In this document: one piece after another, positions 1 to 64,000 of the stretch
Numbering within the stretch: the first letter of the stretch is position 1
Layout of the letters: the number at the start of each line of letters is the position of its first letter
Assembly (NCBI GenBank): GCA_013349405.1
Contig: DUZS01000008.1
Coordinates: forward strand, 1 to 64,000
Direction of reading: 5' to 3'
DNA: 64,000 nucleotides
Source: Desulfuromonadales bacterium
GTDB lineage: Bacteria > Desulfobacterota > Desulfuromonadia > Geobacterales > Pseudopelobacteraceae
Notes under the pieces: model-generated
Told to the model about the DNA's origin: nothing
What the model saw: only the letters and a program-made list of their open reading frames with translations
Database searches by the model: none
Position numbers and translations under genes: made by a program

Positions 1-233
1 TAACTATAAAATCAAACAAGCCACTGTGTGGACAGGCGCGGGAAGGCTTTTCCTTGAAGAGATTGATCGCTCTCGGGCGCTTTCCATTTGAACATCCCGG
101 TCTTTCATGAAATTTTTGACACTATCGGATTCTCTCCTGTACTGCGGTTCCGGTAGTCAACGGTGTTCTTGACCCAACCCACCAGGGGACAGGCAGTGCC
201 AGCATTGCTGCCGCGACGACGCCGGGCGCTACC

Positions 234-3200
234 GTGACCGGCGCTTACAGCATCGCCGGCATCACCCCGGGAGCAACGACCCCTCTCTATGTCGCCTTGC
301 TCGCCGGGAAAAACTCCATGGTGCTCGGTATTGTTCCGGCACCGGCTGCTTCCGGCACCTTTACCATCACCAACGTGCCGCCAGGGCACTACCGGGTACA
401 GGGAATAGTAGACGCCAACAACAGTCATGCCAACGACGCCGGCGATCTCAACCTGGGCAACAACATGGCACCGGTTGTGGTGGTGGATGGCTCTGAAGGT
501 GCGGTTCCGGTCAAGGGGGGTAAGCTCGTTTTTACCAGGAGTGGCTCCCTCCCGCAACTTTCGGTGCAGCATACCCTCGATACCACTTCGTCGATTCCTG
601 CCGAATGGTATAACCTCAATTTTGAATTTCAAAACAACTCCTGCTTCGTCACCGGAGTTTCTATCGCCAATGGCGCCACCGGCACACTGCCGCTGTCTCC
701 GGTATCAGTCGGGCGCGGCAATTGGGGCTCGGTTGGGTATTGGACCAGTTGGTCGAACGCGCGCCCGAATGCCGATCCGGTAGCCGGTGATCTGTACCAG
801 GCGACCATCGAATACTCTGACAGCGTCGCCTGTCCGAATGAAATAGTGCCTCTACGGGTGCAGCGAATCAACGATGATTTCGCCCGGGCATCCTTCCCGA
901 GGGGGACGGTTGTCGACAACCCCGTCATAAACGCTTCCTGGCGCATTCCGAACCCGCAGCCGTATTACTACTACGATTTTCAGGCGTGGGCAGGCAATAA
1001 CGGCGGCGGCGACGGTTTCCCGCCCAGCATGCTGAGCACCTATTTGGGACCTCTCAATTCCAGCACCCAATGGGACCTGCAATCACGCGATATGGCGGGT
1101 AACTCCGCCTCCGCCCGCTATTCCTATTCTGTGGTGGCGACCGGACCTCAGATTACCGGTTTTTCGCCGGTTTCCGGCGTAAATGGCACAACAACGGTGA
1201 CTATCTCCGGCAGCGGTTTCATGCCGGGCGGTACCGTCATCACACCGATAGTCAAATTCAACGGAGCTCAGGCCACCGTATCAGCGAGCAGTGATACCTC
1301 CATTACTGTTACGGTTCCAGGCAACGCCTCGCAGGGACCGATCACCGTCACTGCTGGCGGAGTAAGCGGTGTCACCGGCATCAGCACAACCGAATTCACA
1401 CCGACGATCAGCTTCGGAGCAACCGGCGCTAGCGTATTTGTTGCTGATTCGTCAAACCTCCCCGTATCCGGTGTTGTGGTACACCCCATCGGCATAGCGA
1501 CGTCAAATGCCACGACTGACATTAATGGGCAGTATACCATTACAGGGATTACTTCCGGAATGCCGCTCGATTTCAAGCTGAGCAAGACCGGCTATCTTGA
1601 TACTTACACCAACTTCGGGGCCTATACGGCAAATGTGACGACCGGTAATTACGGCATATTCACCAATGCCGACCTTACCTCCTGGAACGTTGCCGGCGTC
1701 AATTGGACCGGAACCGTATCGGCGTCAAATCCTCCGGCCGCAGCAATGACCAACATGATTGCCGGCAGTCGCGGCATCATCCGCAGCCGCACCGTTGACG
1801 CCAATAATACGAGCGTTAATTTTGCTGGTGTCGTCGTGACCGCCTACAGCTGGCGCTACCACGGACAACAGTACAAAGTTGTGTATGGAGGTACGACCAG
1901 CGGACCTGACCCGACGCTCACCAGCACCGGCACTAACGGACGTTTCTATGTACTTGATGTCGATGACGGAGATTTTGTCACCGTTGTCGCCGACAAGGCC
2001 GGCTACATTTTCCGGCCGCGTAGCTACAACGTCAGGGGCGGGGCTGTCGGCCAAAGTTCCATCCAGGGCGCGCTTGCGCCGATAGTTGCCATCACGCCCC
2101 CACCTAATCCCCAGGACATGTCGCCCCTGGCCATCACCCTGACAACGGCCAACCCTTCAAGCGGCATCTACTGGACGGTGAACGGCACTGACCCCCGCTG
2201 GTTCGGCAGTTTCTGTACCAGTCCCTGCAATATTGCTATCAACCCGCCTGCTCCCTCAACCAGCGCGGCGGTAACCGTGCGCGCTGTTGCCATGGCCGCC
2301 GGCGTCTATGGTGACCAGGCGAGTGCCACCTACAACCTTTTTATGGACACCACCCCGCCGGTGTTGACCATTAACCCTGGAGTCGTCAATCAGGCCGGGT
2401 TGGATTACACGTACACCAATAGTCTGCCGCTGAATGTCACCTTCACCTCCAATGAACAGACAACCATCTATTACACAACCAATGGACTTCAGCCGACAAC
2501 CGCCGATTCCGTTGTAACGGTTGCTGCCGCTAACGGCACATCGACGCCAATCTCCATCAGCCAGGATCTGACCGTACTCAAATACTTTGGCAAGGATACG
2601 ACAGGTAACAGTTCCCAGGTGCAGACAGTAAATTATGTCCTGGATACCACGCCGCCGACAATTAGCCAGGTGTTCTCTCAGTCAATTTACAACAACAGGG
2701 CCTTTAGCGTTTTCGTCAACGCGAGTGATGTTGGCGGCATAGCCGGCTACATGATAACAGGGACATCAACGCCTCCTTCTCTCACAGACCCGCTCTGGAA
2801 CACCATTAATCCTGTAAGTGTTACTGTCCCGGCAGACGGTGACTTCTCCTATTTTGTCTGGGCCAAGGATTCTGCCGGTAACCTGTCTGCGGCTTTTCCG
2901 TTTACTTTCAAGGTAGACACCCTCGCGCCGATAGCGCCGACTATCACCCCGTTTACCAACAACCGGGTAAACAGTACCACCCCGACCGTAACCGGCACTG
3001 CGGAGGCAAATTCCTCCGTGCAGCTGTACGAAGGAGCTACCCCTTTAGCCAGTGCGACTGCGAACGTTTCCGGGACCTGGTCAGCAGGATTGCCATTCCT
3101 GACAGAGGGAAGCAGCCACACCATCATCGCTACTGCGACTGATGCTGCGGGCAATATCAGTCCTGGTTCTAATCTTATGACCTTCACCATTGATACGACG

Positions 3201-6200
3201 CTCCCGACAACGACTGCCAGCCCGGCTGGCGGCACACAGACGGGGCCGATTAGTGTCTACCTGACCGTCAGCGAACCGGCGACCATCTATTACACTACCG
3301 ATGGCGCCGATCCAACAACCTCTTCGCTTTCTTTTACTGATAGCGTTGGCAACGTTCCCAAAGGGCCGATTGCCATCTCCGGCAATACAACACTCAAATA
3401 CTTTGCCAAGGATCTTGCGGGTAATTCCGAAGCACCGATCAAGCAGCAGGTTTATTTTTACGGAACACCAACAACGCTCACGCTTGGCCTGGGCGGTCTC
3501 AGCAGCATTGTCTACGGCGATAACCTGCCCGTTACAGCGACGATAACTCCCGGTGCCGGGCCGACCGGCACGGTACAATTCTTTGTCGATGGTTCTCCAT
3601 ATGGGGCTGCTGTACCGCTTAGCGGCACATTGGCCACGACAACCATTTCGGGACTTCAGGTCGCCGGTTCACCGCACACGATTTCTGCAGTTTACGGCGG
3701 AGATGCTTCCTATGCCAGCAGTTCTGACGCAAAACCAGTGACTGTCAGTAAGGCCGGCCAGGCCGTCACCTTTGGCGCTCTCTCCGGCAAGACGTTCGGC
3801 GACGCACCGTTCACGCTGAGTGCCACCGCATCGAGCACTCTTCCGGTAAGTTTCAGCATCTTCAGTGGTCCGGCGACCATCAGCGGCACCACGGTAACCA
3901 TCACCGGCGCCGGCACTGTTGTTGTCCGCGCCAGCCAGGCCGGTAATGCCAATTACAGCGCGGCGGCAGATGTTGACCAGTCATTCGTGGTCGCTCAGGC
4001 GACGCAGAGCATTACTTTCGGCGCCCTCGCCGGTAAGACATACGGCACTGCGCCGTTCACGGTGAGTGCCACCGCATCGAGCACCCTTCCGGTAAGCTTC
4101 AGCATTCTCAGTGGTCCGGCGACCATCAGCGGCACCACGGTAACCATCACCGGTGTCGGAACTGTTGTTGTCCGTGCCAGCCAGGCCGGTAACGCCAACT
4201 ACAGCGCCGCAGCAAATGTTGACCAGTCATTCGTGGTCGCCCAGGCCACACAGAGCATTACCTTCGGCACCTTGCCGAACAGGAACGTCACTGACGCCCC
4301 GTTCACCGTAAGCGCTAGCGCGTCAAGCTCTCTGCCGGTAAGTTTCAGTATCGTCAGTGGTCCGGCAACCATCTCAGGAAACACCATTACCCTGACTGGA
4401 ACAACCGGAACAGTCGTCGTTCGTGCCACTCAGGTCGGTGACACCAACTACACCGCCGCTGCTCCGGTCGATCAGAGTTTTCTGGCCAGATCAGCTCAGA
4501 CAATCACCTTTGGCGCTCTCTCCGGCAAGACGTACGGCGATGCACCGTTCACGGTAAGTGCCACCGCATCGAGCACTCTTCCGGTAAGTTTCAGCATCGT
4601 CAGTGGGCCGGCGACCATCAACGGCACGACGGTAACCATCACCGGTGCCGGCACTGTTGTCGTCCGCGCCAGCCAGGCGGGTGACGCCCTCTACAACGCG
4701 GCGCCGGATGTTGACCAGTCATTCGTGGTCGCTCAGGCGACGCAGAGCATTACTTTCGGCGCCCTCGCCGGTAAGACATACGGCACTGCGCCGTTCTCGG
4801 TGAGCGCCACCGCATCGAGTACTCTTCCGGTAAGTTTCAGCATCTTCAGTGGTCCGGCAACCATCAGCGGTACCACGGTAACCATCACCGGTACCGGGAC
4901 GGTTGTTGTCCGCGCGAGCCAGGCGGGTAACGCCAACTACAGCGCGGCGGCAGATGTTGACCAGTCATTCGTGGTCGCTCAGGCGATGCAAAGCATCACC
5001 TTCGGCGCCCTTGCCGGGAAGACCTACGGAAATGCGCCGTTCACGGTGAGCGCCACCGCATCGAGCACTCTTCCGGTAAGTTTCAGCATCTTCAGCGGTC
5101 CGGCGACCATCAGCGGCACCACGGTAACCATCACCGGTGCCGGAACTGTTGTTGTCCGTGCGAGCCAGGCCGGTGACGCCAACTACAGCGCCGCAGCAAA
5201 TGTTGACCAGTCATTCGTGGTCGCCCAGGCCACACAGAGCATTACCTTCGGCACCTTGCCGAACAGGAACGTCACTGACGCCCCGTTCACCGTAAGCGCT
5301 AGCGCGTCAAGCTCTCTGCCGGTAAGTTTCAGTATCGTCAGTGGTCCGGCAACCATCTCAGGAAACACCATTACCCTGACTGGAACAACCGGAACAGTCG
5401 TCGTTCGTGCCACTCAGGTCGGTGACACCAACTACACCGCCGCTGCTCCGGTCGATCAGAGTTTTCTGGCCAGATCAGCTCAGACAATCACCTTTGGCGC
5501 TCTCTCCGGCAAGACGTACGGCGATGCACCGTTCACGGTAAGTGCCACCGCATCGAGCACTCTTCCGGTAAGTTTCAGCATCTTCAGTGGTCCGGCGACC
5601 ATCAACGGCACCACGGTAACCATCACCGGTGCCGGCGCTGTTGTCGTCCGCGCCAGCCAGGCGGGTGACGCCCTCTACAACGCGGCGCCGGATGTTGACC
5701 AGTCATTCGTGGTCGCTCAGGCTGCCCAGAGCATTACCTTCGGCGCCCTCGCAGGTAAGACATACGGCACTGCGCCGTTCTCGGTGAGCGCCACCGCATC
5801 GAGCACTCTTCCGGTAAGCGTCAGCATTCTCAGTGGTCCGGCGACCATCAGCGGCACCACGGTAACTATCACCGGTGCCGGAACTGTTGTTGTTCGCACC
5901 AGCCAGGCGGGTAACGCCAACTACAGCGCGGCGGCAGATGTTGACCAGTCATTCGTGGTGGGTAAAGCAGCGCTGACCATAACGACCAACGATAAAGTGC
6001 GCTTTGCGAAAGTGGCAAATCCGACCTTCAGCGCCACGTATTCAGGCTTTGTCAATGGTGACACTGCGGCGGTACTTGGAGGTGCATTGACATTCGCCAC
6101 TGCTGCTACGATTACCAGTGATCCGGGAACCTACCCGATCACGCCTGCAGGACAGACTTCGGGAAATTACACCATTACCTTCGTACCGGGTACCCTGACG

Positions 6201-6437
6201 GTCAGAGTCATCGGTGATATTTCAGGCGGTTCCGGCTCTTCCGATGGCGTTTTTGACCTTGCCGATGCCCTGAAATACCTGCGCATTTCTCTCGGTCTTG
6301 ATCCCGCTCCTGCATCGCTCGATGGCATTAAAATGGCACCGGTTATCGGTGGCGTTCCATCCATGCCGACAGGCGGCAGCAGAGTAACTGTCGGTGATGT
6401 CGTGGCCGCGCTGGAACATTTGGTCGGACTCTGGTAG
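234..6437 (+). CDS. Giant repeat-rich surface protein with dockerin-like C-terminus, 5' end apparently missing
   Basis: A 2067-residue protein built from extracellular beta modules. In order I see an IPT/TIG-like domain (about residues 303-385), a carboxypeptidase-regulatory-like fold (about 390-460), chitobiase C-terminal-like segments with the YYTTNG pattern (about 650-780 and 1010-1080), Ig-like domains (about 900-990 and 1080-1170), nine about 82-residue Ig-like repeats (about 1175-1910), an MBG-type module, and a C-terminal segment with SDGVFDLADALKYLR that resembles a dockerin/EF-hand repeat. The given start is GTG with no ribosome site and no signal peptide. The same frame stays open and protein-like back to base 120, after stops at 108 and 117, with no ATG, GTG or TTG in that stretch. 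An exported protein should carry a signal sequence, so I infer a lost or frameshifted 5' end. The role is probably adhesion or surface scaffolding. The downstream lipoprotein starts 46 bases later and is probably co-transcribed. Confidence 0.8.
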   Translation: MTGAYSIAGITPGATTPLYVALLAGKNSMVLGIVPAPAASGTFTITNVPPGHYRVQGIVDANNSHANDAGDLNLGNNMAPVVVVDGSEGAVPVKGGKLVFTRSGSLPQLSVQHTLDTTSSIPAEWYNLNFEFQNNSCFVTGVSIANGATGTLPLSPVSVGRGNWGSVGYWTSWSNARPNADPVAGDLYQATIEYSDSVACPNEIVPLRVQRINDDFARASFPRGTVVDNPVINASWRIPNPQPYYYYDFQAWAGNNGGGDGFPPSMLSTYLGPLNSSTQWDLQSRDMAGNSASARYSYSVVATGPQITGFSPVSGVNGTTTVTISGSGFMPGGTVITPIVKFNGAQATVSASSDTSITVTVPGNASQGPITVTAGGVSGVTGISTTEFTPTISFGATGASVFVADSSNLPVSGVVVHPIGIATSNATTDINGQYTITGITSGMPLDFKLSKTGYLDTYTNFGAYTANVTTGNYGIFTNADLTSWNVAGVNWTGTVSASNPPAAAMTNMIAGSRGIIRSRTVDANNTSVNFAGVVVTAYSWRYHGQQYKVVYGGTTSGPDPTLTSTGTNGRFYVLDVDDGDFVTVVADKAGYIFRPRSYNVRGGAVGQSSIQGALAPIVAITPPPNPQDMSPLAITLTTANPSSGIYWTVNGTDPRWFGSFCTSPCNIAINPPAPSTSAAVTVRAVAMAAGVYGDQASATYNLFMDTTPPVLTINPGVVNQAGLDYTYTNSLPLNVTFTSNEQTTIYYTTNGLQPTTADSVVTVAAANGTSTPISISQDLTVLKYFGKDTTGNSSQVQTVNYVLDTTPPTISQVFSQSIYNNRAFSVFVNASDVGGIAGYMITGTSTPPSLTDPLWNTINPVSVTVPADGDFSYFVWAKDSAGNLSAAFPFTFKVDTLAPIAPTITPFTNNRVNSTTPTVTGTAEANSSVQLYEGATPLASATANVSGTWSAGLPFLTEGSSHTIIATATDAAGNISPGSNLMTFTIDTTLPTTTASPAGGTQTGPISVYLTVSEPATIYYTTDGADPTTSSLSFTDSVGNVPKGPIAISGNTTLKYFAKDLAGNSEAPIKQQVYFYGTPTTLTLGLGGLSSIVYGDNLPVTATITPGAGPTGTVQFFVDGSPYGAAVPLSGTLATTTISGLQVAGSPHTISAVYGGDASYASSSDAKPVTVSKAGQAVTFGALSGKTFGDAPFTLSATASSTLPVSFSIFSGPATISGTTVTITGAGTVVVRASQAGNANYSAAADVDQSFVVAQATQSITFGALAGKTYGTAPFTVSATASSTLPVSFSILSGPATISGTTVTITGVGTVVVRASQAGNANYSAAANVDQSFVVAQATQSITFGTLPNRNVTDAPFTVSASASSSLPVSFSIVSGPATISGNTITLTGTTGTVVVRATQVGDTNYTAAAPVDQSFLARSAQTITFGALSGKTYGDAPFTVSATASSTLPVSFSIVSGPATINGTTVTITGAGTVVVRASQAGDALYNAAPDVDQSFVVAQATQSITFGALAGKTYGTAPFSVSATASSTLPVSFSIFSGPATISGTTVTITGTGTVVVRASQAGNANYSAAADVDQSFVVAQAMQSITFGALAGKTYGNAPFTVSATASSTLPVSFSIFSGPATISGTTVTITGAGTVVVRASQAGDANYSAAANVDQSFVVAQATQSITFGTLPNRNVTDAPFTVSASASSSLPVSFSIVSGPATISGNTITLTGTTGTVVVRATQVGDTNYTAAAPVDQSFLARSAQTITFGALSGKTYGDAPFTVSATASSTLPVSFSIFSGPATINGTTVTITGAGAVVVRASQAGDALYNAAPDVDQSFVVAQAAQSITFGALAGKTYGTAPFSVSATASSTLPVSVSILSGPATISGTTVTITGAGTVVVRTSQAGNANYSAAADVDQSFVVGKAALTITTNDKVRFAKVANPTFSATYSGFVNGDTAAVLGGALTFATAATITSDPGTYPITPAGQTSGNYTITFVPGTLTVRVIGDISGGSGSSDGVFDLADALKYLRISLGLDPAPASLDGIKMAPVIGGVPSMPTGGSRVTVGDVVAALEHLVGLW
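3754..5967 (+). repeat. Nine tandem 246-bp units coding Ig-like repeats
   Basis: Nine consecutive units of about 246 bases, each coding about 82 residues, begin near 3754 and end near 5967. Each unit has the pattern TFGALxGKTYGxAPFxV, then SATASSTLPVSFSI, then GPATISGTTVTITG and DQSFVV. Units 3 and 7 carry a divergent TLPNRNVTDAPF version. The period is a whole number of codons, so unit gain or loss keeps the frame. Confidence 0.95.
3999..5966 (+). repeat. 984-bp higher-order duplication (units 2-5 copied as units 6-9)
   Basis: Within the tandem array, the order of distinct unit types in 3999-4982 (units 2-5) recurs in 4983-5966 (units 6-9), an offset of exactly 984 bases, or four units. The divergent unit 3 and its copy unit 7 give the same 76-residue antisense translation, so they are almost identical at DNA level, whereas neighbouring units differ. 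A recent four-unit duplication, or later gene conversion, explains this best. Confidence 0.9.
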
Positions 6438-6483
6438 CCGGCTGAGGAAACGTACTAAAACAATCTAACTACTTGGAGATATT

Positions 6484-7008
6484 ATGAAAAAAACAGTGAT
6501 TGGTGGTCTGATGGTGACTGGATTTTCCCTGCTGGTCGGCGGTTGCGGAGGTGGTGGCGGCGATACCCCTCCTCAACCGACGATGGCGGTACTGACTCTT
6601 AAAACAGCCGGTACCCCTTCCGGTGCCTATAAAGGAATTGAATTGACTGTAAATCTTCCGGCCACCGTGTCGGTCAAGACTGACCCGCTCAACCCGAAAC
6701 AGACTGCGCCCGGCGCTCTCAAACTGTCAGGGGTATTTGCCCGTTATTCGACTCTGACGACTCCACGCCCATTCTGGGGAAGATATTCATCGGCCGGTGC
6801 CGGCAAACCGAGCGTGGTTATAATTAACATTTCAAGCGGAACGGCTGAATATCCGGTAGGTGAGTTCGCGACGCTTACCTGTAACCTCGCCAGCGGTCAA
6901 ACGGCAAGCCTGACTGATTTCAGCGTCGTTAATTTTGCCGCCTACGGCACAGGCGGTGCTGATATCACCGGCTTGACGGCTTCACCTCTTGGAGTAACAC
7001 TTAAATAA
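6484..7008 (+). CDS. Small lipoprotein, possible cohesin-like domain
   Basis: The 174-residue product starts with a lipoprotein signal peptide ending in LVGGC (Cys about residue 21), followed by a Gly-rich linker, so it is probably lipid-anchored at the outer membrane. The rest is predicted beta-rich: GIELTVNLPATVSV near the start, then VVIINISSG, FATLTCNLASG and a C-terminal ITGLTASPLGVTLK. This order of strands and the phrase about slope of the property over an anchored chain resemble cohesin modules, which bind dockerins; that is inference from pattern, not a search result. It has an ATG start with an upstream GGAG. It lies 46 bases after the giant protein that ends in a dockerin-like segment, so the two may form a surface anchor and its client. 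A plain uncharacterised lipoprotein is the alternative. Confidence 0.7.
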   Translation: MKKTVIGGLMVTGFSLLVGGCGGGGGDTPPQPTMAVLTLKTAGTPSGAYKGIELTVNLPATVSVKTDPLNPKQTAPGALKLSGVFARYSTLTTPRPFWGRYSSAGAGKPSVVIINISSGTAEYPVGEFATLTCNLASGQTASLTDFSVVNFAAYGTGGADITGLTASPLGVTLK

Positions 7009-7034
7009 GCACGCACATTTTGCCTTACACTGAC

Positions 7035-7070
7035 AAAAAAAGAGGTAGGCTTAATGCCCACCTCTTTTTT
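7035..7070. terminator. Bidirectional intrinsic terminator
   Basis: An A-rich arm AAAAAAGAGGT pairs with ACCTCTTTTTT around a short loop. It gives a hairpin with a T-run on either strand, between the convergent lipoprotein and flavodiiron genes. Confidence 0.8.
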
Positions 7071-7092
7071 GTCACTCAAAATGGTACAATTC

Positions 7093-8283
7093 TTACCTGG
7101 CGACCACCGCTTCAGCCGCCGCCCTTCCGAGCACTTCACACTGCTCAAGCACTTCCGGTTTCGGAGAGAACTGCGTTCTCACCGTATCACCGACCAGCTT
7201 GAAGCCGAGGGTTTTGAGGCGGTCTTCCGCCATTTTACAGGCTTCGCCGCTCCAGCCGTAGCTGCCGAAAATTCCGGCCAGATTGGTCTTCAGCTTTACC
7301 GTGCTGAGATACGCGAGCACATCCCACATCGGTTTGGCAATGTCGCGGTTAAAGGTCGGAATGCCGAACAGCAGGGCATCGGCTTCCTCCATCAGGTTGC
7401 GCAGTTCACTGGCGTTAAGGCTGTTGATATGATAGCTGGCAACCTCAATGCCATCTTGAGCGGCGCCTCTGGCAACGGCGTGAGCCATCTTTTCGGTACT
7501 GCCGTGTGGCGAAAGAAAGAGGAGTACAATTTTTTTATTCTGTGAAGGGGGCTTGCTCCACTCTTCAAACTGGCAGATAACTTTCCACGGGTCACGGCGG
7601 ATGATCGGGCCGTGACTCGGGCAGATCATATCGATGACGTCGTGGCGGATTTTTTCGATCGCCGATAAAATTTTGTCCTTGAAGGGGCGGAAGATGCAGT
7701 CGAAATAAAAGTGGCGCGCGGAGGTAAAGTCCTCCACTTCATCATTAAAGATGTGCCCGACCTGCCAGTAATGGGCTCCAAAGGCATCGCAGGAAAAAAG
7801 GATATTTTCTTCTTCGAGCCGGGTGAACATGGTATCCGGCCAATGGAGAAACGGGGCGGTGATAAAACGCAGGGTACGCCCCCCGAGATCAAGGGTTTCA
7901 CCATCTTTGATCGTCTGGCAGGAGATCGTTTTATTCAGAATATTACCGAGAAAGTTTTTTGCAGCGGGCGTACAGTAGACCACCGCCTGTGGAGCCTGTT
8001 CCATCAAATACGTCAGTGAGCCGGAGTGGTCGTGCTCGGTATGGTTGACAATGATATAGTCGATAGTTTTGGGATCTACCAGAGATCTGATCTTATCCAT
8101 ATATTCATCAACGTATTTTTCTTCGACCGTATCGATAAGGACAACCTTGTCTTGCCATTTCAACAGATACGCATTGTAACTGGTGCCATGTTCCGTCGGG
8201 AAAAGATCGTCAAATACCCTGAGATCAGGATCTTCGGATCCTATCCAGTAAAGTCCGGGTTTAATTTCTATCGGTCCTAACAT
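7093..8283 (-). CDS. fprA: Flavodiiron protein (oxygen/nitric oxide reductase, A-type)
   Basis: The 396-residue length and two-domain layout match cytoplasmic class A flavodiiron proteins, which reduce O2 to water or NO to N2O using electrons from rubredoxin or a similar donor. The N-terminal metallo-beta-lactamase-like domain keeps all di-iron ligands: H81, E83, D85, H86 (HTEHDH), H147, D166 and H224 (CPSHG). The flavodoxin domain starts near residue 251 with an FMN phosphate loop SPHGSTEK and continues to the end. There is no fused rubredoxin. In an anaerobe the likely job is scavenging O2 or NO. It is transcribed alone, divergent from the HEAT-repeat gene, and ends at a bidirectional terminator. 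Whether O2 or NO is the preferred substrate cannot be told from the sequence. Confidence 0.93.
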   Translation of the reverse strand: MLGPIEIKPGLYWIGSEDPDLRVFDDLFPTEHGTSYNAYLLKWQDKVVLIDTVEEKYVDEYMDKIRSLVDPKTIDYIIVNHTEHDHSGSLTYLMEQAPQAVVYCTPAAKNFLGNILNKTISCQTIKDGETLDLGGRTLRFITAPFLHWPDTMFTRLEEENILFSCDAFGAHYWQVGHIFNDEVEDFTSARHFYFDCIFRPFKDKILSAIEKIRHDVIDMICPSHGPIIRRDPWKVICQFEEWSKPPSQNKKIVLLFLSPHGSTEKMAHAVARGAAQDGIEVASYHINSLNASELRNLMEEADALLFGIPTFNRDIAKPMWDVLAYLSTVKLKTNLAGIFGSYGWSGEACKMAEDRLKTLGFKLVGDTVRTQFSPKPEVLEQCEVLGRAAAEAVVAR

Positions 8284-8431
8284 GCTGTTACTCTCCCTTT
8301 TGTGTATGTGCAGATATCCTCATCGTTGAGGCGCTTGCATGACCCATGTGGATTTATAAATAGTATCGTTTTGCTAAACAACATATCAGAACTGGCCTCT
8401 CGTGTACAAGCTGGAATTAAACAATTCGCGA

Positions 8432-8460
8432 TTGTTTCGTCAGACGGTTTCTGCTACACT
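8432..8460 (+). promoter_or_regulatory. Putative sigma70 promoter giving a leaderless HEAT-protein mRNA
   Basis: TTGTTT (8432-8437) and TACACT (8455-8460) are 17 bases apart. Transcription would begin about at base 8467, the A of the chosen ATG, and no Shine-Dalgarno precedes that ATG. The signals are only moderately close to consensus. Confidence 0.45.
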
Positions 8461-8466
8461 CCGCCC

Positions 8467-9048
8467 ATGGCAGATAAAGCACGCGCACGTATAAACGCTT
8501 TGCAACCGTTACTGAAGGATCCTGCGCCTGAGGTCAGGCTCGCGGCAGCGGACGCAATTGAAGCTCTGGAAGCGTCCAGCACTGTTGTCGAGATTCTTGA
8601 GACACTCAAAAACGGGAATATGGGAGCCCGGATAGGTGCGATCTATGCTCTCGGTGAAGTTGGCGGAGCGGGTGTGTTAAAGCCGCTTGTCTATTGCGCC
8701 AGACGTCCCGAAATTGATATCCGCTCGGCAGCGGTGGCGGCTCTTGGGAAGCTGGCGTTAGCGGAGACCCTTCCGGTGCTGGTCGAACTTCTCGACGACG
8801 AAAGCCCGATTGTTCAAGCGTGTACCGTAGCGGCGCTGCGGAATTTTTCGGCGACCCCGGAAATACTCATCAAATTACGTCCGTTGCTCGACGCACATGA
8901 CGGTGTTCTCGAAGCAGAGACGGCTCTGACGTTGTCCCGGTTTAAAGACACGTCTTCACTTCCCCGGATTGAAGCGCTCCTTACCTCACCTCATGCATCA
9001 ACGCGTCAGGCTGCCGCCATCGCCTTCAGCAAAATTCCATTTCAGTAA
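8467..9048 (+). CDS. HEAT-repeat protein
   Basis: The 193-residue product is almost entirely HEAT/PBS-lyase-type helical repeats of about 30 residues, for example DPAPEVRLAAADAIEAL, MGARIGAIYALGEVG and EIDIRSAAVAALGKLAL. Such proteins act as protein-binding scaffolds; no catalytic motif is present. The frame is open further upstream to 8302, but the extra N-terminus is not repeat-like and has no ribosome site. The ATG at 8467 begins exactly where the repeats begin and sits about six bases after a plausible -10 box, so I chose it. The gene converges on the HD-GYP gene, whose operon partner is also a HEAT protein, which hints at a shared signalling context. The partner is unknown. Confidence 0.75.
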   Translation: MADKARARINALQPLLKDPAPEVRLAAADAIEALEASSTVVEILETLKNGNMGARIGAIYALGEVGGAGVLKPLVYCARRPEIDIRSAAVAALGKLALAETLPVLVELLDDESPIVQACTVAALRNFSATPEILIKLRPLLDAHDGVLEAETALTLSRFKDTSSLPRIEALLTSPHASTRQAAAIAFSKIPFQ

Positions 9049-9083
9049 CGCGCGCCTTGATGTGGCAGTGCAATTAATCAGGG

Positions 9084-10469
9084 TCATTGATTGCCATTTG
9101 CAAGCCATTGACCTATTTCAATGTTTTTCAACAACGGATCAACAACCGCGACTATTCTGGCATAGCAGGTTCCATCCGGTTCTACGAGCGCCTGTTCACG
9201 CGGAGCGCGGAGTCGCTTGCCGCTTTCCTCAAACAATATCCGCACCAGTGGTGCATCCACATTCGACGGGTTCGGCCGGTACACAATCGCAACCTCGTTG
9301 GTATCAAGGCGCACGAGCGTTCCAACAGGATATGTGCCCATCATTTCCACAAAGCGCGCCACTACCGCTCCGTCCAGAATCGTGTTTGTCATTGTCTTCA
9401 TATGGTCCAACGCTTTCTTCGGATTGATCGGATGCTGATACACACGGAGTGTCGTCATGGCATCATAGGTATCGGCAACCGCGATAATATCCATCAACTG
9501 ATCAAACGGGAGCTTGTTTGCCCATTCAGGATATCCGGAGCGGTTGTAGTGCAGGTGGTGCCCGAGCACAATGGAAGACAGATGTGGTGCCAATCCCTCC
9601 ATTTCCTTGATTATTTTCGAGCCAAGCTCGGGATGCAGCTTCATTTCATCAAACTCGGTGCTGGAAAGTTTGCCCGGTTTATTCAGAATTGTCTTTGGCA
9701 CCATGGTCTTGCCTATATCGTGCAGCTGCCCCGCAATTCCCAGGTCCCTGAGCGCTCTGGAGTCCAGGCCGAGTACTGCTCCCAGTGACATCGCCAGAAC
9801 TCCGACATTGATACTGTGCGTAAAGGTATAGTTGTCGTAATCCCGTATCATTGCCAAGCCAAGAAGGGCCAACGGTTCCCGAGAGATGATCTCGACCATC
9901 TGGTCGACAACCTGCACGACCTGAGCGCTGCCCGGTATGCGACCCCGTTCAATTTCACGGCAGACTGTCCGGAGAGCAGTAACTGCCCGACCATACATTT
10001 CACGATGATCATCGCCGATCTCAAGTTCTTCACTTTCGGGATCAAAGTTTTCTGCGCCGTGACGAAGAATTGTCAGTCCGGTGATTTTGCTGTCCGCCAT
10101 TTGACGGGCAAGAGCTTCAAAGCGTGTCCCTTTGACGGAAAACAGCTTTACGAATGTTTCCATCTCTTCAAAGCGAAGGGATGAAGTTACGACAATCCGG
10201 CTTATTTCCTTTTCAACCATCCGGTTTGTCAGATCGGCAATTGCCGTTGAGGGATTACTGAAAATGTGGTCATCAAAAAAAATGAGACCATCGATTACTC
10301 CCCATGAAAGCTTCGTTTCAGCAATAAGCGCCGCTGACAGCAAGTTATATAGCTCCATGAGCGGCTGCCTGATCGCCGGATGCGCAGCCGGGTAAAAGGA
10401 AACTCCTTTAACGGCTCCGGAAAAGAGCGTGATCAGATGCAGTGCTTTTTCTTTATTAATGGCTCCCAT
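9084..10469 (-). CDS. HD-GYP domain protein, putative cyclic-dinucleotide phosphodiesterase
   Basis: The 461-residue protein has an N-terminal module of about 140 residues and a C-terminal HD-GYP domain that in characterised members hydrolyses c-di-GMP (some act on 3',3'-cGAMP). Visible metal and signature residues are HS near 218, HDIGK at 250-254, H279, HH at 304-305 and GYP at 312-314, so the active site looks intact. There is no receiver or membrane segment. The N-terminal module (KGVSFYPAAHP) matches the start of the upstream HEAT protein. The ATG at 10469 has AAGGAAGG four bases upstream and is preferred over the ATG at 10484. It overlaps the upstream gene by 14 bases, so the two are translationally coupled. 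Given the cGAMP-type riboswitch elsewhere in the window, either dinucleotide could be its substrate. Confidence 0.9.
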   Translation of the reverse strand: MGAINKEKALHLITLFSGAVKGVSFYPAAHPAIRQPLMELYNLLSAALIAETKLSWGVIDGLIFFDDHIFSNPSTAIADLTNRMVEKEISRIVVTSSLRFEEMETFVKLFSVKGTRFEALARQMADSKITGLTILRHGAENFDPESEELEIGDDHREMYGRAVTALRTVCREIERGRIPGSAQVVQVVDQMVEIISREPLALLGLAMIRDYDNYTFTHSINVGVLAMSLGAVLGLDSRALRDLGIAGQLHDIGKTMVPKTILNKPGKLSSTEFDEMKLHPELGSKIIKEMEGLAPHLSSIVLGHHLHYNRSGYPEWANKLPFDQLMDIIAVADTYDAMTTLRVYQHPINPKKALDHMKTMTNTILDGAVVARFVEMMGTYPVGTLVRLDTNEVAIVYRPNPSNVDAPLVRILFEESGKRLRAPREQALVEPDGTCYARIVAVVDPLLKNIEIGQWLANGNQ

Positions 10470-12066
10470 CAGACCTTCCTTCATTTTTTTCTATCATTCT
10501 GATTGATTCGGCGCATGCTGCACCAAGCTCTCCCCCGCTGGAACTGAGCTTTGTCAGGATCGGCACCGCCCTGATGTCTCCAAGTTTACCAAGGCATAGC
10601 GCAATGGCCGTTTTCAGCTGTCTGCCCCGGCTTACGGCCAGCAGGTTGCGTTCTACCATGTGCAGCACAAGCAGCGGCGTCACCTGTCGATCTCCGATTA
10701 AAGCAATGGCAGCCAGAGCATCGATTTTGAGAGAGAGCGTACGCAAAAAAATGTCGCTGGTGGTGACAATTTTCATCAGCTCATTTAATGATTTTTTACT
10801 TTTCAGGACACCAAGTGACGCGATGGCCTGGGAATACAGCTCCGTATCAGGACCCTGCAAAACGTTGAGTATGCCCGATTCGGCTTCATCGCCGCCAATC
10901 TGAGTCAGACTGCGGATCGCCTCTTTGCGTACGCGGATGTCAGTATGCTGCAGGCATTGCGTAACGGCGGGCAGTGCTTTCCTGCTTGCGATAGTTCCTA
11001 AAATTGCACAGATGTTTCGCGTCATGAACCAGCGGGAATCATGCACCGCATTGAGAAGAATCGGCACGGCAGCCTCGCCGAGCGAGCCGAGCACTGTTGT
11101 AAGCATTTTTCTGGTTTTTGCACTGTGAGAGCGGCCCAACAGGTCAATTGCAGCGGTAACGGCAGCGGCACCACCTGCCTTGAGAACCGCTTGCAGGGCA
11201 TTAAGCGAGAGACCGGATCCTTGTACTGCCTGTTCAAGGGCAACAGGGACAATATCACCGGTAATAACGATCTGTTCCAGCGCAAATTGAGCACATTCCT
11301 GTATCCCCTGACTGCGCTGCCTGTCGCTGATGTGGCCGGCGAGTAAATCGATCAGAAGAAACAGCGTATACGGTTCTTGACGCAGTTGGGGAATGGCGCA
11401 GCACGCAACCGCCTGACGGACTAAAAACAGATATATGTCGTCATCCGTACAGGCTGCAATTCGTCCAAGAAGGGCCTGAAGCTGCAGTTCCGGTGAGAGT
11501 TCCTCCGACAGCGGGGCGATATGCTCTTCAGCAGGCCAGGTCATTGCTTCGATTTCAGACTCGTCACCCCCCTCAGGAACAATCCCGGCCAGTTCTATTC
11601 TCTCACGTTTACCGCGAATAATCGCCAGGTCAAATTCATTGACCCAGATTGTACGTACGCCGCGTTCCTCCATGAGGCCGTCCATGCCGCCGGATTGGTG
11701 AATCTGCTCGGGAGAGAGGCTCAACAGCTTTACCAGTTCTTCGACATCTTCCTGAAACAGATCCTGAGAGAGTGTTATTTTTTTGACACGGCGCAGGAAC
11801 AGCTCGTAGGCCAGTCCCGTAGACATCCTGGTAGCACCTTTAAGAAGCTCCCCGTCAGGAAAGCTGAAACCGGTGCGACTGCACGAGAGAGAGAGTGTAT
11901 TCCCATCGAGAAGCGACAGCATCGCCGCATGAGCCCAGTTCAGGCTGCTGCGACGCGACGGGTGCCCCGGCGGATAGAACTTCCGCGCCAGCACCGCACG
12001 GTACAGGCTGCCAAGCGCATTATGAATATCCTGTATTTTGGGTGGACGATAGAAAGAGAAAGACAT
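10456..12066 (-). CDS. HEAT-repeat protein sharing an N-terminal module with the HD-GYP protein
   Basis: A 536-residue soluble protein. Residues about 15-170 contain LARKFYPPGHPS and a later stretch LFLRRVKKITLSQDLFQEDVEELV; both align by eye with KGVSFYPAAHP and EKEISRIVVTSSLRFEEMETFV in the downstream HD-GYP protein. From about residue 300 on there are HEAT repeats (TRKMLTTVLGSLGEAAVPILL, TDIRVRKEAIRSLTQIGGDEA). No enzyme motif was recognised. It is first in a two-gene operon with the HD-GYP gene. I infer that the two proteins may pair through the shared module, with the HEAT part as the docking surface. Its divergent neighbour is radA, with 109 bases between start codons. Confidence 0.8.
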   Translation of the reverse strand: MSFSFYRPPKIQDIHNALGSLYRAVLARKFYPPGHPSRRSSLNWAHAAMLSLLDGNTLSLSCSRTGFSFPDGELLKGATRMSTGLAYELFLRRVKKITLSQDLFQEDVEELVKLLSLSPEQIHQSGGMDGLMEERGVRTIWVNEFDLAIIRGKRERIELAGIVPEGGDESEIEAMTWPAEEHIAPLSEELSPELQLQALLGRIAACTDDDIYLFLVRQAVACCAIPQLRQEPYTLFLLIDLLAGHISDRQRSQGIQECAQFALEQIVITGDIVPVALEQAVQGSGLSLNALQAVLKAGGAAAVTAAIDLLGRSHSAKTRKMLTTVLGSLGEAAVPILLNAVHDSRWFMTRNICAILGTIASRKALPAVTQCLQHTDIRVRKEAIRSLTQIGGDEAESGILNVLQGPDTELYSQAIASLGVLKSKKSLNELMKIVTTSDIFLRTLSLKIDALAAIALIGDRQVTPLLVLHMVERNLLAVSRGRQLKTAIALCLGKLGDIRAVPILTKLSSSGGELGAACAESIRMIEKNEGRSDGSH

Positions 12067-12175
12067 TGCCGCTCCTTGTATTGTGGCCGCGAATTATGCC
12101 ATACTGCCGCACAAAAGTCTTTCCCAAAAAACATTGTTTACATATTGAATCGACTGAATTTTCACGAGGGGCGCT

Positions 12176-13528
12176 ATGAGACAGAAAACCATCTTCACCT
12201 GCCAGAAATGTGGCGGCCAATCCCCTAAATGGCTCGGCAAATGCCCTGACTGTGCTGCCTGGAACAGTATGGCGGAAGAGACCGTTATCAAGGCGTCACA
12301 CGGGCAGTACCCGACAGGAGGTGCACAGCCCATTCCGATTTGTGATGTCCCCCCCCAAGCGGAAACACGGAGGCCGACCGGCATCGGAGAGCTCGACCGG
12401 GTCCTCGGCGGCGGTATCGTGCCCGGTTCGCTCGTACTTATCGGTGGTGACCCCGGCATCGGGAAATCGACGCTGCTGCTGCAGGCGATGCACACCCTTG
12501 CGGAGGAAGCTGGTAAGGTGCTGTACGTCTCGGGAGAAGAGTCTGCTTCACAAACCCGGTTGCGCGGCGAGCGACTGGGCGCTTCAAGCAAGAACCTGCT
12601 GATTCTGGCGGAAAACTCCCTTGAAGCCATTCTCAATCAGGCGGCGGCTCTTAAACCGGCAGCTATGGTTGTTGACTCTATCCAGACCGTCTGGACGTCT
12701 GCCCTGGAATCGGCTCCCGGCAGTGTCAGCCAGGTGCGGGAATCAGCCGGCAAACTGATGCTGCTTGCCAAGGGGAGCGACATCCCGATATTCATTGTCG
12801 GCCACGTCACCAAAGACGGCTCGATTGCCGGTCCACGGGTTCTTGAGCATATGGTGGACACGGTGCTTTATTTTGAAGGTGACGGCAGCCACCCCTTCCG
12901 GATACTGCGGGCGGTCAAGAACCGCTTTGGCTCGACCAATGAGATCGGCGTTTTTGAAATGAAGCAGGAGGGGCTGTGCGGAGTCGCAAACCCTTCGGAA
13001 CTGTTCCTTTCCGAACGTCCGCTCGGCGTGTCAGGATCAGTCGTCACCACCTCGCTCGAGGGGAGCCGGCCGCTGCTGGTAGAGCTTCAGGCGCTGGTAA
13101 CACCATCTTCATACGGCGTACCGAGACGGACAACCATCGGAGTGGATCATAACCGCCTCGCCCTGCTGGTGGCCGTCCTGGAGAAAAAGGTCGGTTTGCA
13201 TATGACCGGACAGGACATCTTTTTAAATGCTGCCGGCGGTGCCCGACTGAATGAACCGGCAGCAGACCTGGCAATGATTATGGCCGTAGCCTCCAGCCAC
13301 CTCGACAAGGCCATCCCCCCCGATACGGTTGTGTTTGGTGAAGTCGGCCTGGCCGGAGAGGTGCGAGCGGTCACCCAGCCTGAATTGCGCATTGCCGAGG
13401 CGGAAAAGCTCGGCTTCAAGCGCTGCATTATTCCGGCAGGCAGCATGAAACGCCTGAAAAAGAGGGGCATCCGCCTTGAAGGCGTTGCAACGGTGCAAGA
13501 TGCGATGGATCTGATATTTGCTTCGTAA
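12176..13528 (+). CDS. radA: DNA repair protein RadA (Sms)
   Basis: The 450-residue length matches bacterial RadA, a RecA-like ATPase that promotes branch migration during recombinational repair. Seen in order: a zinc finger with C9, C12, C23 and C26; Walker A GDPGIGKS at 91-98; the RadA-specific KNRFG at 248-252; and a C-terminal Lon-protease-like domain from about residue 285 (ATPase and DNA-binding scaffold, not an active protease in this family). The start ATG is preceded by GAGGGG. It is transcribed divergently from the HEAT/HD-GYP operon and followed by the sahR promoter region. All key residues appear intact. Confidence 0.97.
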   Translation: MRQKTIFTCQKCGGQSPKWLGKCPDCAAWNSMAEETVIKASHGQYPTGGAQPIPICDVPPQAETRRPTGIGELDRVLGGGIVPGSLVLIGGDPGIGKSTLLLQAMHTLAEEAGKVLYVSGEESASQTRLRGERLGASSKNLLILAENSLEAILNQAAALKPAAMVVDSIQTVWTSALESAPGSVSQVRESAGKLMLLAKGSDIPIFIVGHVTKDGSIAGPRVLEHMVDTVLYFEGDGSHPFRILRAVKNRFGSTNEIGVFEMKQEGLCGVANPSELFLSERPLGVSGSVVTTSLEGSRPLLVELQALVTPSSYGVPRRTTIGVDHNRLALLVAVLEKKVGLHMTGQDIFLNAAGGARLNEPAADLAMIMAVASSHLDKAIPPDTVVFGEVGLAGEVRAVTQPELRIAEAEKLGFKRCIIPAGSMKRLKKRGIRLEGVATVQDAMDLIFAS

Positions 13529-13537
13529 ATTTTTCCT

Positions 13538-13607
13538 TTGACCCCGCCCCTTTTCTCTGTTATATCAAGATAGCTTGATATAAATAAATTGCCTACCTTG
13601 ATATAAT
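13538..13607 (+). promoter_or_regulatory. sahR promoter with SahR-type operator
   Basis: TTGACC (13538-13543) and TATATC (13561-13566) are 17 bases apart. A perfect inverted repeat TTATATCAAG-n4-CTTGATATAA (13560-13583) overlaps the -10 box, and a third half-site CTTGATATAAT (13597-13607) ends just before the start codon. The ATCAAG/CTTGAT core fits the operator described for SahR regulators of the SAM cycle in deltaproteobacteria. I infer autoregulation of the sahR-ahcY operon. Confidence 0.75.
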
Positions 13608-13608
13608 T

Positions 13609-14529
13609 ATGCTAAACACTTTCAAAGCATTGGCAGACCCCTGCCGCCTGCGCCTGACTGCGCTTCTTCTGGCCGGTGAATTCACCGTGCAGGAGCTGAC
13701 CGGAATCATGGCCATGGGGCAGTCACGCATCTCCCGGCACCTGAAAATCCTGACCGAAGCGGGGATACTTTCCGTCAAGCGTCAGGGGACGTGGAGCTAC
13801 TTTCGGGTTGGTGACGGGAACACTTTTTTTGCCGCCATCCGCACCACCTTTGAACGGGATATGGCAGCACTGCCTGATCGGCAGCGCGATTTGAACGCCG
13901 TTGCGGGGGTGTTGGAAGAGCGGCGCAGACGCAGCCGGGAATTCTTTGACCAGCACGCCCGTCAGTGGGATGACCTGGCCAGAACGCTCCTGCCGGTTCC
14001 CGAGTACCGCCAACGCCTGCTTGAACTGGTACCGCACGGCGGTACCGTGCTGGAGATCGGCGTCGGCACCGGCGGCCTGCTGGGAGAGCTGGCAGTACGG
14101 GCAGAAAAGGTGATTGGTGTTGATCATTCTCCGGCCATGCTGGAGGAGGCCGGTCGAACGGTGACGGACAACGGGCTTACCAACATAGAGTTGCGCCTGG
14201 GGGAGATGGCCCATCTGCCGCTCTCCGATGCTGCCGGTGGCTGTCTCGTGGCCAACATGGTACTGCATCATGCCGCGGATCCGGCCGCCGTTCTTGTGGA
14301 ATTCCGACGGGTGCTGGCTCCCGGCGGTACGCTGCTGCTGGCGGATCTTGCCCGTCATGAGCGTGAGTCGGCACGGGAACAGCTGGCCGATCAATGGCTC
14401 GGCTTTGAGGAGACGGAGCTGCAATCGTGGTTTGCTGCAGCAGGTTTTGCCACCGCACAGAGCGAGCGTATTGATGCGGGGAACGGGCAGGAGTCGGTAT
14501 TGATAGTACGAGCATCTATAACAGAATAG
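13609..14529 (+). CDS. sahR: SahR-like ArsR-family regulator fused to a SAM-dependent methyltransferase
   Basis: Residues 1-90 form an ArsR-type winged helix (LADPCRLRLTALLLAGEFTVQEL, then QSRISRHLKILTEAGIL as recognition helix). Residues about 110-306 form a class I methyltransferase fold with motif I VLEIGVGTGGLL at 147-158 and an acidic loop GVDHSPAML. Related fusions regulate methionine and SAM-cycle genes in deltaproteobacteria, where the C-terminal domain is thought to sense S-adenosylhomocysteine; that role is family knowledge, not visible here. The gene lies 24 bases before ahcY, whose enzyme consumes S-adenosylhomocysteine, and has an inverted-repeat operator in its own promoter. No strong Shine-Dalgarno precedes the ATG. 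The 306-residue length fits the fusion type. Confidence 0.82.
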   Translation: MLNTFKALADPCRLRLTALLLAGEFTVQELTGIMAMGQSRISRHLKILTEAGILSVKRQGTWSYFRVGDGNTFFAAIRTTFERDMAALPDRQRDLNAVAGVLEERRRRSREFFDQHARQWDDLARTLLPVPEYRQRLLELVPHGGTVLEIGVGTGGLLGELAVRAEKVIGVDHSPAMLEEAGRTVTDNGLTNIELRLGEMAHLPLSDAAGGCLVANMVLHHAADPAAVLVEFRRVLAPGGTLLLADLARHERESAREQLADQWLGFEETELQSWFAAAGFATAQSERIDAGNGQESVLIVRASITE

Positions 14530-14553
14530 CCACACCACAAAAGGAGAAACACC

Positions 14554-15948
14554 ATGTCACAGGATTACATCGTAGCAGATCTGAAACTGGCCGATTGGGG
14601 CCGCAAGGAAATCAGGATTGCTGAAACGGAAATGCCCGGCCTGATGGCCATTCGCGAAGAGTTCGCGGCAGCACAGCCGCTGAAGGGGGCCCGTATCACC
14701 GGTTCGCTCCATATGACCATCCAGACCGCGGTGCTGATTGAAACCCTGACCGCCCTCGGTGCCGAGGTTCGCTGGGCTTCCTGCAATATTTTTTCGACCC
14801 AGGACCATGCTGCGGCTGCTATTGCTGCAGTCGGAGTACCGGTTTTTGCCGTAAAGGGTGAGACACTGGAGCAGTACTGGGATTACACCCACCGCATCTT
14901 TGAATGGAGCGATGGCGGTTTTTCCAACATGATTCTCGACGACGGCGGCGACGCCACCCTGTTGCTGCATCTGGGTGCCAGAGCGGAAAAAGATCTCTCC
15001 GTGCTGACCAACCCCGGCTCGGAGGAAGAAACGATTCTGTATGCGGCGATTAAAGCCAAACTGGCCGGTGCACCGAACTGGTACTCCACCCGTCTGGCCG
15101 AGATCAAGGGCGTAACCGAAGAGACCACCACCGGTGTGCATCGTCTCTATCAGATGCATGAGCGGGGCGATCTGAGATTCCCGGCCATAAATGTCAATGA
15201 CTCCGTCACCAAGTCAAAATTCGATAACCTCTACGGCTGCCGCGAATCGCTCGTTGACGGTATCAAGCGCGCCACCGACGTCATGATTGCCGGCAAGGTC
15301 GCCCTGATCTGCGGCTATGGCGACGTCGGCAAAGGTTCTGCGCAGGCGATGCGCGCTCTCTCTGCCCAGGTATGGGTAACAGAGGTCGACCCGATCTGTG
15401 CCCTGCAGGCCGCCATGGAAGGCTACCGTGTCGTAACGATGGAGTACGCCGCCGACAAGGCTGATATTTTTGTCACCTGCACCGGCAACTACCACGTCAT
15501 TACTCACGATCATATGATCAGGATGAAGGATCAGGCCATTGTCTGCAACATCGGCCATTTCGACAACGAAATTGAAGTTGCCGCACTTGAAAAATATCAG
15601 TGGGAAGAGATCAAGCCACAGGTGGATCACATCATATTCCCTGACGGCAAACGCATCATCCTGCTCGCCAAAGGGCGCCTGGTCAACCTCGGCTGCGGCA
15701 CCGGACATCCCAGCTACGTGATGTCCTCTTCCTTCGCCAACCAGACCATCGCCCAGATCGAACTGTTCTGCAACCCGGACAAATATCCGGTCGGGGTCTA
15801 TGTTCTGCCCAAGCATCTCGATGAGAAGGTTGCCCGCCTGCAGCTTAAAAAACTGAATGCCCAGTTGAGTGTCCTGACAGATGAGCAGGCCGCCTACATC
15901 GGTGTGCCGAAGCAGGGGCCGTACAAGGCGGAGCAGTACCGGTATTAG
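14554..15948 (+). CDS. ahcY: Adenosylhomocysteinase
   Basis: A 464-residue cytosolic enzyme that splits S-adenosylhomocysteine reversibly into adenosine and homocysteine, so relieving product inhibition of methyltransferases. Substrate-site motifs such as [13 protein letters not shown] (78-90) are present. The NAD-binding [10 protein letters not shown] begins at 254. The C-terminus ends in PYKAEQYRY, the canonical tail whose Lys and Tyr contact NAD of the neighbouring subunit. AAAGGAG lies eight bases before the ATG. It is the second gene of the sahR-ahcY operon, so SahR control is likely. A cysteine-cluster protein follows after nine bases. Confidence 0.98.
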
Positions 15949-15957
15949 GGTGGATTT

Positions 15958-16248
15958 ATGGAATGCCGCGCAGGATGTGCCGCCTGTTGTATTGCGCCGT
16001 CAATATCCTCATCAATCCCCGGCATGGCTGATGGCAAGCCTGCCGGGGTGCGCTGCCTCCAGTTGACGGATGATAACCGCTGCCAGCTCTTTGACAATTA
16101 TGAACGTCCGCAGGTCTGCAGAAATCTCCAGCCGAGTGAGGAGATGTGCGGGGCGAACCGCGCTGAAGCAATGGAGCGCCTGGCCGACTGGGAGCAGTTG
16201 ACGCGACCGGAAATTACTTCTTCTGGTCCGCCTGGTTCAACGCCTTGA
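15958..16248 (+). CDS. YkgJ-family cysteine-cluster protein
   Basis: A short 96-residue protein with CRAGCAACC near the N-terminus and further cysteines at CLQLTDDNRCQLF, QVCRN and MCGANR. This spacing is typical of the YkgJ/UPF0153 family, thought to bind zinc or an iron-sulfur cluster; the function is unknown. It starts nine bases after ahcY, so it is probably the last gene of that operon. Its 3' end overlaps the convergent OmpH-like gene by 35 bases. Confidence 0.8.
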   Translation: MECRAGCAACCIAPSISSSIPGMADGKPAGVRCLQLTDDNRCQLFDNYERPQVCRNLQPSEEMCGANRAEAMERLADWEQLTRPEITSSGPPGSTP

Positions 16249-16819
16249 CCAGATCGTCGGTAACATCCTTCGTATCAGCAGAACTGCCGATGTAGAGCAG
16301 TTCTTTTTTAATCACAATGGCGGCAAAACCGTTGGCTTTGCCGTGAGCCACAGCGGCTTGCTCGATTGCTTCGTAGAGGGCCTTCGTCTCTTGCTCCTGC
16401 AGGAGATAAAATTCCTCTTCCGACGCCCGGGCAAATTTCTGGAGCTCCTCCATTTTTTTCTGGAATTCCTTTGCTTTGGCGTCACGCTGTGCCGGGGTCA
16501 TTGTTGCGATCTTGCCTTCAGTGGCGGTTTTAAACTTTTCGAACTGCTTTTTCTTCCCGTCGGCTTTCTCCTGAAGAGCATTTTTTTTCGCCGTCAAGAG
16601 AGCTTTGACCGCCCTGCCCCGCTCGGATTCAGAACCGATACGAATGATATCCACATAGCCGATACGGGGGCTTTGCGAAGTGCCAGCTGGCTTAACTGCT
16701 GTCTCGACCGGTGTAATACCAACAACCGGTGTTGCCTCAACCGGATTGTCGGCAGCAAACGCGAACGAAGGAAGGGCAATAAAGCAGGCAATTAGAATAG
16801 TTTTGCAATACGTAGACAT
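16214..16819 (-). CDS. OmpH/Skp-like periplasmic chaperone
   Basis: A 201-residue protein with a signal peptide cleaved after FAFAA (about residue 23), a low-complexity linker, then an OmpH domain. The core has RIGYVDIIRI followed by a long charged helical hairpin (KKNALQEKADGKKKQFEKF and QRDAKAKEFQKKMEELQKF) and a closing AIVIKKELLYIG strand. Skp family trimers hold unfolded outer-membrane proteins in such helical tentacles. It fits a cell with many beta-barrels, such as the conduit porin at 25.7 kb. It lies alone rather than next to bamA, so it may be a paralogue with narrower clients. Confidence 0.85.
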   Translation of the reverse strand: MSTYCKTILIACFIALPSFAFAADNPVEATPVVGITPVETAVKPAGTSQSPRIGYVDIIRIGSESERGRAVKALLTAKKNALQEKADGKKKQFEKFKTATEGKIATMTPAQRDAKAKEFQKKMEELQKFARASEEEFYLLQEQETKALYEAIEQAAVAHGKANGFAAIVIKKELLYIGSSADTKDVTDDLVKALNQADQKK

Positions 16820-16851
16820 GGCGTCTCTCTTTACTTTGGGATTTTGTGCTG

Positions 16852-18639
16852 CTAACTCAAGCGAGAAGTTTTAGTCCGCCGCGACGCTGTTGCAAAGACC
16901 CCCCATGTCAGCAGGAGCAGAGAAAAAACCGCAATCAGCGGGTGAGCAACTGTGAGAACGAGCGGCGTCAGAGCCAGTCGGGTGATGTAGCGAAGTACGG
17001 CATGCCGGGCAATAACATCAGCCACCGGCGGACTGGCGCGATAGTAAAACGCAACAAAAGCCCGTCCCGGAGCATTGGAAAGAAGGAACTCATCACGGAA
17101 ATTTCGCAGCAGCTGCACCTGCGGATGAAGATAACTGCCGTATGCAGCGGTGGCGATGAAGCAGCCGCCGCTACTGCTCCCGCTCACGACCGGATTTGGC
17201 GTTACGGGTGCGACTGAGCCGTCAGTACTGAAGCTGACGTTCGCACCTTCATTCGTGCCAGACGTGTTTGCAACCAGCAGGACCACCTCATCAGCACTGC
17301 TGAAAGAGTTATCGGTATAGGAACTGCCACCGGCGTTGGCTGTGATTTCGCTGATGGCCCCGGAGCTCTTTCTGAAAGCAGCCGTCTGGATACCGGCACT
17401 TTTGCTTACGGTAATTGTCAGGGTAGGCATACTGGCAGAGCGTGTAAAGGTGTAGTAGGCAAACGAGTAATGGGGAAGCGAGATTGACGGTTTCTGACTG
17501 CTGCTGTTATTCACCGGATATGCCGAGTAGGTTGTCACAGGTGAGTAGGGGTGTATTTTTGCGGTATCAGAAAGATGGGTTGACCACTCCCTCGTGTAGA
17601 CGCGCTTGGCAAAGCCGAAAAAGTCTGTCGCAAGAGTGCTGTTGTAGGTAGTGGAGAGCACGGAATCGAGCACCGGTGTTATTGAAATATCAAATCCGTT
17701 AGGGCTGGAAATGCCGGCCAGGGTTTCCCAGGCATTTCGAACCATTATTGAACCATGTTTTTCTGACAGATAACGATTAAAAATCCAGCGGCCGTAACCG
17801 CCCCCGGTAGAGATGCTTTCAGCAATATCCAGTGATAGTGTGCTTTGCGTAAACCAGGCGGGAATATAGTTGTAAAGTTGGTTTACGCTGTCATACAGTT
17901 CATCTTCCATCCACGTGGAGGTTGCTTCAGCGTACCAGACATCAAAATAATAATTATATCCGTACTGTATGGCGTGGTGGTATTCGTGAGCTGCCGTGAT
18001 TTGCAGGCTCTGGGTCGGGCTGTAGATGCCCGGTTTATAGATGAGGTCGGTAAAGTTGTTATCCAGCTCCATCCAACTCGTAAATGCATTGGGATGGCTT
18101 CCGGTTGAAGCAGACATACCACTATTCGTCACTCCGTAAAATCCTTGCGGGGCGAGGTCACGCAGATACACATCGTACGGTGCGTTACCGGACGTAGGAG
18201 CCAGGTGCCACTGCAGAGAAGTATATGAAGCAGCAACGTCATCAAAGGTTTGCGCGACTGTTTGCACCCAGGTGAACGATGGAACGGCATCAGCACCTGC
18301 TGTGGTGTAGTGGATTTTAAATTTGCCGGAAAGTGAGACCAATGTTTGTTCCGTACCACTCAGAACCGGCAGCGCCAGCTGTTTCGCCAGCACTTTCTGC
18401 GTAGACGGTTCCAGCAGATTCCAGTCACGGCGCAGACCATGTTTGAGCGGCATGCCGCAGTGTGCCGCTTCCAGGGCGACAGGAGCTGCAGACAAGACGG
18501 CTTTTTGAAGCTGCATATTCCCTGCCTCACCGAACTGCTGCAGGTAATACTCATCAAGCGTTCCGGCACGTACGGTCGCAGAGAGGTGCACCAGGGTAAT
18601 AATGCCGAGGGTCAGACGTACAAAGAAGCGGCTCATCAA
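16852..18639 (-). CDS. Secreted metalloprotease with CFI-box C-terminal anchor
   Basis: A 595-residue exported protein with a signal peptide (about 1-25). The zinc motif is HEYHH near residue 215, with a downstream [13 protein letters not shown] that could supply the third ligand, as in MXAN_6640-like putative metalloproteases. A middle beta-rich region follows. Near residue 490 a C-terminal tail begins with [11 protein letters not shown], then [24 protein letters not shown] and a hydrophobic segment [21 protein letters not shown]. That is the CFI-box C-terminal signal seen on delta-proteobacterial surface proteins, presumably for sorting or processing. It overlaps the upstream gene by four bases, so the two are coupled. 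The substrate is unknown. Confidence 0.8.
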
Positions 18640-19151
18640 TCGACCATCCTTTTGCCGGCCCGCAATGGGACGAGAGTTGTAATGCCACGTTCTACGGTTA
18701 TCTCTGCGGTAAAGGGGCCGCTGCCGACGGCATAGGTCCCGGCAGGCAGCACGACCACAAAATAACCATGATCATCGGTCTGCACCGTGACAAGCTGTTT
18801 GCCAGATGCGGAGATCAGCAGCGGCACACGTGGGTAGGGCTTGAAACCACTGCTGCCGCCGAGTTTGCCCCCGGAACTCTGCAGATAGCAGATACCGGCA
18901 ATGGCGCCTGAGCCTTCCGGCAGAACAGCCTGTTCAAGCCCGTCTGCCTCGGCTGTCAGCACAACGGGCTGCGTTTTTTCGCGAACCGCCACAAATGCGC
19001 TGCCGTCAACTGCCGGGCCGGGAGCAAATGCGCTGCCGTCAAAGTGGTAATAATTCCACACATCGCCAGGGCGTTTACTTGCCGCTGATAGCGAGGTCGA
19101 AAGGAGAGTGCCGGTGAGAAAAACAAGTAAAAATGTGAGTAGCCTGGACAT
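18636..19151 (-). CDS. Secreted protein with carboxypeptidase-regulatory-like fold
   Basis: The 171-residue product has a signal peptide ([23 protein letters not shown]) and a C-terminal half with the pattern [24 protein letters not shown], typical of small transthyretin-like domains. I moved the start from 19187 to the ATG at 19151, which has GAGG at a good distance and begins the signal peptide directly. Its stop overlaps the metalloprotease start (ATGA), so it is probably that protease's partner, for example an inhibitor, chaperone or substrate-binding subunit. That role is a guess from position. Confidence 0.7.
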
Positions 19152-19244
19152 GACGGTCGCCTCAAAATCAATGAAATGGTTTGCCATAGTGCCTAATTCA
19201 CATCAATTAAGTCAAACGGAATATTGTGACTGATCCCTCTTCAC

Positions 19245-19273
19245 TTGACAAATCAGCACTCTACCGATATTTT
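19245..19273 (+). promoter_or_regulatory. metK promoter
   Basis: TTGACA (19245-19250) and TATTTT (19268-19273) are 17 bases apart, 59 bases before the metK start codon. The leader contains no recognisable SAM riboswitch and no clear ATCAAG-type SahR site. Confidence 0.7.
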
Positions 19274-19331
19274 CACCATTCAAAATAATGAATACCACGC
19301 AGCAAATATCCAATAAAAGGAGTTCATCGAC

Positions 19332-20498
19332 ATGGCAGAAAAATTCATTTTCACTTCCGAATCCGTATCCGAGGGTCATCCTGACAAGGTGGCCGATCAG
19401 GTGTCTGATTCGATTCTTGACGCAATCCTCACCCAGGATCCCACCGCCCGTGTCGCGTGCGAGACGATGGTCACTACCGGTATGGTGGTAATTGCCGGCG
19501 AGATCACCACCAACGCCGTCATCAACTATTCCGAAATCGCTCGTCAGACCATCAAAAACATCGGCTATACCGACTCGGAAATCGGCTTTGATGCCGATAC
19601 CTGTGCGGTGCTTGTTTCCGTTGACCGTCAGTCTCCGGACATCTCGCAGGGCGTCTCTGAAGGGGAAGGACTTCACAAGGAACAGGGTGCCGGCGACCAG
19701 GGGCTTATGTTCGGCTATGCCTGCAATGAGACTCCGGAGCTTATGCCGATGCCGATCCAGTTGGCTCATCAGCTGGTTGCAAAACTTGCCGAGGTGCGCA
19801 AATCCGGCAGGCTGAACTTTCTTCGCCCCGACTCCAAATCCCAGGTTTCGGTTGAATATGTTGACGGCAAACCAAGCCGGATCGATACGGTTGTTATCTC
19901 TACCCAGCATACCCCTGACGTTACCCATGCGAGAATTGAGGAAGAGGTTATTGCCGAAGTGATTCGGAAGGTTATTCCGGTTCACCTGCTGGATGCCAAC
20001 ACCCGTTACTTCATCAATCCGACCGGACGCTTTGTCGTTGGTGGTCCGATGGGTGACTGCGGCCTGACCGGCCGCAAGATCATTGTCGATACCTACGGCG
20101 GCATGGGCCGCCACGGCGGCGGTGCATTTTCCGGAAAAGATCCCTCAAAAGTAGACCGTTCGGCCGCCTACATGGGTCGTTATGTCGCCAAAAATCTTGT
20201 CGCCGCCGGTCTCTGTGACCGCTGCGAGGTACAGGTGGCATACGCTATCGGCATGGCACAGCCGGTTTCCATCATGGTCAACACCTTCGGCACCGGCAAA
20301 CTGCCGGAAGAGCGTTTCTCCTCGCTGGTTCGCGAAACATTTGACATGCGGCCGAGTGCCATCATCGAACAGCTTGACCTGCTTCGCCCAATCTATCTTA
20401 AAACCGCAGCGTACGGTCACTTCGGACGGGAATTGCCCGAATTTACCTGGGAAAAAACGGATAAAGCCGCGCTGCTGAAGCAGAAAGCAGACATTTAA
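19332..20498 (+). CDS. metK: S-adenosylmethionine synthetase
   Basis: A 388-residue cytosolic enzyme making S-adenosylmethionine from methionine and ATP. It carries the ATP-site H16 (SEGHPDKV), the signature [12 protein letters not shown] at 119-130 and the phosphate-binding [16 protein letters not shown] near 258. Length and order match bacterial MetK. AAAAGGAG lies ten bases before the ATG, and a clear sigma70 promoter precedes it. With ahcY 3.4 kb away it completes two steps of the SAM cycle, but it is a separate transcription unit. Confidence 0.98.
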
Positions 20499-20535
20499 AT
20501 AAAACCTGAAAATAAATCAATTGAAACACGGAGCA

Positions 20536-20600
20536 ACAGAGCAACGGAGTAAAATCTGAGAGAAAATCGGCTTGATTTCTCCGCTGCTCCGTTGCTCTGT
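20536..20600. repeat. Inverted repeat ACAGAGCAACGGAG in the metK-polB gap
   Basis: Arms at 20536-20549 and 20587-20600 are a perfect 14-base inverted repeat around 37 bases. The sequence ACGGAGCAACAGAGCAACGGAG on the left is itself partly repetitive. It may act as the metK terminator, though no T-run follows directly, or be a dispersed palindromic repeat. Confidence 0.75.
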
Positions 20601-20636
20601 GTTATTTAAAGACCGGTATTTACGGATTTAACGCCA

Positions 20637-22877
20637 ATGCCAACCAGCTCAATCGAACATAACCCGCTGCTCTTCGGGCGTGATGAACGCTCCGGCATCG
20701 TCGCGATTGAGTCGGTCGGGCACTTCATCCGGCTCTTTTTCAGGGCCGCCGGCCGCGTTCATTTCCATGACGAACCGTTTCAACCGTTTATCCTTGTCAA
20801 TGACGCCGCAATTTTCTCCGGGTGTCGCATCCCGTGTGCTGTGCGGCCATTGTCCGGAGAAGCTTTTTTCCGCTGCCAGTTATTGTTTGATTCGTGGAAC
20901 GATTGTTTGGCCGCCCGTGATTTTCTTGCCGGGAAAACCGGTAAGAACTATGCTGCCCCCGATGCCCCCTATCTCTTTCTCCCGGATCTTTCCCACCAGT
21001 ACATGCTGGCCAGCGGCGCGACGCTCTTTAAAGGCATGGAGTTTTCCGCACTGCGCTGTCTCGCTCTCGATATCGAAACCGCCTGTGCCGAAGGCTATGA
21101 GTTTTCCAACCCTGAACGTCCGGAGGACCGGATTATCTCTGTTGCTCTCAAGGATTCCCATGGTGACGAGGTCGTGCTTCGCGGCGATCAGCTCTCAGAA
21201 CCGGAGCTGCTCCAGGCCCTGAACAATGCGATGCTCCTCAGTGATCCGGATGTAATCACCGGTCACAACCTCTTCCGTTTTGATCTTGATTATATCGGTC
21301 GCCGGGCGCAGCGGCATGGTATCCGCCTGAACTGGGGGCGCAACGGGACGTCGCCGCATATAACGCCGCATGCCCGTTGGAGTCTCGCCGAAAAAACGCT
21401 CGAATACCCCCGCTGGGATGTCTACGGGCGCCACATTATCGACACATACTTTCTGACACAGCTCTATGATATCGGCGGGCGCAATCTTGAAAGTCACGGG
21501 CTCAAAGCCGTAGCACAGCATTTCGCAATTGCCGCGGATGAGCGCACCTATCTGGACGGCGCCGATATTTCAACCGCTTTTCACAATGACCCGGAGCGAC
21601 TGTATCGCTATAACCGCGATGATGCCCGCGAAACGCTCTCCCTGTTCCGCCTGCTCGGCTACCCCTGGTTTCTGCAGAGTCGAATTTTCCCCTATTCCTT
21701 TCAAAACTGCGTCATTCGCGGCAACGCCACCCGCATCAATTCGCTTTTTCTCCGTGAATACCTGCATCGCGGCCACGCGATACCTGCCCGGACTTCTGCC
21801 GTTGCACCTTTTGAGGGGGGCTATACGGAGTCGCCATCTTCGGGGATTGTCGGCCCGATTGTCCATTGTGACGTGGCATCACTCTACCCGTCGTTGATGC
21901 TGACATACCATCTTGCCCCTGCCAAGGACAGCCTGAATCTTTTCCTTCCGATGCTCGCGGATCTGCGCCGCTTCCGCCTGACCGCCAAACAACGGGCCCG
22001 CGCTTCAGCAGATGATGCGGAACGGCACTATTTCGATGCGCTGCAGCAGGTGTTCAAGGTGCTGATCAATTCATTCTATGGCTATCTCGGCGCTGCGCGG
22101 CACAACTTCTCCGATCCGGCAACCGCTGCCGAAGTAACCCGCCTGGGACGGGTTACGATCAAAAACATGATTGAACTGCTCGTCTCTGAAGGAGCCCGAC
22201 CGATTGAGGTAGACACTGATGGCATCTATTTTAAACCACCGGCGGCCTGTACCTCCGTGGAGGCTGAGCAGGAACTGGTACAGCGCCTTTCCCAGAAGTT
22301 ACCGGAGGGGATAGAGGTCGATCTGGACGGCCGCTATCGGACCATGTTCGCCTACAAAAGTAAAAATTATGCCCTGCAGGAGTATGACGGCAGGATCATT
22401 ATCAAGGGGAGCGGACTTCGATCACGAGGGGTTGAGCCGTATTTACGGGAATTCATGCGCGATGTCATCGAACGTTTACTGAACGGCAGCGCCGAAACAG
22501 TGGAGCGGCTTTTTGCCACGTATGTTGCCCGGCTTCGCGCGCGCGGACTTGATGTCGCCTGGGTTGCCCGCAGTGAAACACTCAATGAGTCGCCTGACAG
22601 CTACACGGAGAAACTTCGTTCAGGGTCGCGCAACCGCGCAGCAGCCTTTGAAGTGGCCCTTGCTTCGGGGAGGCCCTACCGCACCGGAGACCACGTCAGC
22701 TATTATGTCAGCGGCTTCGGAAAAGGCACCGCTGCATACGAGCAATGTCGTCCGGTAGCGGCGTTTAATACCGCGCATCCCGATATCAATGTGCCCTATT
22801 ACATAGAAAAACTGCGCCATGTCAAAAAGCGCTTTGAACCGTTTCTGCCGCAGGAACCGACACTGTTTGACCTGTGA
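20637..22877 (+). CDS. polB: Family B DNA polymerase (Pol II-like) with proofreading domain
   Basis: A 746-residue DNA polymerase, slightly shorter than E. coli Pol II (783). The 3'-5' exonuclease appears intact: Exo I DIE at 145-147, Exo II GHNLFRFDLDY at 209-219, Exo III YNRDD at 325-329. Polymerase motifs follow: A DVASLYPSL at 412-420, B KVLINSFYGYLG at 474-485, C VDTDG at 525-529. The stretch between motifs A and B is short, about 55 residues. Such enzymes restart stalled forks or copy past lesions, but no LexA-type box was evident upstream. It stands alone between metK and the VapBC remnant. The ATG has no strong Shine-Dalgarno. Confidence 0.93.
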   Translation: MPTSSIEHNPLLFGRDERSGIVAIESVGHFIRLFFRAAGRVHFHDEPFQPFILVNDAAIFSGCRIPCAVRPLSGEAFFRCQLLFDSWNDCLAARDFLAGKTGKNYAAPDAPYLFLPDLSHQYMLASGATLFKGMEFSALRCLALDIETACAEGYEFSNPERPEDRIISVALKDSHGDEVVLRGDQLSEPELLQALNNAMLLSDPDVITGHNLFRFDLDYIGRRAQRHGIRLNWGRNGTSPHITPHARWSLAEKTLEYPRWDVYGRHIIDTYFLTQLYDIGGRNLESHGLKAVAQHFAIAADERTYLDGADISTAFHNDPERLYRYNRDDARETLSLFRLLGYPWFLQSRIFPYSFQNCVIRGNATRINSLFLREYLHRGHAIPARTSAVAPFEGGYTESPSSGIVGPIVHCDVASLYPSLMLTYHLAPAKDSLNLFLPMLADLRRFRLTAKQRARASADDAERHYFDALQQVFKVLINSFYGYLGAARHNFSDPATAAEVTRLGRVTIKNMIELLVSEGARPIEVDTDGIYFKPPAACTSVEAEQELVQRLSQKLPEGIEVDLDGRYRTMFAYKSKNYALQEYDGRIIIKGSGLRSRGVEPYLREFMRDVIERLLNGSAETVERLFATYVARLRARGLDVAWVARSETLNESPDSYTEKLRSGSRNRAAAFEVALASGRPYRTGDHVSYYVSGFGKGTAAYEQCRPVAAFNTAHPDINVPYYIEKLRHVKKRFEPFLPQEPTLFDL

Positions 22878-22931
22878 TGCTTGCAAGCGGTATTTCTTTG
22901 TGGTAAGAGTCTGAAACTGGAGAGAATAGAC

Positions 22932-23174
22932 ATGCAAGCACTGAGAAAAATTTAAATCGTTAACACAGATTATATATCGTTGAAAATTCCCAAAGCGTTT
23001 ATGAAACGGTCTCTGGAAATTATTATTATGCCTTTAGATGAATCGAAGCCACTAATCGAGCCTCCACGGACATGGCCAAAGGATTTTTTTGCCAAGACCG
23101 CCGGATGCTTTGCTGGCGAGCCACTTATCCGAGAGAATCAGGGTGAGTATGAAGTTAGAGACATGCTGCAGTGA
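22932..23174 (+). pseudogene. VapB-type antitoxin interrupted by an in-frame TAA
   Basis: ATG at 22932 has GGAGAG at good spacing and codes MQALRKI, then a TAA stop at 22953-22955. The same frame continues without further stops: IVNTDYISLKIPKAF, then MPLDE, WPKDFFAKTAG and GEYEVRDMLQ, ending at 23174. The whole reads as one typical 80-residue antitoxin whose eighth codon became a stop. Translation might restart at TTG 22980 or ATG 23001, but neither has a ribosome site. The C-terminal part that should bind the toxin is intact. The stop codon overlaps the toxin start by four bases (GTGA). Confidence 0.7.
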
Positions 23175-23581
23175 AATTTCTGTTGGATACAAATGTTTGT
23201 ATCTCATACCTTAACAATGCCGCAACTCCGATTCGTACGCGGATGCAGATGTTAAATCCGGCGCAAATAGTGCTTTGTTCTATTGTAGAAGCGGAGCTGT
23301 ACTACGGAGTAATGAAGAGCGCCACCCCTTCGAGAAATCTTGCCAGACTTACTCCGTTCCTTGATCTATTTGATTCGCTCCCCTTTGATAGTGAGGCCGC
23401 CAGGGAATTTGGCCACATTCGAGCTTATTTAGCTAAAGCAGGGACTCCTATCGGACCATATGATCTTCAGATAGCCTCAATCGCCCTCGCGAACAAACTG
23501 AAACTTGTCACACACAACACCCGAGAGTTTAGCCGGATTATAGGACTGCAATTGGAGGATTGCGAATTGGAACATATTTAA
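23171..23581 (+). CDS. vapC: VapC-type PIN-domain toxin
   Basis: A 136-residue PIN-domain ribonuclease. The acidic triad is visible: D6 (LLDTNV), E40/E42 (IVEAELYYG) and D98 (GPYDLQIA), followed by LKLVTHNTREFSRI, which is typical of VapC. The family cleaves tRNA or rRNA and is neutralised by its VapB partner. It starts with GTG inside the antitoxin stop, so its translation depends on ribosomes finishing the upstream frame. Since that frame now contains an early stop, expression of both proteins may be lowered. Confidence 0.9.
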   Translation: MKFLLDTNVCISYLNNAATPIRTRMQMLNPAQIVLCSIVEAELYYGVMKSATPSRNLARLTPFLDLFDSLPFDSEAAREFGHIRAYLAKAGTPIGPYDLQIASIALANKLKLVTHNTREFSRIIGLQLEDCELEHI

Positions 23582-23619
23582 GTAGCAAATCAATTTCAAC
23601 TTGCTAAAAAGGAGACCGT

Positions 23620-24015
23620 ATGAAAAAGCTTCTGTTGGTATCAGTTTTTTTGTGTGCTTTTGTTATCCTGGAACCGGAACGCGCAGCAGCCGATCAGCAG
23701 CCGGAAGTGATAGTCGAGAAGATGGCGATCAAACTGGTACGGGGAGTCACCAATACATTTACCAGCATTGTCGAACTTCCGAAGCAGACCATCCTGACCG
23801 GAAGAGAGATGGGGCCGGTTGGCTATGTCATCGGCCCGGTCAAGGGTGTCGGCATGACATTATATCGTGCGGTGATCGGCATAACGGAAGCTGTTTTCTG
23901 CATGGTTCCCCAGCCGGGATATTATGATCCGATGATCGACCCGGAATATGTCTGGCAGGGGTGGGAACCGAAAAGAGTTACGACAAAGGCGATTGAAGAA
24001 GAAAAGGGCAAATAA
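23620..24015 (+). CDS. Exosortase-system-associated protein, TIGR04073-like
   Basis: A 131-residue exported protein with an N-terminal signal (KKLLLVSVFLCAFVILEPERAAA). The mature part has KLVRGVTNTFTSIVELPKQ, then GYVIGPVKGVGMTLYRAVIGITEAVFC and a Pro/Tyr-rich PEYVWQGW, which matches the small TIGR04073 family. AAAAAGGAG precedes the ATG. The family name comes from genomes with exosortases; none is visible in this window. Its function is unknown. Confidence 0.72.
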   Translation: MKKLLLVSVFLCAFVILEPERAAADQQPEVIVEKMAIKLVRGVTNTFTSIVELPKQTILTGREMGPVGYVIGPVKGVGMTLYRAVIGITEAVFCMVPQPGYYDPMIDPEYVWQGWEPKRVTTKAIEEEKGK

Positions 24016-24018
24016 TTT

Positions 24019-24108
24019 GTAGGGGCAAAGCAAGCGTCCCACCTGCTTTGCCCTTATATCTCGAAGTTCAAAAGCGGTCAAAGCAGATGAAACCTGCTTT
24101 GCCCCTAC
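24019..24108. repeat. Compound GTAGGGGC/GCCCCTAC palindromic repeat
   Basis: GTAGGGGCAAAGCA at the left edge and TGCTTTGCCCCTAC at the right edge are exact inverted copies, and the inner edges carry partial copies (CTGCTTTGCCC and CAAAGCAG). The outer seven bases match the palindrome found in the defence island at 46 kb. It lies between convergent genes and looks like two REP-type units in inverted orientation. Confidence 0.8.
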
Positions 24109-24138
24109 GTGTAAAATGGTATTTTCACAGTTGCGATT

Positions 24139-25002
24139 TCACCCCAGCCGCTGCCGCAAAAAGGCTTCAAATTCCGCACTGAATTCCTTCCTCTTGAGCG
24201 CCATATCAACCGTCGCCTTCAAAAAGCCGAGCTTGTCACCGCAATCATGGCGGAATCCTTCAAACAGACAGCCGTATACCGCCTCTTCTTTTGACAGGGT
24301 GAGGATGGCGTCGGTCAATTGAATCTCTCCCCCCTTTCCCGGCAGCTGATTCTGGAGAATATCGAAAATCCGGGGCGTCAGCACATAGCGGCCGATAATC
24401 GCCATATCCGAGGGAGCTTCCTCCCGGGCCGGTTTTTCCACCATATCGGTAATCCGGAAAGTGCGCTCACCGACCTTGTCCGCTGCAACACAGCCATACG
24501 AAGAGATGTTTTCCATCGGTACTTTTTCCAGCGCCAGCACCGATCTTCCCTGCAGATTGAACACATCCAGCAGCTGCCCGAGACAGGGGCGCTCGCCATC
24601 AACAATGTCATCACCAAGTAACACGGCAAACGGTTCGTCGCCGACAAAATCCCTGGCACAGAGGATCGCATGCCCGAGACCCATGGCCTGCCGCTGACGG
24701 ACATAGAAGATGTTTACCATCTCGGCAATTTCCCGTACCCGCGACAGCTCCCGATCTTTTCCCTTGTCATAGAGATGCGCCTCCAGCTCAACGGAAATAT
24801 CAAAATGATCCTCAATATTATGCTTGCCGCGACCGGTCACAAAAAGAATCTGCTCGATGCCGGAAGCCACCGCCTCCTCGACAACATACTGCACCAGCGG
24901 TTTATCAATCAGCGGCAGCATCTCCTTCGGGGATGATTTGGTGGCGGGAAGAAAGCGGGTACCGAGACCGGCAACCGGGAAAACAGCTTTTTTTACTTTC
25001 AT
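24139..25002 (-). CDS. galU: UTP--glucose-1-phosphate uridylyltransferase
   Basis: A 287-residue nucleotidyltransferase that makes UDP-glucose for surface polysaccharides. It has the N-terminal signature VFPVAGLGTRFLPATKSSPKEM (first part at 8-18), then DKPLVQYVVEEA, and a metal-binding LLGDDIVDG near 130. The length matches bacterial GalU. It is a single gene with the fmdB-like gene 24 bases upstream on the same strand, so the two may be co-transcribed. Confidence 0.95.
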   Translation of the reverse strand: MKVKKAVFPVAGLGTRFLPATKSSPKEMLPLIDKPLVQYVVEEAVASGIEQILFVTGRGKHNIEDHFDISVELEAHLYDKGKDRELSRVREIAEMVNIFYVRQRQAMGLGHAILCARDFVGDEPFAVLLGDDIVDGERPCLGQLLDVFNLQGRSVLALEKVPMENISSYGCVAADKVGERTFRITDMVEKPAREEAPSDMAIIGRYVLTPRIFDILQNQLPGKGGEIQLTDAILTLSKEEAVYGCLFEGFRHDCGDKLGFLKATVDMALKRKEFSAEFEAFLRQRLG

Positions 25003-25026
25003 GGGGAGGACTCCTGGGTTACGAGA

Positions 25027-25260
25027 TTATTCCGCCGAGCAGGCGCAGCCGCTGCACGCGGCCGGTTTTGGCGCTTCTGTTTTCGGGCAGTAGCCGGTAT
25101 TGAACCAGCCGTCACCTTTCAGGGTAAAGGCGGTGGATGAGATCATTTTTTCGACGGCGGCGTTGCAGTGCGGGCATTGGCTGGCGGGCGGGTCTGAAAA
25201 TTTCTGGCGCAGTTCAAACTGATGATCGCAGGAGGTGCAGCGGTATTCGTACATCGGCAT
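25027..25260 (-). CDS. FmdB-type zinc-ribbon protein
   Basis: A 77-residue protein starting MPMYEYRCTSCDHQFE, with CTSC and CPHC pairs forming a zinc ribbon, and a Cys-rich tail CSGCACSAE. It is a putative regulator family of unknown target. I chose the ATG at 25260, which has GAGGAG upstream; the longer open frame adds sequence unlike the family. Confidence 0.88.
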   Translation of the reverse strand: MPMYEYRCTSCDHQFELRQKFSDPPASQCPHCNAAVEKMISSTAFTLKGDGWFNTGYCPKTEAPKPAACSGCACSAE

Positions 25261-25715
25261 AACGGGTAAGCTCCTCTTCTCTGATAATGGTGTGACTGCA
25301 CTATAATAACGCACGGTGGTATTTGTCAACGGTGTCAACTTCTGCGCCCCGAAAAGGTGTCCGTTACCTCGACGCTTCAATGCAAAAGAGCCCTGATTTC
25401 CCAGAAGTGGACCTGGAGAGCATTGCAAAGTATTATTTTTATTCTCTAATTATTAAATTTTCAAAAAAATCCTTGCATCTGGCGTGCACTATTGATAGTG
25501 TTCAGCATACGAAAAGTAGCGCTATCTAAATAATACTTCCTTAAGATACTGCTTTTTTTACTGCGTTGCTTGACATTGATAGTTTCCGGGATATCCTTTG
25601 AGACGGCGCTGTCAAATAGCTAACACGTTATAAATGAGGATATACCCGCCAACAACTCCACTCACGTTAATTGCATGACGCTTCAGAACGCATTTTTTGG
25701 AAAGGAGGGAATATT
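25261..25715 (+). promoter_or_regulatory. 455-bp gap upstream of the conduit operon: promoter and palindrome
   Basis: No gene is supported in this gap. TTGACA (25570-25575) and TATCCT (25592-25597) at 16-base spacing make a plausible promoter, giving a leader of over 100 bases. A perfect palindrome CACTAT-TG-ATAGTG (25487-25500) lies about 75 bases upstream and could bind a dimeric regulator. AAAGGAGGG at 25700-25709 is the ribosome site of the porin gene. Confidence 0.5.
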
Positions 25716-27044
25716 TTGAAATTTACCTACACGAATAAAAGCTGCCTTGTCCTTGGAGCGGGGGCGGCAGTACTGGCTTCAACACTGCTCTGGTCAACGC
25801 CGCTCATCGCGTCTGATTATTCATTTTCTGGTGAGTCCAATACCATCTTCCGCATGCGCACTTCAATCACCGACAAGACCATATCCCCAGCCTACGAATA
25901 CCTCCGCCTCACCATGACCGATAAGCTCAGTAACGGGTCAGGGGTGGCATTTCACCTCGGAGCATGGGGCCGGGCCGATCTGGGTGACAAACCGGACGAC
26001 CACGGCACGAATGGCAATCTTCAATATGCCTATCTCACCTACCAGGCCGCAAAAAACAACTCCGTCTTCACCATCGGGCGCCAGTTCATCAGTGAAGGTG
26101 TTGCCGCTGAGCGCATCGACGGCGTATATCTGCGCAATGACTTCAAGTACGGCATCGGTGTATCGGCTTTTGCAGGCAGCTCCGTCACCACCGAGGCTCT
26201 TGCAAACCCAAAATATCAGGGTGGAGACCTTATCTATGGCTCCCGGATCTCCCAGTCCGACAAACAGATGTACAGCATCGGCCTGAGCGCTCTCAAAAGC
26301 GAGAGTACGACCACTCGTAACTATCGCGAAGAAGAGGGCCTCGATCTCTGGCTGCGACCGCACCAACAGGTCGATATCAACGGTCGTTCAACATATAACT
26401 CCATAACCAACGGGTGGATGGAGAACAGCTATGCTATCAGCTATGCACCGACATCAACGCTCAGCCTGGGCGCTGATTTCTCCCATGTAAATTTTAAAGA
26501 TTACCTCTTCAATGTCACAACACCGGCTTTAAGTGTCAATAATCCGCTCTGGAGTTACAATAATAAGCAGACCGCTTACGGAGCAGGCGCTTCATATAGC
26601 GCAAGCAAGAACCTGACTGTTGCCGCTGACTACAAATTTTACCGCTACGACCAATCCGGTGACGCCTCGTATTTCGGGGCCAAGGCCTCCTATAAACTGC
26701 CGGATAATTTATTGGCCGGTGGTGGAATTCATCGCATGAATGGTGATGTCGACAAACTCCGCTACACCGAGTACCGGGCGTTTATTGCTAAAAAAATCAA
26801 TCAGGCCGACCTGACCCTTGATGCGATTAACGTAAACTATGACAAAAACATCAACGGCATCAGTAACAGTTATGTTGTCACCGGAGCGGCCGGATACGAA
26901 TTCAACCCGAAGCTTAAAGTCAGAGGTGATCTGCAATACTCAAAAAGTCCTGATTTTGATAACGAGGTTCGTGCTCTTGTCATGGCGACCTATACATTTG
27001 ATACAAAGTTTGCTGCTGAAGGGGGTACAAAGAGTGAAAAATAA
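25716..27044 (+). CDS. Outer-membrane beta-barrel of a porin-cytochrome electron conduit
   Basis: A 442-residue protein with a signal peptide (ending near LIASDYSF) and then alternating amphipathic beta strands to the C-terminus, such as SVFTIGRQFISEGVAAERIDG and TYTFDTKFA. Geobacter conduits (Omb/Oma/Omc and Ext clusters) pair a similar barrel with periplasmic and outer lipoprotein cytochromes, which is the arrangement here. I chose TTG at 25716 because AAAGGAGGG precedes it and the signal peptide follows; the ATG at 25671 lacks a ribosome site. The end overlaps the next gene by 11 bases. The exact conduit type is not identified. Confidence 0.83.
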   Translation: MKFTYTNKSCLVLGAGAAVLASTLLWSTPLIASDYSFSGESNTIFRMRTSITDKTISPAYEYLRLTMTDKLSNGSGVAFHLGAWGRADLGDKPDDHGTNGNLQYAYLTYQAAKNNSVFTIGRQFISEGVAAERIDGVYLRNDFKYGIGVSAFAGSSVTTEALANPKYQGGDLIYGSRISQSDKQMYSIGLSALKSESTTTRNYREEEGLDLWLRPHQQVDINGRSTYNSITNGWMENSYAISYAPTSTLSLGADFSHVNFKDYLFNVTTPALSVNNPLWSYNNKQTAYGAGASYSASKNLTVAADYKFYRYDQSGDASYFGAKASYKLPDNLLAGGGIHRMNGDVDKLRYTEYRAFIAKKINQADLTLDAINVNYDKNINGISNSYVVTGAAGYEFNPKLKVRGDLQYSKSPDFDNEVRALVMATYTFDTKFAAEGGTKSEK

Positions 27045-27468
27045 AATAGCCATCGTGTCTCTTCTTTTGCTGATGACTCTGCTGTATGCCTGCGCGGGTA
27101 CCACCAGCCTGCCGCGTACACACCCTGAGCTATTGAGCCAAAGTCCAAACTGTACTGAATGCCACACTGATTCATGGGGCGCCCTCAATCATCGTGCTCC
27201 CGATTTCATGAGCAAGCATCGTTTTTATGCCGCTTCGACTCGTCAGACCTGTAACTCGTGCCACCATGAATCGTTCTGTACCGACTGTCACGCCAATAAG
27301 GAAGATATCAAGCCGAGTGATAAATTCAGCGATGCCCCCGAGCGGTCCCTTCCCCATCGCGGTGATTATATGACCCAGCACCGCATTGACGGCAAAGTTA
27401 ACCCGGTTTCGTGCGTCAAATGTCACGGACGCACCAACAATGTGAGGTGCGCGTCATGTCACAAGTAA
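27034..27468 (+). CDS. Pentaheme c-type cytochrome lipoprotein
   Basis: A 144-residue lipoprotein with signal LLLLMTLLYAC. Five CxxCH heme sites are visible: CTECH, CNSCH, CTDCH, CVKCH and CASCH, plus extra histidines for bis-His ligation. The GTG start at 27034 has AGGGGG upstream, inside the porin 3' end. In a conduit it could sit on the periplasmic face of the barrel and pass electrons into it; this is inference from gene order. The next gene overlaps it by 13 bases, indicating tight coupling. Confidence 0.88.
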   Translation: MKNKIAIVSLLLLMTLLYACAGTTSLPRTHPELLSQSPNCTECHTDSWGALNHRAPDFMSKHRFYAASTRQTCNSCHHESFCTDCHANKEDIKPSDKFSDAPERSLPHRGDYMTQHRIDGKVNPVSCVKCHGRTNNVRCASCHK

Positions 27469-28280
27469 AACCTTCTCATCTGTTTTTCACATTGGCTCTG
27501 GCGACCGCCCTGTGCGGGTGCGGAAGCAAGAACGATACGGCTGTCTTTACTAGCGATTATGGGCATCCGCAAGGTTGGAACTCAACGCACAAATTGTCAG
27601 CCAAGGCAGATCTTGAAACATGTATCCAATGTCATGGGGAAAATCTCAATGGCGGCATATCACAGGTTTCCTGCACTTCGTGCCATCTTGGCGGTTCCGC
27701 TGCGATTCATCCGGTTCAGTGGGGCAACTACGCCTATGCACGTCATAAAGGCTTTGTCGCAGTGAACGGGACGTCAAGCTGCGCGACGATCTCCTGCCAC
27801 GGGACGTTGCTCACGGGAGTCAGCGGGAGCGGTCCTGCATGCGCAACCGCCTGCCATATCGGCGGTCAATCTGCTAAACACCCGGCAAACTGGACCGTCA
27901 TCAGCAGCAATGTATTACAGAACCCGAAAGGGCATGCCAACTATGTTAAAGCAAACGGCTATACCTCCTGTGCCGCTAACGGTGCCTGCCATGGCGCAGA
28001 CTCAAACAGCTTGAGAGGCGTCTTTCTCAGCGGCCCGTCCTGTTTCTCCTGCCATCCTGCAGAGCCAACGGTTGTTAACCCCGTTCCTGACAAGCATCCG
28101 CATAACCGTCTGGTCTCCGGAAGCTTCAAGTCTACGCACAAAGACTTCATCAACACAGTTGGTAATGGCAGTGTTTCTACCTGCTGGACAAACATCTGCC
28201 ATGGCACAAGCGGACAGGGAGTGGCTGGTTCTGGGCCGAAATGCTTTAACAACAGCGAATTAGGTTGCCATGTGCCATAA
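27456..28280 (+). CDS. Lipoprotein cytochrome with CxxCH and unusual CxxxxCH-type heme motifs
   Basis: A 274-residue lipoprotein (signal ending TALCGC). Normal CxxCH sites are CIQCH, CTSCH and CFSCH. Others are spaced differently: CATISCH and CWTNICH (CxxxxCH), CATACH (CxxxCH), CAANGACH (five residues between) and CFNNSELGCH (seven between). Pairs such as CATISCHGTLLTGVSG followed by CATACH match the Geobacter C4xCH...C2xCH repeat family. Which of them bind heme cannot be told by eye. The start is ATG 27456 with GAGG. It overlaps the pentaheme gene and precedes the FN3 lipoprotein by 57 bases. Confidence 0.85.
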   Translation: MSQVKPSHLFFTLALATALCGCGSKNDTAVFTSDYGHPQGWNSTHKLSAKADLETCIQCHGENLNGGISQVSCTSCHLGGSAAIHPVQWGNYAYARHKGFVAVNGTSSCATISCHGTLLTGVSGSGPACATACHIGGQSAKHPANWTVISSNVLQNPKGHANYVKANGYTSCAANGACHGADSNSLRGVFLSGPSCFSCHPAEPTVVNPVPDKHPHNRLVSGSFKSTHKDFINTVGNGSVSTCWTNICHGTSGQGVAGSGPKCFNNSELGCHVP

Positions 28281-28337
28281 TTAACCTGTTGCGTACCTGC
28301 GGTAGAGAGCCGCTTATAGTTTGGGAAGGAGGAAATA

Positions 28338-31300
28338 ATGAACAAGGCCTTTCAGAGGTTTGTAACATTGATTATGCTGGTCAGCCTGCTTCTTGTTATT
28401 GCTGCATGCGGTGGCGGCAGTGGCGGTGGGGGACCTTCCGGACCGGTGCAAATGATAACAATATCAGGTACGGCAACGAAAGGCCCTATTAAGAACGCAC
28501 TGGTACAGATATTCCGCTTGCGTGCCGATGGCAGTACTGGAGCACTGCTCGGATCGGGCGTTTCAAGTGCAACCGGAACGTACGCCATCGACATACCAGC
28601 AGCGAATGCCTACGTGCCACTCCTGATCAGGGTGACCGGTCAGCCTGGCGCTGCCTACATAAGCGAGGCGGCAAAGGCTGAGGTGCCGTTTACGTCAGGC
28701 GAGACATTTAACGCCATTGTTGAATTTGTGGTTCCGGGGCAAAGTGTTGCTGTCACCCCCCTCACGGAAGCGGCCTATCAGCAGTTTCAGAAAATTTTGA
28801 CCGACAACCCCGCACTCGCAAATGATGCATATCTTGGTGCGGCAATCAATGCCGCTAACAGCCGGATTGCCAGTCTCTATTTCGGACTTGGCAGTTCCGG
28901 GAGTATGATTCTTGCCAATCCCGCCGAAAACATCAGCTACACTGCAGTTCTTCTCCTCATTGATCAGGCCTTGGAAACCCAGAAAAGCAAAGGGTTTCCT
29001 GCAAACACCACGACAATAATGGCTATTGTCAATCAGGCCTTTGCTAATGCTGTTCTGACTAATCCGGCATATCAGGTTTATCTGCAAATGTTGACGGCAG
29101 CAGCCGGTCAGGTCAAGCTGGCAAACCCGAATAATCCGGCACTGATAGCAGCGATAGATGCAATTGTTGCTCTGGCCGGCAACCCTCCTGCCGTACCAAT
29201 CTGGACTGACACAGTGCAGCCCACTGCGCCGACTCATTTAAATGCGACGTCAAAACTTTTTGCTGACAATACCGGTTCTGTGACGCTTTCATGGGGAGCA
29301 GCAACTGATAACGTCGCAGTAACCGGGTATGACATTTATCGCGACGGCATAAAAATTGTAACCGTGTCAGCTACCACACTGTTCTATACCGACCTGCCGC
29401 TTGCAACCAATGCCACATATAAATATGTCGTATTTGCCTTCGATGCGGTCGGCAACCGCTCTGTGGCAAGTAATCAGGTGCAGGTGCCGCTCGGAGTGCC
29501 GATTGTCGATTCAACTCCGCCAACTGCGCCGGAAGGCCTTTCGGCCACGACGTTCATAATTAATGATACGACCGCCCAGGTAACGCTCTCGTGGCGTCCG
29601 TCAACAGATAATAAAGGTGTTGCGGGGTATGACGTATTCCGTGACGGCGTCAAAATAGCTGCCGTGCCGTATCCCGGTTATACCGATCCTTCTGTTGCTA
29701 TTCCTGGCACCTATCAGTACGTAATAGTCGCCTTCGATGGGGCAGGAAACCGTGCTGGAAGCAATCCGCTCTCCGTCACGCCCAACAAGCCATCTCTGGG
29801 AGTCACGGTAAACGGCCAACTTTCCTGGGATGTTTCCGGTTTACCGGCAAAGGATATTACAGCACCCAGCGCCCCTGCAAATCTGGCGGCGACCACTTTT
29901 GCGCAGACAGCAACCTTGAGCTCGGTGGTACTCACCTGGAATGCAGCCACTGATAACGTTGCCATTGCAGGGTATGAAATTTACCGTGACGGTGTCAGAA
30001 TTGCCGACAAAGTAACCGGCCTGACCTACACCAATCTGTCGGTACCTGCCAACATAACATACCTGTACTACGTTATCGCCGTTGACACTTCCGGCAACCG
30101 TTCGATTGCAAGCAACCAGCTTTCGGTAACGCCAAATCAGGCCTCTCTTGGGGTGACCATAAATGGCCAGCTTTCATCCGGAATAATCGGATTACCGCTT
30201 AAAGACATCACACCACCGACAGCACCATCGAACCTGACAGCCTCCACATCTGCAGTAACGGCAACCACCAGCGCAGTGCTCCTTTCCTGGAGTCCTTCGT
30301 CTGATAATATTGCCGTCACCGGCTATGAAGTGTACCGTAACGGCAGTTTGATTGCCACGGTGTCTCTGCTGGGCTATACGGACGCATCAGTAACCTCAAA
30401 CGTTACCTACACCTATTACATAAAAGCGCTCGATGCCGCGGGCAATCGTTCCGTGGCAAGCAACACCCTGTCAGTAACGCCAAACCTCCCCTCCTTGGGG
30501 GTAACGGTAAACGGGCAGATATCTACCGACATAACGGGCCAGCCTTTCCTGGATATTACTGCTCCGAGCGCAGCCACCAATCTTACCGCTTCTACAGCTG
30601 CCGTGACGGCAACAACAAGTTCGGTGCTCCTCTCCTGGAGCCCGGCAACTGATAACGTGGCGGTAACAGGGTATGATGTTTATCGCAATGGCAGCAAAAT
30701 CGCCACGGTAACAGTGTTGGGATATCTCGATGCGTCTGTTACTTCCAGTGCTACGTACACGTATTACGTCATCGCCTTTGACAAGGCCGGAAATCGCTCA
30801 CCGGCAAGCAGTCCGCTTACCGTAACTCCGAGTACACCCTCCCTGGGGGTAACCGTAAGTGGTCAGTTATCACCCGGTGTAACCGATCTGGCATTTAAGG
30901 ATATCACCGCACCGACAGCGCCGACTAATTTGACAGCAACGACATCTGTCGATACGGCAACGACAAGTGTGGTGTTTCTGGCGTGGAGCCCGTCTTCGGA
31001 TAACGTTGCGGTAACCGGTTATGACGTCTACCGTAACGGAGTCAAGGTTGCCACAGTAACAACGTTGGTCTACAGAGACTCATCAGTACCTACGGGCGTA
31101 GCAACCACTTATTTTGTCAAGGCTTTTGACGCTGCCGGAAACACCTCTCCAGCAAGCAGCCCGCTTGTTGTAACACCAGGACAGGCTTCGCTTGGAGTTA
31201 CCATAAACGGTCAGCTGTCTACCGGAGTAACAGGACTGCCACAGCAGGATGCGACTGCACCGTCAACACCGACAAACGTAACTGCAACGGTAACCACCGT

Positions 31301-31589
31301 GACAGGAACGACCAGTTCCATAAATCTCGCATGGAATCCATCTACTGACAATACCGCCGTAACCGGCTACGAAGTTTACCGGAACGGCACCAGGATCACT
31401 ACAGTGACAACCCTGGTATATAACGACTCGCCGGTTACTTCCGGTGTGACCTATACGTATTATGTCAAAGCCATAGACGCAGCAGGGAACCGTTCGCCAG
31501 CCAGCAGCCAGCTTACGGTAACTCCGAGTCTGTCTACCCTGGGTATTACATTCGGCGGCCAGTTATCGTTACCAATTCTCGGGTTTTAG
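28338..31589 (+). CDS. Large FN3-repeat lipoprotein of the conduit operon
   Basis: A 1083-residue lipoprotein (signal ending VIAAC, then a Gly-rich linker). Residues about 40-290 form an N-terminal region with a carboxypeptidase-like strand pattern (GTATKGPIKNALVQIF). From about residue 295 come seven fibronectin type III repeats of roughly 110 residues (TAPTNLTA, WSPSSDNVAVTGYDVYRNG, AFDAAGNRSPAS), each of the last five ending in a linker LGVTxxGQLS. No heme motif is present. It probably reaches out from the outer membrane as a scaffold for the cytochromes or for contact with minerals or cells; that is inference. GAAGGAGG precedes the ATG. Confidence 0.85.
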   Translation: MNKAFQRFVTLIMLVSLLLVIAACGGGSGGGGPSGPVQMITISGTATKGPIKNALVQIFRLRADGSTGALLGSGVSSATGTYAIDIPAANAYVPLLIRVTGQPGAAYISEAAKAEVPFTSGETFNAIVEFVVPGQSVAVTPLTEAAYQQFQKILTDNPALANDAYLGAAINAANSRIASLYFGLGSSGSMILANPAENISYTAVLLLIDQALETQKSKGFPANTTTIMAIVNQAFANAVLTNPAYQVYLQMLTAAAGQVKLANPNNPALIAAIDAIVALAGNPPAVPIWTDTVQPTAPTHLNATSKLFADNTGSVTLSWGAATDNVAVTGYDIYRDGIKIVTVSATTLFYTDLPLATNATYKYVVFAFDAVGNRSVASNQVQVPLGVPIVDSTPPTAPEGLSATTFIINDTTAQVTLSWRPSTDNKGVAGYDVFRDGVKIAAVPYPGYTDPSVAIPGTYQYVIVAFDGAGNRAGSNPLSVTPNKPSLGVTVNGQLSWDVSGLPAKDITAPSAPANLAATTFAQTATLSSVVLTWNAATDNVAIAGYEIYRDGVRIADKVTGLTYTNLSVPANITYLYYVIAVDTSGNRSIASNQLSVTPNQASLGVTINGQLSSGIIGLPLKDITPPTAPSNLTASTSAVTATTSAVLLSWSPSSDNIAVTGYEVYRNGSLIATVSLLGYTDASVTSNVTYTYYIKALDAAGNRSVASNTLSVTPNLPSLGVTVNGQISTDITGQPFLDITAPSAATNLTASTAAVTATTSSVLLSWSPATDNVAVTGYDVYRNGSKIATVTVLGYLDASVTSSATYTYYVIAFDKAGNRSPASSPLTVTPSTPSLGVTVSGQLSPGVTDLAFKDITAPTAPTNLTATTSVDTATTSVVFLAWSPSSDNVAVTGYDVYRNGVKVATVTTLVYRDSSVPTGVATTYFVKAFDAAGNTSPASSPLVVTPGQASLGVTINGQLSTGVTGLPQQDATAPSTPTNVTATVTTVTGTTSSINLAWNPSTDNTAVTGYEVYRNGTRITTVTTLVYNDSPVTSGVTYTYYVKAIDAAGNRSPASSQLTVTPSLSTLGITFGGQLSLPILGF

Positions 31590-31810
31590 AACACCCGGGC
31601 AGCAATCCCGGGCGATAGCGAATCTATCGGCGGAAATGTGAAATGCAGTAAAAATTAAAGACCGTAGTTGTGGCAGAGTAGTTGATACCATGTTAAAAAA
31701 ACTATAGGAAAGGAGGTGCATCATCGCATAAAAAGAGATAGCTTTGCAGGAGAAACAGCAGCCAACAGAAGTTCAAACAGAGTGTGTAAAAAACCAGACA
31801 GGAGGAAACT
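31590..31810 (+). other. Gap between FN3 lipoprotein and decaheme gene, with hairpins
   Basis: The 221-base gap holds CCCGGG-n7-CCCGGG (31594-31612) and CGATAG-n5-CTATCG (31613-31629), but no T-run, so a transcription stop is uncertain; they may process or stabilise the message. AAAGGAGG near 31708 and AGGAGG directly before 31811 are ribosome-site-like; only the second precedes a credible gene. Confidence 0.5.
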
Positions 31811-34800
31811 ATGATTGGCAAGAAACTATGGTACATGGTAACGCTCGTAGCACTAATGATGTTGCCTCTGGCAGGATGCAGCGGCAGCGGTTCAAGCACA
31901 ACCAGCAGAGACGGAATCCCGGTAACGTTCAACGGTAAAGTGGGAAAAACGACCCTTAAATCGGTCTTTGCAACTGCCGACCTCGGCACGCTGACCATCA
32001 TTGATGCCCAGAACGGGGCGACCCTGGGCAGCGGCGTCATTGACGGCAGCGGCTCTTTCAAAAATGTGACGATAACCCTGCCTACCGCCAAAGCGACTTT
32101 GGTATTCAAGGCTGACGTCAACCTGGCAGGAACGCCGTTCCGTGCCATCGTTCCGATGGATTTGAGCAATCCTCCGGCGTCCGGTATCACCGGCAGCAAT
32201 ACCGTTAACATCACCATCAGCCAGGAATCCACCAATATTGCCATTACAACTTCCGCCATGCTCGGCGTAACCGGAATTCTGGGAGATCCAGGTGCAACTC
32301 TCAACTCCGCAAACAAAACGTATGCTGATGCGGCACAGCAGGTTGTTAACAACGGTGGCCAGGTTCTCTCTTACAGCTCGGCCGGAAACGTTCAGTTGAC
32401 CGGTTCACTGTCGAATGCGGCACTGCTTCCTGCCATGGATGCTGCTGCGCTTACCGTTGCCGACCTCAACAACGTTGCGCTTGGTGGCGATATTCAGAGC
32501 ACCTTCATCCCGACCAACAAGCCTATCGTGAACTTCACGGTAACAAACAAGGCGACCGGAAAAGGTATCAAGGGTCTGCGCACCTTTGCACTACATGTCG
32601 CGAAACTGACCCCGGAACTTAATGGCAGCAACTCTTACTGGATGAACTACATTGCCAGCGGTCTGCCGCAGACGGCGATGCCCGGTTCTGCAAACGCAGC
32701 CACCAACCCGACGACTGATGCTGCCGACAGGTTCAACACCACGACCGGTGCCAAACTGGCCGATGGTTACAAGGTTATCGACCATGGCGACGGTTCCTAC
32801 ACGGTAACCTTTGGCGCCGATATCACCAAAAATACCAACGTAGCTTATGACGCCAATGCAACAACCCGTCTCGGCATCTCCGTCCGCAGTGTCGCCGTCC
32901 CCGGTGTTATCGGCCTTACACCCGGTGCGTACGGCGGGCCGATCAATCCTCTGACTAACGCTCTTCAGGCAGTATTTACGAGCCAGAACACCACCAACCT
33001 TATTTATGACTTTATCCCTGCGACCGGCGCAAAACTGGCGACACCTGCACGTGATCTTGTAACTGCTGATGCCTGTGCCCAGTGTCACTACAAACTCGCA
33101 TTTGCAGTGCCAAACAACGGCCTCTCCGGTCATACCGGTTCCCGGACCGATACCAAGCTCTGCGTAATGTGCCACACCAAACAGGTTGCCAATGGCGAAG
33201 GCGAGTTCGTTACCTTTATTCACCGCATCCATATGGGTGAAGTCTTTAACGAAGGCGGCTCATTCAAGCCGGTTACCGGCTCTCTCGTAACCTATAACGA
33301 GCAGACCTATCCGCAGGACATCAGAAACTGCACCACCTGCCACAAAGGTAATGACAGCTGGAAAGATAAGGCGAGTCAGAAGGCATGTGGTTCCTGCCAC
33401 AACGCCGTTGACTTTGCTTCACATCACGGTGGCCAGCCGACCGACCAGAACTGTACCGGCTGCCATGCCGACGCAACTCTGCTGCATGTCGCCATGACAC
33501 CACCTGATGCCGCCTTCTCCGGTTGGAACGGCGCTACAACCATCAGAGCCAATGCCGGTTACATGGCTGTTGAAGGTTCGATTGCAGCTGCAGAAAAAAT
33601 CACTTATGACGTCAAGGAAGTTAAAGCAGTCGCTACCGCTGATGTCAATTTTGTGAATCCTTCGATAACGTTTAAACTGAAAAAGAAAGACAACAGCAGT
33701 GTTGTATTCGGTGATTACTCCTCAACTAACGGAGTACGGTCCATCATGCCCGGTTTTGTCGGTACACCCGGTGTGTACTTCGCCTTTGCCGTGCCGCAGG
33801 ACAACATCGCAGCTCCGGCCGATTATAACGCAACAGCCGGCGCCAACCTGAAAAACATCTACTACACCTCCATCGGTAAAACAGGTGGCAGCACACCTGC
33901 AGTAGCATCAACCATGACCGGTCCTGATGCTACCGGCTATTACACCGCCACATTGACAACGGTAAAAATTCCTGTTTCAGCAACAATGCTCACCGGCGGC
34001 CTCGGATACCAGTACGATTACCCGAATAACCAGCCGCTTACCCAGATGAACGTAACCGGCGTTCCGCCATACGACCTCACCACGAAAATCGGCGGCCTCA
34101 TCATGGCTCCGACAAATGTTGTCAAGGTTGCCACCGGCTACAGCGGACGCCGTGCGATTGTTGCCAACGCCAAGTGTAATGCCTGCCATGTACAGTTGGG
34201 CGTGAAGCCGCAGTTCCATGTCGGCCAGCGCAATGATGCGCCAACCTGTTCCTTCTGCCATAACACCAACCGTGTCAACAGCGGCTGGTCGGCAAACTTG
34301 AAGGATTCCATCCACTCGCTCCACGCAGCTTCCAAACGTGACACCAGGTTCAGTTGGGAAGTCTCGGCTGGAGCAAAATACTGGGCCGTTACCTTGCCGG
34401 GTACAAACGCATCCAACCGTCCGGTCCTGAAAAACTGCGAAATGTGCCACCTTGCCGGCATGTATGACTTCAGCAACAGCGCATACACAAGCACGACATA
34501 CAACAAGGGTGGCGTTGCTGTGACCGGTGCTCCTGCTCTTACCGATCGCCTGCTCTACAGCACGTATGCAACCGGATTAATTCCTCTTGATGCACAGTTT
34601 ATTGTTACCGGTCTGGAAACTGTTCCGGCTGCATATTATTCACCATTTGTCACACCTGGCGCTAATTATGGTACTGGTTTTGCCTTCTCAGCAGCAACAG
34701 GTGCAATTACACCTGCAGCAGACACGACTCTGGTCATGTCACCGATTACGGCTGCCTGCTACTCATGCCATTTTTCCTCGCTTCCGAGGGCGCACATGAT

Positions 34801-34939
34801 CATGTTCGGCGGATCAATTTATGAGCCACGCAGTTCAGCGCTTGCCAAGAAAGAGCAGTGTCTGCTCTGCCATGGAACAGCCCAGAACGTTTCAAACGTC
34901 ACTGTTCCAACCATCAAAGCAATTCACCGCTGGTGGTAA
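31811..34939 (+). CDS. OmcA/MtrC-family decaheme c-type cytochrome lipoprotein
   Basis: A 1042-residue outer-surface cytochrome. The signal ends MLPLAGC, giving a lipid anchor. The first about 410 residues are beta-rich with no heme. Ten CxxCH sites follow: CAQCH (about 421), CVMCH, CTTCH, CGSCH, CTGCH, CNACH, CSFCH, CEMCH, CYSCH and CLLCH (about 1016), in two groups of five split by a beta domain, as in OmcA/MtrC family proteins. Such proteins transfer electrons to Fe(III) or other extracellular acceptors. It follows the barrel and lipoprotein cytochromes and is probably the outer terminus of the conduit. It is longer than Shewanella MtrC (about 670), mainly through the N-terminal part. Confidence 0.92.
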   Translation: MIGKKLWYMVTLVALMMLPLAGCSGSGSSTTSRDGIPVTFNGKVGKTTLKSVFATADLGTLTIIDAQNGATLGSGVIDGSGSFKNVTITLPTAKATLVFKADVNLAGTPFRAIVPMDLSNPPASGITGSNTVNITISQESTNIAITTSAMLGVTGILGDPGATLNSANKTYADAAQQVVNNGGQVLSYSSAGNVQLTGSLSNAALLPAMDAAALTVADLNNVALGGDIQSTFIPTNKPIVNFTVTNKATGKGIKGLRTFALHVAKLTPELNGSNSYWMNYIASGLPQTAMPGSANAATNPTTDAADRFNTTTGAKLADGYKVIDHGDGSYTVTFGADITKNTNVAYDANATTRLGISVRSVAVPGVIGLTPGAYGGPINPLTNALQAVFTSQNTTNLIYDFIPATGAKLATPARDLVTADACAQCHYKLAFAVPNNGLSGHTGSRTDTKLCVMCHTKQVANGEGEFVTFIHRIHMGEVFNEGGSFKPVTGSLVTYNEQTYPQDIRNCTTCHKGNDSWKDKASQKACGSCHNAVDFASHHGGQPTDQNCTGCHADATLLHVAMTPPDAAFSGWNGATTIRANAGYMAVEGSIAAAEKITYDVKEVKAVATADVNFVNPSITFKLKKKDNSSVVFGDYSSTNGVRSIMPGFVGTPGVYFAFAVPQDNIAAPADYNATAGANLKNIYYTSIGKTGGSTPAVASTMTGPDATGYYTATLTTVKIPVSATMLTGGLGYQYDYPNNQPLTQMNVTGVPPYDLTTKIGGLIMAPTNVVKVATGYSGRRAIVANAKCNACHVQLGVKPQFHVGQRNDAPTCSFCHNTNRVNSGWSANLKDSIHSLHAASKRDTRFSWEVSAGAKYWAVTLPGTNASNRPVLKNCEMCHLAGMYDFSNSAYTSTTYNKGGVAVTGAPALTDRLLYSTYATGLIPLDAQFIVTGLETVPAAYYSPFVTPGANYGTGFAFSAATGAITPAADTTLVMSPITAACYSCHFSSLPRAHMIMFGGSIYEPRSSALAKKEQCLLCHGTAQNVSNVTVPTIKAIHRWW

Positions 34940-34947
34940 ACTGAAGA

Positions 34948-34981
34948 GTGCAGGAGAAGTTCAGGTCGGCTTCTCCTGCAC
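34948..34981 (+). terminator. Hairpin terminator after the decaheme gene
   Basis: GTGCAGGAGAAG and CTTCTCCTGCAC form a perfect 12-base stem around a ten-base loop, nine bases after the stop codon. The tail ATTTAACTT is only moderately T-rich. Confidence 0.7.
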
Positions 34982-35023
34982 ATTTAACTTGAATTACCGT
35001 CTGATTTTGAAGTACACAGATAA

Positions 35024-35058
35024 CCCGGGGGTGGTAACACCTCCGGGCTATTTTCTTT
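35024..35058 (+). terminator. Second intrinsic terminator upstream of the small lipoprotein gene
   Basis: CCCGGGGGTG and CACCTCCGGG pair with one G-T wobble around GTAA, followed by CTATTTTCTTTT. It ends 12 bases before the ATG of the next gene, so it either backs up the first terminator or acts as an attenuator in a leader RNA. Confidence 0.7.
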
Positions 35059-35070
35059 TCAGGAGATGCT

Positions 35071-35697
35071 ATGAAAAAGGTCGTAACAGTAATTGCCCTG
35101 TGTGCATTGCTTGGCGGGATTAGCGCATGCAGTGACAACCCGAACGGATTCACACAAAGCAGCAGCAAAAAGCAGAATGTTGCACCGCTATCGAGCGATA
35201 CTAACGGTGAACTGGCTCTCAAATACCTGTCCGGTGCCCAGACGGGCGACAGGTTATTCATGTTTGAAGCAACCAACCTCACCGGGGAGTTGTTAAACGA
35301 TTGTCGAGAAAAACTTGTCAATCCAGCGCAATACAAACAAACAGAAGACCAGCGCAAGGCATGCGAGACGGTCCTGCGCACGTCAGGTGAGATCGATTAT
35401 TTCAGCGGCCCTTTGAAAAAACTGTTCCCGAGGTCGGCAACTCTCACGGTGACTCGCTCAGATACGCTTGGCATGGAGGACGGCTCAAAACGTTTCGACC
35501 ACACCGTGACGGTTACCTACAATGACAGCTCAGAAGCTTTGAGTGACAAGACCGGCAAACGGGTAAAAGTTATGAATATCCACCTTTACCAGACACCCGG
35601 CAGTGTCAACGGCAGAATAATCAACTCTTTTTCGTTTGACGGTAAAGGATTCGACCGCTTTGCAGATAAGGATTTTGATGTTGTCACGTACTACTGA
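35071..35697 (+). CDS. Hypothetical lipoprotein
   Basis: A 208-residue product with a lipoprotein signal ending GGISAC. The mature part includes two cysteines (NDCREKL, KACETVL) that might pair, and predicted beta strands such as SATLTVTRSDTLGM and FDHTVTVTYNDSSE. I do not recognise the family. AGGAG precedes the ATG, which lies just after a terminator-like hairpin. It may form a unit with the next gene, 24 bases downstream. Confidence 0.75.
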   Translation: MKKVVTVIALCALLGGISACSDNPNGFTQSSSKKQNVAPLSSDTNGELALKYLSGAQTGDRLFMFEATNLTGELLNDCREKLVNPAQYKQTEDQRKACETVLRTSGEIDYFSGPLKKLFPRSATLTVTRSDTLGMEDGSKRFDHTVTVTYNDSSEALSDKTGKRVKVMNIHLYQTPGSVNGRIINSFSFDGKGFDRFADKDFDVVTYY

Positions 35698-35721
35698 TAT
35701 TGAAAGCGATTTAGGCTGAGG

Positions 35722-36129
35722 ATGGCTTTGAGTTCACATAAAATTCGAGCAAAGAGCATATTGTCACTGTCAGGAGGTTGTGCTGTGGCGCTTTTACTGG
35801 CAGCAGCCCCGGCCGTTTGTATGGTCTATATGTGGGTCGATTCAACCGGAGTCGCCCATTACGCCAATAAAGAGTATGAAATCCCGGCCCGCTTTAAAAC
35901 GAAAGTAAAAATCCTCTACCCGGAGCCGTCGGATATTCGCTCCCTCCTGAATACCGCTCAAGAGCAGCAAAAGCCTTTGGAAATGACGGTGAATGTCGAA
36001 ACAGCGACAGTGCCGGCCGCTGCTGTGCCCTCTCCGCCCCCGGTTGCCACCACCGGTTCTGCCAACAGTTACAATTCAAAGGTGAGAAGGCGCAGCACTG
36101 CACGAAGAGATAGCGAATCGTCAGAATAA
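35722..36129 (+). CDS. DUF4124-like exported protein
   Basis: A 135-residue protein with a hydrophobic N-terminal segment (CAVALLLAAAPAVCM) followed by YMWVDSTGVAHYANKEYEIP, the short WxDxxGxxHYxN pattern of DUF4124. A Pro/Ala-rich region and a basic tail (KVRRRSTARR) follow. Function unknown; proteins of this type are periplasmic. Confidence 0.75.
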   Translation: MALSSHKIRAKSILSLSGGCAVALLLAAAPAVCMVYMWVDSTGVAHYANKEYEIPARFKTKVKILYPEPSDIRSLLNTAQEQQKPLEMTVNVETATVPAAAVPSPPPVATTGSANSYNSKVRRRSTARRDSESSE

Positions 36130-36255
36130 CGAATAAGCCTATAAAAGCACGTGCACATGGATTAACAGGATAAAGTGCAATAAAACAGGTAGTTCAAATG
36201 CTTTTCGTAGGTTGGTTGAGGAAATTCGAAAAAGTTCAATTCAGGGAGAATGGCA

Positions 36256-36783
36256 ATGGCTTTGGAACAGGGCTGCGTCCAGGTTTATACCGGAAATGGC
36301 AAAGGCAAAACGACAGCATCTCTCGGGCTGGCATTGCGGGCGGTCGGGCGGGGCCTGAATGTCTGTCTGTTCCAGTTTATCAAGGGTGGCGGCCGCTACG
36401 GCGAACATATCGCGGCAGAAAAACTGGCGCCGCTCTTGACCATTATTCAGACCGGCAGACCCGGGTGGGTTAACACCAAAGATATCAGCGAAGACAGGCG
36501 GGTCGCTCAGGCCGCCTTTGCTCAGGCGAAAGAGCTGCTGATCTCGAATCGGTATGACCTCTTTGTCTGCGATGAAATCAATGGCGCCGTTGGCTTCGGC
36601 CTGGTTGACGTTGAACAGGTGCTGGAACTGATCAATTGCAGACCGGATAAGACCGAACTGGTGCTTACCGGACGTAACGCCCACGAATTGGTGATGGCAG
36701 CAGCTGATCTGGTTACCGAGATGGTGGAGGTCAAGCATTACTACAAGGCCGGCGTTCCGGCAAGAACCGGAATCGAGCTGTAG
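36256..36783 (+). CDS. cobO: Corrinoid adenosyltransferase
   Basis: A 175-residue CobA/CobO/BtuR-family enzyme that adds the adenosyl group to cob(I)yrinic acid or cobalamin using ATP. The family P-loop GNGKGKTT lies near residues 14-21, then FQFIKGG, and CDEINGAVGFGLV carries the second conserved Asp-Glu. The ATG at 36256 has AGGGAG at seven bases and is preferred over the ATG two codons earlier, which is too close to that site. No cobalamin riboswitch is recognisable in the 126 bases upstream. Confidence 0.93.
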   Translation: MALEQGCVQVYTGNGKGKTTASLGLALRAVGRGLNVCLFQFIKGGGRYGEHIAAEKLAPLLTIIQTGRPGWVNTKDISEDRRVAQAAFAQAKELLISNRYDLFVCDEINGAVGFGLVDVEQVLELINCRPDKTELVLTGRNAHELVMAAADLVTEMVEVKHYYKAGVPARTGIEL

Positions 36784-36805
36784 GATCAGTCTGGAACTGC
36801 TTATA

Positions 36806-36843
36806 TAGCCGGTCACTGCAAGCAAAAATTTAGCGACCGGCTA
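36806..36843. terminator. Hairpin between convergent cobO and wrbA
   Basis: TAGCCGGTC and GACCGGCTA form a perfect nine-base stem with a 20-base loop, located between convergent genes. No strong T-run follows. Confidence 0.6.
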
Positions 36844-36851
36844 CAATCGAT

Positions 36852-37463
36852 CTACCCTTTCAGCTTCAATGCAATTCCTGCCACATGCGCCCCCTGATAC
36901 CGGGCACCGGCGAGTTCGTTGTCACTCGGCATACGCTCACCCTGGCCACCGGTAATGGTAGTTGCGCCATACGGTGAACCTCCGGTCAGTTCCGTAACGC
37001 CCATCTGACCGGTAAAGGAGTAGGGCAGACCGACGACAACCATACCGTGGTGAAGCAGTGTCGTGTGAAAATTGAGGATGGTTGATTCCTGGCCGCCATG
37101 CTGGGTAGCGGAACTCGCAAAAACGCTGCCGACCTTGCCGATCAACGCTCCTTTCATCCAGAGTCCCCCGGTGGCATCGAGAAATTGACGCATCTGACCG
37201 CACATGTTGCCGAAGCGGGTCGGTGTGCCGAAGATAATTGCATCGGCTGCAGCCAGATCATCAACAGTAACAACCGGGAGATGAGCCATACTCTTCTGGG
37301 CGTCCAACGCCCCCATCATCCCCAGGACTTCATCCGACAGCGTCTCCGGGACGCGCTTGATGACCGCCTCGCACCCTTCAATCTGACGTACCCCTTCCGC
37401 TACCGCCCCAGCCATTTTGTAGATATGTCCATACATGCTGTACTGCACGATGAGAACGTTCAT
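36852..37463 (-). CDS. wrbA: NAD(P)H:quinone oxidoreductase, WrbA type
   Basis: A 203-residue flavodoxin-like enzyme reducing quinones by two electrons, which limits semiquinone stress. The FMN phosphate loop is [12 protein letters not shown] near the N-terminus. The WrbA features [18 protein letters not shown] and [14 protein letters not shown] follow, and the tail has [10 protein letters not shown]. It sits next to the marR-yceI pair on the same strand, with 90 bases between. Confidence 0.93.
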
Positions 37464-37499
37464 AACTTCCTCCTCCTTTGCTGCTATTCAGTCATCTTG

Positions 37500-37544
37500 C
37501 CGGGCAAGTCGGGAGTGCGCGAATCTCTGTTCCGACTTACCCGG
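37500..37544. terminator. Hairpin downstream of yceI-like gene
   Basis: CCGGGCAAGTCGG pairs with CCGACTTACCCGG over 12 of 13 positions. It lies just past the stop of the minus-strand yceI-like gene. On the plus strand a T-rich tract follows; on the minus strand none does, so terminator function is uncertain. Confidence 0.5.
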
Positions 37545-37553
37545 TATACTCTT

Positions 37554-38144
37554 CTATTTTTTGATCATTTCTATTTCGAGTGTGATTGTTACCTCTTCTC
37601 CTACGGCAACTCCTCCGGTCTCCAACGCCTTGTTCCAGACCAGGCCGAAATCCTTGCGGTTAATCTTGGTGGTGGCAGTTGCACCACGACGGATGTTACC
37701 CCAGGGATCTTTGCTTTCTTTCGAGGGACCTTCGACATCAAGCACCACCTGCTTGGTCACACCATGCAGCGTCAAGTCTCCCGTCACTTTCAGGGTATCC
37801 TTCCCGGCCTTGGCTACTTTCTTTGAGACAAAGGTCATTGTCGGAAATTTGGCAACATCAAAGAAGTCGGCGCTGCGCAGATGCTCGTCACGCTTCTGGA
37901 CATTCGTGTTGATGGAATTGGTGTCGATACTGACTTCAACTTTTGATTTGGTGATGTCTTTGTCGTCAATCTCAACGGTGCCGATCAATTTCTCGAAACT
38001 GCCTTTCACATTGGACACCATCAAGTGACGAACTTTGAAACCGACATTTGAGTGGTCCGGGTCGATGGTCCAGGTTTGTGCAAAGGCAAAAGCCGGCAGT
38101 GCCAGAGCGATAATGGTGCAGATGGATGTGATAAACTTTCTCAT
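37554..38144 (-). CDS. YceI-family periplasmic protein
   Basis: A 196-residue exported protein (signal ending ALPAFAFA) with the YceI lipocalin-like core WTIDPDHSNVGFKVRHLMVSNVKG at its mature start, then VEVSIDTNSINTN, DLTLHGVTKQVVLDVE and the closing EVTITLEIEMIKK. The family binds polyprenoid or isoprenoid-like lipids. GGAGAA precedes the ATG at 38144, and the start overlaps the marR stop (ATGA), so it is co-translated with and probably controlled by that regulator. Confidence 0.92.
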   Translation of the reverse strand: MRKFITSICTIIALALPAFAFAQTWTIDPDHSNVGFKVRHLMVSNVKGSFEKLIGTVEIDDKDITKSKVEVSIDTNSINTNVQKRDEHLRSADFFDVAKFPTMTFVSKKVAKAGKDTLKVTGDLTLHGVTKQVVLDVEGPSKESKDPWGNIRRGATATTKINRKDFGLVWNKALETGGVAVGEEVTITLEIEMIKK

Positions 38145-38587
38145 GGTAGTTCTCCTTTTATTCCCAGTTTTTTGCACAGGTTTCCCAGTACTTCCTGCTC
38201 GCTTTCGGAAAGCGAAGCCATTTCAGTAACGATAGATGCTTCAACATCGGTAAAAACAGTGGTAATCAGCTTTAGACCGGTTTCAGTGAGGTGGATGGTT
38301 AAATAGCGCCGGTCTTCACAGTCTCGCTCCCGACGCACCAGGCCTGTTTTCTCAAGATTATCAATGACCAGGGTGATATTGCCGGTGCTCTTAAGAATTT
38401 TTGTGGCAATGTCCTTCTGACACAGAGGACCTTTGTGATAAAGCGCTTCCAGCACACCAAACTGGCTGATGGTGAGTTTTGGTGCCGCCAGAACCCGGTG
38501 AACCCTGGTAGTTACGGATTCAGCAGCCCTCATCAGTTTGGTATAAGTATTAAGAGCCCGGTATTTCGGGTTAGCTGACGTTTTCAT
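38141..38587 (-). CDS. MarR-family transcriptional regulator
   Basis: A 148-residue winged-helix protein. The recognition region is QKDIATKILKSTGNITLVIDNLEKTGLVRRERDCEDRRYLTIHLTETG, with the DRR wing motif of MarR proteins. It heads an operon with the YceI-like gene and possibly wrbA, suggesting a response to quinones or other lipophilic compounds; the ligand is unknown. Confidence 0.92.
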   Translation of the reverse strand: MKTSANPKYRALNTYTKLMRAAESVTTRVHRVLAAPKLTISQFGVLEALYHKGPLCQKDIATKILKSTGNITLVIDNLEKTGLVRRERDCEDRRYLTIHLTETGLKLITTVFTDVEASIVTEMASLSESEQEVLGNLCKKLGIKGELP

Positions 38588-38618
38588 GAAACAACCTGCT
38601 TTGGCTTGATGTCTTATT

Positions 38619-38657
38619 GTTTAATATTAAACTATATATTTTGACATAAACTGTCAA
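38619..38657 (-). promoter_or_regulatory. marR promoter and palindromic operator
   Basis: On the minus strand TTGACA (38652-38657) and TAGTTT (38629-38634) are 17 bases apart. A perfect palindrome GTTTAATATTAAAC (38619-38632) overlaps the -10 side and fits a MarR dimer. TTGACA-n5-TGTCAA (38641-38657) is a second palindrome over the -35. Confidence 0.6.
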
Positions 38658-38669
38658 GTACTTTTTTTG

Positions 38670-38706
38670 ATAGCGGACACTATCGCTAAATGACTTAAGT
38701 CATTTA
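38670..38706. repeat. Stacked palindromes between marR and the ATPase gene
   Basis: GATAG-n6-CTATC lies near 38670-38685, and TAAATGACTT/AAGTCATTTA at 38687-38706 is a perfect 20-base palindrome. They could be an operator pair for the divergent ATPase gene or a transcription barrier. Confidence 0.6.
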
Positions 38707-38786
38707 GGCGAAAACCGTTTCAAAATTCCCAATAATTGGCACTTTTCAACTTGTACTGCCAAATAAATGATGTTATTTTGCAGTCC

Positions 38787-40025
38787 ATGCTAACAACTGC
38801 CATACAACAACACAAATTAGAGCGTGACCGCACACTGGCGGCAACGACTATTCCCCGTGAATTATTGAACAAGACGCTACCGCAGATGGAGAGTAGCCTG
38901 ATCAAGGTCATTACCGGGCCGCGCCGCGCCGGTAAATCGGTCTTTGCCTTCCAACTGTTGCACGGACGTGACTTCGGCTACGTCAACTTTGACGATGAAC
39001 GGTTGACCGGACTGGCCGATTTTGATGAACTGATGCGTTCAGTGGTTGCCGTCTATGGGGCGGTGACAACGCTACTGTTCGATGAAATCCAGAATGTCCC
39101 GTCATGGGAGTTGATAGTCAACCGATTGCAGCGAAATGGATTCAATCTGGTCATCACCGGCTCCAACGCACACCTGCTCAGCCGCGAGCTCGGCACCCAT
39201 CTGACCGGGCGCTACCTGGAGTTCCGCCTGCTCCCTTTTTCGTTTCGCGAATACCTGGCCGCCAAGGATGCCGACCCGGCGGATGAGCCGATGGTTCAGC
39301 ATCACTTTACCGCATGGCTCCACACCGGCGGCTACCCCGAAGTGGTGGTCAACAATATATCCCTTGAAACCTATCTTCCGACCCTGTTCGACAGCATCCT
39401 GTTCAAGGATATTGTCCGGCGCTACCGGGTTAAATATCCGCAAAAAATTCACGAACTGGCCCATTATCTCACGACCAATCATTCATGTGAGTATACCTGC
39501 AACGCTCTCAAGGGTGCGCTCGGCTTCCGCAGCGTCCATACGGTTGAGAATTATGTCGCCTACCTGGCGGAATCATTTCTCTTCTTTCCGGTGGAACGGT
39601 ATTCCACGAAGCTTAAGGAATTGCTGAAAGCACCGCGCAAGGGGTACGCCATTGACCTCGGGCTGATCGAGGCGATCAAATTCAAGCAGCAGCCTGACAC
39701 CGGACGTTTGCTGGAAAACGCCGTGGCGATCGAATTGTTCCGCCAGAGAGCTGATTTCTACTCCTACAAGAGTGCCAGCGGCAAGGAGACGGATTTCGTC
39801 ATCCGCACCGGCATCACCACCAGCGAGCTGATCCAGGTGACTCTCGAAACCACTTCACCCAAAACACTGAAACGGGAGATGAGCGGCATACTGGCCGCTG
39901 CACGTGATTTGTCATGTTCACAGCTCACGGTATTGACCGGCAATGAGACCTGGGAGAAGAGTGATGATGGCCTGACTGTCAGGGCGTTGCCGGTCTGGAA
40001 GTGGTTGCTGACGTGTAAGAGATAA
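38787..40025 (+). CDS. AAA ATPase with DUF4143 domain
   Basis: A 412-residue protein with Walker A GPRRAGKS at 44-51, a Walker B-like LLFDEIQNV, then the C-terminal DUF4143 pattern DIVRRYRVKYPQKI and GKETDFVI near residue 345, which resembles the nuclease-like fold of that family. These ATPases are widespread, often mobile, and of unknown role. The frame is open to TTG 38736, but ATG 38787 starts the homologous part. It stands alone between two regulatory blocks. Confidence 0.82.
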   Translation: MLTTAIQQHKLERDRTLAATTIPRELLNKTLPQMESSLIKVITGPRRAGKSVFAFQLLHGRDFGYVNFDDERLTGLADFDELMRSVVAVYGAVTTLLFDEIQNVPSWELIVNRLQRNGFNLVITGSNAHLLSRELGTHLTGRYLEFRLLPFSFREYLAAKDADPADEPMVQHHFTAWLHTGGYPEVVVNNISLETYLPTLFDSILFKDIVRRYRVKYPQKIHELAHYLTTNHSCEYTCNALKGALGFRSVHTVENYVAYLAESFLFFPVERYSTKLKELLKAPRKGYAIDLGLIEAIKFKQQPDTGRLLENAVAIELFRQRADFYSYKSASGKETDFVIRTGITTSELIQVTLETTSPKTLKREMSGILAAARDLSCSQLTVLTGNETWEKSDDGLTVRALPVWKWLLTCKR

Positions 40026-40104
40026 CAACCGGAAAATTTTTCATCATTGTTCAGGAAAAGCGGCAGGACGAGTTTAGGATAAATATGCAAAAGAGGAGGT
40101 ACAG

Positions 40105-40263
40105 ATGGCTTTTGCCGACAGCATACGTAAATGGCTCTGGAGTGGGTCTGGAATTCTTCTGGATGAGTTATCAGAACGAGACGAGAAAATGGCAGCGGAA
40201 TTGGGTGAGTTGAAGAAGCTGGTGCGGCGTCAAGGAATCCAGAAGGACGTTATTTATGACTGA
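40105..40263 (+). CDS. Small uncharacterised protein (52 residues)
   Basis: ATG at 40105 follows an excellent AGGAGG at six bases. The product begins MAFADSIRKWLWSGSG and continues as a charged helix (DELSERDEKMAAELGELKKLV) to VIYD. The N-terminus looks amphipathic and the rest coiled-coil-like. I do not recognise it. No promoter or partner gene is evident. Confidence 0.6.
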   Translation: MAFADSIRKWLWSGSGILLDELSERDEKMAAELGELKKLVRRQGIQKDVIYD

Positions 40264-40493
40264 TGAAGGAGTATATTAGTTCTCAAAACATATGCGGTGA
40301 TACCGCGAAAAGTAAAAAATGCCCCGGATTTCTCAGACCGAATCCGCGACGCTAAAATTTTCCGCTTCCAAGCAACCCCCCTTGTACTTCATAGCATTTT
40401 CAATGAATCGTGAATCACGTCCTTAACAATATCTACTTCTTAATCCATGTGCCCCCCTATACGCGTAAAACGGTTTCTATTTTGATATCAAGT

Positions 40494-40994
40494 TCAGCGC
40501 TTTTTCCGTCTGAATTCCCAGGGGGGCTGGGGATTTGATTCTCTCCATAACCCGGTACGGCGTGACCGGGCGCGGTTCTCAGCACCGATATACTGTGACT
40601 CGTATGCTCCCTGAAGATACTGGCGATACGCCCACGCCATCCCTTCTTCAGCCATCTCACGGTTGATATCTCTTCCTGCATAGCGAATGACCCCCACGGC
40701 CCGCTTGTACTGGTCAACATCAATAATCTCCGCCGTTACCCGCCGCCCCATGATCTTGTACATCAATGTGCGCTTCGAGACATCGCCATACGGCTGTCCC
40801 GGCTTGTCAGGCTTCTTTGTCTCCGGCGCATCAATACCGTACAGGCGTACTTTTAAGCGGCTCTCTTCCCGGGTCGCCAACAGAATCGTATCGCCATCAT
40901 AGACCGCCTTTACCATCCCTTCGATGACTCTTCCAGCATACGCGGAGCAGGTCAGCAGCAGTATCTGTAGTACGGTAAAAAGAAAAACTCTCAT
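40494..40994 (-). CDS. Secreted thermonuclease-like (SNase) protein
   Basis: A 166-residue exported nuclease with a signal ending CSAYA (about residue 20). SNase motifs DGDT (33-36), YGIDAPE (52-58), YKRAVGVI and RRTGLW are present, so the Arg/Asp/Glu catalytic set looks intact. Ca-dependent hydrolysis of DNA and RNA is expected for the family. The ATG directly follows the U32 peptidase stop codon, so the two form an operon. Confidence 0.9.
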   Translation of the reverse strand: MRVFLFTVLQILLLTCSAYAGRVIEGMVKAVYDGDTILLATREESRLKVRLYGIDAPETKKPDKPGQPYGDVSKRTLMYKIMGRRVTAEIIDVDQYKRAVGVIRYAGRDINREMAEEGMAWAYRQYLQGAYESQYIGAENRARSRRTGLWRESNPQPPWEFRRKKR

Positions 40995-43442
40995 TCAGAT
41001 CAGCTCCGCTGCATAATTGAATTCTGTTGTGCCCGCAAGCTCCCGACCGGATTTAAAGGCGGCGATAATTTCACCCCACCGCTCTCGCGGTTCCTCACCC
41101 AGATCGATCACAAACGAACTGCACCCTTTCTGCCGTAGTTCACCGTGGCGTGCTGTCAGCGAGAAGGGCAGTGACGAGGTGATCGTCTGCAGGCCGTCAT
41201 GGCTGGTGACCCGGTAGGTCTCGCCACGGTCGGAGCGAAGCGGGGTATTGGCATGCACGTCTTTAATGCGGATTTTCGTGGTCATAACCGGCAGCGGTGA
41301 ATAGACCACCACCCGGCGTTCGACGTCGATTCCGGCACCCAGTACGTCGGCAAGATTGACGCTGTCATCCTCCAGATAGAGCGTTGCTGATGTGGCGCCA
41401 AGCTCATGCCACGCCGCCAGCGCCTGGCTGTTGAGCGAAAAACAACGGTGCCAGGTGGATATCTGCAGACCCTCAAAACCACGGAACAACTCAAAGTGAG
41501 ACAGATTTGCCGCTTCAAAACGGCGGAATCCGGCACCATAGAGAGTGCGGATGGTGTCACGATAGAGCGGGATATCGCGATCAAAGAGCATGAACGGCAG
41601 CTGCCAGATAATGTTTTCTTCAAAGCCGCGCATGCGCGGCACTGCCGAGGCGAGCTGGTGAATGGTCGCTTTTGAGAGCGGCAGCAGCGTTGCATCAGCG
41701 CCGTTCTGGAGCGGAAAGCGCCACTCTTTCGGCTCATCAATAACAACGGCCAGCGTTTCGCGTGGAGCAGGACGCCGTGCTGCCGTACGGACAATTTCCA
41801 ACTCCTTCAGCGCCCCTTTTCGGGCAGATGAAAGTTGTTCGCGGAAAACAGCCGAAGATGCTTCGAACAGCTGCTGATAAAAACGGCGGCGCAGATCCTT
41901 GAACAGTGCCGAAGGAATCAGTACGGCGGGGAAATCGGGGGCGGTCAGAGACTCAAGCTTGAACGGGGTCTCGCCGCATTTCGCAAACTGGCCGGTCAGC
42001 ACCGCCTGCATGTCGCCGCTGCGCGCCGGTTCCAGCGGGCCAAGCGGGAAACTGAACTCATGCTGATACCCGGATACGGAAGCGGAGATACAAAGAATAA
42101 CTCCCCCTCCCTTGACGGGAGGGGGTTGGTGGGTGGGTGATGCAGTGGCTAAGAAACTGGTGATATCTTCTCCAACAGGAATCAATTTCAACGTCAGACG
42201 GCACGGCAGCTTATCACCCTGCCCCCCCTCAAGCCTGCGCAGACAGGCGTTGTCACTCAAGGTGTACGCCTCTTTGGATGACACCTTATAAATCGAATCT
42301 CCGGCTGAGAAGCTAAACGGGGTCTCAACCTCAACCAGGCTTCCCGCCGGAGCCTCCATGCATTTTTTGCGATTGACAAACAGCTCGCGCACGGTCCAGG
42401 CCTGGCCGGCCATATCGCTTTTGGGCTGCGCCCGCAGGCGATCCCCGACGTGCAGCGCATCTCTCGTTTCAAAAACCAGGCTTTTCCCTTTGATGCTCTT
42501 GATCTGGCCGATAAAACGTCCGGTCCCCCCCTTCTGCCAGGGGTTGGCGATGTCATCAGGCTGCTGTGACGCCAGAAAACCTTTGGTCGGCGTGCGTCCA
42601 AAAGAATATTTCAGTATCCCCTTGGCAGCGGTCAACGCTTCTTTATGTGACGCGGCAGGCGCATCGAGCACGGTGCGGTACGCTTCGACCACCGAGGCGA
42701 CGTATTCCGCCGATTTCATCCGCCCCTCAATTTTGAGCGACTTCACCCCCGCCTTGACCAGATCAGGAATCATATCGATAGCCGACAGGTCGCTCGTGGA
42801 AAAGTAGTGTCCCTCTTTGCCGCGATGGTTGTAGAGACGGCGGCAGGGCTGGGCGCAGCGGCCGCGATTGCCGCTATGGCCACCGAGCAGTGATGAGAAG
42901 AAGCATTGTCCCGAAATGGAAAAACAGAGGGCGCCATGAACGAAGCATTCAATCTCCACCGGAGACGAAGCGGCTATGGCTGCAATTTCATCGACCGCCA
43001 GTTCGCGCGCCAGAACGGCCCGCTGGAAACCGAGCTGTTCCAGCATTTTGACCCCTGGCGTATTATGGATCGTCATCTGGGTTGACGCATGCAGGGGTAT
43101 CGAGGGGAAATGATTACGGATCAGCCGTGCCACCGCCAGATCCTGCAGAATCACCCCATCAACGCGCATTCCCGCCAGGGCTGCCAGGGTGTCAACAAGC
43201 TGCGGCAGCTCCTTTTCCTTCACCAGGGTATTAAGCGTGATGTAAATCTTCCGGTTCTGGCCATGGGCATAGGCAAGCATCCGCTCCATCTGCGCCAGCG
43301 TGAAATTTTTGGCCCGCGCCCGGGCAGAAAAATCCTGCAGACCGGCATAGACCGCATCGGCGCCTTTTTCGAGAGCGGCAAAGAAGGATTCAAGAGAACC
43401 GGCGGGAGCGAGGAGTTCCGGTTTTGTGTGCTGCATTGTCAT
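40995..43442 (-). CDS. U32-family peptidase/hydroxylase-like protein with an inserted repeat
   Basis: An 815-residue U32 protein. It starts TKPELLAPAGSLESFFAAL, the usual N-terminus, and carries the U32 signature CFVHGALCFSISGQC plus CxxPC-type cysteines (GRCAQPCR) that can hold an iron-sulfur cluster. Large U32 members include RlhA, which hydroxylates 23S rRNA, so peptidase activity is not assured. I set the start at ATG 43442 (GAGGTA upstream). About residues 433-446 (PTHQPPPVKGG) come from a palindromic GC-rich insertion that keeps the frame. It is followed directly by the SNase gene. Confidence 0.85.
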   Translation of the reverse strand: MTMQHTKPELLAPAGSLESFFAALEKGADAVYAGLQDFSARARAKNFTLAQMERMLAYAHGQNRKIYITLNTLVKEKELPQLVDTLAALAGMRVDGVILQDLAVARLIRNHFPSIPLHASTQMTIHNTPGVKMLEQLGFQRAVLARELAVDEIAAIAASSPVEIECFVHGALCFSISGQCFFSSLLGGHSGNRGRCAQPCRRLYNHRGKEGHYFSTSDLSAIDMIPDLVKAGVKSLKIEGRMKSAEYVASVVEAYRTVLDAPAASHKEALTAAKGILKYSFGRTPTKGFLASQQPDDIANPWQKGGTGRFIGQIKSIKGKSLVFETRDALHVGDRLRAQPKSDMAGQAWTVRELFVNRKKCMEAPAGSLVEVETPFSFSAGDSIYKVSSKEAYTLSDNACLRRLEGGQGDKLPCRLTLKLIPVGEDITSFLATASPTHQPPPVKGGGVILCISASVSGYQHEFSFPLGPLEPARSGDMQAVLTGQFAKCGETPFKLESLTAPDFPAVLIPSALFKDLRRRFYQQLFEASSAVFREQLSSARKGALKELEIVRTAARRPAPRETLAVVIDEPKEWRFPLQNGADATLLPLSKATIHQLASAVPRMRGFEENIIWQLPFMLFDRDIPLYRDTIRTLYGAGFRRFEAANLSHFELFRGFEGLQISTWHRCFSLNSQALAAWHELGATSATLYLEDDSVNLADVLGAGIDVERRVVVYSPLPVMTTKIRIKDVHANTPLRSDRGETYRVTSHDGLQTITSSLPFSLTARHGELRQKGCSSFVIDLGEEPRERWGEIIAAFKSGRELAGTTEFNYAAELI
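42103..42143. repeat. GC-rich palindromic repeat inside the U32 gene
   Basis: CCCCCTCCC-TTGAC-GGGAGGGGG is a perfect nine-base-arm palindrome (42103-42125), followed by GTTGGTGGGTGGGTGA. It has the look of a dispersed GC-rich repeat. Read on the minus strand it codes HQPPPVKGGG, out of character with the flanking protein. Confidence 0.75.
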
Positions 43443-43511
43443 GAATAGTACCTCGATTTGAAAACGGTCAATCTTGTGGTGCCTGACTCCAGGCCATACT
43501 CCACACACGGT

Positions 43512-46130
43512 TCAGCCTTTTACAATTCCGCCAAGTTCAGATTGCCAATCCTTCTGATATACCAAGGCGCAGTTGACGGTGGTCTGCGGGTTATAGACCA
43601 GTTCCAGCTCACCAACACGTGTAGCGTTCTCCCAACTGAATGAGCCTGAACAGAGTTCCAGGAGTTTTTTCTTGTACTCGGTGTCGTTATTTCCGGCCAG
43701 GTGGTCACCTTTCGTTTCCACGATCATTACCCGCTCGACTCCCCCCTCTGCAGACAGGGCAAAGATAAAGTCCGGGTAGATTTTCGGTTTGCGCCATCCT
43801 TGCACTCCGTACTGTCGCTTGGCAACGTTGCGATGCCACCAGCGAACAGCTGCATCACTGTCAAGGTAACAGGCAACCTGTTGTTCATACTCGTTGAAGT
43901 CATCCCGATAGGCCGGGGCAAAGAGGCTCTGTTTGACGATCTGGCCGTCATCACGCCGTAGCTCCTGGCTATTGGCTGCCCGGTCAGTCGGCATGGTATC
44001 CGGCATGCGCCAGTTTTGGCCATCGGTTCGCAGACGAAACTGTACGAACCCTGCCGCAACATCTGACGTAAATAGCTCTTCGGCCAATTTATCCCGAGCA
44101 GCTTGGAGGGTCTTACGCAGCTCTTCAATGATATGAGATTGACGTTGGCCCAATGCCTCACCCTCAAGACCGGCAGATTTGAGGTGCTCTAAGGCTTCAG
44201 CCACTATTTGTCTCGCCCGCCATGGATTTGGCACAATATCCACGATCGAACGAACGACGTAGACCGGATCAAAAGCCTCAAGTTCCGGCCGGATTTCACC
44301 TTCTGTCTTGGTGATGAAGTCCTTGTCTGTCAGATCATCCTTGAGACCGATCCGTATTGTTCGGGCACTCGCTGTGGTGGTTATCTTTTTTACCCGCTCG
44401 GCAAAGGCACTGTCAGGTGTCAGTTGTTCCCATGGCAGTCGCAGCAGGATGTCCTGCTCATAGTCGAATGGTCGCACATCGGCGCCACCCACCCTGTTGA
44501 CTTGTGGCAGATAGATTTTCGTGGTGCGGAACTCATCCCGGCGGTTGATCGTGCGCGGCTCGGGGCGTTTCGCTCCATCCCCTTTGTACTCCCGGATCTG
44601 GTCTGCCAGATCAGCCATACCATCTTGTTCCAGTCCAGCTTTGACGGCATCAATCACCTCGCGCGTTGAAGCGTGGTGGCAGATCACATAACACTCGTCC
44701 AGGGCGTCGATCCCGGTTTTGATTGTATTGGGCTGACGGAGTATTCTCCCGACCAACTGTGTCAAGGCGCTTTTGTTTGTTGTTGCCGCCAAGGCGCACA
44801 GGACGTAGGCAAAAGGGCAGTCCCACCCTTCCTGCAGCGCTTGCTTGGTGATAATGAAACGCACCTGGCAGGTTTTACTCAAAAGATCGATATTCTCCGG
44901 GTCTTTCAGCTCATTCTTTTCAGCCGTCTTTTCGGCAATCTCATTTTCGCTTACTCCCAGGGTCAGCAGATACTCCCGCACCTCTGCCGCGTGGATGAGG
45001 CCACTCTCCCGCTGATCCTTGCCGGTTCGCTCCACCTGGATCAGGGCGATAGGGCGAATATAGCGGCTCGTTTCACTTTGCAGCCGTTCGGCTTCGCGTT
45101 GCAGGTCATTCAGCCGTTCGAGGCTTTCCCGCAGACAGTCCCGCCACTCTTCGCCGCCATGCACGGTCACGTTGAGCGGCAGCTTGATCATTCCTTCCCG
45201 ATCCAGCTCTTTTCCCCGTACATCCACCAGCCAGTTGCTGTACATGGGTGGAATGTCTTTGGGGCGATCCTTGGGGGTTGCCGACAGCTCCAGCACAAAA
45301 CTCGGATTCAAGCCGTACAGCGTGTTTAAAGCCAGTTTGGAGTATCCTTTGTGCCCTTCGTCCAGCACCACAATCGGCTGGATAGAACGGAGGACGTTGC
45401 CGAGAGAATCTTTGACGATTACCCCCATCTCCTCCCTGTTACCGTACACATCAAGATTCGGTACGTTCAGCAGTTCCTGATGATGTGCAAGATAATCATC
45501 CGTCACAGGAAAAAAACCGTGGACATTGCCCCGATCGCGGAAGATGCGCAGGGTTTCCTGAGTCTCCCGGTTTGCCGACTGGAGCATCAGTAGCATTACG
45601 CAGAGGTGGCTTTCAACATCCCGCTTGTTGAGCGGGTCGTTTTTCTCCAGGATTTTGACCCGTCCGGCGGCGGCCTTGTCCAGTTGCTGGCGATTAGGGT
45701 GATTACGGTTGCACAGTGCCCTCTTGGTCTGGCTGTAGATGGATTCGTTCGGCACAATCCAGAGAACAAAGCCGTAATTGCTGTCGATATATTTGGACAT
45801 GATGCGGGATACGGCGTTCGCCGCCAGGATGGTTTTACCACCACCAGTGGGGACTTTGAGGGCAATTGAGGGGACCGGGCGACCAACTCCGTCTATGCGA
45901 GGGCTGAAGGGAATAGCGTGTCGAACCGGAGGTAGGGGCGTATTGCAATACGCCCCTACGCGCATCTTCTCCCACGCCCTTTCGGTGAAATCGGGCAGCG
46001 GAAGGTCGAGGTCGGGATTCTCCTGTTTGAGCGCTGCAATCTTCAGATAATTTGCCTGACTGGACTTCAATTCATCCAGATAGCTGTCAAGGGTATCAAG
46101 TACCCGTTGCTGGAAATCTTTGAGCTCCAT
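43512..46130 (-). CDS. res: Type III restriction endonuclease subunit Res
   Basis: An 872-residue DEAD-like helicase plus nuclease. Visible motifs are Walker A VPTGGGKT (93-100), DEGH (257-260), SAT (motif III), QLVGRILRQP (motif VI) and a C-terminal YPDF...VETKG nuclease core near residues 795-815. With the Mod subunit it would cut DNA at two unmodified sites after translocation. Residues 58-66 (VGAYCNTPL) are coded by an inserted 28-base palindrome in a linker just before the helicase. The catalytic motifs look intact. It is downstream of mod and separated from it by a small gene and a RAYT gene. Confidence 0.93.
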   Translation of the reverse strand: MELKDFQQRVLDTLDSYLDELKSSQANYLKIAALKQENPDLDLPLPDFTERAWEKMRVGAYCNTPLPPVRHAIPFSPRIDGVGRPVPSIALKVPTGGGKTILAANAVSRIMSKYIDSNYGFVLWIVPNESIYSQTKRALCNRNHPNRQQLDKAAAGRVKILEKNDPLNKRDVESHLCVMLLMLQSANRETQETLRIFRDRGNVHGFFPVTDDYLAHHQELLNVPNLDVYGNREEMGVIVKDSLGNVLRSIQPIVVLDEGHKGYSKLALNTLYGLNPSFVLELSATPKDRPKDIPPMYSNWLVDVRGKELDREGMIKLPLNVTVHGGEEWRDCLRESLERLNDLQREAERLQSETSRYIRPIALIQVERTGKDQRESGLIHAAEVREYLLTLGVSENEIAEKTAEKNELKDPENIDLLSKTCQVRFIITKQALQEGWDCPFAYVLCALAATTNKSALTQLVGRILRQPNTIKTGIDALDECYVICHHASTREVIDAVKAGLEQDGMADLADQIREYKGDGAKRPEPRTINRRDEFRTTKIYLPQVNRVGGADVRPFDYEQDILLRLPWEQLTPDSAFAERVKKITTTASARTIRIGLKDDLTDKDFITKTEGEIRPELEAFDPVYVVRSIVDIVPNPWRARQIVAEALEHLKSAGLEGEALGQRQSHIIEELRKTLQAARDKLAEELFTSDVAAGFVQFRLRTDGQNWRMPDTMPTDRAANSQELRRDDGQIVKQSLFAPAYRDDFNEYEQQVACYLDSDAAVRWWHRNVAKRQYGVQGWRKPKIYPDFIFALSAEGGVERVMIVETKGDHLAGNNDTEYKKKLLELCSGSFSWENATRVGELELVYNPQTTVNCALVYQKDWQSELGGIVKG
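45932..45959. repeat. 28-bp REP-like palindrome, copy in res
   Basis: GTAGGGGCGTATT...AATACGCCCCTAC, a perfect 28-base palindrome (central dinucleotide GC). On the minus strand it codes VGAYCNTPL in res. Confidence 0.95.
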
Positions 46131-46140
46131 TTATTCCCCC

Positions 46141-46186
46141 GTAGGGGCGTATTGCAATACGCCCCTACAATCCAATACGCCCCTAC
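46141..46186. repeat. 28-bp palindrome plus half copy between res and RAYT gene
   Basis: A full copy at 46141-46168 is followed by a half copy CAATACGCCCCTAC at 46173-46186. The outer end of the half copy supplies the TAG stop codon of the RAYT gene on the minus strand. Confidence 0.95.
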
Positions 46187-46746
46187 ACATTTGCAGGATT
46201 TTCCTTGTCTAATTCCCATTTCAGCGGATTGTTGATGATATATTCCCGTGCCCGCCCCAGCTCTGCATCGTTGCGGATGACCCGTTCGAAATAATTGCGT
46301 TGCCACACCGGACTACCGGGATTTTGGCGGATTACATTGATCTGTGTGGTGATAGCGGATTTGAAACCACGCACAATCGCGCCTATAGTCTGTGATGGTG
46401 AACGTAACTGATTGTGCACAATGGGTAGGGGCGTATTGCAATACGCCCCTACGACGTTGCCACTATCAAATGTGCTGCCATTAATTGCAATGATTCCATG
46501 AAAATGATTCGGCATGACAACCGACACATCCAACGAAACCTGTACCCGTATTTGTGGCGTCCGATTCCATTCATTCAAAACAACCTGCCCCAATGCATTC
46601 AGCCGCATTTCGCCATCAACAATGTCACCGAACAGGCATTCCCGTTGCCAGGCACAGATTGTCACAAAATACGCACCAGCCTGAGTATAATCATAATCCT
46701 TGAGGCGGATGGAATGGCGGTGGTGAATATTGGAATTAAATGACAT
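46183..46746 (-). CDS. REP-associated tyrosine transposase (RAYT, Y1_Tnp family)
   Basis: A 187-residue HUH transposase. It has SIRLKDYDYTQAGAYFVTICAWQRECLFG at the start, the metal-binding HFH at 81-83 within MPNHFHGII, and the likely nucleophile Y152 in WQRNYFERVIRND. RAYTs process palindromic REP sequences as single strands. Residues 99-107 (VGAYCNTPL) are coded by a copy of the palindrome, and its stop codon lies in another copy. The insert lies between the HFH and Tyr motifs, so activity may or may not survive. It sits between the small gene and res, splitting the restriction-modification operon. Confidence 0.88.
   Translation of the reverse strand: MSFNSNIHHRHSIRLKDYDYTQAGAYFVTICAWQRECLFGDIVDGEMRLNALGQVVLNEWNRTPQIRVQVSLDVSVVMPNHFHGIIAINGSTFDSGNVVGAYCNTPLPIVHNQLRSPSQTIGAIVRGFKSAITTQINVIRQNPGSPVWQRNYFERVIRNDAELGRAREYIINNPLKWELDKENPANV
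46425..46452. repeat. 28-bp palindrome, copy in the RAYT gene
   Basis: Perfect copy of the same 28-base palindrome, within the RAYT coding sequence in the frame that reads VGAYCNTPL. Confidence 0.95.
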
Positions 46747-46787
46747 GGTTTCACCCTATTGCCAGAAGTAAAGCGAGCAGATGCTTG

Positions 46788-47069
46788 TTAAAAATCATTG
46801 TGCAGATACGACTTGAGATCATTTACCGCTGCCTGAACTGCGCTACTTGTTTGTTGCTTCGATGAAGCTATGCCATCACACACTGACACAATCAATCTCT
46901 GTATCTGGAGAGTGTTGTACTCGGTAGCCAGTAACTGGGCACAAGCCAACAATAGTTCGGGTTTTTCGGTAGCAGCCCCTATTGCAAAAACCTTGTTGCT
47001 GAGTATGCGTGCCTGTTCAAGGTGATTGATTGCGACATTCATTGCCTGATCGTTTAATTGCGAATCCAT
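46788..47069 (-). CDS. Small helical protein between mod and RAYT gene
   Basis: A 93-residue protein, predicted mostly helical: NDQAMNVAINHLEQARILSNKVFAIG, then KPELLLACAQLLATEYNTLQ. The ATG at 47069 has GGGAGG four bases upstream and is favoured over the ATG at 47081. I do not recognise a family. Position within a Type III locus suggests an accessory role, but nothing in the sequence proves it. Confidence 0.6.
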   Translation of the reverse strand: MDSQLNDQAMNVAINHLEQARILSNKVFAIGAATEKPELLLACAQLLATEYNTLQIQRLIVSVCDGIASSKQQTSSAVQAAVNDLKSYLHNDF

Positions 47070-47083
47070 GAAACCTCCCATTT

Positions 47084-48928
47084 TTAATCCTTCTCAAAGC
47101 GATACAGCGCAAACGGCAGTGGCGCGTGCTCAACGCCGAGTGGCAGCAGGTGCTTACTGGCGACAAATCGGGCTGGCGCAAAAACCAGATGGCGTTTATT
47201 GGGTGAATCGCCATTCGCCCCTACAAAAGTGGCGGCGATCTTCTCAGCCAGGGTCAGCGTCAAAGCCGCATCACGGGATTTGAGCCAGTCCAGATCCGGC
47301 CGGTAGATCAACCACACATGGTAGCTGGGGCTTTCACCCAGATACCATTCAGCAATGATGGCGTTACCCACAGGGGCGTTACCTCGTAGGGGCGTATTGC
47401 AATACGCCCCTACCCCGTTCGGCAGCGCCATCCCGGTGGCGGTATGAAACAACCACGCGCCGATGCTTTGGAATTCGGGAAGATGTTCACCGGTCAGCAG
47501 TTTGTCCAGATCCAGTGGCTGTCCAAGTGTGCAGTAGGTGAAACCGCCGCCCAGCCCTTCGGTTCTCTCGGTTATTTTCTTCTCGCCAATGACCAGCAAT
47601 TCGTCATTTTTGATGGTCTTGCTGATCTTGTCGAAACGCTTCCCTTTCACCTGTTCGAGGTGTTCAATCTCCCGCAGCAGCTTGGGTGCATCCTTGAGCG
47701 TCGAGAAGTTTACCTTCTTGCGGAACAGCTCTTCCTTCTGCGTCCCCTCAAATTCATAGCCATTGATCACCCGGCGGACACGTTCTGCAGTCAGGGTGTC
47801 GGCGTACTCTTCGCACTCCACCAGAATGAAGTTTCGGTTACCGCCGTCTTTGGCATTGAGGGCGAGAACTGCGTGAGCAGTCGTGCCGGAACCGGCGAAG
47901 GAGTCAAGAACGATGGAGTCAGTGTCGGTGGCAAGTTGGATAATCCTCTCAAGAAGTCGGGTCGGTTTTGGATAATCAAAGCCACCGTCTGAACCCAGAA
48001 TTTTATTTATCTCTTTTTTTGATTCCTGGTTGTCGCCAACTTCGTTATTTGGCCACCATGTCCAAGCACTGACTCCTTCTGATTCTTTGAGGTAAGTCTT
48101 TATTCTTGGTCGTGCGGCCCCAGATGCACCGAACCAAATGCGTCCTTCTTCTCTAAGTCTATTGAATTCAGGCTCAATTAATGCCCAGCAGCGTCCCGGA
48201 GGTGGTGAATACATTGTTCCACCAGAAGTAGTAATTGGATACATTTGGTTCGGACGGAAGCCTTGAGCAGTAAGATCAGTGGAAACCCATTCTCCCCTTG
48301 CATCATCGTCAGGGTTTGTAAATTGTGAAATTTGCCCCTCGGAAAGAGCAAGCTTCTTCAGCTTTGTACAACAGGGATCTTTTCCGTAAACCAAAATATA
48401 GTCATGTGCAGATCCCAATTGAAGACGAGATTCCGGGGACGTTCTTTTCTGCCAAACTATTGATGCGATGAAGCTATCCGCACCAAAAATATCATCCAGA
48501 ATCAACCGGGCATGGTGAATTTCATTGTCGTCCAATGTCATCCAAAAGCTGCCCTGCTCAGACAGTAATTCGTGCAGAAGTTTCAAGCGCGGGTACATCA
48601 AGCAGGCCCACTTGTCGTGACGAAGCATGTCCTCCCGGTTGATCGGGTTACTGGAGAGCCATTCCCGCATGATGGGGGAATTGACGTTGTCGTTGTAGCA
48701 CCAGTTTTCGTTGCCAGTGTTGTACGGAGGATCAATAAAAATGCAATCAACCTTGCCCGCGTAGTGGGGTAGCAGTGCCTTCAGGGCATGCAGATTGTCG
48801 CCATGAATGATCAGGTTGCCGGAATCCTCGCCGACAGATTTATCCGGATGTGTTTCCAGCGGTCGATACGGCACCGTCAGATGATGGTTATAAACAAACT
48901 CTTTTCCCTTAAAATATAGTTCGGGCAT
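47084..48928 (-). CDS. mod: Type III DNA-methyltransferase subunit Mod
   Basis: A 614-residue beta-class N6-adenine methyltransferase: motif IV DPPY at 66-69 comes before the SAM-binding FAGSGTT near residue 342. The region around 200-330 is the likely target-recognition part. Mod alone methylates DNA, and with Res directs restriction. Two repeat-derived peptides occur near the C-terminus: VGAYCNTPL (47386-47413) and VGANGDSP (47201-47224), both in frame. I chose ATG 48928 with GGAAGG upstream. No simple-sequence tract that could cause phase variation was seen. Confidence 0.92.
   Translation of the reverse strand: MPELYFKGKEFVYNHHLTVPYRPLETHPDKSVGEDSGNLIIHGDNLHALKALLPHYAGKVDCIFIDPPYNTGNENWCYNDNVNSPIMREWLSSNPINREDMLRHDKWACLMYPRLKLLHELLSEQGSFWMTLDDNEIHHARLILDDIFGADSFIASIVWQKRTSPESRLQLGSAHDYILVYGKDPCCTKLKKLALSEGQISQFTNPDDDARGEWVSTDLTAQGFRPNQMYPITTSGGTMYSPPPGRCWALIEPEFNRLREEGRIWFGASGAARPRIKTYLKESEGVSAWTWWPNNEVGDNQESKKEINKILGSDGGFDYPKPTRLLERIIQLATDTDSIVLDSFAGSGTTAHAVLALNAKDGGNRNFILVECEEYADTLTAERVRRVINGYEFEGTQKEELFRKKVNFSTLKDAPKLLREIEHLEQVKGKRFDKISKTIKNDELLVIGEKKITERTEGLGGGFTYCTLGQPLDLDKLLTGEHLPEFQSIGAWLFHTATGMALPNGVGAYCNTPLRGNAPVGNAIIAEWYLGESPSYHVWLIYRPDLDWLKSRDAALTLTLAEKIAATFVGANGDSPNKRHLVFAPARFVASKHLLPLGVEHAPLPFALYRFEKD
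47201..47224. repeat. Diverged palindromic repeat in mod
   Basis: GGGTGAATCGCCATTCGCCC with a CTAC end. It shares the GCCCCTAC end of the 28-base element but has a GAATGGCGATT core. It codes VGANGDSP in mod. Confidence 0.75.
47386..47413. repeat. 28-bp palindrome, copy in mod
   Basis: Perfect copy, reading VGAYCNTPL in mod. It is flanked by a short direct repeat of GGGGCGTTAC and related sequence, so more than the palindrome may have been inserted. Confidence 0.95.
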
Positions 48929-48963
48929 GGTGCCTTCCTTCATTGTTAGATTGTTCGGGTATT

Positions 48964-49057
48964 GTAGGGGCGAAGCAAATGTTTACCTGCTTCGCCCTCT
49001 GTTGCCACGAAGATCAAATGCGGGCGAAGCACGATGAAACTGTGCTATCGCCCCTAC
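48964..49057. repeat. Compound GTAGGGGC palindromic pair upstream of mod
   Basis: GTAGGGGCGAAGCA at the left edge and TATCGCCCCTAC at the right edge, with inner copies CTGCTTCGCCC and GGGCGAAGCA. The layout equals the element at 24019-24108. It lies in the gap upstream of mod and may affect its transcription. Confidence 0.8.
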
Positions 49058-49119
49058 AACTGGATAAAATGAATGATTTTTTTCGGAATGGAATATTTTT
49101 TACAGGATCAACCACTCCC

Positions 49120-49542
49120 TCACTCCCCATCCGTCCCAATCAACCCTTTTGCATCGCTTCCATCAAGTTCAAGAAACGGCGGCGTGTTCTTGATCCGCTC
49201 CACCGCTTCCGGCTCACGATCAATCATCTGCACTGAAACCGGATCTATAGATGGCTCTGAATCCCACAATTCGCGATAAGCGTTGATGTAGTATGCTGTG
49301 GCGGCGGGGTCGATATCGAAGTAATGGCGGCAGAGACGCCGATAAAGCAGAAGAGCTTGTTCGTATGCGCAAAAATCAAGCAGACCATCGAGAGTATGTT
49401 CGATCTGCCGGACATCGTGGCTGTGGGTGGCGATAATGATTTCCACCACCGGTGTATATTGCGCCATGGCGACTGCTTGCAGCCCCCGCATCTGTTCGGC
49501 AATGGCACTCACGGATTCGACGAGCGTGTCGTAGTCCTTCAT
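49120..49542 (-). CDS. Hypothetical protein sharing a C-terminal tail with DinD
   Basis: A 140-residue protein. The body is predicted helical (YDTLVESVSAIAEQMRGLQAVAM, CAYEQALLLYRRLCRHYF). I do not recognise it. The last about 25 residues, IKNTPPFLELDGSDAKGLIG plus four, are identical to the end of the DinD-like protein 1 kb away. The start ATG is one base after the antitoxin stop, so it belongs to the BrnT-antitoxin operon. Confidence 0.6.
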   Translation of the reverse strand: MKDYDTLVESVSAIAEQMRGLQAVAMAQYTPVVEIIIATHSHDVRQIEHTLDGLLDFCAYEQALLLYRRLCRHYFDIDPAATAYYINAYRELWDSEPSIDPVSVQMIDREPEAVERIKNTPPFLELDGSDAKGLIGTDGE

Positions 49543-49543
49543 G

Positions 49544-49822
49544 TCATTTCGCGTGATGCAGTACTTCATCAACCTTTTCAGCCAGAAGAACTTTCAAAAG
49601 GGATTGGTAGGGAACGTCCTGTTTATTGGCGAGCATTTTAAGGCGATCAATCAACGAAACCGGAAGACGCAGAGAAATAGCCCTGGTTGATGGTTTCAGG
49701 TTGGGAAATACCGTTTCTTCGGCCTGCGAAAAGTCCAAATAATCCGTTGCGTCATGGGTTGCCCAGAAATCCCGCTCATCATCCTCTGTTTTAAATTTTG
49801 GAACTTTTTTTAAGGCGGTCAC
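49544..49822 (-). CDS. CopG-type antitoxin partner of BrnT-like toxin
   Basis: A 92-residue protein: an acidic N-terminal part (DERDFWATHDATDYLDF), then a ribbon-helix-helix-like STRAISLRLPVSLIDRLKMLANKQDVPYQSLLKVLL. It begins 32 bases inside the toxin gene. This order (toxin first, antitoxin second) is usual for BrnT systems. Antitoxins of this kind bind their own promoter and the toxin. Confidence 0.85.
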   Translation of the reverse strand: MTALKKVPKFKTEDDERDFWATHDATDYLDFSQAEETVFPNLKPSTRAISLRLPVSLIDRLKMLANKQDVPYQSLLKVLLAEKVDEVLHHAK

Positions 49823-50105
49823 GATATACCTCCAACTCTTTATCTGTCATATCCCGTGCTGAAATGACCCGGATGAAATTATTCCTGATCAAGAAGACCA
49901 CAAACAGCGGTCTCGCTGCATCTGTTCTTCCAAGCGCCGCATTGCGAGCCTCCTCCTGGGAATGAGAACTGTCTGGTCGAATCAGCAGCGGCGTGTTGAA
50001 AAACACCTCCTCACACTCCGCATTGCTAACACCATGTTTGACCCAATTTTTATCGATGTTTCCAGCATCCCATTCAAAACCTGCAATGTTATTTAACTTA
50101 CCCAT
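49791..50105 (-). CDS. BrnT-family toxin
   Basis: A 104-residue protein with the BrnT pattern FEWDAGNIDKNWVKHGVSNAECEEVFFN, then RPLFVVFLIRNNFIRVISARDMT near the C-terminus. BrnT is a RelE-like ribonuclease fold that blocks translation. I moved the start from 50156 to ATG 50105, which has GGAG five bases upstream and begins the family homology. It overlaps its antitoxin gene. Confidence 0.88.
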   Translation of the reverse strand: MGKLNNIAGFEWDAGNIDKNWVKHGVSNAECEEVFFNTPLLIRPDSSHSQEEARNAALGRTDAARPLFVVFLIRNNFIRVISARDMTDKELEVYRDRLKKSSKI

Positions 50106-50203
50106 TACGTCTCCATGTATACTACCAATATATACATTTTGTTGTGATGTTGTCAATTACCTTAAAAATCTTTCGCTGCAGAGCTGCTTCATTCTGTAAC
50201 CCC

Positions 50204-51076
50204 TCACTCCCCATCCGTCCCAATCAACCCTTTTGCATCGCTTCCATCAAGCTCAAGAAACGGCGGCGTGTTCTTGATCCGCTTCTCAACATGGCTGATA
50301 TGCTCGACAGGCGGGATATTCTCAGGCATGGCTCCACCGATACGCTTGATCGCCTCGCGAACTTCCCGGCCAACAGCTTCATGGGTGCGGATTGCCTGCT
50401 GCTGGTCCTTTGCCGGTGTACGGGCAAGCTTGTCGCGTGTCTGTGTCATGCGAAACTGATTAGCGGCAAGTTCTGTGGTATCCATCCGATCCATCAGATT
50501 GTCTTTTTTCGGAATTCCCTTGCGCTGTTTGATTCCTTCATTGCCGAGTCCGTTATACAGACCCTTGTAACCGGCATCGTGAAAAATTCCGAACATTCTG
50601 TCCTGTACACCCGCCTCGCGGGCCGCTCCGGAAAGCGCCTTGAATTCTTCGCTGGCCTGTTTTCTGATTTCCAGCCGTTCAAGGTCTGCCGCCAAGGCAT
50701 CAGATATCTCCTGACGACGAGCCTGAATCGCAAAATACTTCTGCGCTACGGCAATTTCCGGTTTACGAGGATCGCCGTTCTGGGCGATCAGGTAACAAGC
50801 AAAGCGCGAAAGGTGGAAATCGGAAACAACCTGAACGGCACCTTTACCTCCCGTGATCGGTTTGCCGGCGCCGGCAAAGTGATACTCATGATTGTTTCCC
50901 GACTGTCCGCATGAAGTCATCGCCCTGTTGATCGCATCTTCAAAGCGCCGCCATTGGCCATACCCCAGCAACGGCTGAAGCTCCCGGGCACTCCAGTATT
51001 CAGCGCCATGTTCGTTCGTCTTTTTCAGCTCTTCAAATGTGAGGGAACCGCTTACCGGCAATGAATTGTCTGTCAT
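50204..51076 (-). CDS. dinD: DinD-like DNA-damage-inducible protein
   Basis: A 290-residue protein. The N-terminal part (FEELKKTNEHGAEYWSARELQPLLGYGQWRRFEDAI) and middle (HLSRFACYLIAQNGDPRKPEIAVAQKYFAIQARRQE) match DinD, which inhibits RecA filaments in E. coli. The C-terminal 25 residues are a repeat-borne tail shared with the hypothetical protein at 49.1 kb, so the native end may have been replaced. A perfect 16-base palindrome lies upstream. SOS control is expected for the family but no LexA box is certain. Confidence 0.85.
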   Translation of the reverse strand: MTDNSLPVSGSLTFEELKKTNEHGAEYWSARELQPLLGYGQWRRFEDAINRAMTSCGQSGNNHEYHFAGAGKPITGGKGAVQVVSDFHLSRFACYLIAQNGDPRKPEIAVAQKYFAIQARRQEISDALAADLERLEIRKQASEEFKALSGAAREAGVQDRMFGIFHDAGYKGLYNGLGNEGIKQRKGIPKKDNLMDRMDTTELAANQFRMTQTRDKLARTPAKDQQQAIRTHEAVGREVREAIKRIGGAMPENIPPVEHISHVEKRIKNTPPFLELDGSDAKGLIGTDGE

Positions 51077-51113
51077 TTTGGCACCACCTGTTTGTCCTGA
51101 TTCGGTTTTAATT

Positions 51114-51129
51114 CCCTCGAATTCGAGGG
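51114..51129. promoter_or_regulatory. Palindrome upstream of dinD
   Basis: CCCTCGAATTCGAGGG, a perfect 16-base palindrome, about 38 bases upstream of the dinD start codon. It is a candidate operator. Confidence 0.5.
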
Positions 51130-51340
51130 GTTTAAAAATGCCTGAGAAGTTATCTCAACAGTGTTGAGAGTTTTGCCCGCTACTCGCGCGCCAGTGGTGC
51201 GAGTTTTTCATCACAGGCATACCTGACCTCAATCTGTGACGTGTCTGATATATTGATTATCCAGTCAGCTTTCTTCCCTGGCGGCAGGAAGTTTCAACCG
51301 GTTACAATTTGTCACCGGTTCACTACTTTTTCCCCAGCCT
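51130..51340. other. Non-coding stretch upstream of dinD
   Basis: No gene is supported between dinD and the nucleotidyltransferase gene apart from a 25-base near-palindrome AACCGGTTACAA...TTGTCACCGGTT at 51296-51320, with one mismatch between arms. Confidence 0.6.
51296..51320. repeat. 25-bp palindrome, copy 1, downstream of the nucleotidyltransferase gene
   Basis: Arms AACCGGTTACAA and TTGTCACCGGTT. It shares the core ACAATTTGTCACCG with copy 2 at 52331-52355. The two flank the winged-helix/nucleotidyltransferase pair. Confidence 0.75.
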
Positions 51341-51886
51341 TCAAGACCTGCTTGATTGCGCAAGTCTCTCCCGAATTGCTTCGAACTCCGCCGCAAAGCC
51401 TTCCTTCACCGACCAGCGCCGCACCTCGGCAATGTCCACGGGATGGCCTTCGGCAACCAGTACCGCCTGTTCGAGGCTTTGCCGATCCTTCCAGTGAAAG
51501 TAGGCGGCCAAACGGTCTTTGACACTATCGGTGGGCGATAGGAGCCGCAGCACGCCTGTCGGGTAGGTACGCGAGGCAATTTCACCGGGCGGCTCATCCC
51601 CGATGGCCAGAGGGCCAGAGGGAAATTCGACGAAGTACTCGGTTTCCGGATGCTTGAAATACCGCTGTTCTTCCGTAAAGCCGATTTCTGCTAGCGCCTG
51701 CCGGATGCTCTGGCGTCCCGCCATGCCGGTGGCAATGAAATCCAGATCGAACGAGCTGTAGGCATTTTCCGAATAGATGCAGATGCAGGCGCCACCCACC
51801 AGCACGACTTCGATTCCTTTTTGGTGCAGGTGGTCAGCGACATAGGCGGCGAGTTCGCCAATGGAAAACCCGGCAAGCGACGTCAC
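51341..51886 (-). CDS. Nucleotidyltransferase-fold protein, putative toxin
   Basis: A 181-residue protein with VVLVGGACICIYSENAYSSFDLDFIAT near residue 28, the GG/DxD core of minimal nucleotidyltransferases, with both Asp residues in SFDLDF present. Toxins of this class (AbiEii- or MenT-like) modify tRNA or other targets. The start overlaps the upstream winged-helix gene by four bases, and this pairing is the typical toxin-antitoxin layout. A different small-molecule substrate is possible. Confidence 0.72.
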   Translation of the reverse strand: MTSLAGFSIGELAAYVADHLHQKGIEVVLVGGACICIYSENAYSSFDLDFIATGMAGRQSIRQALAEIGFTEEQRYFKHPETEYFVEFPSGPLAIGDEPPGEIASRTYPTGVLRLLSPTDSVKDRLAAYFHWKDRQSLEQAVLVAEGHPVDIAEVRRWSVKEGFAAEFEAIRERLAQSSRS

Positions 51887-52212
51887 AGCGGTTTCGCTCT
51901 GCGGCGTGGCCGCCGCCGAACCAGCAGGAGCCGGTCTTGCAACTCCTGGCCGTAAAAGGTAAGTGACTTGTCCAGAAAGGCGCGCAATTCGGCACGTAGC
52001 GGATAGCGGGGGTTGAACTGGTAGACCCTGGTGCGGCCAATGGTTTTGCTGACAAGCACACCTCCGGCCTCCAGCTTGTCGAGCTGTTTCTGCACCGGAG
52101 CGAGCGATGTGGCGTAAAAGGAGGCTATCTCCCGGGCATACCCTTCATCCCTGGCGGCAAGAAAGATGAGCGCCCGTTCGCAACTTAAGGAGCCGAGTAT
52201 TGATTCGAGCAT
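51883..52212 (-). CDS. Winged-helix regulator, putative antitoxin
   Basis: A 109-residue winged-helix protein: LSCERALIFLAARDEGYAREIASFYATSLAPVQKQLDKLEAGGVLVSKTIG, then a basic C-terminus (RRRPRRRAKPL). It is first in the pair with the nucleotidyltransferase and would serve as antitoxin and autorepressor. The 25-base palindrome at 52331-52355 lies upstream and is a candidate operator, although 119 bases away. Confidence 0.75.
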   Translation of the reverse strand: MLESILGSLSCERALIFLAARDEGYAREIASFYATSLAPVQKQLDKLEAGGVLVSKTIGRTRVYQFNPRYPLRAELRAFLDKSLTFYGQELQDRLLLVRRRPRRRAKPL

Positions 52213-52330
52213 GAGTTAAACCTTATCATAATATAGGTCATATGACTTTTATATTAGGTCAGTAACGGATGATGGAGAAAATGTCAAGCATCGTATTGCA
52301 TCTCTGGCTAAGCCCGACCTGGGATTATTC

Positions 52331-52355
52331 AGTCGGTGACAATTTGTCACCGACT
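52331..52355. repeat. 25-bp perfect palindrome, copy 2
   Basis: AGTCGGTGACAA-T-TTGTCACCGACT, perfect 12-base arms, located between the winged-helix gene and the VapC-type gene. It shares its core with copy 1. Confidence 0.9.
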
Positions 52356-52395
52356 CGCGGCCTTCCTTGCCAAGTCGTTCTTTCAGCGTGGCTCA

Positions 52396-52794
52396 TTACC
52401 AGTGCACTTTCAATCCGAGTTTTCGATAGGCGACAAAGGCGCTATCTTGCGATATGAGTGTCAACTTGTGGGTGATGGCCTGCCAAATAATCAGACGGTC
52501 AAAAGGGTCTTTGTGTTCCATGCGAGGCAAGTGATGGAAGGTCGCGGCATCATCAGCGGCAATCGGCAGTATATCAAAACCCGACTGACGGACTATGGCG
52601 GGAAAATCGTCCGGGGCTACGCCGGACAGCCCCAGCTTTCCAGTGGCGTATTTGAGAGAAATTTCCCAAAATGAGACCACGCTGACAGATACGGTTACTT
52701 CTGGATTTTTGATGCTTTCCTCCGCTTTTTTACCAAGACGGGACGGGTCAAACAGCGTCCAGAGGAGGGCATGTGTATCGAGCAGACAACTCAT
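52396..52794 (-). CDS. PIN-domain toxin (VapC type) paired with Phd-like antitoxin
   Basis: A 132-residue PIN ribonuclease with D6 (LLDTHALLW), a conserved E in SFWEISLK and D near KDPFDRLIIWQA. This version (LLDTHALLW, DPFDR) is the type normally paired with Phd/YefM antitoxins, as here. The start codon overlaps the antitoxin stop by four bases. Confidence 0.9.
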   Translation of the reverse strand: MSCLLDTHALLWTLFDPSRLGKKAEESIKNPEVTVSVSVVSFWEISLKYATGKLGLSGVAPDDFPAIVRQSGFDILPIAADDAATFHHLPRMEHKDPFDRLIIWQAITHKLTLISQDSAFVAYRKLGLKVHW

Positions 52795-53030
52795 AACGAC
52801 AGCAATTCATCATCAGTAATCCTGAAGTCAGCCGTGATTGCAAACGTTGCCTTGTCGGCCAAAAGGCCGAGGATGCGTTGAGGTTTGCCGTCATAGCGGT
52901 CATAGGGAACCAACACGGCAATTTTTTCCTTCTTCTTGCCATAACTGATGACGACATCCTCACCACGTTGAACAAAATCAATTACTTGTGAAAAATGAGA
53001 TTTAAAATGGCCAACCGTCATGGTTTGCAT
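52791..53030 (-). CDS. Phd/YefM-family antitoxin
   Basis: A 79-residue protein starting MQTMTVGHFKSHFSQVIDFVQRG, then VVISYGKKKEKIAVLVPYDRY, the usual Phd/YefM fold. GGAGG lies six bases before the ATG at 53030. It precedes and overlaps its toxin gene. Confidence 0.88.
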   Translation of the reverse strand: MQTMTVGHFKSHFSQVIDFVQRGEDVVISYGKKKEKIAVLVPYDRYDGKPQRILGLLADKATFAITADFRITDDELLSL

Positions 53031-53176
53031 AGGTAACCTCCGTTTATCTATGTCACAATATCCTTTTTTCGTGTCACGTTGTCAAGTAAATGGACGGGCC
53101 GGTCTGAAATAGTCAACCACCCCTCACTCCCCATCTGTCCCAATCAACCCTTATCATCTAAAAAGTTCCTCAAACA

Positions 53177-53202
53177 GAAAGCGCCCCGAACGGGGCGCTT
53201 TC
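53177..53202. terminator. Strong hairpin terminator after asd
   Basis: GAAAGCGCCCC-GAAC-GGGGCGCTTTC is a perfect 11-base stem. It lies just past the asd stop on the minus strand, followed on that strand by a moderately T-rich stretch. Confidence 0.8.
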
Positions 53203-53231
53203 TCAAAACGTGCACGGTGAGTAATTCACGG

Positions 53232-54332
53232 CTATTTTTCCAGCAGAATACGCAGCATCCGGCGGAGCGGTTCAGCGGCGCCCCAGAGGAGCTGATCACC
53301 GCAGGTAAAGGCGGAGACGTACTGCGGCCCCATCTTCATTTTGCGTACGCGACCAATCGGCACCGTTAGGGTGCCGGAAACCGCAGCGGGAGTAAGCCCC
53401 GCCAGAGAATCCGCCTTGGTATTGGGAATCAGCTTGACCCACTGATTGTCATTCTTGATCAGGTTTTCGATCTCGGCAATCGGCAGATCCTTATTCAGTT
53501 TGATCGTCAACGCCTGGCTGTGGCAGCGCATGGCGCCTACCCGCACACAGATGCCGTCAACCGGAATCGGCGACGTTGTGCCAAGAATCTTGTTGGTTTC
53601 AGCAAAACCTTTCCACTCTTCACGGCTCTGGCCATCTTCAACCTCGCGGTCGATCCAGGGAAGCACATTGCCGGCGAGCGGGAAGCCGAACTCTTTGGTC
53701 GGCATGGAACCATCGCGGAGCGTGGCGGTGACTTTCTTGTCGATCTCCAGAATCGCAGAGCCGGGGTTCTTCAACTCCTCGGCAACAACACCCTGCAGTA
53801 CGCCCATCTGGGACAGCAGTTCGCGCATGTTGGGAGCGCCGGCGCCGCTTGCCGCCTGATACGTCATGGAGCTGATCCACTCAACCGCGCCGGCGCGGAA
53901 CAGGCCGCCGAGCGCCATCAGCATCAGGCTGACGGTGCAGTTGCCGCCGATAAAGTCCTTCTCCCCTTTTGCCAGGGCAGCATCGATGACGCCCCGGTTA
54001 ACCGGATCAAGAATAATGACGGCGTTGTTCTCCATGCGGAGCGTGCTGGCGGCGTCGATCCAGTAACCGTTCCACCCCTGTTTGCGCAGTTCCGGGTGAA
54101 CCGCCTTGGTGTAATCGCCCCCCTGGCAGGTGAGGATCACATCCAGCTTTTTCAGTTCGGCAATGTCATCAGCATTTTTCAGAGTCCCCGCATTCATCGG
54201 GGCAGACTGCCCGGCCTGGGAAGTGGAGAAAAAAACCGGCTCAAAGCCGAGAGCAAAATCGTTCTCCTCCTGCATCCGCTGCATGAGAACCGAACCAACC
54301 ATACCGCGCCATCCAACAATTCCGACTTTCAT
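53232..54332 (-). CDS. asd: Aspartate-semialdehyde dehydrogenase
   Basis: A 366-residue enzyme converting aspartyl phosphate to aspartate semialdehyde for lysine, threonine, methionine and diaminopimelate. NADP loop GWRGMVG at 7-13, catalytic C132 in GGNCTVSLM, and a His in the C-terminal half ([13 protein letters not shown]). The length fits the Gram-negative type. It is 30 bases after leuB on the same strand and ends at a strong terminator. Confidence 0.97.
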
Positions 54333-54362
54333 AGGTATTTTCCTTTCGCGTTAATATTTTAT

Positions 54363-55451
54363 TTATAGATTCGCAATTATCGCCGCACCCATCTCCTGTG
54401 TGTTCACCAGCTTTTCGCCGGCCAGCTTCTGGTAGATATCGGCGGTGCGGTAGCCTTGATCAAGAACCTTTTCCACTGCTTTGTCAATGGCATCAGCGGC
54501 ATCCAGCATGCCGAAAGAGAATTTGAGCATCATCGCCGCCGAGAGAATCTGGGCGATCGGATTGGCAATTCCTTTTCCTGCAATATCCGGAGCTGAACCG
54601 CCGGACGGCTCGTACATGCCGAACGTCCCTTCAGCGAGCGATGCCGACGGCAGCATGCCGAGCGAGCCGGTCAGCATGGCCGCTTCGTCGGAGAGGATAT
54701 CGCCAAACATATTCTCACACAAAATGACATCAAACTGTTTCGGCCATTTTACCAGCTGCATGGCGGCGTTATCAACGTACATATGAGACAGCTCGACATC
54801 CGGATATTCTTTGGCAATAGTGATGACTATTTCACGCCAGAGTACCGAGGTTGACAGCACATTGGCCTTATCGATCGAGCAGACTTTTTTACTCCGTTTT
54901 CTGGCTGCCTGAAAGGCAACATGGGTAATCCGCTCGATTTCCGGAACACTATAGCGCATGGTGTCAACGCCGACCCGCTCGCGCCCCACCCCTTCAATCC
55001 CTTTCGGCTGGGAAAAATAGATGCCGCCGGTCAGTTCACGGATGACCAGAATATTAAAGCCGCCGCCGATGACCTCTTCCTTCAGCGATGACGCACCGGT
55101 CAGTGAAGGAAAAATGATGGCCGGCCGCAGGTTCGCATACAGGCCGAATATCTTGCGCAGCGGCAGCAGCGCGCCACGCTCCGGCTGCTCATCCGGAGGC
55201 AGGCTCTCCCATTTCGGGCCGCCGACAGAGCCGAACAGGATCGCGTCAGACGCTTTGCAGATGTCGATGGTACTCTGCGGCAGCGCTTTGCCCTCAATGT
55301 CTATACCGGCACCCCCGACATTTGCAGCGGTTCGAGCAAAGGTGACGGCACATTTTTTTTCAATTGCATCAAGCACGTTAAGCGCTTCGGCCATAACCTC
55401 AGGGCCAATGCCGTCGCCGGCCAGAACTGCTAATTTGTACGTTTTACCCAT
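54363..55451 (-). CDS. leuB: 3-isopropylmalate dehydrogenase
   Basis: A 362-residue enzyme of leucine synthesis, oxidising and decarboxylating 3-isopropylmalate. It opens [18 protein letters not shown] and has [28 protein letters not shown] and [18 protein letters not shown], the metal and NAD signatures. It is the first gene of a leuB-asd operon with a good promoter. Confidence 0.97.
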
Positions 55452-55495
55452 GAATATAATCCCTCCAAAAGTTTGCCTCAGAATTTAATTTTTGG

Positions 55496-55525
55496 ATAAT
55501 AATTTTCATAGTACAGTTTTGTCAA
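55496..55525 (-). promoter_or_regulatory. leuB-asd promoter
   Basis: On the minus strand TTGACA (55520-55525) and TATTAT (55496-55501) are 18 bases apart, 45 bases before the leuB start. Confidence 0.7.
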
Positions 55526-55634
55526 ACTAAAAGCACAGGCAACAGGTTTCTCGTTAACATACGAATAACAGCATAACTGTTGATTAACGCAACTCCATCC
55601 TGTACAATGGCGCCATTTCCATTGGGGGGTTCCT

Positions 55635-57059
55635 GTGAACAATCTGCTCTTAATCACTGATGTGGCACGCCTGCGAAAAATTTTTGGTCAGCTTGCAGAG
55701 GACAAAGATATTCGCCTCCGCATTGTAAATGACCTCGAAAAAGGTGGCGAAGAGATCGCCATTGAAAAGCCGGATGTGGTCTTTGTTCAGACCCATCTGT
55801 CGGGTCTCTCGGCTGATATATTGCTCATGCACCTGAAAAAACAGTTGGGGCGCAAACGGGCACGCTTTGTTCTCCTGGCTGCTCCCGGACAAACGAATGA
55901 AGCAATTCTGAAGCTGTATCATGGCTGGCTCGATACTTCAGCAGAAGATGGTCCGTTCCTCTCTGAACTGGAACAGCTCCTTGAGATACTCTTAAGTAAA
56001 CCGAAATTGGGCGAAGACTTCTCCCCGGATGATCCCTTTGCATCAATTGACGGCACACGGAGACCAGGCGGTTCTGCTGATTTTTCAGCTCTCCTGAACC
56101 ATCAAGGAGTTCCCGCTGTGTATAGCGACACAGATTTGGAGCGTCAGGTTTCCGCTCCGGGCGGGTCGGAATCCTTAATGGATGAACAGGGGCTCACCTA
56201 CGCACCCCGACAAAAATTAAAGATTAATTCCGAGTTCAGTAACTCCTTTGATACTGCCGTCAGCAGCACGCCTGAACCGGCAGCGCTCGGACAGGCGGCG
56301 CCGGGCATGGCTAACGGCTGGAACAGCGAAAGTATCGATACGGCAGGAGCCAGGCAGACCCGTTCAAAAAAAGGTATGTTTCTGCTCTGGCTGCTACCGG
56401 TTGTTATCGTTGTTGTCGGCATAACCTATGTCCAGCAGAAGTCACCTGCAAAACCGGCCCCGGCTGGCGTCGCAATTGCGCCGGTCGCCGGTGAAAAATC
56501 TGCGGCAGCGGTTGTTCCGTCAAGCTCCGGCGTGCCTGTCCCAGCCAAGGAATCCGGTTCCGCCAAAGAGCCTGCCGCCAAGGTTGTGTCGCCGACAGCC
56601 ATCAGCGAACAGGACAGGGTGATTGACAAGGCGATGCTGGATGCGCTTGCCGGAAAGAAAGACCCACCTCCGCCTCCCCCCGTTGTTGTGTCGATCGCCC
56701 CCGAACTGACCGCTCTTCCCCGGTTTATTCCGGCGTACGGGCTCGACAAAAATTACAGCGCTGCACATCCGGGTTGGGATCTTTATGTGGGTAACGTTAC
56801 CGAGTTCAAGGTACTGCGGGAGGCCCAGAAAATTAAGGCAATTCAGGTGATTGATCGCGGCTGGCGCGGCCTTACTGACCCGTTTTTGAAACGGGCTTTT
56901 GGCCAGTTAGCCAAAAATCCATCCTTCAGCGTCTATACCTCCGAAAGAAAAGAGGGGTACAAAATTCAACGTGGACGAATGGCGGATAATGTCAAGGTTG
57001 TGTATTACCGTGAGGAGAAAAGCGGTCTGTTGCGGGCGTTTGCACTGACGTGGCATTGA
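55635..57059 (+). CDS. Membrane-anchored pseudo-receiver protein
   Basis: A 474-residue protein. Residues 1-120 read like a response-regulator receiver fold (LLLITDVARLRKIFG, PDVVFVQTHLSGLSADILLM), but the phospho-acceptor Asp position is Gln (VFVQ) and the acidic pair is reduced to TD, so phosphorylation is unlikely. A linker follows, then a single membrane helix (GMFLLWLLPVVIVVVGITYV, about 247-266), a Pro/Ala-rich stretch and a C-terminal domain (about 375-474) I do not recognise. The N-terminus would be cytoplasmic and the C-terminus periplasmic. GTG start with GGGG upstream. Function unknown. Confidence 0.75.
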   Translation: MNNLLLITDVARLRKIFGQLAEDKDIRLRIVNDLEKGGEEIAIEKPDVVFVQTHLSGLSADILLMHLKKQLGRKRARFVLLAAPGQTNEAILKLYHGWLDTSAEDGPFLSELEQLLEILLSKPKLGEDFSPDDPFASIDGTRRPGGSADFSALLNHQGVPAVYSDTDLERQVSAPGGSESLMDEQGLTYAPRQKLKINSEFSNSFDTAVSSTPEPAALGQAAPGMANGWNSESIDTAGARQTRSKKGMFLLWLLPVVIVVVGITYVQQKSPAKPAPAGVAIAPVAGEKSAAAVVPSSSGVPVPAKESGSAKEPAAKVVSPTAISEQDRVIDKAMLDALAGKKDPPPPPPVVVSIAPELTALPRFIPAYGLDKNYSAAHPGWDLYVGNVTEFKVLREAQKIKAIQVIDRGWRGLTDPFLKRAFGQLAKNPSFSVYTSERKEGYKIQRGRMADNVKVVYYREEKSGLLRAFALTWH

Positions 57060-57102
57060 TACGACACCGTCTGTTATTCAGCCTCTTCTGAGAAAGATTG
57101 AT

Positions 57103-58521
57103 TCAAACCTTCTTTGTTACGACCTTGCGCTCTGTAAGCGGCAGCCGCATCTCGATTTCCAGACCGCCATCGCTGCTGTTGTGTGCCTGGATGGTTCCTC
57201 TGAAAAGTCGTACGGTTTTTGCGGCAATGGCCAGACCGACCCCGGCACCGCCACTGTTCCGGCCCCGGTCTTCAGCAACTCGGTAAAACGGGTGAAAGAT
57301 GTTTGACAGGGCGGATTCAGGCACTCCGGGACCGTGATCCCTGATCTTGAGCAACGCCTCTCCGAGAGGGCTGTGTACCAGACTTACTTCCACATCCGTT
57401 CCCTCTTTCGTATAGCGGATGCCGTTGCGTACAATGTTTTCAATAGCGCTTCGCAGCAGTTCCCTGTTTCCCAGCAGGGTTGTCTCCTCGACCTGGAGCA
57501 ACAGCACCTGGCGGTTCTTGCCTGCCGCCTCAAAATCGGCGTCCGATGTGACCTCTTCCACAACATCACTCAATGAAAACGGCTCTTTTTCGAGAGTATC
57601 CTCTCCACCCTCCATTTGACTTAAAACCAGCAGATCGCTGATCAGAAAGTTCAGGCGCTCTGCCTCCAGTTCAATCCGGTCCAGAGCCTTCTGCGATCTA
57701 TTGGCGTTCTCTTGACGTGCGAGGCCGAGGGCCACATTGAGGCGGGCCAGAGGGGAGCGGAGTTCATGAGCAACATCACGCACCAGCTGTTTATTGGTCT
57801 CAATAAGTTTTTCGATGCGGACGGCCATCAGGTTTATATCCCGTCCCATACTCACGAGATCGTCATTTTTACCGCTCAATTCCTTTAAACTGACTCGTGC
57901 AGTAAGATCACCATCCGCCAAACGCTTGGCTGTTGCCCTCATTTGGCGGATTGGCGAAGCCATCCACCAGACCAGCACAAACGATGCCAGACCCATAATA
58001 ACGGAGGAGACGCCAATCCTCATCCAGATGTCCGCAGGAAGGTAGATACTGAATGAGCGTTTTTCCGGCAGATCCGCCTGCATGGTGCCGACGGCAATGT
58101 ACTGCTTTCCCGAAGGTCCAGTCATCTCTATCGCAGCGACATCGGTAACATCGTCAGACGTTACATAGGGATACGTTTTATCTTTTCTGGCTGCTGCTGC
58201 TTGTGCAACCACCACCAGTTCATGAGGCGTGCGGGCAGACAATGGTGCGCCATTCTCGGTGAAAAGGTAGGCATCAAAATCGTTTGATGCGATATTCATG
58301 GCAGTGCCATCACGCTCCAGAATACTGGCTGCAGTATAGCCATAGAGCAACAATGCATCTACAACCGGTCGAGCCTGCTTCACATGAAGTTCCTGATGCA
58401 GAGCGGCATTACGCAGTTCAAGTGTAGGCCGTGTATTTACTCCCAAAATAAAGGAAATAATCCCTGCGAGGGAAGAGGCAGCCCAAAACCAGATGAACAT
58501 TTTGACAAAAAGTGTGCGCAT
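57103..58521 (-). CDS. CpxA-like sensor histidine kinase
   Basis: A 472-residue kinase: membrane helix near 8-28, periplasmic sensor domain to about 165, second helix about 168-188, HAMP domain to about 240, H-box DVAHELRSPLARLN with H252, then N-box (IENIVRNGIRYTKEG) and G-box DHGPGVP. Arrangement and order fit CpxA-type envelope-stress kinases. It is 15 bases downstream of its regulator. The signal is unknown. Confidence 0.9.
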   Translation of the reverse strand: MRTLFVKMFIWFWAASSLAGIISFILGVNTRPTLELRNAALHQELHVKQARPVVDALLLYGYTAASILERDGTAMNIASNDFDAYLFTENGAPLSARTPHELVVVAQAAAARKDKTYPYVTSDDVTDVAAIEMTGPSGKQYIAVGTMQADLPEKRSFSIYLPADIWMRIGVSSVIMGLASFVLVWWMASPIRQMRATAKRLADGDLTARVSLKELSGKNDDLVSMGRDINLMAVRIEKLIETNKQLVRDVAHELRSPLARLNVALGLARQENANRSQKALDRIELEAERLNFLISDLLVLSQMEGGEDTLEKEPFSLSDVVEEVTSDADFEAAGKNRQVLLLQVEETTLLGNRELLRSAIENIVRNGIRYTKEGTDVEVSLVHSPLGEALLKIRDHGPGVPESALSNIFHPFYRVAEDRGRNSGGAGVGLAIAAKTVRLFRGTIQAHNSSDGGLEIEMRLPLTERKVVTKKV

Positions 58522-58536
58522 AGTTGCTCCGGCAGT

Positions 58537-59256
58537 CTACTGAGATTCGCTATCATCCTTCGTATAGATATACCCGACTCCCCGAACCGCTTTAATTCGT
58601 TGCGCACCTGCAGGCGTTAGCCCCAGTTTACGGCGCAGGTTGCTCATATGGACATCGATGCTACGGTCATTATAGTTTAGTTCACGACCGTGAGCATGCA
58701 GCAAAAGCTCTTCACGGCTGAGAGTTTTTCCGGGCTGGCGCAGCAACAGTTCCAGTAAAGAAAATTCGGCTGAAGTCATATCCAGCACATTGCCTCCGCA
58801 TACAACAGACCGGGCCCCGACGTTGAGGGTCACATCTCCGACTTTTAGTAAATCGGAAGCATCCTCCTGGTGCGGTTGCAACTGGGATGTCCGGCGCTGT
58901 ATCGCCCTGATGCGGGCTAATAGTTCCCGATGATTGAACGACTTTGGCAGATAATCATCAGCACCCATCTCAAGACCGAGAATCCGGTCAATTTCCTCGC
59001 CGCGTGCCGTCAGCATCAATATCGGCACTAATGATGCGTTCCGAACCCGGCGTAACACCTCGAAACCGTTCAGCTGTGGCAGCATGACATCCAGTACCAC
59101 AAGATTGTGGTCACCTTCCAGGGCCCGCTGCACACCCGCTTCACCATCGTGCACCGCCTCGACGACATACCCTTCAGCAGAAAGATATTCCTGCAGCAAA
59201 GCGCACAGCTCAAGGTCATCATCAATCAATAATATTTTCTGTTCCGTTTGTTCCAT
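58537..59256 (-). CDS. CpxR/OmpR-family response regulator
   Basis: A 239-residue regulator: receiver with acidic pair IDDD near residue 11, phospho-acceptor D56 (VVLDVMLP), T in LTARG and K in YLPKSFN, then a winged-helix with NDRSIDVHMSNLRRKLG. The ATG at 59256 has TGGAGG. GTAAA-type half-sites resembling the CpxR box lie between this gene and the divergent cytochrome gene. Confidence 0.92.
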   Translation of the reverse strand: MEQTEQKILLIDDDLELCALLQEYLSAEGYVVEAVHDGEAGVQRALEGDHNLVVLDVMLPQLNGFEVLRRVRNASLVPILMLTARGEEIDRILGLEMGADDYLPKSFNHRELLARIRAIQRRTSQLQPHQEDASDLLKVGDVTLNVGARSVVCGGNVLDMTSAEFSLLELLLRQPGKTLSREELLLHAHGRELNYNDRSIDVHMSNLRRKLGLTPAGAQRIKAVRGVGYIYTKDDSESQ

Positions 59257-59491
59257 AATTGCCTCCAGCACTATGAAGCAGACTCTCACTGAAAATACAA
59301 CAGGATAACTGTTAAGATTTGTAAGGTACCACTGTATATGTCAGGTAAAGCACGCTGCACGCATATTGAGGATTTTGACGTACTCAGCAGCGACATCACC
59401 AGGCAGAGGGAGTTACAAAGCCTTACACTTCTTTACATATCCTGACGCAACTTTACAAAAAAAAAGTGTAAGGTCTCACCATAGTAATTCG
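59257..59491. promoter_or_regulatory. Divergent regulatory region with CpxR-like boxes
   Basis: GTTAA-n5-GTAAG lies at 59311-59325 on the plus strand. CTTAC-n5-TTTAC at 59422-59436 reads GTAAA-n5-GTAAG on the other strand, matching the known CpxR pattern GTAAA-n5-GTAA. CCTTACACTT (59421-59430) recurs inverted as AAGTGTAAGG (59464-59473), adding a further GTAAG half-site. A weak -10 (TAGTAA, 59482-59487) lies before the riboswitch. Confidence 0.55.
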
Positions 59492-59576
59492 ACACACGAT
59501 AATACTAAACCATCTGCGAGGATGGGGCGGAAAGCCTACAGGGTCTCTTTGAGACAGCCGGGATGCCGAAATGTCA
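59492..59576 (+). promoter_or_regulatory. GEMM-Ib riboswitch (3',3'-cGAMP-type, GEMM-I class)
   Basis: ACACACGATAATACTAAACC, then a stem with GCGA tetraloop (CCATC/GGATGG), GGGGCGGAAAGCCTA, a second hairpin GGGTCTC/GAGACA, and GCCGGGATGCCGAAAT. This order and wording match the GEMM-I class and in particular the Geobacter 3',3'-cGAMP-selective sequences found upstream of pgcA. A GEMM-I c-di-GMP preference cannot be excluded by eye. The next gene is a PgcA-like cytochrome. Confidence 0.88.
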
Positions 59577-59602
59577 CCACTTTATTCGGTCCCGGTTTTT
59601 TT
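59558..59602 (+). terminator. Riboswitch expression platform, intrinsic terminator
   Basis: CCGGGA (59558-59563) and CCGAA (59566-59570) from the aptamer 3' part can pair with TTCGGTCCCGG (59585-59595), followed by seven T. Aptamer folding and this stem are mutually exclusive, so ligand binding would favour read-through. Confidence 0.8.
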
Positions 59603-59729
59603 GTGTCCGGACACAAACGAGACGGGGACGGCACGAGGAGGTGTCGCAAGACGACAACACTATGGACAATCAATTATCGACAGATTCATTCACTCTCACC
59701 AACACCACACATCTTTGGAGGAATTATCT

Positions 59730-60248
59730 ATGTTCGTTAAATCAAAGAAATTTATAACCGTGTGCAGCATATCATCATTACTGATTGCAGGTTTCGCCGT
59801 CGCCGGCTTTGCTGATGAGGATTCAGACTACAAAAGCGAAAAGAAAGAGAAGAGAGATCACCATTATGTAAGACCGACGGCAACACCACGACCGACTGCA
59901 ACACCACGGCCAACGGCAACACCACGGCCAACGGCAACACCGGCACCAACTGCCACGCCGCGGCCTACGGCAACTCCGGCACCAACCGCTACGCCGCGTC
60001 CGACGGCAACTCCGGCGCCAACACCGACACCGACACCACGTCCGACGGCAACTCCGGCACCAACCGCAACCCCTGCTCCGGTAAAAACATGGGCATTGTA
60101 TAACGCCAACTGCGCCATGTGTCATGGGACATCGAAGCAGGGTGCGTCAGCATCCACCACCCAAGCCGCTATCACCAACAATCTTGGCGGCATGGGCTCC
60201 ATCAAACTGACTTCGGCTCAGCTTACCGCTCTGGCAGCAGGTCAGTAA
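59730..60248 (+). CDS. PgcA-like monoheme c-type cytochrome with Pro/Thr repeat stalk
   Basis: A 172-residue exported protein. Signal peptide about 1-28; then a charged linker; [12 protein letters not shown] repeats at residues 48-117; then [18 protein letters not shown] with one CxxCH (C128-H132) and a possible axial Met155 in GGMGS. PgcA of Geobacter is an extracellular cytochrome with Pro/Thr repeats, three heme domains and a cGAMP riboswitch. This one keeps the layout but has one heme and about a third of the length. ATG 59730 has GGAGG. The Pro/Thr stalk is an ideal site for O-glycosylation, and the next genes encode the machinery. Confidence 0.85.
59871..60080 (+). repeat. Pro/Thr hexapeptide-coding tandem repeat
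   Basis: About eleven imperfect 18-base units coding RPTATP or APTATP, within the cytochrome gene. Copy number could change by slippage without breaking the frame. Confidence 0.9.
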
Positions 60249-60279
60249 CGAAGATACGCTGCTAACGTACCACTAACGG

Positions 60280-60310
60280 CCGGGAGGGCACACTGCTCTC
60301 CCGGTTTTTT
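60280..60310 (+). terminator. Intrinsic terminator after the cytochrome gene
   Basis: CCGGGAG and CTCCCGG arms (60280-60286, 60298-60304) are followed by six T. It separates the cytochrome from the mannosyltransferase gene 34 bases on. Confidence 0.85.
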
Positions 60311-60343
60311 AAACTGTCGTACCTAAAACTACGGGCAGAGGAA

Positions 60344-62800
60344 ATGAGCGGAATGATGCGCATACTGGTTACCATAGTACTGCTGCTGCACATGGCACCG
60401 TGCCTTTCAGCCGCCGGGATTCCACCCGCACAAAGTGACGGCGCAATCCTCAATGCACGGGAATGGTCACAGTACGACTGGAACGGCACTGCTGCAAACA
60501 CCGGAGCAGCGCGCTTCATGATCGTGCAGAATACAGACGCCGCAGAGCTCCTTATTGTCGCTTCAGCGCCAAACGATGCCCGCTTTGTACGTGACGTTGC
60601 AGTTGAGCCGGATACCGTCTATCTCTTCAGCTGTCAGGCCCGGAGCAAAAATATCGGATCTGATGCCCGTGGCGTCAATATTTCGGTTAAAGACATTCTG
60701 GGCGGTTCTCCAGAAATACCCGCCAATGAGAAGGAGTGGCAGACTCTTGCCTTTTACGGCAAAACAGGCCCGGAGCAGAGGAAGATCTCCGTAACGGTCG
60801 GCATTGGCGGCTATGGCAGCGTAAACAGTGGTACCGCCTGGTTCAGGAACATTTCGGTACGTAAGGCTGCCAGCGTTCCGGCAGACATCAGCGTTGTGCC
60901 GTTGCTCCCGGCCGACGCATCATCTCCACCACCAGCCGGAACAAACCGTGCCGGCGGCCTGGTAATTGCCGTTTTGGGATGTTTTGGCCTCCTCATGGCG
61001 TGGTGGGGCACTATACTGGGAAAGCAGAATTCCAGAACAGGCGAAGAGGTTACACAGAATACAGTGCTGACTTCTGAACCACAGGAAAAGGTTGAGCGGC
61101 GCGACATGGCCGTTATGGGAGCATTGGCGGCAGTGTGTCTGCTTGTTTCACTGTTCAATCTTGGCGGGCACCATGCACCTGAGACCGGCAGACTGGCAGC
61201 GACGTCCGGAGAATTCATAACTGTCGAGTTTGGACGTGAAGTCGATCTTTCCCGGATATATTACTACTGCGGCATCAATAACCGGGAAGGTGACGATAAG
61301 CAGTACACTTTCGCTGCTCGAACTTCATCCGGAGCCTTTGAAACCGTGACCTCCTTCGTCAAAAAAGACTCGAATACCTGGAAGTACCGTGAAGTCGCCA
61401 TACGCACAACGGCTGTCCGGCTCGTTGCTAACGCACCCGGCAGCCGTTTGAATGAACTTGCCTTTGTTGAAAAGGGGAGCCGAACTCCTCTGACTGGGTT
61501 GAAAATCGGAGCCACGAATTTCACCAACTCTCGATTTGGTAAACCTGAAAATCTGATAGATGAGCAGACGGCTTTCGAGTATGCCCCCTCATTCCGGACC
61601 GGATTCTATTTCGACGAAATTTATCATGCCCGGACCGCCTGGGAAATGCTCAATCTCATCGAGCCCTATGAAACAACGCATCCACCGCTGGGCAAGACGC
61701 TGATCGCAGCCGGAATTGCTGTTTTCGGCATGAACCCCTTTGGCTGGCGGAGCGTCGGGGCACTGTTCGGCGTTGCACTGGTTCCGCTTATGTACCTTCT
61801 TGGCCTGAAACTGTTCCGCAACCGCTTTTACGCCTTCTGCACGTCGTTTCTGATGTTGGTCGAATTCATGCGCTTCGCCCAGACGCGTGTAGCGGTGATC
61901 GATGTCTACGGCGTTTTTTTCATCCTGATTATTTACTATTTACTGCTCGACCTGTTTCCGGAGAAGGGAGAAACCTCCCGCAGGAGTGTCACCAGAACAA
62001 TTTTTCTGGCGGGGATTGCCTTCGGAGTCGGAGCAGCGTGCAAGTGGATTGTACTCTATGCCGGGTGCGGTATGGCGCTGCTGGCGGTGCTGCGGACGCT
62101 GGCAGATCTGCGCTGCCGGAATTACCCTGAATCACGCAGCGCCGTCACATTTGTCCTGCAACGGATCGGCCTCTGCCTGATAGCATTCGGAGCTGTACCG
62201 GCCGTAATCTATCTGCTCGCATATATACCATTTCTCCTTATTCCCGGTCCGGGACACGAACTGGCCGATGTATTCCGTATTCAGGCTCATATGCTCGACT
62301 ACCACCGTACGCTCAAGGCAACCCACCCGTTTTCGTCGGCATGGTGGACATGGCCGCTTAATCTCTACCCCATGTGGATGTACACCGGCGAAGGGCTTTC
62401 CACCGGCACCGCCTCAAGCATAGTTTCCTTCGGCAACCCGGCGGTCTTCTGGGTTGGCGTGCCGGCGGTCGCAGCAACGGCCGTACATGCGATACGCACC
62501 CGTGACAGCAAGTCAGGGGTCATACTGCTTGCGCTCATCTGTCAATACCTGCCGTGGATCGGTATAAATCGGATGGCATTCATCTATCACTTTTTCTCAA
62601 CAGTGCCGTTTATGATCCTCTGCATCGTTACGGCTCTGAAGAGCGCAGAAAACTGCTGCCCGCACTTCCGCAGAGTGACGTGGGGATACCTGGGAATTGC
62701 TGCCGGGCTATTTATCATTTTCTACCCGGTGTTGTCAGGAATGCATATTTCGCGGGATTACATCGCGATGCTCAAATGGTTTCCGACCTGGTACTTTTGA
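60344..62800 (+). CDS. Protein O-mannosyltransferase-like (GT39/PMT family) with N-terminal beta domains
   Basis: An 818-residue membrane protein. N-terminal signal, then beta-rich extracytoplasmic domains (to about residue 410; the second resembles a discoidin/CBM fold: VEFGREVDLSRIYYY), with a membrane helix near 205-225. The GT39 core follows: FYFDEIYHARTAWEM (about 420), with the catalytic Asp-Glu, and THPPLGK (about 445), then multiple membrane helices. PMT enzymes move mannose from polyprenyl phosphate to Ser/Thr of exported proteins. It lies just downstream of a Pro/Thr-rich cytochrome and upstream of a dolichyl-phosphate-mannose-synthase-like gene. Lack of a second PMT partner is noted. 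Confidence 0.85.
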   Translation: MSGMMRILVTIVLLLHMAPCLSAAGIPPAQSDGAILNAREWSQYDWNGTAANTGAARFMIVQNTDAAELLIVASAPNDARFVRDVAVEPDTVYLFSCQARSKNIGSDARGVNISVKDILGGSPEIPANEKEWQTLAFYGKTGPEQRKISVTVGIGGYGSVNSGTAWFRNISVRKAASVPADISVVPLLPADASSPPPAGTNRAGGLVIAVLGCFGLLMAWWGTILGKQNSRTGEEVTQNTVLTSEPQEKVERRDMAVMGALAAVCLLVSLFNLGGHHAPETGRLAATSGEFITVEFGREVDLSRIYYYCGINNREGDDKQYTFAARTSSGAFETVTSFVKKDSNTWKYREVAIRTTAVRLVANAPGSRLNELAFVEKGSRTPLTGLKIGATNFTNSRFGKPENLIDEQTAFEYAPSFRTGFYFDEIYHARTAWEMLNLIEPYETTHPPLGKTLIAAGIAVFGMNPFGWRSVGALFGVALVPLMYLLGLKLFRNRFYAFCTSFLMLVEFMRFAQTRVAVIDVYGVFFILIIYYLLLDLFPEKGETSRRSVTRTIFLAGIAFGVGAACKWIVLYAGCGMALLAVLRTLADLRCRNYPESRSAVTFVLQRIGLCLIAFGAVPAVIYLLAYIPFLLIPGPGHELADVFRIQAHMLDYHRTLKATHPFSSAWWTWPLNLYPMWMYTGEGLSTGTASSIVSFGNPAVFWVGVPAVAATAVHAIRTRDSKSGVILLALICQYLPWIGINRMAFIYHFFSTVPFMILCIVTALKSAENCCPHFRRVTWGYLGIAAGLFIIFYPVLSGMHISRDYIAMLKWFPTWYF

Positions 62801-62877
62801 TGATGACACCACAACACCTCTCCGACACTGAGGCCGATGTAAATCGCCCTAAATCTGATTTATAAAAAGGATAAGAT

Positions 62878-63876
62878 ATGAATAATCCAATAATTTCTGT
62901 AGTCGTTCCCGTGTATAATGAAGAAGAGGTCATCCATGAATCCTATGCCCGCCTCAAGGACGTGCTGGAGCGGTTGCAAGAGTCGTATGAGTTGATTTTT
63001 GTCAACGACGGCAGCCGTGATCGTACTGCGGAAATAATATGTGATATATGTGCAGATGATCCGACGGTTCGACTGATTGATTTTGCACGCAATTTCGGCC
63101 ATCAGACAGCTATTACCGCCGGGATGGATTATGCGAAAGGAGATGCCGTCATTGTCATTGATGCGGACCTCCAGGACCCCCCGGAAGTAATGCCCGAGAT
63201 GATTGCCAAATGGCGGGAGGGTTTTGACGTCGTGTACGGCCAACGGGCAAAGCGCGAGGGAGAAAGCCTCTTTAAGCGCTTCACGTCAGCCGTTTTCTAC
63301 CGTCTCCTCCAGAAGCTGACCGACATACACATTCCGGTGGATACGGGAGATTTCCGCTTGATTGACCGCAAGGTGTGTGATGCTCTGAAAAGCGTCAAGG
63401 AGCGCAATCGCTATGTGCGTGGTATTATCAGCTGGCTCGGCTTCAAGCAGGTCGGTGTGGAGTTCGTCCGGGAAAAACGCTTTGCCGGCGAGACCAAATA
63501 CCCGCTCAAAAAAATGCTCCGCTTTGCTTTTGACGCCATCACTTCGTTTTCCTACAAACCTTTAAAGCTTGCCACCTATGTAGGAATTATCGTCTCGCTG
63601 AGTGGCTTTGCCTATATGCTTAATGTCATTTACTTGAAGCTTTTCACCAACGCCACTATTACCGGTTGGGCTTCAATGATGTCGGTGACCCTCTTTTTTA
63701 ACGGTGTTGTCCTGATGATGCTTGGCATCATCGGTGAGTATATCGGCAGGATTTACGATGAGGCGAAAGGACGGCCGCTGTATGTGGTGCGAGAAGAGGT
63801 GAACTTTGCGCGTGCAGGGTGGCGAAAGCCCGTGGCCGTACAAGCCAATCCAACCCCTTATTCGTTGGCCGCCTGA
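62878..63876 (+). CDS. Family 2 glycosyltransferase, polyprenyl-phosphate-sugar synthase type
   Basis: A 332-residue enzyme with SVVVPVYNEEEVI at the N-terminus, VNDGSRD, the DxD motif VIDADLQDPPE, and two C-terminal membrane helices (about 230-250 and 262-288). It matches dolichyl-phosphate-mannose or GtrB-type synthases, which charge a polyprenyl phosphate with a sugar from a nucleotide donor. It would provide the substrate for the mannosyltransferase just upstream. AAGGA precedes the ATG. Sugar identity is not shown by sequence. Confidence 0.92.
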   Translation: MNNPIISVVVPVYNEEEVIHESYARLKDVLERLQESYELIFVNDGSRDRTAEIICDICADDPTVRLIDFARNFGHQTAITAGMDYAKGDAVIVIDADLQDPPEVMPEMIAKWREGFDVVYGQRAKREGESLFKRFTSAVFYRLLQKLTDIHIPVDTGDFRLIDRKVCDALKSVKERNRYVRGIISWLGFKQVGVEFVREKRFAGETKYPLKKMLRFAFDAITSFSYKPLKLATYVGIIVSLSGFAYMLNVIYLKLFTNATITGWASMMSVTLFFNGVVLMMLGIIGEYIGRIYDEAKGRPLYVVREEVNFARAGWRKPVAVQANPTPYSLAA

Positions 63877-63901
63877 CCGATAGCGATTGAGGAGTGCTAC
63901 C

Positions 63902-64000
63902 ATGAAACAACGTACTGCGCGGCACCGACATTCGATAGTGGAATTTATTAAATTTGCCTGCGTTGGCGTACTCAATACCTGTATTGACGTGGCCATCTTT
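63902..64000 (+). CDS. GtrA-family flippase (partial, cut by window end)
   Basis: ATG at 63902 has GAGGAG upstream and codes MKQRTARHRHSIVEFIKF followed by ACVGVLNTCIDVAIF, the first membrane helix typical of GtrA-like proteins. These are thought to flip the polyprenyl-linked sugar across the membrane. Only 33 codons are in the window. Confidence 0.75.
   Translation, partial: MKQRTARHRHSIVEFIKFACVGVLNTCIDVAIF

Follow-up and report, generated by a model that had tools for sequence, protein, structure and literature searches.

PgcA (GSU1761), a cytochrome of Geobacter sulfurreducens, has heme domains I and II accompanied by Pro/Thr repeats, is predicted to be secreted and is preceded by a cGAMP-type GEMM-I riboswitch. 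Why it keeps its (PT)x linkers is asked in PMC11520253, and PMC5732950 already notes a one-heme homologue in G. metallireducens. The extracellular Geobacter cytochromes OmcS and OmcE, which are multiheme filaments, are reported to be surface-glycosylated, and the excerpts of that paper (PMC9473688) name no genes dedicated to glycosylation. Among bacterial protein O-mannosyltransferases (PMTs), the Mycobacterium enzyme favours proline-rich acceptors, according to an excerpt of PMC12331936.

Here we describe a locus from a 64,000-nucleotide stretch of a Desulfuromonadales contig (the window), which shares with PgcA a homologous heme domain, Pro/Thr repeats, predicted secretion and this type of riboswitch. 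We consider it probable that the locus is cGAMP-responsive and serves a secreted, sugar-coated electron carrier. Literature searches that left most subscription papers outside their reach returned no paper joining O-mannosylation to cytochromes in Geobacter, none whose title concerned mannosylation of c-type cytochromes, none combining a mannosyltransferase, a cytochrome and a riboswitch in Geobacter, and none on point for PgcA with TolC in Geobacter, where the one match, judged by its title and the opening of its abstract, concerned another porin.

Results

Gene content of the locus

The window contains, in this order and all on the plus strand, a GEMM-I riboswitch, a stalked cytochrome, a GT39 PMT, a GtrB-like GT2 and the start of a GtrA gene:

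59494..59570, + strand, GEMM-I (c-di-GMP-I class) riboswitch aptamer (RF01051, 41.5 bits)
59556..59602, + strand, predicted intrinsic terminator with a U run at its end (from sequence; fold -17.1 kcal/mol)
59730..60248, + strand, predicted secreted monoheme PgcA-like cytochrome (profile match to PgcA domains; CxxCH)
60278..60312, + strand, strong intrinsic terminator in the gap between cytochrome and PMT (fold -23.1 kcal/mol, z -3.51)
60344..62800, + strand, GT39 protein O-mannosyltransferase, 818 aa (PF02366, PF16192)
62878..63876, + strand, GT2 polyprenyl-phosphate sugar synthase, GtrB-like (PF00535)
63902..64000, + strand, GtrA-family flippase, start only (the full gene spans 63902-64399 of the contig; PF04138)

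Pfam and Rfam matches and the gene order confirm the initial annotation, which had placed a cytochrome, a GT39 enzyme, a polyprenyl-phosphate-sugar synthase and the start of a GtrA flippase side by side. Past the window, the contig continues with a polytopic glycosyltransferase (GT5) and a TolC/SPOR protein. GT5 of the window genome has no Pfam match, and its relative in L095 scores slightly under the GT87 cut-off (24.2 versus 25 bits). The GT2 matches PF00535 at 130.8 bits, and the full GtrA gene matches PF04138 at 98.6 bits. The solved structure nearest to the GT2 is 5ekp (sll0501; E 1.3e-97), which we take to be GtrB. No PgfE-type epimerase was recognised in the cassette. The host is a metal-respiring type of bacterium.

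The cytochrome, read from the ATG at 59730, has 172 residues with one CxxCH, a signal peptide recognised by eye and a 67-residue Pro-rich stalk containing 24 Pro and 22 Thr. If the signal peptide is removed just ahead of Asp29, as we read the site, the mature apo-protein is predicted to weigh about 14,788 Da, to which one heme would be added. A profile of the window cytochrome and ten relatives (A2) matched PgcA domain I (8qj6, E 5.9e-15) and domain II (8qjg, E 8.7e-15), and the likely distal Met155 lies where those two domains have their Met. These matches bear out the proposal of a PgcA-like cytochrome with a Pro/Thr stalk despite the single heme. Because it has one CxxCH rather than three heme domains, the protein is PgcA-like and not PgcA itself. 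Where the stalk matched Pro/Thr repeats of unrelated proteins, we discounted the matches as low-complexity only.

The PMT matches PF02366 (55.9 bits, cut-off 22.7) and PF16192 (61.6 bits, cut-off 32.4). Its GT-C core contains a DE motif (424-425), THPPLGK (445-451) and RVAVID (515-520, Rx4D); D424-E425 is invariant in 9/9 aligned rows and is likely to sit in the first external loop, and HPPLGK is shared with the aligned yeast-type PMTs. The N-terminus forms a CBM-like beta-sandwich (about residues 31-180; found at 10 of the 15 PMT loci), followed by predicted TM helices, and a second predicted beta-sandwich (about 285-395) lies ahead of the catalytic core in a poor whole-protein AlphaFold model (pLDDT 53, pTM 0.33) that served only for domain placement. 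Since CBM-like folds also occur in tailspike and insecticidal-protein domains, the fold alone is no sign of sugar binding. The score against the NCBIfam equivalog Pmt (NF058602) was 88.8 bits against a cut-off of 800, and we therefore regard the protein as a GT39 PMT, yet not as an equivalog of NF058602. The donor synthase is GtrB-like, and the earlier naming of mannose as the sugar is not supported as it stood; the sugar need not be mannose.

GtrA, a GtrB-like GT2 and a polytopic transferase make up the classic O-antigen glucosylation set. All three are present here, and the GT2 scores 202.9 bits with the ArnC model (cut-off 529), as would be expected if a gtr-type cassette decorated LPS or another envelope glycan and the PMT were a lipid- or glycan-directed GT-C enzyme. 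We consider this extremely improbable: PF16192, found in the PMT, represents the C-terminal part of protein O-mannosyltransferases, the ArnT model gives the PMT only 19.4 of 567 bits, and such a role would leave without reason both the linkage to a PgcA-like cytochrome at 14/14 loci and the threonine covariation described below.

The riboswitch and the terminators

The aptamer exceeds the RF01051 gathering score of 35, and no other Rfam match in the window reaches gathering score. It has A, not G, at model position 11, which we equate, from the structure line in Rfam, with nucleotide 20 of the reference aptamer. A or G at this nucleotide separates cGAMP-type from c-di-GMP-type GEMM-I riboswitches (PMC6456294, accessible sections). 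The A is found in 33/33 aptamers read at the cassette and related cytochrome loci, including one at G019, a weaker relative, and in 15/22 aptamers genome-wide. By sequence, the window riboswitch is thus predicted to be a cGAMP-type GEMM-I (GEMM-Ib) and a putative sensor of 3',3'-cGAMP. The window genome also encodes a REC-GGDEF protein with Ser at the selectivity position.

The 5' arm of the U-tailed hairpin at 59556-59597 is the 3' side of the aptamer, which makes an anti-termination switch plausible; the hairpin folds barely better than shuffled sequences (z -1.08). Control of the whole cassette by this one riboswitch is unsupported because the strong terminator at 60278-60312, whose hairpin spans 60278-60306, precedes the PMT. 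At three loci the PMT has a GEMM-I riboswitch of its own, and at six of the 15 PMT loci no riboswitch reached the gathering score.

Canonical PMTs of the order lie beside the cytochrome

Canonical PMTs (PF16192) occur at 14 loci in 13 of 141 genomes of the order, and profile A1 recovered the same 14 at E <= 1e-60. A stalk-type cytochrome matched by A2 lies within 3.0 kb of the PMT at every one of them (14/14). The check for co-occurrence had been set beforehand, and the proposed pairing survived it. Counting one locus per genome, such adjacency has a chance of about 4.5e-26, a product that assumes uniform placement and holds only as an order of magnitude; chance adjacency was rejected. A 15th PMT locus, in L095, is likewise paired. 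No canonical PMT was found away from these cytochromes in the 141 genomes. Distant PMT relatives (27-39% identity) were also examined at 17 loci, and the available flanking DNA showed no cytochrome there. Searching 277 genomes at class level yielded one more distant relative, a PMT fusion in G181, for which blast over 19.5 kb turned up nothing matching the cytochrome.

The other cassette genes travel with the PMT. GT2 is present at 14, GtrA at 13 and GT5 at 14 of the 15 PMT loci, with all absences at contig ends, and none of the three occurs at the nine strong cytochrome loci without PMT. These nine are the A2 matches with an E value of 9.3e-38 or better and no PMT nearby; many weaker matches are multi-heme, and the neighbours of weaker matches fall mostly outside the comparison. 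At three of the weaker loci that were read (G000:C53, G000:C18 and G019:C58), nothing matches the cassette TolC. PMT, GT2, GtrA and GT5 thus behave as one optional module. In the TolC tree, G001 and G049 are sisters (99/96). G001 retains a PMT-type riboswitch and terminator, and all four module genes are missing beside them, which we read as loss of the module as a unit. Four PMT loci also carry a stalkless cytochrome (G054b, G122a, G123a and G125a).

A TolC-like protein is linked to 19 of the 24 cytochrome loci. In the window genome its SPOR domain is preceded by a linker that by eye is rich in Pro, Thr and Ser, and this protein or other exported proteins could be the target of the module, the adjacent cytochrome merely belonging to a shared surface regulon. 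Pgf of Streptococcus mutans modifies both Cnm and WapA (PMC5856776, accessible sections), and the G181 fusion lacks a neighbouring cytochrome match. We nevertheless find another surface target unlikely, since eight of the nine cytochrome loci that lack the module have the TolC-like protein, its form at five PMT loci is short (489-526 aa), and the PMT is tracked by the threonine content of the stalk itself, beyond gene presence.

Stalk threonine rises with the PMT

Threonine was counted within Pro-rich stretches (10-residue windows, at least 4 Pro), in a test conceived after the data were seen. The per-genome mean was 15-51% in 14 genomes or records with PMT versus 6-25% in seven where none was found (one-sided p = 0.0006; p = 0.006 if only the four PMT-less genomes more than 90% complete are retained). 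The other three PMT-less genomes (G005, G096 and G124) are only 52-84% complete, so a PMT could be missed there. The comparison excluded the four stalkless cytochromes, the fragments G017:C164 and G129:C91a and the stalk G017:C291, and kept the G001 and G005 stalks though they are cut by contig ends.

The relation held in independent contrasts on the TolC tree, with one threonine value per row (r = 0.69, p = 0.0017). Other stalk or row choices gave p values of 0.0015-0.0062, and leaving out one row at a time gave 0.0005-0.0075. G096 was represented by its TolC-adjacent stalk (30%, the less favourable choice), G055 by its PMT-adjacent stalk (21%), G122 and G123 by the stalk at the far end of the locus, and G129 by the C8 stalk, its PMT being on another contig; the tree was built without G125 (broken frames) and G002, G056 and G017:C146 (no TolC found). 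Of three independent pairs on the starred tree branches, too few to reach significance, none is reversed, and at a 20% threshold one or two show no difference. The misfits are the G055a stalk, with 9% Thr although a PMT is at the locus, and G096b (30%), G130 (25%) and G001 (21%), where no PMT was found. PMT-less lineages tend toward alanine in place of threonine, and a G+C bias behind PT versus PA stalks was unsupported (Thr versus G+C, rho 0.02).

As a control, Pro-rich linkers of multi-heme cytochromes had 16-20% Thr in three genomes with PMT and 13-34% in 16 without (20 stretches taken, 19 with a value; the G049 stretch has a single heme motif), giving no sign that the PMT affects Pro-rich cytochrome linkers in general. 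Since multi-heme relatives keep Thr-rich Pro linkers without a PMT, PT repeats need not be glycosylated. The stalk could then be a plain polyproline-type spacer, with PT versus PA as drift and the PMT acting on few or no stalk residues. PgcA produced in Shewanella is active, and the accessible sections of both papers (PMC5732950, PMC11520253) leave glycosylation unmentioned, those of the latter containing no mannose terms. A plain spacer seems very unlikely to us, because the PMT-linked protein shows the covariation and the multi-heme linkers do not, because the relation holds after correction for relatedness, and because canonical PMT was found nowhere else in the 141 genomes.

Discussion

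Together, the 14/14 co-occurrence and the rise in stalk threonine with the PMT back the substrate link beyond mere adjacency, and they support the part of the initial annotation that had the stalk glycosylated, though not its mannose. Glycosylation of the stalk by the neighbouring module would best explain these patterns.

We propose that a GacA-type Hypr GGDEF enzyme would raise cGAMP, turning on the riboswitch and with it the monoheme cytochrome, which would be exported by Sec and receive its heme in the periplasm. GT2 would make a polyprenyl-phosphate sugar inside the cell, GtrA would flip it, and the PMT would move the sugar from polyprenyl phosphate onto stalk threonines, where GT5 probably lengthens the glycan. 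Export of the cytochrome, or its retention at the outer membrane, is the probable role of the linked TolC-family protein. Our guess is that the coat could protect against proteases and act as a stiff, hydrated spacer. More tentatively, and with the balance of our judgement against it, the carrier might be a bacterial redox mucin: induced by cGAMP, densely O-glycosylated on its stalk by its own PMT, whose CBM-like domain would read earlier sugars and drive the dense coat, and exported or anchored by a dedicated TolC-family protein.

Because the pairing of cytochrome and PMT is conserved, a sugar coat on such electron carriers can be tested for directly, and the locus names genes, with relatives in named species (among them Geomonas silvestris and Pelotalea chapellei, which have the module), for asking whether extracellular electron carriers are deliberately given a sugar coat, which enzyme adds it and which signal governs it. 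If our reading is correct, cGAMP signalling is tied to protein glycosylation, and a bacterial PMT outside Actinobacteria gains a predicted substrate.

The locus combines features of systems known separately. PgcA has three hemes and the window cytochrome one; the bis-His, mineral-binding domain III of PgcA is missing; and PgcA is a lipoprotein, whereas inspection by eye showed no lipobox in the signal peptide here. Unlike PgcA, the window cytochrome has a TolC-like protein and a PMT module as linked neighbours. The enzyme resembles the actinobacterial MtPMT type (GT39) in its PMT and PMT_4TMC domains, DE motif and Rx4D, and differs in its additional CBM-like N-terminal domain and second predicted beta-sandwich. 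In the accessible descriptions of Pgf, whose substrate is Cnm, a GT2 and a PMT-type membrane protein likewise lie by the gene of a surface protein, with a predicted terminator between substrate and glycosylation genes (PMC5856776). The window GT2 scores 296.3 bits with the PgfS equivalog NF047588, below the cut-off of 500, and in contrast to Pgf the candidate substrate here is a cytochrome, the partners include GtrA and TolC, and a cGAMP-type riboswitch stands in front.

Gene order and cytochrome

The locus lies on contig C8, part of a 3.43-Mb assembly, and has the following order:

59494 (start), +, GEMM-I riboswitch, first element of the locus
59730-60248, +, cytochrome, 172 aa
60344-62800, +, GT39 protein O-mannosyltransferase (PMT), 818 aa
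62878-63876, +, GT2
63902-64399, +, GtrA, running past the window end
3' of GtrA, outside the window, polytopic glycosyltransferase (GT5)
past GT5, outside the window, opposite strand, TolC-family protein, 781 aa, with a SPOR domain

The listed GT5 start is a TTG overlapping GtrA; alignment of 13 relatives suggests that the true start lies about 14 codons downstream.

The cytochrome carries a Sec-type signal peptide (judged by eye), one CxxCH motif and a stalk of 67 residues, 24 of them Pro and 22 Thr. Among solved structures, an eleven-sequence cytochrome profile matched PgcA domains I (E 5.9e-15) and II (E 8.7e-15) and did not match domain III, the mineral-binding and mineral-reducing domain according to an excerpt of PMC11520253. 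The window protein therefore resembles the PgcA relay domains. Its Met155 lies at the position of the Met in domains I and II.

Further genes noted in the window are those for an MtrC/MtrF-like outer-membrane cytochrome (31811-34939, +; 1042 aa, 10 CxxCH motifs), upstream of it a 1083-aa protein with rhamnogalacturonan-lyase-like and fn3 domains (28338-31589), and a large, probably surface-located protein of 2067 aa (234-6437, +) that combines bacterial Ig-like, MBG and chitobiase C-terminal domains.

Linkage of PMT and cytochrome

In the GTDB family, PMT homologues were found at nine places in 8 of 76 genomes, all nine with a cytochrome-domain match nearby. Across the order, our PMT profile (A1) and Pfam PF16192 agreed on an identical set of 14 loci, spread over 13 of the 141 genomes, with annotated gaps between PMT and cytochrome of at most 3.0 kb. 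The initial annotation had placed the cytochrome beside its own glycosylation genes, and this pairing recurred: the stalk-cytochrome profile (A2) matched at 14/14 loci in the order and, with one more distant PMT fusion without a cytochrome (G181) added among the 277 genomes of the class, at 14/15. Record L095 (JACRMM010000052.1) holds an additional pair. A pattern-based scan of genome contigs for PMT relatives gave 27 loci; a cytochrome was present at all ten with best-segment identity of 46-66%, nine of them already counted, and at none of the 17 with 27-39% identity, mostly from Clostridia, in the DNA available around them.

The G181 fusion (G181:C7, L176:7147-10824) joins a PMT-like and a GT5-like part in one protein of 1225 aa. 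GtrA and GT2 lie upstream of it, and beyond them an ORF containing a run of Thr (L176:1324-1620), possibly a different substrate.

Stalk threonine and the PMT enzyme

Action of PMT on the stalk would predict that genomes lacking the enzyme need less Thr there. Averaged per genome, stalk Thr was 15-51% with PMT (14 genomes or records) versus 6-25% without (n=7; Mann-Whitney p = 0.0006 one-sided, 0.0012 two-sided), and several stalks without PMT have PAPAPA repeats. Three of the seven PMT-less genomes are incomplete (52, 78 and 84%); with the remaining four alone, p = 0.006. The difference was also seen between close relatives: in genus g22, stalks with PMT have 33% (G122), 51% (G123) and 30% (G125) Thr, versus 14% (G124) and 6% (G126) where no PMT was found, and in g2 the values were 34% (G002) versus 21% (G001). 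Independent contrasts on the TolC tree (18 rows) gave r = 0.69 and p = 0.0017, with p from 0.0005 to 0.0075 over variants and leave-one-out runs; starred branches offer three independent pairs, none of them opposite in direction, a number that does not suffice for a sign test. In the linkers of multi-heme relatives, used as a control, we saw no effect of PMT (Thr of 20, 20 and 16% in three genomes with PMT versus 13-34% in 16 without). Exceptions to the covariation occur among the stalks. We infer that the stalk is the acceptor of PMT.

The DE pair and THPPLGK are kept in 9/9 aligned PMTs, as is an RVAVID stretch, with Ile for Val in G054. Part of PMC12331936 assigns catalysis in a Mycobacterium PMT to an aspartate of Rx4-6D type together with a DE motif, and describes a preference for proline-rich acceptors mediated by an external loop whose key residues are Trp and Pro. 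The window PMT has a Trp/Pro-rich stretch, HPFSSxWWxWPL, at 661, a possible counterpart of that loop. In 10 of 15 PMTs the N-terminus is extended by a further domain, roughly 150 residues long; the short ones are G054, G056, G122, G123 and G125, the last broken in assembly. The predicted model of this domain (pLDDT 82, pTM 0.78) matched carbohydrate-binding modules best (VIA-align Z 13.8 to 10.8 among the matches listed, which also include tailspike and insecticidal-protein domains). The domain may read sugars, a shared fold being no proof of function.

GtrB-type enzymes use several sugars. For this reason, and because the nearest solved structure to the window GT2 is sll0501 (5ekp), we read the earlier proposal of an O-mannosylation cassette more broadly, as O-glycosylation.

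An apparently optional glycosylation module

We compared 15 PMT loci (the 14 of the order and L095) with nine strong cytochrome loci without PMT alongside, seven from genomes in which no PMT was found and two (G129:C8 and G017:C291) from PMT genomes. GT2, GtrA and GT5 were present at 14/15, 13/15 and 14/15 PMT loci, the missing cases lying at contig ends, and at 0/9 of the others. The TolC-like protein was found at 11/15 and 8/9 (19/24). The sequence covered shows none at G129:C91, G056, G017:C291 and two loci truncated by contig ends, G002 and G017:C146. Linked TolC-like proteins share 40-53% identity between most loci, versus 29% and 23% over parts for the next relatives in the window's own genome, so the partner is not just any efflux protein; it may act as exporter or anchor. 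Since it occurs at both sets of loci and GT2, GtrA and GT5 only with PMT, cytochrome-TolC and the glycosylation module of four genes look like separate units, the module being optional.

G001 stands beside G049 in the TolC tree (support 99/96). Between its cytochrome and convergent TolC gene lies an orphan GEMM-I aptamer with a PMT-type leader and terminator (L083:668-780, G001:C99) and no module gene behind it; sister G049 has the PMT module at that place. This suggests that G001 lost the module and kept the switch. The same arrangement could have arisen by gain of the module in G049 behind a pre-existing aptamer; loss in G001 is the reading suggested by the PMT-type leader left there.

In a Geotalea toluenoxydans record (L125:6324-12011), the genes for PMT, GT2, GT5 and the TolC-like protein each fall into two reading frames, perhaps by sequencing errors rather than decay, as the genes are intact in G122 and G123, relatives of the same genus code.

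Riboswitches and their predicted ligand

Aptamers over the gathering score were found at 8/15 PMT loci, the window included. None reached it at G054, G056, G122, G123, G125 and L095, and the G017:C164 locus is cut by a contig end. At least one was present at 7/9 cytochrome loci without PMT beside them, G001 having only the orphan. A separate aptamer stands in front of PMT in G055, G049 and G129. The window has none at that position, and a strong terminator lies before PMT there, so expression of PMT would require read-through or another promoter. An excerpt of PMC5856776 describes co-transcription of cnm and pgfS in S. mutans despite the terminator predicted between the two genes.

The window aptamer has A at GEMM-I model position 11, nucleotide 20 of the reference riboswitch by our own reading. 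The A20G change turned the cGAMP-selective Gmet_0970 switch to c-di-GMP (PMC6456294, in part). A occupies this position in 15 of 22 aptamers of the window's genome and in 33/33 at the cassettes and related cytochrome loci (the window aptamer is counted in each set, and the 33 include one at G019, a weaker relative). By its riboswitch class, the locus may be under cGAMP control.

The genome has 21 GGDEF matches; 19, from 18 proteins, were readable by motif parse, with Asp at the selectivity position in 17, Asn in one and Ser in one. The excerpted PMC6456294 discusses Ser at this position of Hypr GGDEF enzymes. The Ser-bearing protein, a 456-aa REC-GGDEF, shares architecture and selectivity residue with the GacA-type cGAMP synthase, judged from sequence. 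This candidate synthase (G000:C44:3864-4334; L168:1465-2835, - strand) is followed by an apparent histidyl-tRNA synthetase gene, identified by eye.

Five tandem GEMM-I pairs occur in the same genome: C18:17820-18170, upstream of a cytochrome that has one heme and a lipobox-like Cys; C7:72891-73172; C13:75825-76019; C14:64570-64785; and C1:201998-202218, with G, not A, at the nucleotide-20 position.

Comparison with known systems

The conserved combination described here was not found in the literature searched. Its components are known: PgcA, GEMM-Ib switches, bacterial PMT, glycosylated Geobacter cytochromes and substrate-glycosylation pairs of the Cnm-Pgf type. A one-heme PgcA homologue had already been noted in G. 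metallireducens (PMC5732950, in part). Compared with PgcA, the window cytochrome is relay-domain-like and carried on one single stalk.
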